NCBI GenBank assembly: GCA_947311515.1
Contig: CAMZLB010000017.1
Span: 1 to 40,975, forward strand
DNA: 40,975 nucleotides
Direction of reading: 5' to 3'
DNA from: Candidatus Moraniibacteriota bacterium
GTDB lineage: Bacteria > Patescibacteriota > Minisyncoccia > Moranbacterales > GCA-2747515
Part shown: piece after piece, positions 1 to 40,975 of the stretch
How positions within the stretch are numbered: the first letter of the stretch is position 1
Layout: every line of letters starts with the position of its first letter
Position numbers and translations under genes: made by a program
The notes under the pieces: generated by a model
The model's database searches: none
The model's input: only the letters and a program-made list of their open reading frames with translations
Told to the model about the DNA's origin: nothing

Positions 1-114
1 TCCTTCTTTATTTTGTTGAGGAACACGCTCCGTATCTGACTCTGCACTTACCGGATTAACTACTAATAAGAATGCAAAAACCACAACCTGTAAACTAGAA
101 AGTTTTCTAATCAT
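1..114 (-). CDS. N-terminus of a secreted protein (partial)
   Basis: A reading frame of 38 codons runs from an ATG at 112-114 off the left edge of the window. It begins MIRKLSSLQVVVFAFLLV and continues to a typical signal-peptidase site (NPVSA then ESD), followed by a polar stretch. This is a Sec signal peptide on an exported protein of unknown function. It is divergent from the 7TM gene at 274, with about 160 bp of AT-rich DNA between them. No Shine-Dalgarno sequence is visible. Too little of the protein is present to assign a family. Confidence 0.6.
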   Translation of the reverse strand, partial: MIRKLSSLQVVVFAFLLVVNPVSAESDTERVPQQNKEG

Positions 115-273
115 TTTTTTATTTTAATATTTATTATATTACCCTAATAATACCATGTTCTTTCAAAAAAATAAAAACTTATCAATTAATATCTATAATA
201 ACAATAGAACATTGCTCTTTACAAGAACAAAAAAATGTGCTTTAATTAACAGTTATATAATTAAATTAATATT

Positions 274-963
274 ATGGAAAATCAATTTGAACTCAATCCC
301 TTAATAGAACTTATATATTCACAAGGACTTCCTGAACAAATGGTTGTTGTTTTGTTACTATTTCCTATAATAGCTACATTCGTCGTACTACTTAGACAAG
401 TTTTTGGTTTACAAGCCTTTGGAATTTATACTCCCACCATAATAACAGTTGTTTTTATGGCTATGGCTCATAAAAGTCTTGATGACTTAGCTTATCCTAT
501 AGCAATCTATATTTTTGTCATAGTTATAGGAATGCTTATGAGATTTGTATTTAAAAAGCTAAGACTTCTATATTTACCCAGAGTAGCTTTAAATTTAACC
601 ATAATTACCTTTTCTGTTTTATTTATACTTACTATTGCAGGTTTCTTTGGTATGACAGAATTTTCTTTTTTTCCTATCCTAATATTAATTACAATAGTTG
701 AAAAATTTGTTCTAGTTCAAATAGAAAAAGGCACAAAAGTTGCAGCTTCTCTTGCATTTGAAACTTTATTTATCGCAATAATAGGATATCTTATAATGAC
801 ACCAATAACTCCAATAGGACAGTATATAAGCATTGGTGTACAAGAATATCCTTATTTAATTTTATTTATAATACCAGTAAACTTAATACTTGGTAAATGG
901 ACCGGACTTAGAGTAACTGAATTAATAAGATTCAAAGAAATACTTAAAAAGATTAAAAGCTAA
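274..963 (+). CDS. 7TM membrane protein of the transglutaminase/ATP-grasp-associated type
   Basis: This 229-aa protein is almost entirely hydrophobic, with about six to seven membrane spans and conserved-looking segments such as FGIYTPTI (residues ~49-56) and LPRVALNL (~101-108). Its length, spans and position directly before an ATP-grasp gene match the 7TM domain usually fused to an inactive transglutaminase (7TM_transglut, PF14402). Here the transglutaminase part is absent and only the membrane part is encoded. The next gene starts 10 bp downstream, so the two are probably co-transcribed and the ligase product probably works at the membrane beside this protein. No Shine-Dalgarno sequence precedes the ATG. 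The family call is from recalled motif similarity. Confidence 0.65.
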   Translation: MENQFELNPLIELIYSQGLPEQMVVVLLLFPIIATFVVLLRQVFGLQAFGIYTPTIITVVFMAMAHKSLDDLAYPIAIYIFVIVIGMLMRFVFKKLRLLYLPRVALNLTIITFSVLFILTIAGFFGMTEFSFFPILILITIVEKFVLVQIEKGTKVAASLAFETLFIAIIGYLIMTPITPIGQYISIGVQEYPYLILFIIPVNLILGKWTGLRVTELIRFKEILKKIKS

Positions 964-973
964 TATAATACAT

Positions 974-2404
974 ATGTTTGAATTTATCTCTTCATTATTT
1001 TCTGCTTTATCTGCAAGTAAAAAGGTTCTTGGTATGAATTCTAGAAATCTAACTTACATACGACCCCATAATTTAAAAAATGCCAGAATTTTAGCTGATA
1101 ATAAAATTGAGTCAAAAAAGATATTTAAAAAGAATAATATACCTACTCCTGCATTAATAGCAAAAATCAGTTCTCATGAAGAACTTGAGCAATTCAACTG
1201 GAATTTACTACCTGATTCTTTTGTTCTAAAGCCAAATAGTGGACTAGGTGGTTCCGGTATTTTAATTGTATACGCCAGAAAAAAAGGTGCTCAAAATGTT
1301 TGGATAAAATCAAATGGTAAAACTATCGCCATAAAAGATTTATTTAATCATATAAGCCATATACTCGACGGAGCTTTTTCTATAACTAATTCTGCTGACA
1401 TTGCTTTTTTTGAAGAAAGATTAAAGATTTCAAAAGAACTAAAGCCTTATTCCTACAGAGGGATTCCAGATATTAGAATAATAATTTATAATAAAGTACC
1501 TGTTATGGCAATGCTTAGACTCCCAACAAAGTCTTCTGATGGTAAGGCAAATTTACAACAAGGAGGTATTGGAGTTGGAATCGATATTGCAACAGGCACA
1601 ACAACAACAGCAGTACAAGGGAAAAATAAAATTATAGATTACATACCAAAAACACGAATGTTACTCAGAGGTATAAAAATTCCTCACTGGAATGAAATGT
1701 TAGAACATTCAGTAAGGGCACAAGAAGTATCTGGTCTTGGATATTTAGGTGCTGATATCGCGCTCGATAGAGATAATGGTCCTGTTTTTTTAGAATTAAA
1801 CGCTCAACCAGGATTATCAATTCAAATTGCAAATATGGCAGGACTCAAAGATAGACTTGAACGAGTTGAAGGATTAAAAATAAAAAATGCAGCTCATGGA
1901 GTCAGAGTTGGAAAAAATTTATTTGGTGGTGAGATAGAACAAGAACTAGAAGAGACCTCTGGGAAAAAAGTTATAGGTTCTATAGAAAAAATAATATTTA
2001 ATGGAAAAAATAATAAAAGTATAGAAGTTGATGCAAAAATTGACACAGGAGCTTATTCAACTTCTATAGATATAGACTTAGCAAAAAAACTAGGTTTTTC
2101 TGCTACTATTGAAGCCTTTGAAAAAATTAACTTAAATCAGTTTGATATAAAACCAAATAATGGATCCATTATTGAAAAAGAATTTCTTAAAAAATATAAA
2201 AATACAATACCTTTTCTTGAAACTGTTGCTGTAGTATTTGCCGCTAGTGGTTCATCAATTAGACCAGTTATAAAAACTTCTCTAGTTATTGATGGTGAAA
2301 AAATAGTTGCTAAAATTAATATTGTTAACCGCTCAAATCTTAAATATCCTGCAATAATAGGAAAAAGAAATTTACATAAATTCTTAATTGACGTAAGTAA
2401 ATAA
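974..2404 (+). CDS. RimK-like ATP-grasp ligase fused to a retropepsin-like domain
   Basis: The protein has 476 aa. Residues ~20-310 form an ATP-grasp ligase of the alpha-L-glutamate-ligase-like type. The nucleotide-binding segment reads FVLKPNSGLGGSGI (~83-96) and the metal-binding end is FLELNAQPGLS (~268-278). Residues ~335-476 are a second domain with AKIDTGAYSTSI, a retropepsin-type DTGA active-site motif, ending in a typical AIIGKRNLHKFLID segment. This matches the RimB-like 'ATP-dependent zinc protease' family (PF05618). Family members usually encode the two domains separately. The ligase should form an amide or peptide bond on an acidic amino acid or peptide, and the protease-like part may trim or bind it; the real substrate is unknown. 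It follows the 7TM gene by 10 bp. Confidence 0.75.
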   Translation: MFEFISSLFSALSASKKVLGMNSRNLTYIRPHNLKNARILADNKIESKKIFKKNNIPTPALIAKISSHEELEQFNWNLLPDSFVLKPNSGLGGSGILIVYARKKGAQNVWIKSNGKTIAIKDLFNHISHILDGAFSITNSADIAFFEERLKISKELKPYSYRGIPDIRIIIYNKVPVMAMLRLPTKSSDGKANLQQGGIGVGIDIATGTTTTAVQGKNKIIDYIPKTRMLLRGIKIPHWNEMLEHSVRAQEVSGLGYLGADIALDRDNGPVFLELNAQPGLSIQIANMAGLKDRLERVEGLKIKNAAHGVRVGKNLFGGEIEQELEETSGKKVIGSIEKIIFNGKNNKSIEVDAKIDTGAYSTSIDIDLAKKLGFSATIEAFEKINLNQFDIKPNNGSIIEKEFLKKYKNTIPFLETVAVVFAASGSSIRPVIKTSLVIDGEKIVAKINIVNRSNLKYPAIIGKRNLHKFLIDVSK

Positions 2405-2550
2405 TCTACCCTACACTGTAGTATACTACTAATTCTAGATTTTGTAATTCCTTTAATAATTTCTCATAAATCTAAGTTATAATTCCAAAGGTCTGTGTTT
2501 GTGTCCTTCTTTTAGCTTGTATTTTACTTAATTTACTACCCTAATTAATT

Positions 2551-4020
2551 TTAATTACCCACTTCATCCCATCTATCTATTTCAATTCTTTCTCCAGATG
2601 GGAACATTGGAGGTGCCTTGTCATTTAATATTGCATTAAATACTATATTTTGAACCATAAATCCATAATTAGGAGCTCCTGTATGTTTAAATTTCATTCT
2701 TTTATTACTTGCAAGTGAACCATATATTGTAAGCTTAGTTAATGATACTGCACTCCAATCAGTACCATTTGGTGGAATCCAACCAATACCTCCATTCATT
2801 GCAAATAAAGATGCATCAATATATAAATCATCTTTACTATCTCTTACAAAGAGTATATTATTTTCTGACATGAGTCCCAAAGATGTTCCTGTTGAACTAC
2901 TATATTCCAAATCATTATCACCTAAATAAATACTTGGATCATAACCACTTCTAGAATCATGAGCTGCAATAGTTAAATTTTTTCCCACACCTAATGTACC
3001 ATCAACCCATACATTATTTTCTACATAGATTACAGCATTATCAGCTATAGATACATTTATATTTGTACTTCCTAGTTCAGTATATGCAAGAGTCTCCTTA
3101 TCATAATTAGTCACAACTGAAACGTTTATAGTTCCATCTGAATTCAGTTCTATATATCTTCCATAACCACTATCATCATAATAAAGTGAGTCTGCTATAG
3201 CCTGGTTTTTAATAGATTCAAAATCAGACACTGCATTTTGAAAATCTATTTTTTGTACTGGAAATATTGTCCCAACATTAAATGTAGCAGAACCATTAAC
3301 TCCATCCACTGTAGATGTTCCATTATAATATTCTTTCACCGATGAATAAACTATATTATTAATTGTTGCATTATCTAATTCAAACCCTTCGTTTCCATGA
3401 ATTGGTCCATATATAGTGGCTGATGAGTCAAATTTTGAATATTTGTTAGTAAGAATTACATATTCACTCCAAGAAGGCTTTCTGAGTCTTGCTGTGGTTA
3501 TATGTTTTATATTAGGCTTATCTTTCGTCCAACCAGTTACCTTTATAGTTGACGTTGAAGGAAAATATTCAGTTGGACCCATAACACAAATAGAGTAATA
3601 ACCTATATCATTACCATTTCCATCAGTATAAACTGATACATAAGCTTCTGTGCCATCAGTGTCATCTCCATCAATATCTCCATCATCATCAGAATCATAA
3701 TTATCCAAACTTACATCTATATCATCGCAATTACCATCCTTATTATCATCTACTCCAATTGCATTAGCCCAAAAAGTTCCGATTTGTGTTGATGTCTTTC
3801 CCTCTAAGTTATGACCTAAATACCATCTATAAAAATAAATACCTGCCTCAGCAGCTTGTCTCGCTTGTTCTTTTGGCTCAGCATAAAAACCAAGTTTTAA
3901 ATTACTAATTATAAATTGCATAATAGAAAGTAAAACAAAACTTGTTATACCTATAATTAAAATGCCATATATCATAACACTTCCTTTCTTAATTTTATTT
4001 TGAATTTTTTTTAATAACAT
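2551..4020 (-). CDS. PilX/GspK-like tip minor pilin with an Asp-rich segment
   Basis: This 489-aa protein is the last gene of the pilus operon. A short basic leader ends in KKG, followed by a hydrophobic helix (SVMIYGILIIGITSFVL). Position +5 is Tyr rather than Glu, as in GspK/PilX tip subunits. After the AAEAG helix typical of PilX comes a strongly acidic stretch (residues ~91-123, e.g. DSDDDGDIDGDD) resembling calcium-binding DxDxDG loops. The large C-terminal domain (~180-489) is beta-rich and not recognised. The gene starts 3 bp after the PilW-like gene ends. It is probably a low-abundance pilus-tip component that caps or initiates the fibre; adhesion is possible but inferred. Confidence 0.7.
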   Translation of the reverse strand: MLLKKIQNKIKKGSVMIYGILIIGITSFVLLSIMQFIISNLKLGFYAEPKEQARQAAEAGIYFYRWYLGHNLEGKTSTQIGTFWANAIGVDDNKDGNCDDIDVSLDNYDSDDDGDIDGDDTDGTEAYVSVYTDGNGNDIGYYSICVMGPTEYFPSTSTIKVTGWTKDKPNIKHITTARLRKPSWSEYVILTNKYSKFDSSATIYGPIHGNEGFELDNATINNIVYSSVKEYYNGTSTVDGVNGSATFNVGTIFPVQKIDFQNAVSDFESIKNQAIADSLYYDDSGYGRYIELNSDGTINVSVVTNYDKETLAYTELGSTNINVSIADNAVIYVENNVWVDGTLGVGKNLTIAAHDSRSGYDPSIYLGDNDLEYSSSTGTSLGLMSENNILFVRDSKDDLYIDASLFAMNGGIGWIPPNGTDWSAVSLTKLTIYGSLASNKRMKFKHTGAPNYGFMVQNIVFNAILNDKAPPMFPSGERIEIDRWDEVGN

Positions 4021-4023
4021 AGT

Positions 4024-5538
4024 TTATGGTGAAGAAATAGAATCTTGAGCAGTTAAATTCCTAACATCTATAAATGATTGTACTTGTGTATTCTCTGCAT
4101 CTTGCCTTGTATCAACGTTGATATTTAATAAAATTCTAACTAATTCAATTTCTGAAATATTTATAGGATATGTTAGCTTTGAGTTAAGAATTCTATCATA
4201 GTCAAATGTATCAGATCCGCTAAATAAACTTTCAAAATCATCAAAGTATGTAAATACTGGTCTAATATTGGTCTCTGACTCCTCTATACTAGTACAAACC
4301 GCACCAGCATACAAAAGATCTTGTTCAGAATAACATAATCCATCATCTCCAGTAAAATCTTTACCAGCACAACTCATCTTAGAAGCTACTAAATACACAG
4401 TATTTGACTCATCAGTTCCTCTTAAATAAAGATTTATATCATTATCATAATTATTTCGCTCCACTTCCTCGCTTTGCCAATCTGTTGGTCCGCCAGAATG
4501 TGTCCATACAAATCCATTTGGATTATTACAAGTAAAATACATATGTTTATCTAAATCATCCGAATTACAACCATTTGGCTTGTCAGGATCTGGACCTGCA
4601 TTTATTTTCATCCTATATATTTGTGCAGTACAATTAGCATCTCCTACATTTACGCATTCCCAAAAAGCAGTATCATCTGCTGCTTCATGTCCGAATGTCT
4701 GAAATGCAATTATATCACTTATTACTCTTGGATCTTCAGTTTTAACATCATGAGGTAGATCATTTTCAATCCATAACTCATTTGTTGCTTCTACTCTAAC
4801 TTCTTCAATGTTCGTAAGACTATTTAATATACCACTATTTAGTATGCTATCCGAATCATAATACATATTTGAAACTTGATTATAACTTACTTCATTAGTA
4901 CTACGATTTCCAGCAGCTATAAGTACCCAACCATCCGCAGTAACTTGAGTAGAAAACTGATTACCATTTATATCAAAATAATACTGACCAGCATAATTTA
5001 CATTTCTTGCCATACCAATTGAGGTAAATCTACTTCCTATTGTTCCATCAATTTTTTCAGCTAATTGATATTCATTACAAGTTCCATTACTATCCACAAT
5101 TACATCATTTACCACGTATTTAGATACTGTTGTTATTGTCTCTGTTTCATCTTTATAACTCACAGGCTTTTGAGAAGTATCTGGCTCAATTATACCAACT
5201 TTAAGTTGCTGTGTTTCTAAAAAATATCTAACTCTTTCAGTAACTCCATCAGCATCATAATCTGAATAAAAAATGAATTCATTTTCTTTTGCACTTATAA
5301 TTGGATATGATCCATTTTCACTAACTCTAGCTTTATTAACATATTCTACAACATCATCTATTGCATGAATTGCTACTTGCACCGCAATTCCCGTTTCTAT
5401 GGTATGTCCATACACTGTCCAAAGTTTATCAAAAAGAACTGTAAAACCACCCATAACTATAACCACAATAGCTATTGTCATAATTGTCTCTACTATTGTA
5501 AGGCCCTTCAAAGTTTTTATTTTTATTATTTTTTTCAT
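4024..5538 (-). CDS. PilW-like minor pilin
   Basis: The protein has 504 aa with a clear class-III signal: basic leader MKKIIKIKTLKG, cleavage before LTIVE with Glu at +5, then a hydrophobic helix (TIMTIAIVVIVMGGFTVLF). The ~470-aa remainder is an extracellular domain with scattered Cys residues (e.g. FWECVNVGDANC) and aspects of a PilW/GspJ-type minor pilin, but is much longer than the usual 200-350 aa. It lies 12 bp downstream of the PilV-like gene and 3 bp upstream of the PilX-like gene. The order V-W-X matches minor-pilin clusters elsewhere. A prepilin peptidase must act on it, but none is encoded in this window. Confidence 0.75.
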   Translation of the reverse strand: MKKIIKIKTLKGLTIVETIMTIAIVVIVMGGFTVLFDKLWTVYGHTIETGIAVQVAIHAIDDVVEYVNKARVSENGSYPIISAKENEFIFYSDYDADGVTERVRYFLETQQLKVGIIEPDTSQKPVSYKDETETITTVSKYVVNDVIVDSNGTCNEYQLAEKIDGTIGSRFTSIGMARNVNYAGQYYFDINGNQFSTQVTADGWVLIAAGNRSTNEVSYNQVSNMYYDSDSILNSGILNSLTNIEEVRVEATNELWIENDLPHDVKTEDPRVISDIIAFQTFGHEAADDTAFWECVNVGDANCTAQIYRMKINAGPDPDKPNGCNSDDLDKHMYFTCNNPNGFVWTHSGGPTDWQSEEVERNNYDNDINLYLRGTDESNTVYLVASKMSCAGKDFTGDDGLCYSEQDLLYAGAVCTSIEESETNIRPVFTYFDDFESLFSGSDTFDYDRILNSKLTYPINISEIELVRILLNINVDTRQDAENTQVQSFIDVRNLTAQDSISSP

Positions 5539-5550
5539 ATTATGTAAAAC

Positions 5551-7089
5551 TTATGGTGTCATACTCACAGTAAGTCCATTGAGTCCTCCAGATGTCGTGT
5601 CCTTAGTTCCATTATAAGTACTGTAGCCTGATTTACTAATTCGTATATCATACACATCTTGAACTAGAGGAACATTTTTATCATTTGGAAAATATGTTCG
5701 TCCAAATTCATCTGTCTCTTCACTTGCAACATAACCAAGAACCGTGTTTTGTACTCTTACGGAAGCATTCTTTATAGGGAATCCTGTATTAGAATCTACT
5801 ACAATAACCTGTAACGAATCCACAGTCTCATCCATTACAATAAAATTACAAGGCGAAGGACTTATAGTTCCTCCAAGATAAAGCTTATTTCTATAATAAC
5901 CATTATTAGGCCTCATTTTCCAAAAAGTTAAACTTGGATTATTGGATTCAAAGTCAGTTATATTTAATTCATACACACCAGAACTAGCCTCATCAAGAGC
6001 ATCTATGCTACCATTTAAATCTGTGTCAGTTTGTATATCTACTGCTCCAGTTGCTCCATTCGTAGTAAATGTAGTATTAACGAAAAAATCATCGAGGTCA
6101 TAAATTGTTTCATTTGGTATAGTAATTGGATTAGTACCAATAATCCTACCTCCTTCATAATCCAATTGATGTACTCCTACTATATTTTCACAATATGGAT
6201 CCATTACTTGTAATGGAAAAGTATGTACTTTATCCATTACAAAAGTTTCCACTGTTCGTCTCCCTCTCTGTACCGTTAAATGAGTATTAAGCGGTTCATA
6301 ATTCTGACTCACTCCATTGTATCTCTCATATGTTTTTGTTGTTTGGTAGCCTAATTTTGCTACAGTTATCTCATAATTTTCCGTATCTTGAGTACCAAAA
6401 TAACTAGGTGGTACTGAAATAGTTACACTTCCATTTGCATCCGTCATCTCTGAAGATGTAAAATCTACTGTACCAACATCAGTATTACATTCATCACATA
6501 ATATATCCACTGTTGCACCCATAATTGGAGCACCTTCTGAATCTACTACGTTTATGGATAATATACCATACTCAGCGACAACACCTTCAAATCCAGTTGG
6601 AGGAATAAATGTAGAAGTCAAATCTATTCTATATTTTTCATAATTACTACCTATCGCATTTACTTCTGCAACCCCATTATCAGCTCCTTTGCTCCAAAGT
6701 ACAAATACCCTAACTCTCTTATAGTCATTAATATTATTATTTGTATCCGCTCCAGCAAGTCCATCGATTGGATCATCGATATAATTAATATGAGTAATAA
6801 TTCTAAATACTACATTATTAATTGTCATAAATTCATCTCTATTTATCTGCCCTCCTACTGTACCAGTATCAATTAATTCATCATAAGGAACATTTCTTAA
6901 TTGCTCCATTCTTTCTGCTGCAAGTTCTACTGCCATTAAACGTCTTTTTGCCTCTAATATAAGAACAGCCGACTCAGTATACATTTTATAAAATGCTAAC
7001 GTAGCAATGGAAAAAAGAGTAAGTAAGGCCAATGCCTCAATTAAAGTAGAACCTTTTTTCATCTTATTTTTTTTGTTCATTAAAAACAT
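5551..7089 (-). CDS. PilV-like minor pilin with two carboxypeptidase-regulatory-like domains
   Basis: The protein has 512 aa. The 13-residue leader ends KKG, followed by STLIEALALLTLF with Glu at +5, the processing motif of type IV pilins. The N-terminal helix is followed by a ~100-aa pilin head and two Ig-like modules of the CarboxypepD_reg/CnaB type: residues ~175-260 (LSINVVDSEGAPIMGATV) and ~424-495 (LQVIVVDSNTGFPIKNASV). Such modules typically act as stalks in surface proteins. The ATG at 7089 is chosen because an AGGA lies 8 nt upstream, overlapping the end of pilC. Later in-frame ATGs (7080, 7062) would give shorter leaders. It lies 5 bp after pilC in the pilus operon. Confidence 0.75.
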   Translation of the reverse strand: MFLMNKKNKMKKGSTLIEALALLTLFSIATLAFYKMYTESAVLILEAKRRLMAVELAAERMEQLRNVPYDELIDTGTVGGQINRDEFMTINNVVFRIITHINYIDDPIDGLAGADTNNNINDYKRVRVFVLWSKGADNGVAEVNAIGSNYEKYRIDLTSTFIPPTGFEGVVAEYGILSINVVDSEGAPIMGATVDILCDECNTDVGTVDFTSSEMTDANGSVTISVPPSYFGTQDTENYEITVAKLGYQTTKTYERYNGVSQNYEPLNTHLTVQRGRRTVETFVMDKVHTFPLQVMDPYCENIVGVHQLDYEGGRIIGTNPITIPNETIYDLDDFFVNTTFTTNGATGAVDIQTDTDLNGSIDALDEASSGVYELNITDFESNNPSLTFWKMRPNNGYYRNKLYLGGTISPSPCNFIVMDETVDSLQVIVVDSNTGFPIKNASVRVQNTVLGYVASEETDEFGRTYFPNDKNVPLVQDVYDIRISKSGYSTYNGTKDTTSGGLNGLTVSMTP

Positions 7090-7094
7090 AATTA

Positions 7095-8318
7095 TTATCC
7101 TATATTCTCTAAAACGCTATACATTGGTTGCATCATAGCAACAGCAAAAAATCCCACAGCCCCACCAATTAAAACCATAAGGACAGGTTCTATTATGGAT
7201 GATAAATTTTTTGTTAACTCATTTATTTCCTCTTCATAAAACTCAGCCATTTTCAGAAGCATTTCTTCTGTTTTACCAGTCTCTTCTCCAACTTTTGTCA
7301 TTTGAGAAACTACTATAGGGAATAGCTTTGGATAAGAGCTTACCATATAAGAAAGAGTTGTTCCTTTTTGAATATTATTTCGACCTTTATGTACAGCATC
7401 TTTATAATATTCATTTGAAAGTGTATCTGCTACTACATCTAAAGAATCTACAACTGACACACCACTGGAAAGTAAAGAACTATAAATTCTACAAAATCTA
7501 GCAGTATTTATTTTAACTGTAAAGTTTTTTATAGCTGGTAAATGTAATGTAACCCAACTAAAAGTTCTCTTTCCAATATCAGTTTTAAGAAATTGCTTAA
7601 GTGCAATTCCACCCACAATTACCGCAATTAAAACTACTCCTCCATGATTCTTTAAAGCATCAGACAAGCCTATTACAAATTGAGTCATTGGAGGCAACTC
7701 TACTTCCATATCTTTAAAAACTCCCATTATTTGAGGTAATATATATGTAAGCATAACAATACCAACCATTATCATAGCAAACACAATAACTGAAGGATAA
7801 ATCATTGCACCTCTAACTTTAGATTTTAATGTATGCTCTTTCTCTATTTGAATTTGTAAAATTTTCAACGAATTTTCCATAGTGCCTCCAATTTCACCAA
7901 CACGAATCATATTCACAAAAAGATCATTAAATACATTCGGATATTTAGCAAGAGCATCACTAAAAGTCACGCCTTTTTGAATATCTTCATAACACTGATT
8001 TAAAATTCCTTTAAATCTCTTATTCTGAGTTTGTTCCGACAAATTAGAAATACTTTTCCCAATTGATAACCCTGATGAAATCATAACTGTCAGGTTACGT
8101 GTAAAAAATAACATTTCCTTAAGTGGGATAGTTGACATTCTATCTAAAAAACTTATCCTTAATTTCCCCTGTTCCTTTTCTGGAATTAGATGAACAGAGG
8201 TGAGTACAAAACCTTCACCTCTCAATCGATTCGCAACCATTCTTTCGTTATCTGCAATCATTTCACCCGTACGCGGCAAACCATTTTCACTTTTTGCTGT
8301 AAATAAGAATTTAGACAT
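7095..8318 (-). CDS. pilC: Type IV pilus inner-membrane platform protein PilC
   Basis: The protein has 407 aa, normal for PilC/GspF. It contains the two tandem T2SSF domains (~65-190 and ~270-395), each with the Gly-rich GE-x-G-T/K helical motif (RVGEIGGTMENS and KVGEEGTGKTEE-type segments), and three long hydrophobic helices. It forms the platform that couples the PilB ATPase to pilin assembly. It starts 69 bp after pilB and is followed at 5 bp by the minor-pilin genes, so it is part of one operon. Confidence 0.93.
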   Translation of the reverse strand: MSKFLFTAKSENGLPRTGEMIADNERMVANRLRGEGFVLTSVHLIPEKEQGKLRISFLDRMSTIPLKEMLFFTRNLTVMISSGLSIGKSISNLSEQTQNKRFKGILNQCYEDIQKGVTFSDALAKYPNVFNDLFVNMIRVGEIGGTMENSLKILQIQIEKEHTLKSKVRGAMIYPSVIVFAMIMVGIVMLTYILPQIMGVFKDMEVELPPMTQFVIGLSDALKNHGGVVLIAVIVGGIALKQFLKTDIGKRTFSWVTLHLPAIKNFTVKINTARFCRIYSSLLSSGVSVVDSLDVVADTLSNEYYKDAVHKGRNNIQKGTTLSYMVSSYPKLFPIVVSQMTKVGEETGKTEEMLLKMAEFYEEEINELTKNLSSIIEPVLMVLIGGAVGFFAVAMMQPMYSVLENIG

Positions 8319-8387
8319 ATTAATTTTACTTTTATTTTTATTATACCACGCACTGGGAAATTCTGCTTATTTTCTCTGTGCTTAATA

Positions 8388-10109
8388 TTACTCTTTCGTT
8401 ACACGCATAACCTCTTCAATCGTTGTGATTCCTTGTATCACTTTATAGAAACCATCATCCACAAGCGTTATCATATTATTATTTTCCCTAGCATGTCTCT
8501 CAAGTTGATCAGAAGTAGCATTTTGAGTTATTAACTTTTCTATCTCTTCAGTAACCTCAAAAACTTCAAATATTCCAGATCGTCCTTTATATCCTAAATC
8601 ACCACATTCACTACAACCAATTGCTTTATAAATTGTAAAATCAGTCCACTTTTGTCCTTCTTTCATTACTCCTAAATACCTCATAGCCTTTTCAGTAAGT
8701 TCTAAATCAAAGTTTTTTCCTAGCGTATCAACCATTTTTTCATCTAGGCTATAAGCCTCTCTGCACTCACCGCACAATTTTCTAACTAATCGTTGACCGA
8801 TTATAACATTTGTAGTAGATGCTATAAGAAATGCTTGCGCGCCCATATCAACCATACGCGAAATTGCTCCAGCTGCGGAGTTCGTATGCAATGTAGAAAG
8901 TAGCAAATGACCTGTCATAGCTGCATGAATGGCAATTTCCAAAGTTTCCATATCACGAATCTCTCCAACCATTAATATATCAGGATCTTGACGTAATAAT
9001 GATCTAAGTCCCGCTTCAAATGTCATTCCAATCTTTGCATGAACCTGAGTCTGATTTATACTATCCATTCTGTATTCCACGGGATCTTCAATAGTGGAAA
9101 TATTGACAGCTGTGTCATTTAATATATCAACCACAGTATAAAGTGTTGTAGTTTTACCAGAACCAGTTGGACCTGTGACCAAGATCATACCATTGGGCTT
9201 ATTTATCTCTCTATGAATTACTTCCAGAGCTTCTCCATGAAGACCCATTTTTTCAAGCGTTAACCCAGTAGAGTCTTCCTTAAGTAAACGCATAACTATT
9301 TTTTCGCCATCAAAAACTGGTAAAATACTCACTCGAAAAGATATTTTATATTCATCTGTAACCATTTTAAATCTACCATCTTGTGGTAATCTGTGTTCAT
9401 CTAACTTTAACTTTGATAATACTTTTATGCGAGCTATTATTCCTGCCTGTGTATTTTTGGGTAATCTCATAGCAACTCTAAGTATTCCATCAACTCTAAA
9501 TCTCACAAGAACCTCTTTTTCTAATGGCTCAATATGAATATCTGATGCACCTTGTAAAATAGCATGTTTTATTAATGTTTTAACTATTCTAACAATTGGC
9601 AAATCAGCTGCTATCTCTGTTAAATTCTCTTCATCATCATCATCTTTTGTTATTATATCACTAAATTCTGCTTTTATTGTTTTCTCATAATTCTTGAAAA
9701 CATTACTAATACTTTCTTTATATGTTACATATGGAATAATATTCAAATTTGTTTTTTTGTGAATAAAATCTAAAGTTTGTAAATCTTCTGGATCAAGCAT
9801 CGCAACGTGCAAAGACTTCCCTTCTTTTTTAAAAGCAACAATATTAAACTTTTTTGCTATTTTTTCTGGAATAATTTCTAATACTTTCTCTAAAATATCC
9901 ATCTTTTCCATATCAACAAAAGGAAATCCAAGCATTTTAGCAATTATCTCAGCCATTTTTTTCTCCTTAAGTATTCCTTGTTTAACAATAAATTCTCCTA
10001 GCTGTACATTTTCTTTTTGTGCATGATCAAATAACTTCACAAGCTCATTTGTTGGAAGTATATTATATTTATATAACTCATTATATAATTGTTGATTATC
10101 TACTTTCAT
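8388..10109 (-). CDS. pilB: Type IV pilus assembly ATPase PilB
   Basis: The protein has 573 aa. An N-terminal MshEN/GspE_N domain (~1-150) is followed by the secretion ATPase. The Walker A motif is GPTGSGKT (313-320), the Walker B region DILMVGEIRD (377-386) and the His box LSTLHTN (404-410). A zinc-binding set of four cysteines (446, 449, 499, 502) is typical of PilB/GspE extension ATPases and absent from PilT. It is the first gene of the minus-strand pilus operon and powers fibre extension. No retraction ATPase, major pilin, pilMNO or prepilin peptidase lies in this window, so the rest must be elsewhere. Confidence 0.95.
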   Translation of the reverse strand: MKVDNQQLYNELYKYNILPTNELVKLFDHAQKENVQLGEFIVKQGILKEKKMAEIIAKMLGFPFVDMEKMDILEKVLEIIPEKIAKKFNIVAFKKEGKSLHVAMLDPEDLQTLDFIHKKTNLNIIPYVTYKESISNVFKNYEKTIKAEFSDIITKDDDDEENLTEIAADLPIVRIVKTLIKHAILQGASDIHIEPLEKEVLVRFRVDGILRVAMRLPKNTQAGIIARIKVLSKLKLDEHRLPQDGRFKMVTDEYKISFRVSILPVFDGEKIVMRLLKEDSTGLTLEKMGLHGEALEVIHREINKPNGMILVTGPTGSGKTTTLYTVVDILNDTAVNISTIEDPVEYRMDSINQTQVHAKIGMTFEAGLRSLLRQDPDILMVGEIRDMETLEIAIHAAMTGHLLLSTLHTNSAAGAISRMVDMGAQAFLIASTTNVIIGQRLVRKLCGECREAYSLDEKMVDTLGKNFDLELTEKAMRYLGVMKEGQKWTDFTIYKAIGCSECGDLGYKGRSGIFEVFEVTEEIEKLITQNATSDQLERHARENNNMITLVDDGFYKVIQGITTIEEVMRVTKE

Positions 10110-10380
10110 AAAATTTATTTTTATATTAGGTTTCTTTAAAAACCTACGAAACTATCATATCTTATCTATAAAAACACTCTATACTTTATATTTTTTAAAA
10201 AGTCTATTAATCTTAGTATACCACAACTACAATTATTTGCTTTACTAAATTCATTCCTTAAACAATTTATTAAATTAACTTATTGATAAAATAAATCTAA
10301 ATTTTTTTTAACCTTAACTATAGAGATTTTTTATAAATTGCATTTTGCAAAAAATATAAAATAGCCTTTAGAGTTTTGTA
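10110..10380. other. AT-rich intergenic region upstream of pilB
   Basis: About 270 bp without a gene. It should carry the pilB promoter. A TGTGGTATACT extended -10 candidate lies on the minus strand near 10216-10226, without a convincing -35. A small hairpin (TAGGTTT / AAACCTA, 10126-10145) would lie in the pilB 5' leader. The distal part (10257-10382) resembles another intergenic region at 16865-16998. Confidence 0.35.
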
Positions 10381-10443
10381 ACTGTATTACTCAAACACAA
10401 AAACAAAGCTAATAGCTTTGTTTTTGTGTTTGAGTAATACAGT
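10381..10443 (-). terminator. Perfect 30-bp hairpin after groEL
   Basis: The arms 10381-10410 and 10414-10443 are exact reverse complements separated by AAT. The inner half is A-rich on one side and T-rich on the other (AACAAAGCT / AGCTTTGTTTTTGTG), so it can act as an intrinsic terminator. It begins 4 bp after the groEL stop. The stem is much longer than a usual terminator. Confidence 0.8.
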
Positions 10444-10447
10444 AAAT

Positions 10448-12100
<1,653 letters not shown>

Positions 12101-12134
12101 TTATAATAATTTAATTAAATCTTTTAGAAATAAT

Positions 12135-12161
12135 TCAGCAGTCATTTCATACGAGTGCTAA
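12135..12161 (-). promoter_or_regulatory. CIRCE operator (HrcA site) of groEL
   Basis: On the minus strand the sequence is TTAGCACTC, nine bases, then GACTGCTGA. The consensus is TTAGCACTC-N9-GAGTGCTAA, so the first arm is exact and the second has two changes. It lies just downstream of the predicted groEL start of transcription, the standard position for HrcA repression. hrcA itself is not in the window. Confidence 0.85.
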
Positions 12162-12173
12162 ATTACTATCTTA

Positions 12174-12201
12174 ATTGTACACCCTTTCAAAATTTTGTCA
12201 A
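12174..12201 (-). promoter_or_regulatory. Sigma-70 type promoter of groEL
   Basis: On the minus strand a perfect -35 TTGACA (12196-12201) is separated by 16 bp from the -10 TACAAT (12174-12179), preceded by TG. Transcription should begin at about 12167, immediately before the CIRCE element. Confidence 0.8.
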
Positions 12202-12433
12202 CCATAAAATCTGATATCATAAGCTATTTATACCAAACCTAACTCGGTCTCTAGATTTTTAGATTCTTAAGTTAAAATATAAGGTTTATGGTTAAGATAA
12301 GTAGCTAAATCAAAATTATATTTTCAAAATACACTATTACTATTGGATAACTATTTGACATATTTTAAATATATAAATCTTCATCTATATATTTTATTAT
12401 GTAAGTGTTCAATATTATTTAAAAATACAAAAT

Positions 12434-12473
12434 TGGGGATAACTTGTGTATAAAACACCACCATTGTGGATAA
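12434..12473 (-). promoter_or_regulatory. Cluster of DnaA boxes between uvrB and groEL
   Basis: On the minus strand three boxes point the same way: TTATCCACA (12465-12473, exact consensus), TTATACACA (12445-12453, exact) and TTATCCCCA (12434-12442, one change). Very AT-rich DNA follows (12240-12433). The first and second boxes are 20 bp apart, the second and third 11 bp. This lies ~6 kb from dnaA. It may be an auxiliary origin element, a DnaA-titration site or a regulatory site; the sequence alone cannot say which. Confidence 0.6.
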
Positions 12474-12495
12474 CTTATTAAATTTTTATCAATTC

Positions 12496-14451
12496 TTATC
12501 TTAATTTTTGTAATTCTTTTATTTCATCTCTTATCATAGTAGCTTTTTCAAAATCTAAATCATCTGAAGCCTTTTTCATATCTATCGTTCTCTGTCTTAT
12601 AAATGCATCCAAATTTTCTAAACTTTCTATATCAATAAACTCTTTTGAGACTTCTGGATTTAAATCATGATCAACTATTGATTTGATATTTTTCTTTATA
12701 GTTTCTGGTGTTATACCATGTTTTTTATTATATTCTTTTTGCAATTTTCTCCTACGATTAGTCTCATTAATTGCTTTTCTAATTGATTTGGTAATTTTAT
12801 CAGCATAAAGCAACACCTTCCCATCCTTATTTCTAGCTGCTCTACCTATAGTTTGAATCAATGACACTTCACTCCTAAGAAACCCTTCTTTATCTGCATC
12901 AAGAATCGCAACTAAAGATACTTCTGGTAAATCTAATCCCTCTCTAAGAAGATTAACTCCCACTAAAACATCAAATTTTCCACTTCTCAAATTTTCTAAA
13001 ATCATAATTCTATCAAGTGTATCTACATCGCTATGTAAATATTTTGATTTTATATTATTATCATCCAAATATTGCGATAAATTTTCTGATTGTTTTTTCG
13101 TTAGAGTCGTTATAAGCACTTTCTCACCTTTTTGAATAATTTTTTGGATCTCAAGCATGACATCTTTCACTTGGGTGTGTGTAGGTCTTATTATAATCTT
13201 TGGATCAAGTAATCCTGTTGGACGAATAATTTGCTCTACAACTTTTTGATTATGTTCTTCTTCATATTTTGCCGGTGTTGCAGATACAAAAATTGTTTGT
13301 GGCATTCTATCTTCAAATTCTTGAAAATTAAGAGGTCTATTTTCAATAGCTGTTGGAAGTCTAAATCCTCCATCAACTAAATTTACTTTTCGAGCTCTAT
13401 CACCACTATACATCCCCCCAATTTGTGGAATCGTAACATGTGACTCATCAATCACAAGTAAAAAATCATCTCCAAAATAATCTATAAGTGTATATGGAGC
13501 CTCTCCTTTTTTTCTTTCGGTTAAATACATTGAATAATTTTCTATACCATTGCAATATCCAAGTTCCCTCATCATCTCCAAATCTTGTGTAGTACGCATC
13601 TTAATTCTTTGAGCTTCTAAAAATTTATCATCTTCTTCAAACTTTTTTATTTGCTTCTCTAATTCTTTATGTATTTTTTTTAAAGATTTTTCAATGACTG
13701 GCTCAGGCACTATAAAATGCTTAGCAGGATAAATTATTACCTCAGTAAGATTCGTTCTTTTTTTACCACTTATTAAATCAGTTTCAATAATGCGAATTAT
13801 CTCATTACCTCTAAAAATTATTCTAACTATTATTTCTCTACCAGCTGGAACAATTTCCAGAACTTGTCCAATTATTCGAAAACGTCCTCTTGATAAAATA
13901 TCATTTCTTTGATAATGCAGTAAAATAAGTTTTTCTATTAATTTAATTCTATCAATTTTTCCATTAATATTCAAAATTATCATAGAATTTCTATAAAAAG
14001 ATGGGGAACCTAATCCGTAAATACAAGAAACACTAGCAACCACAATAACATCCTTTCTACTCAAAACTGCAGCAGTAGCTGCATGTCTCAATCTATCTAT
14101 CTCTTCATTTATTTGAACTTCTTTTTCTATATAGGAATCAGAACTACTAACATAAGCCTCTGGTTGATAATAATCATAATAAGAAACAAAGTATTCTACT
14201 GCATTTTCAGGGAAAAATGTCCTAAATTCTTGAACAAGTTGAGCAGCTAGAGTTTTGTTATGTGCTATCACAAGGGTAGGTTTTTGAATTTTTTCTATCA
14301 CATTTGCTATTGTAAAAGTTTTACCTGAACCTGTGACTCCTAGTAAAGTTTGTGATTTCAAGCCTAAATTTATACCGTTAGTTAATTCAAGAATAGCTTT
14401 TGGTTGATCTCCTCTGGGCACGTAATTAGAATGTAGTTTGAATTTTTGCAT
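12496..14451 (-). CDS. uvrB: Excinuclease ABC subunit B (UvrB)
   Basis: The 651-aa protein has all main UvrB parts. The Walker A motif is GVTGSGKTFT, the damage-probing beta-hairpin region runs through SYYDYYQPEAYV, the DEAD-like motif is VIDESH, and helicase motif VI is QTIGRAARN. A C-terminal UVR motif (DFEKATMIRDEIKEL) contacts UvrC or UvrA. It verifies lesions in nucleotide excision repair together with UvrA and UvrC, which are not in this window. It appears monocistronic. Downstream lies a DnaA-box cluster, upstream the divergent PIN cassette. Confidence 0.97.
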   Translation of the reverse strand: MQKFKLHSNYVPRGDQPKAILELTNGINLGLKSQTLLGVTGSGKTFTIANVIEKIQKPTLVIAHNKTLAAQLVQEFRTFFPENAVEYFVSYYDYYQPEAYVSSSDSYIEKEVQINEEIDRLRHAATAAVLSRKDVIVVASVSCIYGLGSPSFYRNSMIILNINGKIDRIKLIEKLILLHYQRNDILSRGRFRIIGQVLEIVPAGREIIVRIIFRGNEIIRIIETDLISGKKRTNLTEVIIYPAKHFIVPEPVIEKSLKKIHKELEKQIKKFEEDDKFLEAQRIKMRTTQDLEMMRELGYCNGIENYSMYLTERKKGEAPYTLIDYFGDDFLLVIDESHVTIPQIGGMYSGDRARKVNLVDGGFRLPTAIENRPLNFQEFEDRMPQTIFVSATPAKYEEEHNQKVVEQIIRPTGLLDPKIIIRPTHTQVKDVMLEIQKIIQKGEKVLITTLTKKQSENLSQYLDDNNIKSKYLHSDVDTLDRIMILENLRSGKFDVLVGVNLLREGLDLPEVSLVAILDADKEGFLRSEVSLIQTIGRAARNKDGKVLLYADKITKSIRKAINETNRRRKLQKEYNKKHGITPETIKKNIKSIVDHDLNPEVSKEFIDIESLENLDAFIRQRTIDMKKASDDLDFEKATMIRDEIKELQKLR

Positions 14452-14624
14452 ATTTAAATATTACCACATTTTCATTCTAATATATAAAAAATACTAACAA
14501 ACACACTAATTATCTTCATAATATCTATATTATTCAATGCGGAAAGTTCAACAGAGAAAACTTAAAACTTCCAATAAAACTCTTTTAGAAAACAGTATTG
14601 ATTTTTTGATTAAATTTACCTTAT

Positions 14625-14653
14625 TTGACTTTCATTTAACTATGTGCTAAAAT
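14625..14653 (+). promoter_or_regulatory. Promoter of the PIN cassette
   Basis: TTGACT (14625-14630), a 17-bp spacer, then TAAAAT (14648-14653). Transcription would start around 14660. This is one of the best-formed promoters in the window. Confidence 0.7.
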
Positions 14654-14659
14654 ATAACC

Positions 14660-14684
14660 TAGTTAGAAATTTAAATACTAACTA
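14660..14684 (+). promoter_or_regulatory. Operator-like inverted repeat at the PIN cassette start site
   Basis: TAGTTAG (14660-14666) and CTAACTA (14678-14684) are exact reverse complements, separated by 11 AT-only bases, and lie on the predicted transcription start just before the AAGGAG ribosome site. The position fits a repressor site, as in autoregulated toxin-antitoxin operons. No DNA-binding domain is obvious in either protein, so the regulator is unknown. Confidence 0.45.
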
Positions 14685-14709
14685 AGTTCTTTTATTTTAA
14701 GGAGATACA

Positions 14710-15324
14710 ATGAAAAGAATTAGAGTTCATATTTCTAAAATAATGTTCCGGATTAACCAAGGTCCATTATTAAAAGTTAGACTTTATTTAGGATTAGAGA
14801 AGCAAGCTGTGATTATTTTAAGTAACACTTTCTTTACGGCAGGTAGCAACTTAAAAGAAATTCAAAATCAGTTAACTTATTTCAATAATTATAATAAAAT
14901 TTATATTATAATTCCGGAAATAACTATGACGAATTTAGAGACAGGAGCTAAACGAGGAGGATTTCCTACGTCACGTATATCGAAAAAAGCACTTAAAGAG
15001 ATTTATGCACTTGAGGAAAATTCTGAATTTACCTACTCTCTTATGGGTAATAATTTAGAAGTGACTAAAGACAATGTTACATATCTGTTTCCAAATGAAA
15101 GTAATGACTATCATTTAGCAGCTAAATACGGTATCAGAATTGAAAATCATTTACATAAGGCAATGATAAAACTACTTGTCTTAGCACAAAAGTACAGTTC
15201 TATGTATTATGATTCTTTCGTATCTAGTACAGATGGAATTTTATGTAGATATGCCTTAAGAAGGAACATAGGACACTTAGATCCTAAGCTAAAACCTAAA
15301 AGGATGTCATATGAAATTACCTGA
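14710..15324 (+). CDS. Hypothetical protein, possible degenerate PIN-fold partner
   Basis: This 204-aa protein has no family I recognise. Aligned by eye to the PIN protein encoded next, it shows the same layout. VIILSNTFF (34-42) matches VLDTSAF of the neighbour, IIPEITMTNLE (67-77) matches ISDIVYYELK, and VSSTDGILCRYALRRNIG (171-188) matches ISSDKKLKSIARRRGA. The first catalytic Asp is Ser38, the Glu is replaced by Asn75 and the third acid by His, leaving only Asp175. It may therefore be a pseudo-nuclease, perhaps an antitoxin-like or scaffolding partner. Insertion 104-145 is unique to it. A canonical AAGGAG lies 6 nt before the ATG, rare in this genome. It ends in TGA and overlaps the next gene by 14 bp. 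Confidence 0.7.
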   Translation: MKRIRVHISKIMFRINQGPLLKVRLYLGLEKQAVIILSNTFFTAGSNLKEIQNQLTYFNNYNKIYIIIPEITMTNLETGAKRGGFPTSRISKKALKEIYALEENSEFTYSLMGNNLEVTKDNVTYLFPNESNDYHLAAKYGIRIENHLHKAMIKLLVLAQKYSSMYYDSFVSSTDGILCRYALRRNIGHLDPKLKPKRMSYEIT

Positions 15325-15802
15325 TACACACAATGTAAAAATAGTATTAGATACATCAGCATTTATAGATGATATTCTTATATTAAAAAAGACCGCAGAA
15401 AACCTAGATAATGTTATAATCTTAATTTCTGACATAGTGTATTATGAACTGAAACATTTAAAAGAAAAAGGTGGTCTAGTAGGGAAAAAAGCGACATTTG
15501 CTTTAAAGGAGATTGATTCTTATATAACATATTCTTTAAAGAATAATTATAAAATTAATAACTACAACTCCAGTATAATAACCGTACTATCTAGTAAAAT
15601 AGATAAAACTCTCTCGAAGATACTCTCTCTAGACTTTCTAAATAAAACAGATGGCAATGACAATCAAATATTGTTAAATCTTTTCAATAATAGACTACAA
15701 CGGTCTATATTAATATCTAGCGATAAAAAATTAAAATCTATTGCTAGAAGACGAGGCGCTTCATGTTACAGAAGTATTGAAGGTCTTATAAAGCAATCAT
15801 AA
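15311..15802 (+). CDS. PIN-domain ribonuclease
   Basis: The 163-aa protein is a single PIN domain. The expected acidic residues are visible: Asp14 in VLDTSAF, Glu46 in YYELKHL, Asp117 in GNDNQ and Asp138 in ISSDKKL. The segment ELKHLKEKGGLVGKKA resembles PIN domains of the PhoH-linked/YacL kind more than short VapC toxins. Such domains cut single-stranded RNA using Mg or Mn. It starts inside the preceding gene (14-bp overlap) with an AAAGGATG ribosome site, so the pair is translationally coupled. A good terminator begins at its stop codon. Whether it is a toxin, a defence effector or an RNA-processing enzyme is not shown. Confidence 0.8.
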   Translation: MKLPDTHNVKIVLDTSAFIDDILILKKTAENLDNVIILISDIVYYELKHLKEKGGLVGKKATFALKEIDSYITYSLKNNYKINNYNSSIITVLSSKIDKTLSKILSLDFLNKTDGNDNQILLNLFNNRLQRSILISSDKKLKSIARRRGASCYRSIEGLIKQS

Positions 15803-15835
15803 AGCATACTTGAAAAGAAGTATGCTTATTTTATT
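15802..15835 (+). terminator. Terminator of the PIN cassette
   Basis: AAGCATACTT (15802-15811), a six-base loop, then AAGTATGCTT (15818-15827), followed by ATTTTATT. The stem is a perfect 10 bp and starts at the last base of the PIN stop codon. Confidence 0.85.
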
Positions 15836-15917
15836 ATAAAAACATCTACTATTTATAGACTTAAAAAATTTAATTTATTAGCAAATAATAAGTTAGCCTT
15901 GTAGTTTTTTAAAAGCT

Positions 15918-16760
15918 TTATAATCCGTCCTTGATTAAATGTATATCTTGTTGAGGATATGGAAAATTTATATTATTTTTGTCAAATTCTTCTTTAACTT
16001 TTTCATTCATGTCATATTTAAATCCTAAATAATCAATTGAATTTACCCATACCTGACAATAAATTTCAACTGAATTATCTCCTAAATTTCCAAGTACTAT
16101 ATTATTTTTTCTATTATTTTCTTTTAAGACTCTCCTATCTTCTTTTATTATTTTTTGCAAAATACCTTTTGCTTTTTTTAAATCATCTCCATAACCAATT
16201 CCAAATACCATATCAATTCGCCTTTTTCCTGTAGCCGAATAATTTATTATTGCACCATTTGAAATATCACCATTTGGAATTATAACCTCTTTATTATCAA
16301 TTGTATGTAGTATTGTTTGAAAAATTTGCAAAGTTTTAACTGTTCCAGTATACCCCTGTACTTCTATAAAATCACCTACTTTAAATGGTTTAAATATTAA
16401 TATCAAAACTCCTCCAGCAAAATTTGAAAGACTGCCTTGCAATGCCATACCTACTGCAAATGCCATTGCACCAAGCATTGTGATTAATGTAGTAGTCTCA
16501 AAACCAAGCATTCCTGCCACAGAAACTAATAATATTATGCGCAAACCTATTGAAACTACACTAACAACAAAGCTCTCCAAAGCATCATCAAAATCTGTTC
16601 TCTGAAATAATTTATCAAGCCAATAAACAAAAAAGTTAATAATTTTCCAACCAATAACTAACACTAATAATGCTCCTAAAATACCAGGTCCTTCTTGAAC
16701 TATAAAATCTATAATTTTATCAGTAATCAAATCTATGTTGGAATTTTGTATAACACTCAT
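15918..16760 (-). CDS. MscS-family mechanosensitive channel
   Basis: The protein has 280 aa, the size of a minimal MscS. Three N-terminal membrane helices end in the pore-lining TM3 with the Ala/Gly packing pattern (AMAFAVGMALQGSLSNFAGG, ~94-113). The beta domain follows (PFKVGDFIEVQGYTGTV) and then the C-terminal alpha/beta domain. It opens on membrane tension and releases solutes during osmotic downshock. It stands alone on the minus strand, downstream of the dnaA-dnaN-dciA genes but separated by 238 bp. Confidence 0.93.
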   Translation of the reverse strand: MSVIQNSNIDLITDKIIDFIVQEGPGILGALLVLVIGWKIINFFVYWLDKLFQRTDFDDALESFVVSVVSIGLRIILLVSVAGMLGFETTTLITMLGAMAFAVGMALQGSLSNFAGGVLILIFKPFKVGDFIEVQGYTGTVKTLQIFQTILHTIDNKEVIIPNGDISNGAIINYSATGKRRIDMVFGIGYGDDLKKAKGILQKIIKEDRRVLKENNRKNNIVLGNLGDNSVEIYCQVWVNSIDYLGFKYDMNEKVKEEFDKNNINFPYPQQDIHLIKDGL

Positions 16761-16998
16761 ATCACGTTAAATAAAAATTAAGTTACTAAATTATAACATA
16801 AAAAATTATGTGTCCCAAATAATTCTATGATATTATTATATATAACTTTTTAGAAAACTAAATAAGAAAATCCTTTAAAAATTATTCTTATAAAATAAAT
16901 CTAAAAAAATATATCTCCAGAAGTCTTTTTATAAAGTTTTTGTAAATTGTATTCTAATAAATAAAAAAGTAGTTTTTTAAAAGTTTTGTAGATTACTC
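16761..16998. other. Intergenic region between mscS and dciA with a diverged repeat
   Basis: This 238-bp AT-rich gap has no gene I can support. Its right part resembles the region upstream of pilB: both contain ATAAAATAAATCTAAA (16890-16905 and 10286-10301) and, 88-94 bp further on, a similar AGTTTTGTA end, with similar sequence between. It may hold the mscS promoter and the terminator of the dciA operon. Confidence 0.3.
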
Positions 16999-17289
16999 TT
17001 AATATTTAACTTTTATATTATATAAAATTTTATTTCCAATTTTTTCATTAACTTTATTTATCAATATTTGTTTATTTAACCATATTTCCTGAGCCCACAA
17101 TGATTGCTTAAATGATATAAAAATAATATTTTTTTTATAATATTCAGGTATTATATTTTTAACTCCTTGATTTCCATATTCTTCTCTTATAACCTTTAAA
17201 AATATATGAAAGATAGTTTTATCATCAATATATTTATTTTTTCGTTGCTGAGAATATCTTTTATTTAAAAGCGTCTGCAAATCTTTCAT
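16999..17289 (-). CDS. dciA: DUF721 / DciA-like helicase-loading protein
   Basis: The 96-aa protein matches the short DUF721 (DciA) domain: an N-terminal helical region, then the characteristic SLWAQEIWLNKQILINKVNE segment (~61-80) and a final beta strand. DciA-type proteins assist loading of the replicative helicase DnaB where no DnaC-like loader exists. It lies 15 bp after dnaN and is the third gene of dnaA-dnaN-dciA. This placement at the origin supports the call despite weak sequence conservation. Confidence 0.75.
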   Translation of the reverse strand: MKDLQTLLNKRYSQQRKNKYIDDKTIFHIFLKVIREEYGNQGVKNIIPEYYKKNIIFISFKQSLWAQEIWLNKQILINKVNEKIGNKILYNIKVKY

Positions 17290-17304
17290 TTTTATTTTAA
17301 TTTA

Positions 17305-18429
17305 TTAACTTTTAACTGGCATAACAATATACGTATAATCTTTATCTATAGTAATTCCATCAACACCTCTAAAGATTATTGGTGATGACTTACTATTAAT
17401 CCCTATAAAAACCCTTTCTTGAGTTAGATTTTGCAATCCATCTAATACATATTTTGGATTTAATACAATACTTTGTTCTTCACCTTCTATCTCTGCAAAA
17501 ACTTCAGCTTGACCATCGCCTCTTTCTCCTGCATCAGTAGTTATTTTTATATTATTATCCAATATTTTAAATGTTACATCTTGATTTTCATTATTTGCAA
17601 ATACGAGCATTATCCTCATAGCCTCTATTAACTCTTTTTTATTAACTTTAATATTAGTAATAGTTGAGGTAGGAATTATCTGAGTATAGTCAGGATAAGT
17701 ACCATCAATTATCCTTGCTGTCAAGCTTGTATTTTTATATTTCAAGAAGAAATGACTATCTTCAATAGAACACAGAATGTCTTCTTCAGAATTAATTTTA
17801 TTTATATAAGAAGCTAATTTCTGTGGAATAATCACACTTTCCCCTACGAACAAGTCCTTATTATTCAAAATTAATTTTGAATCTGAACTTTTTGATTCTC
17901 CTAATCTAAAACTATCTGTCGCAGCAAAACAAATATTACCATCTTTTTCTTGAAAAATTATACCAGTTAATTCTGGTCTCATATCATTTGTTGAAGAAAA
18001 ATTCATGACACTTTTAAGATTATTTTGCAATTTTTGAAGATTTACTAAAAAAAAGTTATTATTATTTTTTTGTGGAATTATTGGAAATTCAGAAGAGTTT
18101 AATCCATTTAATGATGTCTTAGATGATCCGCATTTTAAAAAAAGTCTATTATTTTCAGATTCCATCAAAACATTACTATCACCTGATATCGCATTTAAAA
18201 ATCCTTGTACTAATTTAGGTGGTACGACAATACTCCCTTCATGTTCAACTTTTGAGACAACTTGGGTTATAACACCTATTTCTAGATTAGTTGCTGAAAA
18301 AAATAGAGTTTCTTCTTTTGCTTCAATTAATATATTTTCCAAAATTGGTAAGGATAGATTACTCTTTACAATTCCTTCTAGTTTTCTTAAACTTTCCTTA
18401 AGATGATCTAATGTACATGTAACTTTCAT
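17305..18429 (-). CDS. dnaN: DNA polymerase III beta subunit (sliding clamp)
   Basis: The 374-aa protein has standard length and three successive clamp domains (~1-125, 126-250, 251-374). Recognisable segments include LPILENILIEA (43-53), MRPELTGIIF and the C-terminal end YTYIVMPVK, which contributes to the partner-binding pocket. It encircles DNA and tethers polymerase III and repair proteins. It follows dnaA after a 289-bp gap that holds the probable origin, and is followed at 15 bp by dciA. Confidence 0.97.
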   Translation of the reverse strand: MKVTCTLDHLKESLRKLEGIVKSNLSLPILENILIEAKEETLFFSATNLEIGVITQVVSKVEHEGSIVVPPKLVQGFLNAISGDSNVLMESENNRLFLKCGSSKTSLNGLNSSEFPIIPQKNNNNFFLVNLQKLQNNLKSVMNFSSTNDMRPELTGIIFQEKDGNICFAATDSFRLGESKSSDSKLILNNKDLFVGESVIIPQKLASYINKINSEEDILCSIEDSHFFLKYKNTSLTARIIDGTYPDYTQIIPTSTITNIKVNKKELIEAMRIMLVFANNENQDVTFKILDNNIKITTDAGERGDGQAEVFAEIEGEEQSIVLNPKYVLDGLQNLTQERVFIGINSKSSPIIFRGVDGITIDKDYTYIVMPVKS

Positions 18430-18718
18430 ATGGTGTAATTATTATATATCTATATTAATATAAAACTATTATTAATACTACTGTGTGGAAAAGTGGAAAA
18501 GTACGACTTTAATAGTATTTAAAGGATGTTTTATAAATAATATATGTGGATTAAAATGTGTAAGGTTTTGGGATAATTTGTAATCTAGGTGATAGACTAA
18601 TTGTTATACACAAAGATTTAAATTTATTAACACGTTTGTTTTGGATTATACATATTTAAACACAGGTTTTCCACATATAATTTTGAGAATGTTGTGGATA
18701 ATCTGTTGAAAAGATAAA
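18430..18718. other. oriC: Probable chromosomal replication origin (oriC), dnaA-dnaN intergenic
   Basis: The 289 bp between dnaA and dnaN contain two exact DnaA boxes: TTATACACA at 18604-18612 and TTATCCACA (minus strand) at 18693-18701. One-mismatch boxes lie at 18484-18492 and 18545-18553 (minus strand), and 18646-18654 and 18667-18675 (plus strand). AT-rich DNA adjoins. Genes to the left mostly run leftward and genes to the right run rightward, as expected at an origin. The dnaN promoter must also lie here. Confidence 0.8.
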
Positions 18719-20083
18719 CTAAACTTCGTATATCTTTTCAAGTAAATAGTCTAATTCTTCACTGAATTTTTTATCTGTTTTTCTTAAAAGTTTAATCTTT
18801 TCATATGAATGTAATGCAGTAGTATGATCACGTCCTCCAAAATATTTGCCGATACCTGGATAAGACATAGCAAGTTCGGAACGCATAAAATACATGGAAA
18901 TTTGACGCGGACGTACAACAGTCTTCTTTCTAGTCTTACTAAAAATTTCTTCTTTGGATATTTCGTAGAATTTTAGAATTGTATTTAGTATATCATTAGC
19001 CTGCACACCTCGCTTTTGATTGCTTTCTATTAGTTCTGCTAGAGAACTTTTTATGAACTGTATAGTAGGCTCTTTTTTTTGAAGATCACACAAAGCTATT
19101 ATTCTATTGAGAGCACCCTCAAGTTCTCTGACATTATTTTTTATGTTTTCAGCAATGAATTGGATAGAGTCATTACTTATGTAAAAATTATTCTGTAAGA
19201 CCTTTTCCTTTAATATAGCAATTCTAGTTTCAAGATCAGGTGCTCCAATGTCAACTATCATTCCACCTTCAAAACGTGACCTAAGTCTATCACTTAAAGT
19301 ATTTATTGCTTTTGGAGGTCTGTCACTGGAAATTACTATTTGTTTATCTGACTGATATAAAGCATTAAATATGTGAAAGAATTCCTGTTGAGTTTTTTCT
19401 TTACCTGATAAAAATTGAACATCATCTATAATTAACAAGTCTATTTTTTTATATTGTTCCTTGAATTGAGCTGCTGTACCATTTTTTATTGAATTTATTA
19501 GCTCTGTAGTAAATTTTTCAGAAGTGGTATAAAGAACACGTTGTGTAGGATTTTGTTTTGAAATAGCATTACCTATTGATTGTAATAAATGTGTTTTTCC
19601 AAGTCCAACATTGCCATATATAAATAATGGATTATAGACTTTACCAACATTTTTACTAACTGCAACGCATGCAGCCTTAGCTAATTCGTTATATTCTCCC
19701 ACTATAAATGTGTCAAATTGATATCTAGTATTCAAATTACTATTTGTGTTTTTTATATTATCTGACTTTGTTTGAAATGATGGAGAGATTTTTGATGAGG
19801 TATTAATCGAGGTAGTAGATTTGATATTGTTATTATCTGAAGATAAGACTGAGCAACTTATACTTGAAATAGAGGGTTCAACTTCGCGTAAAGCTTTTAA
19901 TATATAACTTTGATATTTATTTTCTAACCATTCTTTAGCAAATCCATTTGGAACACCTATAACAATATGATTATTTATATATGAAATTATACATGTATTT
20001 TTGAACCAAGTACTAAAATTTGCTTTTGATATAGAGAGTTCAATAGTAGTGAGGGATTTTTCCCACAAATCATCGTGTGCCAT
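18719..20083 (-). CDS. dnaA: Chromosomal replication initiator DnaA
   Basis: The 454-aa protein has the four DnaA domains. The N-terminal interaction domain (~1-80) contains FSTWFKNTCI. A low-complexity Ser/Asn-rich linker (~80-118) follows. The AAA+ domain has Walker A GNVGLGKT (157-164) and Walker B LLIIDDVQF (216-224). The C-terminal DNA-binding domain carries the DnaA signature GGRDHTTALHSYEKI (~423-437). It binds DnaA boxes and melts oriC. A promoter is seen about 42 bp upstream, and rpmH is divergent. Start at 20083 gives MAHDDLWEKSL, the usual beginning. Confidence 0.98.
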   Translation of the reverse strand: MAHDDLWEKSLTTIELSISKANFSTWFKNTCIISYINNHIVIGVPNGFAKEWLENKYQSYILKALREVEPSISSISCSVLSSDNNNIKSTTSINTSSKISPSFQTKSDNIKNTNSNLNTRYQFDTFIVGEYNELAKAACVAVSKNVGKVYNPLFIYGNVGLGKTHLLQSIGNAISKQNPTQRVLYTTSEKFTTELINSIKNGTAAQFKEQYKKIDLLIIDDVQFLSGKEKTQQEFFHIFNALYQSDKQIVISSDRPPKAINTLSDRLRSRFEGGMIVDIGAPDLETRIAILKEKVLQNNFYISNDSIQFIAENIKNNVRELEGALNRIIALCDLQKKEPTIQFIKSSLAELIESNQKRGVQANDILNTILKFYEISKEEIFSKTRKKTVVRPRQISMYFMRSELAMSYPGIGKYFGGRDHTTALHSYEKIKLLRKTDKKFSEELDYLLEKIYEV

Positions 20084-20124
20084 AGTATTTTAAAAAAATG
20101 TCTAAAAAAAGGTTATGTAAGAAG

Positions 20125-20154
20125 ATTGTAGCATAAAAAGCTAAAAAAGTCTAA
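20125..20154 (-). promoter_or_regulatory. Candidate dnaA promoter
   Basis: On the minus strand TTAGAC (20149-20154), an 18-bp spacer and TACAAT (20125-20130). The start codon is ~42 bp downstream. The -10 is strong, the -35 moderate. Confidence 0.55.
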
Positions 20155-20383
20155 AAATTTATATAAATTGTTTATATTTTGTGAAATATCTGAAAAAAAT
20201 ATCAAAAAGATGGTTTTTACTATTATAAATATTTATTTTATAGACTGCTTAATGATAGTGAGGCTGTAGAGTGTATTTAAATTAATTTACTTTTAGACAA
20301 GTTCTTAATATCTAATATAGCATTATTTTTAAATAACGAATAGATGCAATAAAAGTTTGACATTTATACTCGAGAATTTAAAT

Positions 20384-20412
20384 TTGACTTAGTTTAAATA
20401 TTTTGTTATACT
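20384..20412 (+). promoter_or_regulatory. Promoter of rpmH-rnpA-yidC-jag
   Basis: TTGACT (20384-20389), a 17-bp spacer and TATACT (20407-20412), placed 29 bp before the rpmH start codon. The leader would be only ~23 nt with no Shine-Dalgarno sequence. Confidence 0.75.
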
Positions 20413-20441
20413 ATTGAAGTAAAAAAGTATATCGACCTATT

Positions 20442-20573
20442 ATGAAAATGACTTATCAACCAAGTAACAAAAAAAGAAGTAGGCACGGATTTTTATCTCG
20501 TATGAAAACAAAATTAGGCGCAAAAGTTATTGCTAAAAGAAGACAAAAAGGACGTGCGAAGTTAACTGTGTAA
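20442..20573 (+). CDS. rpmH: Ribosomal protein bL34
   Basis: This 43-aa basic protein begins [20 protein letters not shown] and ends [11 protein letters not shown], the bL34 pattern (TYQPS, HGF, RM). It is a component of the large ribosomal subunit. The start at 20442 is preferred to the ATG two codons later because family members have two residues before TYQPS. It heads the conserved rpmH-rnpA-yidC-jag operon, divergent from dnaA. Confidence 0.95.
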
Positions 20574-20597
20574 TTTCTATATTTTTTATTTAGAAAT

Positions 20598-20933
20598 ATG
20601 CTCAAAAAAAGTAAGCGCTTACAAAAAACAAAAGACATAAATTATGTTTTTAAATATGGTAAAAGAAATGTTGCGCCACATGGCGTGTTTTTTGTATACA
20701 CTAAGAATTATGAAAAACATTCCAGAATTACTGTTATTATAGGTAAAAAGTTTTCATCGTTAGCTGTCTTGAGAAATAAAATGAAGCGAATTATAAGAGG
20801 TTCTATTAAGAAATTTAGTGATACAGATTGTAAATATGATATAGTTATAGGGTATACAAAAAAAAATAAAATGTTATTGTATAAAGAGGTTGAGGAAGAT
20901 ATTAATTTCTTGATAAGTAAGATTAATTGTTAA
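20598..20933 (+). CDS. rnpA: Ribonuclease P protein component
   Basis: The 111-aa protein has the RnpA fold markers: an N-terminal LKKSKRLQKTKD segment, the Phe-containing FKYGKR strand, and the RNR signature helix LRNKMKRIIRGSIKKF (~60-75). It assists the catalytic RNA in trimming tRNA 5' leaders. It starts 24 bp after rpmH. The RNA subunit gene is not in this window. Confidence 0.93.
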   Translation: MLKKSKRLQKTKDINYVFKYGKRNVAPHGVFFVYTKNYEKHSRITVIIGKKFSSLAVLRNKMKRIIRGSIKKFSDTDCKYDIVIGYTKKNKMLLYKEVEEDINFLISKINC

Positions 20934-20942
20934 AATAATAAA

Positions 20943-21701
20943 ATGAAAGAATTTTTTGGATTTATAATTTATGAGCCGATATATAATTCGTTAATTGCAT
21001 TATATAGTTTTTTAGGTAGTGATTTAGGTATCGCTATAGTAGTACTTACTATCCTCATAAAGAGTGCATTGTTGGGAATGTCAAAAAAACAGATCTCATC
21101 ACAAAAAGAAATTCAAAAAATACAACCTCTTATAAAAAAAATACAAAATAAATATAAAGATAATAAGGAAGAACTTGCGAAGAAAACTATGGAATTATAT
21201 AAGGAGCATAAAATAAATCCAGCGGCTGGATGCTTGCCTTTAATTGTTCAAATGATTATCTTTATAACTTTCTATAGAGTTATACTTAATTTACTAGTAA
21301 AAGATGAATCTGTGATTAATTTAGATTTGTTATATTCCATTACTCCAGTAGTTAATAACGTGAATAGTATTGCATTTGGCTTTATGAATCTTACTAGCGT
21401 TAATCCTTTTTTAGCTGTTATTACAGCAATTGCACAATACTATCAAATAAAGATGATGCAAGCTAATAATGTAACGGATAAAAATAAAGAAGTTAAAAGC
21501 ATGAGAGAGCTATCTAAAATAGGAGAAAAGCCATCAATGCAGGATTTTTCTGCTATAATTTCAAAGCAAATGGTTATTTTTATACCCATAATGACACTTG
21601 TAGTTGGAATGACATTTCCTGCAGGTTTAACACTTTACTGGCTCATTTCTACTGTTTTTATGATTACACAACAATGGTTTATAATGAGGAAGAAGGTATA
21701 A
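20943..21701 (+). CDS. yidC: Membrane protein insertase YidC/Oxa1 family
   Basis: The protein has 252 aa, the short form without the large periplasmic domain of proteobacterial YidC. The order is: TM1 (GIAIVVLTILIKSALLG), a basic cytoplasmic helical hairpin (KEIQKIQPLIKKIQNKY), TM2 with GCLPLIVQMIIFITFYRVI, further TMs, and the end segment FPAGLTLYWLISTVFMITQQ, typical of YidC. It inserts membrane proteins alone or with Sec. It lies 9 bp after rnpA. Confidence 0.95.
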   Translation: MKEFFGFIIYEPIYNSLIALYSFLGSDLGIAIVVLTILIKSALLGMSKKQISSQKEIQKIQPLIKKIQNKYKDNKEELAKKTMELYKEHKINPAAGCLPLIVQMIIFITFYRVILNLLVKDESVINLDLLYSITPVVNNVNSIAFGFMNLTSVNPFLAVITAIAQYYQIKMMQANNVTDKNKEVKSMRELSKIGEKPSMQDFSAIISKQMVIFIPIMTLVVGMTFPAGLTLYWLISTVFMITQQWFIMRKKV

Positions 21702-21750
21702 TATATCATTTTTTAAAGAAAAATATAATAAGTTATTCAATATCTAATAT

Positions 21751-22206
21751 ATGAATGATAAAGAAAAAATTTACAAAATAATAATAAAGATTTTAAAATT
21801 ATTAGAATTTGATGTTAATATTGAAATTAAAGAGAATGAGAAAGGTATTATATTTGTGATAAACTCAGAAGACTTATCTCAGTTTATAATAGGACATCAC
21901 GGTGCAAATTTACATGCTCTTGAACATATTATACATGGAATTGCACGAACTAAAAAAATTGAAAGAAAATTTATAATAGATGTGAATAACTATAAAGCGA
22001 AGAGAGAGGTTCTATTGATTAAAGAAGCGTTGGAAGTTGCTAAAAAGGTTTTAAAAGATAAAAGACCTATTGTTTTAAGAGCTATGAATGCCTATGAACG
22101 TTGTTTGGTGCATACAGCAATAGAACCAAAAGATAATGTGACTACAGAAAGCATAGGTGAGGGCAGAGAAAGAAGAGTCGTTATCACACTACCGTCGGAA
22201 ATGTAA
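21751..22206 (+). CDS. jag: KH-R3H RNA-binding protein Jag/KhpB
   Basis: The 151-aa protein has a KH domain with the GxxG loop IIGHHGANL (~50-58) and a C-terminal R3H domain (VLRAMNAYERCLVHTAI, then ESIGEGRERRVVI). The N-terminal Jag domain of longer homologues is missing, giving the short form. It binds RNA and in Firmicutes affects cell elongation and division. Its place 49 bp after yidC is conserved in many bacteria. Confidence 0.9.
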   Translation: MNDKEKIYKIIIKILKLLEFDVNIEIKENEKGIIFVINSEDLSQFIIGHHGANLHALEHIIHGIARTKKIERKFIIDVNNYKAKREVLLIKEALEVAKKVLKDKRPIVLRAMNAYERCLVHTAIEPKDNVTTESIGEGRERRVVITLPSEM

Positions 22207-22273
22207 TTTTTCAAAGGTTTATTAGAATATATTTATACTTTTTAAATAAAAATATAAAAATTTAGCAGGAAAG

Positions 22274-22319
22274 TAATATAATAGACAGGTCTATTATATT
22301 AAATAAAGAATGGTATAAT
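22274..22319 (+). promoter_or_regulatory. 13-bp palindrome and extended -10 before the flippase gene
   Basis: TAATATAATAGAC (22274-22286), AG, then GTCTATTATATTA (22289-22301) is a perfect inverted repeat. It is followed by TGGTATAAT, an extended -10 (TATAAT at 22314-22319). The repeat covers the -35 position, so it may be an operator. It could instead be a terminator of the jag operon. Confidence 0.45.
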
Positions 22320-22363
22320 TAAGTTCGTGAAGGTGAGATTATATAAATATATTAAATTTACTA

Positions 22364-23773
22364 ATGCTTGTAAAAAAAATCACATATAATATTTTGGTTA
22401 GTAGTAGTACAAAAATTCTTTCAATAGGAATTGCTTTATATGGAATCAGATTACTTGCACAATATTTAGGACCAGAGGGATTTGGAAAATATACTATAAT
22501 ACTTGCTTTCTTTGCTGCATTTAATGCTGTTGCTGATATGGGATTGCATCCAATAGTTACTAGAAAAATTTCCCGAAAAGACTCTAAAGAGAATGAAATT
22601 TTTAGCAAAGTATTTACTTTAAGATTGATTATATCTTTCACAATATTTTTGTTAGTACTTATATTTGTTTGGTTTTTACCATACGAGTCGGATATAAAAG
22701 TGGGAATTTTGATTGTTAGTGGAGCTTTTATGTTTGGTTCAAGTTATGGATTATTAAACAGTATTTTTCAAAAAAATCTGGCAATGGATAGGGTTGCTTT
22801 AGCTGAGTTTATAGGAAAAATTATTCAGATGTCAGTTATAGTATCTATAGTTAGATTTGAGTTATATTTTATCTATTCAATATTAGCTATATTTTTAGCA
22901 ATGATAAGTAATTTTGTAATTATATTTTTATTTTCAAGGTCTTATATTAAAATTAAATTGGATTTTGATTTTAATTTCTTTAAAGTTTTTTTAAAAGAAT
23001 CTATTCCCATGGGAGTTAGTGCTGTGGCAGTTTTTTTATATTTTAAGGTAGATACGATATTATTATCTTTTTTACAAGGAGCTTTTGAGGTGGGTATTTA
23101 TGGAACAGCATATAAAATAATTGAGACAATGATATTTTTCCCGGCTATGGTTGTAGGATTGGTATATCCACTTTTATCTAGATATATATTTACTGAAAAA
23201 GATAAATTTCTAACAATAACTAATACTACTATAAAGTTTTTTGCATTAATTTGTATTCCAATTGTTGTGTTAGTACAGTTTTTTGCAAAAGATATTATAT
23301 ATATAATAGGTGGGGATGCTTACGCATTGTCAGTACCACTTCTTAAAGTATTAATTTTTGCATTAGCTAGTATATTTTTTGGTAATTTATTTACTGCTAT
23401 ATTACTTGCAGCAAATTTACAAAAAAAATTAATGATAATTTTATTATCTGCAGCAATTGGAAATATTATTTTAAATATTATTTTCATTCCAATATATTCT
23501 TATACTGGAGCTGCAATTGTATCAGTTGTTACAGAAATATTTGTAGCAATTACTGCTTTAATAATAGCTATAAAAGAGACGCCGATTAAATTTAAATTTA
23601 GTTTTCTATTTTTTGTAATTACGGCCAGTATTTTGATGTATGTAATATTCTTAATTCTTAATTTCAATTTATATATAAATGCACTTATAGTGATATGTTT
23701 ATATCTTGTATTTATATTTTCAACAAGAGTTGTTTCTTTAAAAGACTTAAAAAAATTATTAAATAAGGATTAG
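22364..23773 (+). CDS. Wzx-type polysaccharide flippase (MOP superfamily)
   Basis: The 469-aa protein has about 12-14 membrane helices. The N-terminus SSSTKILSIGIALYGIRLLA followed by YLGPEGFGKYT is typical of the Polysacc_synt family of oligosaccharide transporters, and the arginine in TRKISRKD is also typical. It should flip lipid-linked sugar units to the outer face of the membrane. Two glycosyltransferases and two polymerase/ligase genes follow in the same direction, making a surface glycan locus. MurJ is a more distant alternative but the context favours Wzx. Confidence 0.88.
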   Translation: MLVKKITYNILVSSSTKILSIGIALYGIRLLAQYLGPEGFGKYTIILAFFAAFNAVADMGLHPIVTRKISRKDSKENEIFSKVFTLRLIISFTIFLLVLIFVWFLPYESDIKVGILIVSGAFMFGSSYGLLNSIFQKNLAMDRVALAEFIGKIIQMSVIVSIVRFELYFIYSILAIFLAMISNFVIIFLFSRSYIKIKLDFDFNFFKVFLKESIPMGVSAVAVFLYFKVDTILLSFLQGAFEVGIYGTAYKIIETMIFFPAMVVGLVYPLLSRYIFTEKDKFLTITNTTIKFFALICIPIVVLVQFFAKDIIYIIGGDAYALSVPLLKVLIFALASIFFGNLFTAILLAANLQKKLMIILLSAAIGNIILNIIFIPIYSYTGAAIVSVVTEIFVAITALIIAIKETPIKFKFSFLFFVITASILMYVIFLILNFNLYINALIVICLYLVFIFSTRVVSLKDLKKLLNKD

Positions 23774-23809
23774 ATGCAAAATTTGGTTTTTTGAGTTATA
23801 ATATAGTAT

Positions 23810-24691
23810 ATGACAATACAGGAGGAAAAAATAATTGTTGTTATTGTTCATTATAATAGCAATGGTCAACTTGTGGACTGTGTAAGAAGCATCATAGAGT
23901 CAGGATTTGAAGATATTATAGTGGTTGATAATAATTCTATAGACGGAACTTTGGAGAAATGTCGGGAGAAATATAAAGAGTTGTTTTATATTGAAAATTT
24001 TAAAAATATAGGATTTGCACCCGCTGTAAATATAGGAGTTAAAAAGGCGATGAAAAGTAATGCTACTCATATTTTGCTTTGTAATCCAGATGCTCTAGTA
24101 GAAAATACATGTATTAAAAAGTTGATTAAAGAATCTAACAATAAAATAGGTATTTATTCTCCACTAATTTATAATAAAAAAGATGATAGTATTTGGTTTG
24201 CTGGAGGTTATATAAATTATAAGAAACAATTGGCAACTCATGAAACAGTAAAAGAACTACCAAGAGAATCATATTATTCAGAATATATATCTGGATGCGT
24301 TATGTTAGTAAATGTACAAGTATTTCAAAAAATTGGTTTTTTAGATGAACGATTTTTTTTGTATTATGAAGATGTAGATTTTTCTATAAGAGTGCAAAAA
24401 GCAGGCTTTTGTACAAAACTTGTTCCAAGTGCAATAGCTTTTCATGATGAGCAATCAAAAGAATTAGGGGATAAAAAAATTTATTTTTTGGTACTTGCAG
24501 GCCTTAAATTTTTTGAAATACATACACCTGCATCTTGGAGGCTTCAGTGGTTTATGTATACATTAATTCGATTTAGTGTTAGTTTTATAAAATATAAATT
24601 AAAAAAACCACATTCAAAAGCTGTTTGGTGTGCATTTAAAGATTATGTCTACAGAGGTAAGAAACATACAAATTTCATTTCTAATAGTTAA
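23810..24691 (+). CDS. Family 2 glycosyltransferase (rhamnosyltransferase-like)
   Basis: The 293-aa protein has a GT-A fold: VVIVHYNSNGQL (10-21), the nucleotide-binding VVDNNSIDGT (~37-46), LLCNPDALVEN (the NPD motif replacing DxD) and the acceptor-side FFLYYEDVDFSIRVQKAG. These match WbbL/rhamnosyltransferase-like GT2 enzymes. It transfers a sugar from a nucleotide donor to a growing lipid-linked glycan in the cytosol; the sugar cannot be told. A TATAAT (23797-23802) ends 7 nt before the ATG, so a leaderless transcript is possible. Confidence 0.9.
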   Translation: MTIQEEKIIVVIVHYNSNGQLVDCVRSIIESGFEDIIVVDNNSIDGTLEKCREKYKELFYIENFKNIGFAPAVNIGVKKAMKSNATHILLCNPDALVENTCIKKLIKESNNKIGIYSPLIYNKKDDSIWFAGGYINYKKQLATHETVKELPRESYYSEYISGCVMLVNVQVFQKIGFLDERFFLYYEDVDFSIRVQKAGFCTKLVPSAIAFHDEQSKELGDKKIYFLVLAGLKFFEIHTPASWRLQWFMYTLIRFSVSFIKYKLKKPHSKAVWCAFKDYVYRGKKHTNFISNS

Positions 24692-25427
24692 TTATAATAG
24701 CTCAAAAGTTTTAATTGAGTGTATTAAAAATTTAAAAGATATATCAAAAAAATATTCCTATGAAATAATTATAGGAAATAATGATAAAGAATTTCTTAAA
24801 TTAAAGGAGGAGAAAGTAAAAATGATTAATAATTCAAAAAATCTAGGATTTGGAAAAGCAAATAATATAATAGCAGGTATTGCAGTTGGTCAAGTACTGA
24901 TATTTGTAAATCCAGACACGTACTCGTTTAATATTAATTTTTGCGATATTATAAAGTCACTAAAGAATGGAGTGGGTATTGTTGCACCAGCTATCTTTAA
25001 TGATAAAAATGAAATTGAAAAATGGTCATATGGAAAAACTATTTCTCCCTTAACTATAATTATAAATAATATATTTAAATTTAAAAATTTTTGTTATAAT
25101 AATAAAAACTGTTCTGTTGGCTGGGTTAGTGGCGCAGTATTATGTATTAAACGACAGTTATTTATTGAAATTGGAGGTTTTGATAACAGATTTTTTCTGT
25201 ATTATGAAGATGTAGATTTGTGTAAACGAGTCTTGGACTCAGGGTTAAAAATAATTAAAAATGATAAATTTAGCGTTACGCATATTGGAGGTTCTAGTAT
25301 GAGAGAGAAAAGTATGCAAAAAAAATATTATTATGATAGCCAGTATCTTTATATTAATAAACATTATGGAAAAATATCTGCAAATATATTGAGACTTCTA
25401 TGTAAAATAAAATATGGTATATGGTAG
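24645..25427 (+). CDS. Family 2 glycosyltransferase
   Basis: The protein has 260 aa from the ATG at 24645; an upstream GTG at 24630 is less likely because the fold begins at ISFLIVNYNSS. The GT-A elements are shortened relative to the previous gene: GNNDKEF in the donor site, LIFVNPDTYSF as the NPD motif, and FFLYYEDVDLCKRVLDSG near the catalytic base. It overlaps the previous gene by 47 bp, implying coupling. It probably adds the next sugar in the same glycan. The two enzymes are related and may be an old duplication. Confidence 0.88.
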   Translation: MSTEVRNIQISFLIVNYNSSKVLIECIKNLKDISKKYSYEIIIGNNDKEFLKLKEEKVKMINNSKNLGFGKANNIIAGIAVGQVLIFVNPDTYSFNINFCDIIKSLKNGVGIVAPAIFNDKNEIEKWSYGKTISPLTIIINNIFKFKNFCYNNKNCSVGWVSGAVLCIKRQLFIEIGGFDNRFFLYYEDVDLCKRVLDSGLKIIKNDKFSVTHIGGSSMREKSMQKKYYYDSQYLYINKHYGKISANILRLLCKIKYGIW

Positions 25428-26692
25428 AGAAATTTATTATAATTATATATATAATTCTTGGTTTTTCTTTTGCACTGTCCCCCATAGAGGGTTTTGATGT
25501 TCAAATTATGAGAGTTTTAATTCCTTTGCTCTTTTTGCTTTGGATTGTAATAGGTATTATAAATAAAAAAGTATATGTAGCCAAAGGATTTATAAGCTTT
25601 TTTTTTGTGGGAATTTTTTTATGGAGTACAGTTTCTTTATTTTACAGTGATGTTATTTCATGGACTGCTAGAAAATTGATATTTTTTTACTCTCTTGCTC
25701 CACTTCTATATGTTTTAGTTGATATATTTAAGTCAAATAAAAAATCAGTAGATAGAGTGATTGTTGCGTTAGTTTATGGAGGCTCGCTGATTTCTTTAGT
25801 TGGAATAATACAGTTTTTTTTACAATTTCTAATTTCTCGTGATAGCGTGGCTTTAATATGGCTAAAGCTTATGCCATTTTTTTTAGGAGGAACTTTTTCA
25901 GAAAGTGTTGCTACATTTAATAGCTGGTATGTGCACGTTGCAGGAATTGATATTTTTAGGGCGATTGCTTTTTTTCCTGATCCTCATGTTTTTTCATATT
26001 ATACTGGATTAATATTACCATTCGCAGTATTTTTATATTTAGAAACAAAAGAAAAAAAATGGATATTATCTACTGGACTATTACTTCTTGTTGATATATT
26101 AACTTTTTCTAGAGGTGGTGAAATTGCATTAATAGTTGGCTTTTTTGTCTTTTTATGGATATCGAAACCAATTACTAATATTAGGTTTAAGCACTTGACT
26201 ATTGTTAGTGTAATTATAATTGTTTTTTTCTTTATAACTATAGGAAATGCTGTTTCTGAAAGATTTTCATCGTCCTTTAGTTCATCGGATAAATCAGTAA
26301 CTCATAGGTTTGTACTTTGGAAAGAAGCTATAGGAGTATTTAAAAAAAAGCCTATCTCTGGTGTTGGACTTGGGGCATATCCTCATGAAGTAGATTTCTC
26401 AGCTGATTATCGTAAACCAATATATGTACACAACACTTATTTAGATATATTGGTTGAAGTAGGTATGATAGGCTTATTTATGTGGATGGGATTATTTTTG
26501 AGCTCTTTTTATATTTTTTGGTTAAATCGTAAATCGGTTTATGCAAGAGCTGGAATAGTAAGTCTGAGTATTCTTATGACACACAGTTTATTTGATACAC
26601 CAATTTTTTCAATTCATGTATTTTTGGTTGTGATTTTAATTTTTTCAGTTGCTTCTTATTATGAACAAGATGAAATTAATATTTCAAAATAA
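25421..26692 (+). CDS. O-antigen ligase/polymerase-like membrane protein (Wzy/WaaL family)
   Basis: The 423-aa protein has about ten or more membrane helices and a large extracellular loop. The Wzy_C signature is clear: SGVGLGAYP, then VHNTYLDILVEVGMIGLFMW, with the His used in polymer transfer. It overlaps the preceding gene by 7 bp. It should polymerise the repeat unit or ligate the glycan to an acceptor at the outer membrane face; which of the two cannot be decided. Confidence 0.85.
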   Translation: MVEKFIIIIYIILGFSFALSPIEGFDVQIMRVLIPLLFLLWIVIGIINKKVYVAKGFISFFFVGIFLWSTVSLFYSDVISWTARKLIFFYSLAPLLYVLVDIFKSNKKSVDRVIVALVYGGSLISLVGIIQFFLQFLISRDSVALIWLKLMPFFLGGTFSESVATFNSWYVHVAGIDIFRAIAFFPDPHVFSYYTGLILPFAVFLYLETKEKKWILSTGLLLLVDILTFSRGGEIALIVGFFVFLWISKPITNIRFKHLTIVSVIIIVFFFITIGNAVSERFSSSFSSSDKSVTHRFVLWKEAIGVFKKKPISGVGLGAYPHEVDFSADYRKPIYVHNTYLDILVEVGMIGLFMWMGLFLSSFYIFWLNRKSVYARAGIVSLSILMTHSLFDTPIFSIHVFLVVILIFSVASYYEQDEINISK

Positions 26693-27872
26693 TACGATAT
26701 CTATTTTGATTATATATCTCTGTGCTATTTCATTATCATTAGAATTTATTAGATTGGACCTTGGATATTTCACGGTTAGTATTACCTCAATTGCAATGTT
26801 AATATTTAGTGGTATATTAAGTTTTTTACATGGTAGTACAGTTGTTAAAAATATTAATCAAAATAAAATATCAATATCACTATTAATTTTGTTTGATAGT
26901 ATAGTTTTAATAAGTTGTTTTGTAAATCTTAATACACATGCAATCGGTATTATGATTGAATGGTTTATTCTTCCCATTGTTTCATCAGTTATTGTAGTTT
27001 CTACTTTAAGTAAAAAAGAATTTTCTAAAAATATATGGAATGCTATTATACTATATACAGTTAGCATATCAGTTATTTCTTTAGGAAGTGTCTTGAATTT
27101 AGATTTTACGTATGATGGAAGACTGAAATCAATGTGGCATTCACCTAATTATTTAGCAATGATTATTAGTCCAATGATTCCACTTGTGTTGTGGGGTATA
27201 ATCAGTTTAAATGACCGCATGTCACGTTACAGTGGATTATTAATACTTTTAGCTATCTTTGGAATTTTATTTGCTACACAGTCTATTTTTGGCGTTGTTA
27301 GTGTTTTTGTTGGGTTGTTTTTATTAGCCCCTTTTATTATTTCAATTAAACACATAAAAGAACATAAAAAAATATTTATAGTTATAAGTATTATTCTAAC
27401 ATTAGGATTATCTCTCTTATTGGTTAGTAGAGGAAGTGTGTTTATAACAAATATTGAAAGATCATCACTAATGTCTAGAGTTAATATTTGGAATGTCACG
27501 AAAGATTTAATTGGCAGTGAGTCACTAAAAGGTTACGGTTTAGACACATTTCAAGATAAATATTTAGAAAAACAAGAATTTTATGAGCCTTATCTAGAGT
27601 GGGCAGTACCTTCTGCACATAATACTTATCTAATGCTATGGTTTTCAGGTGGCTTTTTTATGTTATTTGTATTTTTAGTTATTTATTTTTTTGCAATTTT
27701 CAATCTTATAAAAAGATATTTGCTACTAAGAGATAAAAAACTTATATTAATTTTAGTGTCTATTTTAATTATTGGTATACATGGACTCGTAGACACAACA
27801 ATATTTGGCATAACTATTTCTCATATATTTTGGTTATTGGTGATTGGTGCAGTCATATCTAAAAATAAATAA
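26661..27872 (+). CDS. Second O-antigen ligase/polymerase-like membrane protein
   Basis: The protein has 403 aa from ATG 26661; an upstream TTG at 26649 and an ATG at 26670 are alternatives. It has about ten membrane helices. The signature KGYGLDTF followed by SAHNTYLMLWFSGGFFML places it in the same Wzy_C family as its neighbour, but the two are diverged. It overlaps that gene by 32 bp. Having two suggests one polymerase and one ligase. A terminator follows immediately. Confidence 0.82.
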   Translation: MNKMKLIFQNNTISILIIYLCAISLSLEFIRLDLGYFTVSITSIAMLIFSGILSFLHGSTVVKNINQNKISISLLILFDSIVLISCFVNLNTHAIGIMIEWFILPIVSSVIVVSTLSKKEFSKNIWNAIILYTVSISVISLGSVLNLDFTYDGRLKSMWHSPNYLAMIISPMIPLVLWGIISLNDRMSRYSGLLILLAIFGILFATQSIFGVVSVFVGLFLLAPFIISIKHIKEHKKIFIVISIILTLGLSLLLVSRGSVFITNIERSSLMSRVNIWNVTKDLIGSESLKGYGLDTFQDKYLEKQEFYEPYLEWAVPSAHNTYLMLWFSGGFFMLFVFLVIYFFAIFNLIKRYLLLRDKKLILILVSILIIGIHGLVDTTIFGITISHIFWLLVIGAVISKNK

Positions 27873-27897
27873 AACTTCTCTTAAATGGAGAAGTTTT
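27871..27897 (+). terminator. Terminator of the glycan locus
   Basis: AAAACTTCTC (27871-27880), TTAAATG loop, GAGAAGTTTT (27888-27897): a perfect 10-bp stem with T-rich 3' arm, at the stop codon of the last gene. Confidence 0.85.
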
Positions 27898-27991
27898 ACA
27901 ATTATATTATTTTAGATAGTTTAATAAATTCTAATCAAATATTATTATAATCCATAACTATAAAAGTATAATAAATTCCTTTGTCTAGTAT

Positions 27992-29077
27992 CTATAACTT
28001 GTTTTGATCTAAACACATTTTTTGATAGGCTTGAACTTTTTTTACATAATCTCGTGTCTCCTTAAAGCCTTCATTATCTATGTGACATTGCCAAACAGGT
28101 AATCCAGGACAGTCACTAGACTTTGCAAAAGGACCTTTTTTTCCAGATTTACTCTTTGTTCCTGCTCCAGCATTATAAGAAGCAATTAAGTCATCATTTC
28201 CAGTATCGTAGTGATATGGACCAACTGTTATCATAGTTCCTGATTGCATATTGGATGAGCCTATAGACGCATGGTCAAAAGTATAATTACGTAGTATTCT
28301 TCCATTGCTATTCATGAATCTTGCAGCTATCTCAATACTTTTTTTAGGATTACTTTTTAAAGCTGCACAGGTTCCTAGTCCATATTTAGATCCAGTACTT
28401 GGTAAAAATTGCATCATTCCACATGCTCCAACACCACTTTCAGCATTCGGGTTGCATCCTGACTCTTGAGTTCCTATTGCATAAAGTAAACATCCAAAAT
28501 TTTTATCTCCACTACTAGCGCTATTAAAGTCACTCTTGTAGTTATCACAGCCAGTAGGTAGGTTTACTGGAGCTGGATCAGATTCAGTTTGAATTCCTCC
28601 CCCATCTTCTCCAATTTTTTCTCTTCCGTTAGCAGATGAAAAATAACCATCAATATTACTAGGAGCTTGTCCTAGTAATCTAGAAGGACCCAATGGATTA
28701 AAAATCATAATATCAGGATTGATTGTTAAAAATAAAATTCCAACAAAGAATGATACAATAAGTCCAATTAAAGCATTCCAGATAATTTCCTTTGCATGAC
28801 CAGATCTTGATTGGTTACCGGCACTTATAATATAAAGGTAACCACCAATAGTAATCATAACTAGGGAAGCTATTGCGACTGAAGCTATGGCAAATTTAAA
28901 AATTCCTAAGAGATATTTTGAAAATGTAACATTTTCACTTCCAGCATTTCCAATAAATGGGATAGATTCCATGAGTTTATATTTTTCAACCGCAAACGTT
29001 GTTGATGGAATCATTAGTATTAGAAGTAATAATAGGATAGGTAAAATTAGTTTTTTTATATTTATTTTATAAGTCAT
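27992..29077 (-). CDS. VirB2-like pilin domain fused to a lytic transglycosylase
   Basis: The protein has 361 aa. A signal peptide (~1-29) is followed by a T4SS-pilin-like domain (~50-122) with two membrane helices around ITIGGYLYIISAGNQS and AKEIIWNALIGLIV. A 50-aa linker follows, then an SLT domain (~177-360). Its catalytic Glu205 lies in GTQESGC; GACGMMQFLPST and LIASYNAGAGT are the usual companion motifs. It should cleave glycan strands of peptidoglycan while held in the membrane by the pilin part, like a VirB1 made membrane-bound. It starts 4 bp after the DUF2272 fusion gene and ends the minus-strand run. Part of its DNA (28710-28916) is nearly identical to the neighbour. Confidence 0.85.
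   Translation of the reverse strand: MTYKINIKKLILPILLLLLILMIPSTTFAVEKYKLMESIPFIGNAGSENVTFSKYLLGIFKFAIASVAIASLVMITIGGYLYIISAGNQSRSGHAKEIIWNALIGLIVSFFVGILFLTINPDIMIFNPLGPSRLLGQAPSNIDGYFSSANGREKIGEDGGGIQTESDPAPVNLPTGCDNYKSDFNSASSGDKNFGCLLYAIGTQESGCNPNAESGVGACGMMQFLPSTGSKYGLGTCAALKSNPKKSIEIAARFMNSNGRILRNYTFDHASIGSSNMQSGTMITVGPYHYDTGNDDLIASYNAGAGTKSKSGKKGPFAKSSDCPGLPVWQCHIDNEGFKETRDYVKKVQAYQKMCLDQNKL
28710..28916. repeat. 207-bp near-identical repeat, copy 1 (in SLT fusion gene)
   Basis: It matches 29686-29892 at a constant offset of 976 bp with about three mismatches in 207, all silent. It encodes the two membrane helices of the pilin domain. Flanking sequence is only moderately similar. Confidence 0.9.
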
Positions 29078-29081
29078 ATGT

Positions 29082-30035
29082 TTATTTTGATAATATTGCT
29101 ATTAATTTACTGCTTTGTAACTTTCCATCTTTTAGTATAAAAGTTTTTAGTTTAACTGAATTACCTACATTTCCACCAATTGTTGTAACTTTATTTCCAT
29201 GTATACTATGAACTATATCACAGTGACTTTTGTAATTAGTATTAGAATTAAACTGTCCGCCAGATCTACTTCCACAAATTAAATCTCCAACTTGAGGCGT
29301 GTATTCAGAAGGTTTATGAAATGTCCATCCATTTCTATTATGATAAGCATCATTTATATATTTCCAGTGTCCTGCTGCACTAAGACCTGTAACATGAGAT
29401 ATAAAAGCAGCGCTCCAAGGGACTTTTTTGCAATTTTGTAATGGCAATCCAGCACTAGCCCAGTAAGCTGTAAGTCTTGCTTTCATTGCAGGATCACATT
29501 CTTTTTTAGCACCTCTTCCCCAAAATATGTATTCATACATTGCTTTGTTAGCCATGGCATTTCCAGATAAACCTAAGGGTGTACCTACTGGCGATGTTTT
29601 TCCACCGATTGAATTTGAGATAGATTCCCCACTTCCTATGCTATGTCCCATTATTTTAGTTGCGATTTTTGGAGAAAAGCTTAATATATCAGGATTGATT
29701 GTTAAAAATAAAATCCCAACAAAGAATGATACAATAAGTCCAATTAAAGCATTCCAGATAATTTCCTTTGCATGACCAGATCTTGATTGGTTACCGGCAC
29801 TTATAATATAGAGGTAACCACCAATAGTAATCATAACTAGGGAAGCTATTGCGACTGAAGCTATGGCAAATTTAAAAATTCCTAAAAGATATGTGGAAAA
29901 GTTAATATCCGATGAGCCTTGGGTTCCTATAAAGGGTATACTTTCAAGTAATTTATATTTTTCATTTACTGCAAGTGTTATGGAGGGCATTAGTATTATT
30001 AAAGATATAGATAAGAATACAATTGTTTTTTTCAT
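29082..30035 (-). CDS. VirB2-like pilin domain fused to a DUF2272-type peptidase
   Basis: The protein has 317 aa. The signal peptide (~1-22) and T4SS-pilin-like domain (~47-118) match those of the SLT fusion, with the membrane part identical in amino acids. The C-terminal domain (~165-317) resembles DUF2272 of the NlpC/P60-CHAP superfamily: VPWSAAFISHV (205-215), GDLICGS (250-256), HCDIVHSI (271-278) and TTIGGNVGNSV (284-294). Serine stands where CHAP enzymes carry the nucleophile Cys, so catalysis needs testing. It would act on peptide crosslinks or bind wall. It lies 5 bp after the propeller gene and 4 bp before the SLT fusion, so the two hydrolases are made together. Confidence 0.75.
   Translation of the reverse strand: MKKTIVFLSISLIILMPSITLAVNEKYKLLESIPFIGTQGSSDINFSTYLLGIFKFAIASVAIASLVMITIGGYLYIISAGNQSRSGHAKEIIWNALIGLIVSFFVGILFLTINPDILSFSPKIATKIMGHSIGSGESISNSIGGKTSPVGTPLGLSGNAMANKAMYEYIFWGRGAKKECDPAMKARLTAYWASAGLPLQNCKKVPWSAAFISHVTGLSAAGHWKYINDAYHNRNGWTFHKPSEYTPQVGDLICGSRSGGQFNSNTNYKSHCDIVHSIHGNKVTTIGGNVGNSVKLKTFILKDGKLQSSKLIAILSK
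29686..29892. repeat. 207-bp near-identical repeat, copy 2 (in DUF2272 fusion gene)
   Basis: Partner of 28710-28916; differences are at three positions near 29715, 29810 and 29886. Same coding role and frame. Confidence 0.9.
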
Positions 30036-30040
30036 AATAG

Positions 30041-31192
30041 TTATTTTGTGAGTTTTAATCTATATAATAAATTATTTATATTGTTTATAAAAAATAGAGA
30101 ATCTTCATTTTCTGAAATAAATAAATTTTTAGCATCTATGTTCTCTGTTAAATTTTCTAAATCTATTAGTCTAGTTTTTTCACCGTTTATATCTACTTTC
30201 CAAAAAGTATCTTTAGTTTTAAATTTATTATTAATGTAATCATTTGGCATAATACTATTTTCTGGAATATTGGTGGGGTGTGCATAGTATATGGTTTTAC
30301 TGTCTTTACTCCAGACAGATTTTTGAATTAATGTAGGAGCTAGTAAATTTTTGTACTCACCTCCATTATTGTTCATAATGCCAAGTGAAATATTAGAGGC
30401 ACCTTTACTTTTTGAAGAGCCTACCAGTATATATTTTCCATTTGGAGAATATAAATAATCAGCTCCATACAATCCCTCATGAATTAAAGTAGGTTTATTA
30501 GGAGAAATTATATTCACAGTTTGTAACTTTGATTGAATAAAGCTATCTCCAGCTTGCCAATAAGCCATATTAGATGAATTTGGAACTTGCATAAATGAAG
30601 CATGCCTAAATGGAACATTTATTATTTCCTTCCAATTTTCACCATTTTGTTTTGAAATATTAATGGATCTCGAGTCGGTCTTATTGTCGAAATATTTGTA
30701 TAAAATCTTATTATTTATATTACTCCAACTAGCATAATCTATTGATGAGTTAAGTTTGTGAGTTATACTTGTTTTTGAAGAATAAGTATATAAACCATCA
30801 ATAGCATATATTATGAGATCATTATTATCAGGTGACCAAATTACTTTTTGTAAATTGGGAATATTTAATTTAAATAACTGTTTTTGATTAGTTCCTCTCG
30901 GGGTCATGGTCATAACCGTGCCATTTTCTGTAACATATCGAATTAGATTTGCAGAAATATCCATATCTGCAGAAAGAACACCTATGTCTGAAATGTTAAA
31001 TAAAGAAGGTCGTAAATTTGTAGAGGCACTATTTAATTCAGTAGTGTCATTTTTTTTGTTATCTGCATCAGAAATATCTGAATGTGATTGATTTTTATCA
31101 GGTAATTTTGTTTTTATGATAATCGTATAGGTTCCCCATGAAATCAATACTATCAATAACAAAATTAGTGAGATAATAAATATCTTTTTCAT
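30041..31192 (-). CDS. Membrane-anchored TolB-like beta-propeller protein
   Basis: The 383-aa protein has one N-terminal membrane helix (~4-26) and a polar linker. The rest is a beta-propeller with repeated blades of the TolB/WD40-like kind: KVIWSPDNNDLIIYA, YASWSNINNKILYK, YLYSPNGKYILVG and SVWSKDSKTIYYA. It should face the outside and serve as a binding scaffold; no catalytic residues are evident. It precedes the two pilin-hydrolase genes by 5 bp and is preceded by a terminator, so it starts a three-gene unit. Confidence 0.75.
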   Translation of the reverse strand: MKKIFIISLILLLIVLISWGTYTIIIKTKLPDKNQSHSDISDADNKKNDTTELNSASTNLRPSLFNISDIGVLSADMDISANLIRYVTENGTVMTMTPRGTNQKQLFKLNIPNLQKVIWSPDNNDLIIYAIDGLYTYSSKTSITHKLNSSIDYASWSNINNKILYKYFDNKTDSRSINISKQNGENWKEIINVPFRHASFMQVPNSSNMAYWQAGDSFIQSKLQTVNIISPNKPTLIHEGLYGADYLYSPNGKYILVGSSKSKGASNISLGIMNNNGGEYKNLLAPTLIQKSVWSKDSKTIYYAHPTNIPENSIMPNDYINNKFKTKDTFWKVDINGEKTRLIDLENLTENIDAKNLFISENEDSLFFINNINNLLYRLKLTK

Positions 31193-31270
31193 TTTATTTT
31201 TGTTTATTCTAATATCATTTATTTATAAGTATATAATATATTTTTAATATACGCCATAGATAAATAAGAT

Positions 31271-31300
31271 AAAAAACTAGTATTAAGTTACTAGTTTTTT
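31271..31300 (-). terminator. Terminator between the surface protein and the propeller operon
   Basis: AAAAAACTAGTA (31271-31282), six-base loop, TACTAGTTTTTT (31289-31300): a perfect 12-bp stem ending in T6 on either strand. It serves the minus-strand gene ending at 31324. Confidence 0.88.
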
Positions 31301-31323
31301 ATAAAATCTTTTTTTACTAAGTA

Positions 31324-32640
31324 TTAAAAAGTTAATCTTGAATCAGTAGGAACATAAAATGCAGGTGCTCCATCTGTAAATTCAAACTCAGGCCATTTAG
31401 CTAATACATCAGCTTTATAAGTAGTATAAAGTTGCATTTTAGTTTTTGTATTGTATAAACGATATATAGGAGTTGTACCATCATCTACAAGACTTGCATA
31501 AAATATTGGTTCATCGTCTGTAAATTCAAAATCACCCCATTTATTTAGAACATGATCTCTATCTGCTTCTCCTCTAGTGTACAGATGTGTACCTGTTTTT
31601 CTATTGTATAACCTGTAAATTGGTGTTTTACCATTATCAGTTACAGAAGCATAAAAAGAAGGAAAATTATCTGTAAATTCAAACTCAGACCATTTTGTTA
31701 AAATTTTTGTTCGTTCTTCTGCGCCTCTTACGTATAAATGAGTACCTGTCTGAGTGTTATATAATCGATATATTGGTAAATAGATATCATCTATATCTGT
31801 TACATAAACAAACACAATTTGACTATCTTCTAATAACCCGTCAGACGCAGTAACGCGGACTTCATAGATATTGTCCAGGTTAGAATCTTTAGGATTTTCA
31901 AAATCTTTAACTTCTAAAAAAAATAATTCACCAGTTACAGTATTTATCTCAAATTGAGCCATATCAGGTCCACCAGATAGACTAAAAATTATAGTATCAC
32001 CATTTGAATCCTCAGCTTCTATTGTACTAACTATAGTTTGGTTTTCATCAACATTTACGGAAGCAGTTGTGCAAGCCCCACAAGAATATCGTAATTTTCC
32101 TACGGAGTGTCCAGTTATGATAGGAGTACTAGTTGCAACTACTGTACCAGAACTGCCTTCATTATTTACTTCATTACTTATGCTTAGGCTATTTCCATTT
32201 TCATCTGATAGCTCAGTAGTTGTCAGATTTAAGTTCACAGAACCTTCAGCTAAACTGTGAACATGTATCGTAACTAGATGAACGTCATTGCCATTGGCGT
32301 GATTTGAGGTTGCTATACCTGCAAATCTATAATGTCCAGCTGCAAGATCATTTGCATTTGACATTATTGTATAATTAGTTGTATCAGCTCCATTATCTAA
32401 CCCATTATTTCCAAGAGCTGTATCTACTGTTACTTTTGTAGGATCGAAATCAAAATACATATTAAAAGCACCAATATTTTTACCTCCTGTATCCATGTGA
32501 ACTTTTATGTCAAAACCTGTATCTACAGTTGAATTGAAATTTGTGGGTGTAATCCACGTATCACCCTCTGCTGCGTAAGACACACTTGTCAGGGTAGTCA
32601 TTACTAAAAAGGCAATTATTATTATAAATATTTTTTTCAT
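31324..32640 (-). CDS. Secreted cohesin/cadherin/DUF5648 repeat surface protein
   Basis: The 438-aa protein has a signal peptide (~1-24), then a cohesin-like domain (~28-170; GAFNMYFDFDPTKVTV), a cadherin-like domain (~195-285; INTVTGELFF, YEVRVTASDG), and three tandem units of ~51 aa at 289-333, 340-384 and 391-430. Each unit begins IYRLYN and contains a THLY core and EFEFTD, as in DUF5648 repeats. Cohesin domains bind dockerins and cadherin repeats bind calcium; together they suggest an adhesin or matrix protein. No sorting signal or C-terminal membrane helix is present. It lies inside the secretion cluster but is separately terminated and may have its own promoter. Confidence 0.75.
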   Translation of the reverse strand: MKKIFIIIIAFLVMTTLTSVSYAAEGDTWITPTNFNSTVDTGFDIKVHMDTGGKNIGAFNMYFDFDPTKVTVDTALGNNGLDNGADTTNYTIMSNANDLAAGHYRFAGIATSNHANGNDVHLVTIHVHSLAEGSVNLNLTTTELSDENGNSLSISNEVNNEGSSGTVVATSTPIITGHSVGKLRYSCGACTTASVNVDENQTIVSTIEAEDSNGDTIIFSLSGGPDMAQFEINTVTGELFFLEVKDFENPKDSNLDNIYEVRVTASDGLLEDSQIVFVYVTDIDDIYLPIYRLYNTQTGTHLYVRGAEERTKILTKWSEFEFTDNFPSFYASVTDNGKTPIYRLYNRKTGTHLYTRGEADRDHVLNKWGDFEFTDDEPIFYASLVDDGTTPIYRLYNTKTKMQLYTTYKADVLAKWPEFEFTDGAPAFYVPTDSRLTF

Positions 32641-33378
32641 ATTTATTTATTTATTTATTACTTATGCTTGTATTATAACACATTAAATTTTAAATGTCTT
32701 GTATATATTCAAGGAAATAATATGACACCGATCTCCCTATACAGAAGTAAGTCCTCCAAAGCGTTTATGTGGACGTGTTATTGAGTAAATAGTTAACTTT
32801 GATTATCTTTTATCTATGACTTTACTAAAATAGTCTAGTACACTTAGGAAAAAGTCTTCTAAATAATCCATTACTATTTTATTATCTCTTGTATAGGAAT
32901 TATACGTATGTGTATAGTATACCAAAAGATCAAGTATATATTGCACATATTCAAATTAACATTTTTACTATTGTTATCACAATGAATATTTTTAAATATT
33001 TCTCGGCATGCTATTTAATTTTTTAATAAGAATAGTGTCTACAAATATAGCTATTTTATTAGTGGTTTTTTCAAAAAATATTATATCACTCTTCTTGTCA
33101 TTTATACTTTTAATATATACTACTAAATTATCTTAAAACTATTAAATATCAATAGGGATATAAATAACTTATATATAAAAATAAAGTTTAATAATTGGCA
33201 TTATATATATTCTATAATCTTTACAAGATACGTAAAGAATTAATATAAATAATTGTTTTGTATAGGTATGGTGAAAAATAGATAAATAATAGTAAGAGAG
33301 CTTGAAATATTTAAAAAAAACAAAAATCACCTATGACTATTAGGCTCATTGGTTTATCTAGGAACTTTGAGAGATCTC
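32641..33378. other. 738-bp region without an intact gene
   Basis: The largest gap in the window, very AT-rich. It contains the transposase remnant at 32737-32922 and presumably the promoter of the surface-protein gene. From about 32940 to 33330 I see no coding signal or RNA gene. A 16-bp perfect palindrome TTGAGAGATCTCTCAA (33367-33382) overlaps the stop codon of the pilin gene. Confidence 0.5.
32737..32922 (-). pseudogene. Transposase remnant (DDE integrase C-terminus)
   Basis: In one minus-strand frame, interrupted by an in-frame TAA, about 60 codons end in TRPHKRFGGLTSV followed by a stop. The pattern RPH-x3-GGLT/S is typical of the end of IS3/IS481-type DDE transposases, and the preceding segment (YYTHTYNSYT, then DYLEDFFLS) is in the place of the catalytic-Glu helix but has no clear match. 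The rest of the element and its terminal repeats are not recognisable. It is probably an old insertion. Confidence 0.4.
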
Positions 33379-33810
33379 TCAAGGGTTGTTTTTTAGGACT
33401 CCTGTTTTTTCATAACCAGTACCTTTCATTTTTTCTGGAAATAAGGGCTTAAATGTCATAATATCTGAGTTTATTGTATAAAATAGTACACCAACAAACA
33501 TTACAACAACTAAGCCTAAAATAGCATTCCAAATAATTTCCTTTGCTCGTCCAGATTGTGCTTGATTTCCAGCACTAATTATATAATAGTATCCTCCAAT
33601 AGTAATCATGAGTAGAGCTACTATTGCTATTGAGGCAATTGCAAATTTAAATACTCCACTTAGATATTTTGGTAATTGGGTAGTTTCATCAGAGATAAAA
33701 GGAAGTGGTTCTATTAGTTTATATTTAAGACTAGTATTAGCAAAAACTAAAGTTGGTATTGATAGATTTGCACAAATTATAATTATTAAGATAAATAGAC
33801 TTTTTTTCAT
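33379..33810 (-). CDS. VirB2-like type IV secretion pilin
   Basis: The 143-aa protein has a signal peptide (~1-24), a short extracellular start (YKLIEPLPFI), and two membrane helices (LMITIGGYYYIISAGNQ and AKEIIWNAILGLVV). It is the stand-alone version of the domain found in both hydrolase fusions, with clear similarity but more divergence. The pattern matches the T4SS pilin family common in CPR genomes (VirB2/TrbC-like). It lies 36 bp after the 950-aa gene and ends in TGA. It is likely the fibre or channel subunit of the apparatus. Confidence 0.8.
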   Translation of the reverse strand: MKKSLFILIIIICANLSIPTLVFANTSLKYKLIEPLPFISDETTQLPKYLSGVFKFAIASIAIVALLMITIGGYYYIISAGNQAQSGRAKEIIWNAILGLVVVMFVGVLFYTINSDIMTFKPLFPEKMKGTGYEKTGVLKNNP

Positions 33811-33846
33811 AGTGAGCTTTGCATTATTTAAAAATGATGCTACAAA

Positions 33847-36699
33847 TTAATCTGATTTTTTACTTAAATTAAGAATAACAGATGGGATAAATAACACAAT
33901 TCCAATCATAAAAATCATTTTAAGTAGAAACATTATGTAGGCAGGAGAATTTTGAGAGATAGTAGCGAATATCTTATTTGATGGAGTTGCAGCAATAGCT
34001 GCTGCATCAGTCATTTCTACTTTTACAGTCTCATCAAAAAATGTTCTACCTGAACTATCAGCTGTAATACCATAAATATTTTTTAAAGCTAGTCTTTTTC
34101 TGTTGGTTATATCATAGAATCCATTAGTCTTGACTCTTACATCTCTTTCTGAAGAAAAATTAACTGATGTAGCATCAATAAGATTTTGTTGCGCACTATT
34201 TATATACCATTCCAAACTAACTTCCGTTCCTACGCTTCCAGCTAAAAAACTAGGAATAAATGTAGATGTTACTGTAATATCACTTCCTCTAGGTGCAGTA
34301 AATAAATTATGACTAACCTCTGTTACTGCGCCTCCCTTTAAGTCCTTTTTAAGACCTCTTTCAAGTTCAGCTGCTGAACCACCAGCTACTAAAAGTAACT
34401 CAGGTGTAACTTTACTCAACACAGCATTGAATTCTATAGTTGCAGCAATTTCAGCACCATGATGAGAAGCCTCAACTGTACCTAATTCACTTAAGGTAGC
34501 TGTTATTTCATATGTGTCCACGTCTTTTGTTATAGGTATATATATAACAGAATGATTATCAGGTGTGCATTCAGGAGAAATAAATTCATTGCAGAACACT
34601 GATTTTCCATTTACTTTCCATAAAGTATTTTTTGAAGTCATGGCTATACTAGGTAAAGCAACTCTTATAACTTGATTTACTAAAACTTCACAATTAAGAT
34701 GTTCATTTGCTCCTGTGCATATATCTAATTGTTTAGTATATCCAGTGGCAAGAGCATCTGTGGGTTGTGCAACAGATAAAGCTAGAGCATCTTGTCCAGA
34801 ATTAGTTATTTGAAATAAATAACTAGTTTGTCCAAATCTAGATACATCACCCCTAGCAGAAGGGGCATCTGCACGTAAAGTTATTCTTACCCATCCTCTG
34901 TCCTTAGTTTGATCTTTGGTTAAATCGGTAGCTAGAGCAAACCAATTATTTGGGAAATTCTTAGACATCTTCAAAGAATCTGCTCCGATACCTTCAGAAT
35001 TCAATATCCCAAATTGATTTTTTAAAAATGCTTTATCCGTGATGAGTTTGAAACCTGAAGTTTTTGAATGGCTGTACTCAACAAACCACTCGAAGTTTGT
35101 GTTATGTCTTTTAGTGGGCACATCCATATCGGAACCCGTATGAGTCAAGACACTATCAAATGTTATGAACTCAGCTGGGTTTTTTGGAATTAACTTATTG
35201 CCGGGACCTATAATTTTCACATCTAAATCTAGTTCTTCTTTTTGTCCGCCTGGAGAGCTGAAATTGTCATCATTATCAATACAAGCATTTAGGTCATCAC
35301 GATCCATATTAGCTGTAAATATCTGTATACCTTTTCCACGAACAATATCTATATATGAAGCTGTATTGATAGGTTTACAACCTCCTTGCATAAATGCAAA
35401 TATTGTTTGCATCGATCTATCATCATGTCTTGTTGGATTTCCAGTTCCCTCAATTACAACACCTATTTCGTCGCCTTCATGATATTCCCAAATAAAAGTA
35501 GACATTCCCTTGCCTACAATAACCTCCTCATCTAACATGTTTGGTACAGTATTATCATTTTCAGGATCTGTTCCCCAAAATCGTTCTTCTGCAGATTTAA
35601 AATTACCATCTCCTGATTCAAAGGGTATTCCAAAAGCAATTTCATTTTTAGGGAAAGGAAATAGGTGAATTTTGTTTTCATCACACGCATTAGCTAATCC
35701 AGCATCATCGCCAAATATCATGTCTGCATCACAAGTCATGGCAGGTACTATAGTTCCTTCAGTTACTAAATCATTACATGACTTAGGCTCTTCTTCACCT
35801 AGTAATGGGCAAGTGCCTTCATTGTACTTATAATTATTTAACATACAAAAAGGAAGTCCACCGTTAGGACATGTAGCGAAAGATTTTCCAAGAATTGGAG
35901 GAGAACATATAGGAGATGAAGATTCTGCACAAGTATCATAAAGTTTCAGAGCTGCTGCATCAACAGGGTCGGGACATGTTAATCTATTATTATCCATGCA
36001 AGTAGCTGAAAAACCATTAGGACAGCTCACTCCTGAATTATCGCCACCACCAGCCATTAATTCAAAAATCTCGCCCTTTTCTCTCTCATATAGATAGCAG
36101 TATTTTTTACCATTTTGTGCGTTATTTCCTCCTACGGTAGCCTTATATCCGTCATTATCAGTATCTGTTGGATATTCAGTTGTAGTTAATATAAAATTTC
36201 CATCCCCACCATTAAAAGTACTATCATAACGCATAGGATTAAAATGATATTTAATCATTTCTCTGGTGGCCATAATCTTCCAAAATTCAGGATCATCTTC
36301 TATGCCACCACCTACTTGAGTTCCTAGCTGATCAGCTAAGGGTAATGTTCCAATATCATTGAATCCTCGCAGTTTAGATTTCTTTTTGTTTCTAATATAC
36401 CAAGTATAATAAGCTTCTTTAGGATTTACTATTCCCTTTGGTGTTGCAGTGGCTTTGTAATGAGTTTCATCAATTTTTGTATAATTAATAATTACTTCAG
36501 GAACCAATGTTTTTTGAGAACTTTGACCGATGCCAAGATCATTAGGATCTATTAATAAGTCATGTTCTAAAAACTTTTTAATCTCTTTGCGCACATTTAC
36601 TTTAGGAGAAGACAAAAAACCAGCCTTAATAGAATAAAAAGGTATGAATAAAAGTGTTATTTGAACTACTGCAATTAAGCTAAAAAAATATTTTTTCAT
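33847..36699 (-). CDS. Large Cys-rich exoprotein with C-terminal membrane anchor
   Basis: The 950-aa protein is not one I recognise. It has a signal peptide (~1-26), an N-terminal domain, and a cysteine-rich stretch (~200-340, about 15 Cys, with CPNGFSATC and CPNGGLPFC spaced alike). A long beta-rich part follows (~345-900) with Ig-like features such as VEWFVEYSHS and SLEWYINS. A single membrane helix lies at the extreme C-terminus (MFLLKMIFMIGIVLFIPSVI). It should display a large extracellular domain anchored at both ends of maturation. It overlaps the upstream membrane-protein gene by 4 bp (ATGA), so both are coupled, and precedes the pilin. It is a likely structural part of the secretion apparatus. 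Confidence 0.7.
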   Translation of the reverse strand: MKKYFFSLIAVVQITLLFIPFYSIKAGFLSSPKVNVRKEIKKFLEHDLLIDPNDLGIGQSSQKTLVPEVIINYTKIDETHYKATATPKGIVNPKEAYYTWYIRNKKKSKLRGFNDIGTLPLADQLGTQVGGGIEDDPEFWKIMATREMIKYHFNPMRYDSTFNGGDGNFILTTTEYPTDTDNDGYKATVGGNNAQNGKKYCYLYEREKGEIFELMAGGGDNSGVSCPNGFSATCMDNNRLTCPDPVDAAALKLYDTCAESSSPICSPPILGKSFATCPNGGLPFCMLNNYKYNEGTCPLLGEEEPKSCNDLVTEGTIVPAMTCDADMIFGDDAGLANACDENKIHLFPFPKNEIAFGIPFESGDGNFKSAEERFWGTDPENDNTVPNMLDEEVIVGKGMSTFIWEYHEGDEIGVVIEGTGNPTRHDDRSMQTIFAFMQGGCKPINTASYIDIVRGKGIQIFTANMDRDDLNACIDNDDNFSSPGGQKEELDLDVKIIGPGNKLIPKNPAEFITFDSVLTHTGSDMDVPTKRHNTNFEWFVEYSHSKTSGFKLITDKAFLKNQFGILNSEGIGADSLKMSKNFPNNWFALATDLTKDQTKDRGWVRITLRADAPSARGDVSRFGQTSYLFQITNSGQDALALSVAQPTDALATGYTKQLDICTGANEHLNCEVLVNQVIRVALPSIAMTSKNTLWKVNGKSVFCNEFISPECTPDNHSVIYIPITKDVDTYEITATLSELGTVEASHHGAEIAATIEFNAVLSKVTPELLLVAGGSAAELERGLKKDLKGGAVTEVSHNLFTAPRGSDITVTSTFIPSFLAGSVGTEVSLEWYINSAQQNLIDATSVNFSSERDVRVKTNGFYDITNRKRLALKNIYGITADSSGRTFFDETVKVEMTDAAAIAATPSNKIFATISQNSPAYIMFLLKMIFMIGIVLFIPSVILNLSKKSD

Positions 36700-37325
36700 A
36701 TAATGAATTTAATTATTAAGGTATCAAAAATTAGAAACGTAAAAAATAACATTGTGGAAAGTACAATAAAAGTATCTTTTTTGAATTTTCTAAGAATAGG
36801 TGCTGAGGCTATAAATATTAATCCAAGGAACCATTTATCCTCACTAGTAAACAAAAGTAGAGTAGTTAACACATAAGCAATAATCCAATTATTTTTATAA
36901 CTAGATAGAATTTTTTTGATAAATAAATAACCTATAAAAATAGAACTTAATATTTCAAGCATGAAAATAACAAGTTCACTTAACAAAAAAGTTCCTATAG
37001 AGTTTTTAAATATAATAATAGACGCTTTATAGTCAAAAGGAATGAAATTGAAAAAAAATGCAACAATGCTAATTGTAACTCCTATTATAACACCTAGTAC
37101 CAATCCAAGTATGATTTGTGAAAAAATGCCTTGTTGTATACTTTTATCACTTAGGATTTTATGAAGTATTATTTTTAAATAGAGTATTGGTATTACAAAT
37201 ATAAACACAACAAATCCAATAAGTTGTTCGAAGATGTTGTTAGTTGGAAAGAAAGAATACAATGCTATACAAACAATTGCAATAAATATCGAAAGTATAA
37301 TCTCTAAATTATTTTTATTTTTCAT
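36696..37325 (-). CDS. Polytopic membrane protein of unknown function
   Basis: The 209-aa protein has about six membrane helices, short loops and basic connecting segments. No catalytic motif is visible. Its stop overlaps the start of the 950-aa gene by 4 bp, so it belongs to the secretion cluster. A channel or assembly role such as VirB6 or VirB3 can be imagined, but nothing in the sequence shows it. Upstream (37393-37403) lies a small GC-rich inverted repeat, CGACA-C-TGTCG. Confidence 0.65.
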   Translation of the reverse strand: MKNKNNLEIILSIFIAIVCIALYSFFPTNNIFEQLIGFVVFIFVIPILYLKIILHKILSDKSIQQGIFSQIILGLVLGVIIGVTISIVAFFFNFIPFDYKASIIIFKNSIGTFLLSELVIFMLEILSSIFIGYLFIKKILSSYKNNWIIAYVLTTLLLFTSEDKWFLGLIFIASAPILRKFKKDTFIVLSTMLFFTFLIFDTLIIKFII

Positions 37326-37439
37326 GTGTAATGATATAAATCAGTTACTATACATATAATAAATATATTATAACATAGTAAGTGTAAATAAGCGACACTG
37401 TCGATAACTTATATATAATTCTAATGTTTGTATATAAAA

Positions 37440-38150
37440 TTAAAACTTTATATTATACTTTTTAAGAGTAGAATGTCCTCTAAGAGATCTTTTTTTGAGG
37501 AGTCGTTGTAATGCAAAAACACTCAAAGCACTCCAAGGTATTAAGTTAACTAAAGGTATTAAGCTTAATAGAGGAATAATAATCCAAGTAAGTCTTCGCA
37601 CTAAAAATCTTTGCATAAATGTGGAGTATCTCCATATGAAATATGATATATACATCGAAATAGAAAGTTGAAGAAATCCTACTAATATAGATAATCCAAA
37701 ACCTATAGCTTGTATTCCAGTATTAGATATCCATAGTATAACTCCTAAGAATGGTATAGTCTTTAATAAATTAGTCATTAAATCAATGCTAGTAGTTAAC
37801 ATTGATGTTAATTGTGAGTACAAAGATAATATTAGACTAGCTAAACCAAATGCATAGACTAATATAAAGGGAGCTCTTTCAAAATGTTTTATAGCTTTTA
37901 AGGATTCCTGTACTTCTTTATTTTGTTTTGTTGTTAGGGGTTTTACTCTAGTTCTGAGAGTATGTTGTTGCTGTTGTCTTAAAAAAAGTTGGTTCCTTGA
38001 AGACCGTTCTCTCGAAACTTTGGATATTTTTCGCACAGGTCTAATTTTTTTAGTACCAGATAATTTTGGGTAACTTAAATTTTCAGTAGTTAAACTGCTC
38101 AATTTCTTTTTTATGTAGTTTTTTCTTGCAGATTTATTATTTTCTGACAC
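37440..38150 (-). CDS. Basic-tailed membrane protein of the secretion cluster
   Basis: The 236-aa protein starts at a GTG (38148-38150). Residues 1-85 are very basic and rich in Lys, Arg, Ser and Gln (e.g. LFLRQQQQHTLRTRV), so cytoplasmic. Three or four membrane helices follow (~90-215), then another basic tail (LLKKRSLRGHSTLKKYN). I do not recognise the family. It lies 55 bp after the VirB4 ATPase gene, which fits a membrane subunit that docks the ATPase, a role inferred only from position. Confidence 0.65.
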   Translation of the reverse strand: MSENNKSARKNYIKKKLSSLTTENLSYPKLSGTKKIRPVRKISKVSRERSSRNQLFLRQQQQHTLRTRVKPLTTKQNKEVQESLKAIKHFERAPFILVYAFGLASLILSLYSQLTSMLTTSIDLMTNLLKTIPFLGVILWISNTGIQAIGFGLSILVGFLQLSISMYISYFIWRYSTFMQRFLVRRLTWIIIPLLSLIPLVNLIPWSALSVFALQRLLKKRSLRGHSTLKKYNIKF

Positions 38151-38205
38151 AATGTTTTTTTAACCAATTAATGTCTAAAATATCAGTAAGGTGAGTTAAA
38201 TATAA

Positions 38206-40017
38206 TTAGCTCATTCTATTAGCTTGCTCAAGTTCTTCTTTTGCATTAGCAATTTCTAATAACTGTCTTGGGTCGGACGTTATTATTTGATCTTCTCCGT
38301 AAGAAGCTATTATTTTTATAGCAGCATGTTTCGTTCCAGCGAAAAAAATGCCTTCACCAACATTACTTTCTAATAGTAGGAATTTTTCATGATTGGTTAG
38401 ATAAAATGTTTCCGACAAAATATCAATCGAAGAAGGAGATTGTTTTAGTAATAATTGCATTGAAGAGTTTGTTACTATAGGTTTTCCATATCTATTTGTT
38501 AAAAAATCGGAAATATCTTGTGTAATAGTGGTTAGTCCTGTGTAGTATTTTCTACATCTTTTTGCAATACCATAAAAAAAGCTTGCAGCATCTTCATTTT
38601 GCATCATGACCCAAGCTTCATCAATAATAACAAGTCTTTTTGTTAGGTTTGTGCGCATTTCATTCCATATGAACTGTAAAATGAGATACATGGCAATAGG
38701 TCGAAGCTCATCTTCTAAATCTCGCACATTGAATACTACTAGTTGATTATGAACTTGAATATTTGTATAATTATTCAAAAAGCCAGAAAAAATACCTTCC
38801 GTATATTTTTGTAGTCTCATTGCCAATGATTCAGAGCCATCCATATTATGCAACACTTCATGCAAGTCATTTAAAGTTGGGTAGTCAGAGTGTGTTTTTT
38901 TACTAAAGTCACTTGTTTCTGTAATATCGCGAATGGAATAAGTTTCTCTTATTGCATTTTCTAGAACTGTATCTTCTTCAGCGGTAACTGAGCCAAGCAT
39001 TATGTGAAATAAGCCAATAAGTCCTGCTACAGTATTTCTGAAGGCATCTTCCATTCTATCGTTTTTTGAAATTCGTGGAATTTCAAATGGATTTATATGA
39101 GCGTCAGAACCCAATGAAATATTTACAAAGGTACCGCTGACAGACTGACAAAGATGTTCATATTCACTTTCAGGATCGATTACTATAATATTAGTTCCAA
39201 ACATCATAGATCTAAGTATTTCAAGTTTTACAAAATAACTTTTTCCAGAACCTGATTTTGCAAATATAACCATATTTGCATTTTCCATGTTAAATCTATC
39301 AAATAATACTAAACTATTATTATGTCTATTTATTCCATACAAAAGTCCTTCATTTGAGGATAAATCTGCACTAACAAAAGGAAACATTGTTGATAGAGGT
39401 GCTGTATTTAGATTAGTTCCTGCATTTAGTCTATCTTCGGCTAAAGGTATAGTGGACATAAAGCCTTGTTCCATTCTAAGTATGGATGTTTTAGTGTATA
39501 CTAACTGAGATTCTAATATAGTAGTAACCTCATTTGTATATTTATGCAATTGTTTTTTATTGTCAGCATAAAATGTTAAATATAGACCAAATCTAAAGAA
39601 TCGTTCAGTTCCCATCTGTAACTTATCTCGTAAATCTTCTACATTATCCATGGCTGTCTCCAATAAAGGATCTCTAATTTTACCACTTTCTGCTTCCAAA
39701 TTCATACGTGACTGAATATGAGTTGCAGATCTTTTAAGACTTCTAAGTACAGCTGTTGTTTCTGCTGGATGGATAAACATTGCAATATCCATAGGAAAAT
39801 CAATATTTACAATAGGAGAGAACCAATTATTATTTAAAAATCTAGGATAAGTAATGACATAAATAGTTTTCGCTAGTGAACCGCCCAGTTGAATATAAGA
39901 AGCTTCAATCTGTACAGCACTAGGAGCAATTAAGTCTCTGACAGTTGAAATTCCTTGATTGAAGAATTTTTCTTCAGATTTAATACTTACATTTTTTTTC
40001 TTTTTCTTAAATAGCAT
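38206..40017 (-). CDS. virB4: VirB4-type secretion ATPase (main part)
   Basis: The 603-aa protein has a VirB4/TraC N-terminal half and a RecA-like ATPase. The Walker A motif is AKSGSGKS (253-260), followed by IIVIDPESEYEHLC, as in TraG/VirB4/DUF87 proteins. The Walker B motif is RLVIIDEAWVMMQ, followed by the RKYYTGLTTITQDISDF segment. It powers assembly of, or transport through, the type IV secretion apparatus at the inner face of the membrane. The protein is shorter than classical VirB4 (~800 aa) because its first domain is encoded by the separate gene at 40034. The two are 16 bp apart. Confidence 0.92.
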   Translation of the reverse strand: MLFKKKKKNVSIKSEEKFFNQGISTVRDLIAPSAVQIEASYIQLGGSLAKTIYVITYPRFLNNNWFSPIVNIDFPMDIAMFIHPAETTAVLRSLKRSATHIQSRMNLEAESGKIRDPLLETAMDNVEDLRDKLQMGTERFFRFGLYLTFYADNKKQLHKYTNEVTTILESQLVYTKTSILRMEQGFMSTIPLAEDRLNAGTNLNTAPLSTMFPFVSADLSSNEGLLYGINRHNNSLVLFDRFNMENANMVIFAKSGSGKSYFVKLEILRSMMFGTNIIVIDPESEYEHLCQSVSGTFVNISLGSDAHINPFEIPRISKNDRMEDAFRNTVAGLIGLFHIMLGSVTAEEDTVLENAIRETYSIRDITETSDFSKKTHSDYPTLNDLHEVLHNMDGSESLAMRLQKYTEGIFSGFLNNYTNIQVHNQLVVFNVRDLEDELRPIAMYLILQFIWNEMRTNLTKRLVIIDEAWVMMQNEDAASFFYGIAKRCRKYYTGLTTITQDISDFLTNRYGKPIVTNSSMQLLLKQSPSSIDILSETFYLTNHEKFLLLESNVGEGIFFAGTKHAAIKIIASYGEDQIITSDPRQLLEIANAKEELEQANRMS

Positions 40018-40033
40018 AGTTTATTTGATGAAT

Positions 40034-40711
40034 TTATATTCTACTTATCTCTGTCTTGTCTAAATCCTTGAGTGCTTTTTTTACAAAGGCTGATGGATTA
40101 TAGGAATTGTAAAATAATTCTATAAGTTCTTCAGTATTTAGAGCTGTGAAGTGCAATCCTGTACCACCTAAGGCAGCTGCTACATGATCAACGCGTTGCC
40201 AAAGTTGGTTTTTGTGAGTTTCATAAAGTTCTTGTCTTTTTGAATTGCTACCACCTCCAAAGGCTGCGATAATTTTATCTAATATTCCTCCGTTTGATTT
40301 TTCTATAGGTGCAAAAGGTACTACTATATAGAAAAATTTACTCATTATATTTATTCTATCAGTCAAACTCTCTATAAATGACTTATATTCAAGTGTCTGA
40401 AGTCTTAGTAATTCATTGTGTTGTGTTTTTGCAGATCTACTAACTTTATTGATATATGGAGCTATATTTAATTTTCTAGAACTTATGATAATCTGAATAG
40501 GAAAGTCTAATGAGTTTAAAAAGTTTTGATATGCCATAATTATAGCATCCTGTTCATCAGAGGATTTTAGGTCGAAATTTATAGATGATACTAGTAAAAC
40601 ACTACGTAAATTTCCATTTTTTAAACGTACAACACCATCTTCTAAGGATTTTATATTAACAAATCTTGTTGTACTAGAATTAGAAACTTTATTAGTTGAT
40701 AAGAATTCCAC
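40034..40711 (-). CDS. VirB4 N-terminal (TraC-like) domain protein
   Basis: The 225-aa protein corresponds to the N-terminal domain of VirB4/TraC proteins. Conserved segments are IKSLEDGVVRLKNGNLRSVL (~20-39), SSINFDLKSSDEQDAII and FPIQIIISSRKLNIAPYI. In CPR genomes this domain is commonly a separate gene directly before the ATPase, as here. It starts at GTG (40709-40711); no ATG is available in frame before it. It is the first gene of the cluster in this window and probably docks the ATPase to the channel. Confidence 0.8.
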   Translation of the reverse strand: MEFLSTNKVSNSSTTRFVNIKSLEDGVVRLKNGNLRSVLLVSSINFDLKSSDEQDAIIMAYQNFLNSLDFPIQIIISSRKLNIAPYINKVSRSAKTQHNELLRLQTLEYKSFIESLTDRINIMSKFFYIVVPFAPIEKSNGGILDKIIAAFGGGSNSKRQELYETHKNQLWQRVDHVAAALGGTGLHFTALNTEELIELFYNSYNPSAFVKKALKDLDKTEISRI

Positions 40712-40740
40712 AATTTTTATTTTAGTTTAATTGTTATCTA

Positions 40741-40770
40741 ATTATATCATATTCTCTGTTAATATACTAA
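40741..40770 (-). promoter_or_regulatory. Candidate promoter of the VirB4 operon
   Basis: On the minus strand TTAGTA (40765-40770), an 18-bp spacer and TGATATAAT with TATAAT at 40741-40746. The extended -10 is good, the -35 weak. It lies 30 bp before the GTG. Confidence 0.45.
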
Positions 40771-40786
40771 TAAGTTAAAGCTACAT

Positions 40787-40858
40787 TCAACCTTTTATTA
40801 CAACACACCCATAAATATCAATTCCAGTTTTTTCATAAAACACTTCGGCAGGTGTTTT
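40787..40858 (-). CDS. C-terminal end of a possible IS30-type transposase (partial)
   Basis: A minus-strand frame reads KTPAEVFYEKTG then IDIYGCVVIKG and a TGA at 40787-40789. KTPAEVF is the characteristic end of IS30-family transposases (usually after RPRK-x-LG-x). Anything upstream is lost: the frame runs into the fold-back palindrome, whose right arm merely repeats the left. An insertion sequence here would also explain why the assembly stops at this point. It is a short fragment, so the family is tentative. Confidence 0.4.
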   Translation of the reverse strand, partial: KTPAEVFYEKTGIDIYGCVVIKG

Positions 40859-40975
40859 ATGAAAAAACTGGAATTGATATTTATGGGTGTGTTGTAATAA
40901 AAGGTTGAATGTAGCTTTAACTTATTAGTATATTAACAGAGAATATGATATAATTAGATAACAATTAAACTAAAA

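Follow-up and report, generated by a model that had tools for sequence, protein, structure and literature searches.

In the Moranbacteria genome analysed here, the only VirB4 type IV secretion system (T4SS) gene cluster is closed by two adjacent genes, both coding for a signal peptide, a T4SS-pilin-type two-helix module and then an enzyme domain, which in fusion 1 is a GH23/SLT lytic transglycosylase and in fusion 2 a DUF2272 domain. We consider it reasonably probable (about 60%) that these fusions are pilin-like subunits dedicated to the T4SS and bearing the wall cutters of the machine, so that the job of VirB1 would be built into VirB2-like proteins.

Organization of the T4SS gene cluster

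The window, that is, the entire 40,975-nt contig analysed, belongs to a genome of 1.2 Mb (96% complete, 71 contigs). Ten minus-strand genes form one run from 40711 down to 27992, with the fusion genes last. The run opens with a TrsD/VirB4-N-terminal-like protein (40034..40711; NF041427 E 1e-5 and NF045975 E 1.6e-10, both below cut-off) and the VirB4 ATPase (38206..40017; NCBIfam conju_CD1110, 358 bits for a cut-off of 325 bits), which is the sole PF19044 match in the genome. Two membrane proteins follow, one of 236 aa flanked by VirB4 and the second protein (37440..38150), the other polytopic, of 209 aa and a conserved cluster neighbour (36696..37325). Next come another conserved T4SS-cluster neighbour, a secreted protein of 950 aa that has a TM helix at its C-terminus (33847..36699), and a stand-alone T4SS pilin of 143 aa, which is the module without a passenger (33379..33810; Pfam, AlphaFold2). 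A secreted protein with cohesin, cadherin and DUF5648 domains (31324-32640) separates this pilin from a 383-aa TolB/beta-propeller-like protein (30041..31192), extracytoplasmic with one N-terminal TM helix and recognised by inspection only, with no Pfam match. Fusion 2 (29082..30035) and fusion 1 (27992..29077) complete the run. The TolB-like gene and the two fusion genes are separated by gaps of 4-5 bp, and the fusions are encoded alongside VirB4, on the same strand and about 8-9 kb away from it. A bidirectional terminator-like hairpin with a 12-bp stem (27869..27899, minus strand) closes the gene run.

The dnaA gene (18719-20083) lies close to the cluster, and such proximity of T4SS genes to dnaA is described for other Patescibacteria in a 2025 T4SS survey (Quinonero-Coronel et al., PMC12102498). 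The cohesin/cadherin/DUF5648 protein, a possible surface adhesin, had no relatives in 100 fetched loci. Beyond the hairpin, two adjoining polytopic membrane proteins on the plus strand (25421-27872), O-antigen ligase/polymerase-like by inspection only, stand beside two glycosyltransferase-like genes.

Enzyme domains of the two fusions

The open reading frames, Pfam and BLASTP agree on the arrangement given in the initial annotation, namely two adjacent genes for a signal peptide, a two-helix module and an enzyme. Fusion 1, of 361 aa, is composed of the signal peptide, the module (residues 33-124 by module profile and AlphaFold2; 28706..28981, minus strand), a disordered linker and an SLT catalytic domain (PF01464, E 4.1e-15, residues 197-314; 28136..28489, minus strand). 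Its Glu205 (codon 28463-28465) aligns with the Glu478 of Slt70, and the best fold matches of its model are lytic transglycosylases (E ~1e-3). Fusion 1 therefore has the GH23/SLT domain with catalytic Glu of a VirB1-type hydrolase, but it is not a separate hydrolase, since it is joined to the pilin-type module.

Fusion 2, of 317 aa, has the same plan, with a module at residues 27-117 by module profile (29685..29957, minus strand), a linker and a papain-like/CHAP-like DUF2272 domain (PF10030, E 2.9e-17, 63.6 bits against a cut-off of 27, residues 186-299; 29136..29480, minus strand) that also gives a weak CHAP match (E 2.1e-4). It is the sole PF10030 match among 124 genomes of the order, and a PDB sequence search with the protein found no match. 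The Cys position of papain-like peptidases is occupied by Ser208 (motif PWSAAF, codon 29412-29414), with His271 (codon 29223-29225) as the candidate His, and a Ser at this position is a conserved trait of the DUF2272 family (PMC10318531). Thus, the description of this protein as a DUF2272-like peptidase holds for the domain, whereas the peptidase label is unproven, the catalytic Cys of an active cysteine peptidase or amidase being replaced by Ser208. The two domains are divided between two proteins, unlike the SLT and CHAP domains that bifunctional VirB1 proteins of monoderms carry on one chain.

The two-helix module is shared with the stand-alone pilin

In pairwise BLASTP comparisons, the 143-aa pilin is 57% identical to fusion 1 (E 2e-45) and 53% identical to fusion 2 (E 4e-42). 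The two fusions are 80% identical to each other over 115 aa, and the similarity ends where the enzymes start. Their modules are about 90% identical, in keeping with the proposal of the initial annotation that both proteins share the same VirB2-like domain, but the signal peptides, which it also described as the same, are only 56% identical across the first 25 aa. The stand-alone pilin passes the cut-off of the T4SS_pilin family PF18895 (30.3 bits vs 26.6), whereas fusion 1 (18.9 bits) and fusion 2 (19.6 bits) score below this 26.6-bit threshold. The module assignment consequently rests on pairwise homology, and we refer to pilin-type modules of the fusions and not to PF18895 members.

Both fusions display three hydrophobic segments, corresponding to a signal peptide and a two-TM hairpin, with termini that would be extracytoplasmic. 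In the AlphaFold2 model of fusion 1, two helices (52-84 and 89-119) are followed by a linker that is disordered at residues 128-164 and by an SLT domain mostly at pLDDT > 90. The same hairpin is predicted for the stand-alone pilin (helices 46-78 and 83-113), so that the outcome named as refuting in the initial annotation, shared helices unable to pack like those of the pilin, was not observed. A search for the VirB2 fold with the hairpin models of the pilin and the fusion returned no significant match, a two-helix hairpin being too generic for such a search to confirm this fold, and the module profile had no match in the PDB.

Recurrence of the fusions in the order and the phylum

Among the 124 sampled genomes of the order, VirB4 was found in 118 and a match to fusion 2 in 111, nearly all of these matches being confined to the pilin module. 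A module profile built from the fetched loci detected 144 ORFs, and in 104 of these the module is followed by 130 residues or more. Pfam recognised T4SS_pilin in 88 of these long ORFs (E up to 0.01) and SLT in 20, along with lysozyme-like families, C39, DUF2272 and a hedgehog-type domain as further passengers. The catalytic Glu is present in 22/22 SLT passengers, shifted by one column in two of them. Several large passenger clusters without a Pfam name exhibit an invariant H..D..H metal-ligand pattern; two of them weakly match Sonic hedgehog in the PDB (E ~0.01), and one also matches an L-Ala-D-Glu endopeptidase, with E no better than 0.5, while the cluster A3 found no match there. The motif and the weak Sonic hedgehog matches lead us to read these clusters as putative LAS/M15-type metallopeptidases, an assignment made at motif level.

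A wall-hydrolase fusion (SLT, lysozyme-like, LAS/M15-type, C39 or DUF2272) occurs in 75 of the 95 genomes with a module locus, a count that takes in the motif-assigned LAS passengers beside the recognised domains. Since the architecture recurs in 75 genomes, chance or an assembly artefact was rejected as its origin. In the family of the window, f1, four loci (L104, L106, L108 and L109, in G017, G016, G013 and G015, respectively) carry a conserved but unrecognised passenger of 270-290 aa, cluster 6. Outside the order, T4SS_pilin was detected in 53 of 55 long ORFs taken from high-scoring loci in 40 regions, with SLT, C39, NlpC/P60, M15, bacteriophage Amidase_5, GH18, cellulase, GDSL lipase and PKD passengers; this set was picked for long frames and indicates breadth, not frequency. 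The search for pilin domains followed by other catalytic domains, which the initial annotation had recommended, thus extends its observation well beyond a single genome. Elsewhere in the phylum, L238, L243 and L240 contribute long module-bearing ORFs to the set with GDSL-lipase, GH18/cellulase and PKD domains, which suggests that the module also carries domains other than wall hydrolases. The single Saccharibacteria locus examined (L289) has stand-alone pilins only.

Genomic context and the two pilin classes

Of the 75 genomes in which the module is joined to a hydrolase, 68 have the TolB-like gene within the fetched locus, 43 have the 950-aa protein and 28 have VirB4, the last at a distance of 4.7-9.1 kb. 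The TolB-like gene and the fusions share the same strand in 94/94 pairings. VirB4 usually lies away from the fusion locus in families f9 and f4. In f4 and f5, array-type pilins are found near VirB4, at 1.3-1.6 kb in G035, G038, G042, G047 and G048, for example. The slot modules and the array pilins form separate groups in a FastTree tree and, because the array pilins of f4 and f5 lie near VirB4, both classes are tied to one machine in different lineages. An array of T4SS pilins with no VirB4 close by was also seen in G000 (contig C25, ~24000-26600; L196), including a 208-aa ORF with two tandem pilin domains.

In family f11, the four loci inspected (L126, L127, L194 and L195) contain stand-alone slot-like pilins, with a VirD4/HerA-like ATPase of ~826 aa directly upstream of the pilin in three of them and a broken copy in L195. 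This arrangement differs from the VirB4 cluster, and f11 does not speak for a loss of fusions.

Glycan and peptide cutters occur in pairs

Exactly two recognised fusions occur in 15 genomes, and each of these combines one glycosidase with one peptidase. For an overall tally of 34 glycosidases and 59 peptidases, a mixed pair is expected at random with a frequency of 0.46, and all 15 with a probability of ~1e-5, which is a naive figure given that the genomes are related. Families f1, f4 and f10 all show this mixed pairing, using different classes of domain. In three f9 genomes (L092, L095 and L198), SLT is joined to an array-type pilin instead. As the only passenger on the slot module of this family is a LAS peptidase, the glycan cutter may be borne by the other class of pilin.

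The passengers change while the module remains uniform

When the passengers are mapped on a tree of the TolB-like gene, 63 genomes require at least 31 changes of the passenger set, and f9 requires at least 12; the tree is quick, with some forks open, and differences between loci cut at contig ends can inflate the 31. Such a very high turnover on a constant carrier could also be anticipated if the fusions were evolved pilins acting on the host, that is, minor or tip subunits of an extracellular pilus whose interchangeable passengers perforate or digest the host bacterium's wall. In favour of this scenario, the GH18, GDSL lipase, cellulase, PKD and Amidase_5 passengers outside the order exceed the needs of the cell's own wall, and a cultivated Patescibacterium depends for its epibiotic growth on a T4SS whose pilin array is essential (PMC10633639). 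On the other hand, the pairing of glycan and peptide cutters is equally expected from VirB1 work on the own wall, a filament containing the module is so far only a supposition, and the passengers would crowd a homopolymeric fibre. We regard a host-directed role as rather unlikely.

No other part of the fusion proteins is as well conserved as the module, which has near-invariant loop and helix positions. In many genomes with two fusions, the modules of the same genome are 91-100% identical, while those of relatives differ. We compared sets with the same two-gene arrangement, G043/G045/G046 and G032/G034. Third-position identity of the module between paralogues within a genome is 0.84-0.90 in G032, G034, G043 and G046 and 0.64 in G045, compared with 0.42-0.60 between orthologues across genomes; the LAS passengers of different genomes share 76-78% identity. 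Since third positions of paralogues are closer than those of orthologues, the module undergoes concerted evolution, most simply by gene conversion that would have homogenised its copies after speciation in at least two lineages. This fits with subunits obliged to co-assemble, but conversion between neighbouring genes can be neutral, and uniformity is not universal, as family f10 often retains two divergent modules (20-30% identical).

These data also bear on the possibility that the two helices are a generic membrane anchor that only tethers ordinary autolysins on the outer face of the membrane. The topology is suitable for tethering, the fold search gave nothing specific and the f9 locus is not next to VirB4. 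Nevertheless, anchors normally drift, whereas this module is strongly conserved and homogenised between paralogues, also occurs without a passenger, as a pilin in the same slot, and is recognised as T4SS_pilin in 88/104 fusions. Passenger turnover together with module uniformity hence disfavours a generic anchor, which we find improbable, and favours a subunit that is dedicated to the T4SS and takes the role of VirB1; the conserved place in the T4SS cluster likewise speaks for the specific module proposed initially. It is very improbable that the fusions are precursors cut after export into an assembling pilin and a released enzyme: the long linker of fusion 1 (residues 128-164, pLDDT < 50 in AlphaFold2) could accommodate such processing, but an unsystematic look at the linkers noticed no recurrent cleavage motif and the cluster has no obvious processing protease.

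A proposed model for pilin-borne wall cutters

According to the preferred reading, that of dedicated pilin-like subunits, each fusion protein would be exported by Sec, and its two-helix module would lie in the membrane so that the C-terminus faces outward. The module would then dock with the stand-alone pilin into the VirB4-driven apparatus, and the flexible linker would give the enzyme reach to the peptidoglycan. There, the lytic transglycosylase could cut glycan strands, and its partner, DUF2272 here and putative LAS metallopeptidases in relatives, could attack the peptide part, both together opening a passage through the wall for the apparatus. In this view, the carrier would stay uniform and the enzyme be replaced as needed. 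The module may enter a filament or a ring and the enzymes may be held at the tip or base of the apparatus, as the initial annotation proposed, and the wall that is cut may be that of the cell or of its host. Several points weigh against this model, namely the PF18895 scores below cut-off, the lack of a fold match, the f9 locus apart from VirB4, a DUF2272 domain devoid of the usual Cys, a LAS class based on motifs and weak profiles, the divergent modules of f10 and the cluster 6 passenger of f1.

If correct, the model offers an answer to the puzzle of Patescibacteria that have VirB2-like pilins yet mostly no recognisable VirB1: fused to a pilin-type module, with profiles scored separately, the VirB1 function can escape notice. 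It also connects, in molecular terms that can be tested, the T4SS on which a cultivated relative depends to grow as an epibiont with the cutting of the own or host wall; probably, these cells mount interchangeable wall cutters on a machine thought to contact hosts. The natural domain swaps are, in addition, a ready set for finding the module residues that matter in assembly.

Comparison with known systems

PF18895 was used, within the literature searched, only in PMC12102498. As far as the available sections of this survey go, it reports Patescibacteria pilins and pilin arrays, with VirB1 mostly missing, suggests that the pilus may not need VirB1, and makes no mention of pilin-hydrolase fusions. 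The searched literature as a whole, which leaves out most subscription journals and preprints, contains no description of them. The pilins of the survey have in common with those of the window the module family, the cluster type (VirB4, TrsD, pilin) and the dnaA vicinity; the window instead has pilin-hydrolase fusions.

Fusion 2 shares with DUF2272 proteins (PF10030) of the papain-like NlpC/P60-CHAP group both the domain and the Ser in place of Cys (PMC10318531), and differs from them in being joined to a pilin module. Fusion 1 has the catalytic fold and Glu of the GH23 lytic transglycosylases Slt70 and MltE but, unlike them, an N-terminal pilin-type module and a long linker.

In type VI secretion systems (T6SS), evolved VgrG, Hcp and PAAR proteins are structural effectors, in which a constant part of the machine carries swappable enzyme passengers. 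The likeness lies in the constant carrier and the swapped enzymes; the proteins and the machine are unrelated and the comparison is an analogy. Should the passengers act on hosts, the fusions would be a T4SS counterpart of these effector-tipped T6SS parts.

The VirB1-type proteins of monoderms (TraG of pIP501, PrgK and the CD419/TrsG profiles) also provide a glycan and a peptide cutter linked to VirB4 clusters. The initial annotation had VirB1-type hydrolases as normally separate soluble proteins, which is not always the case, as those of monoderm T4SSs are often larger two-domain SLT + CHAP proteins, according to the survey (PMC12102498). There, both activities reside on one chain; in the window they are divided between two chains, each on a pilin-type module and often replaced. 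The split SLT/DUF2272 pair thereby mirrors the SLT + CHAP make-up of monoderm VirB1 proteins.
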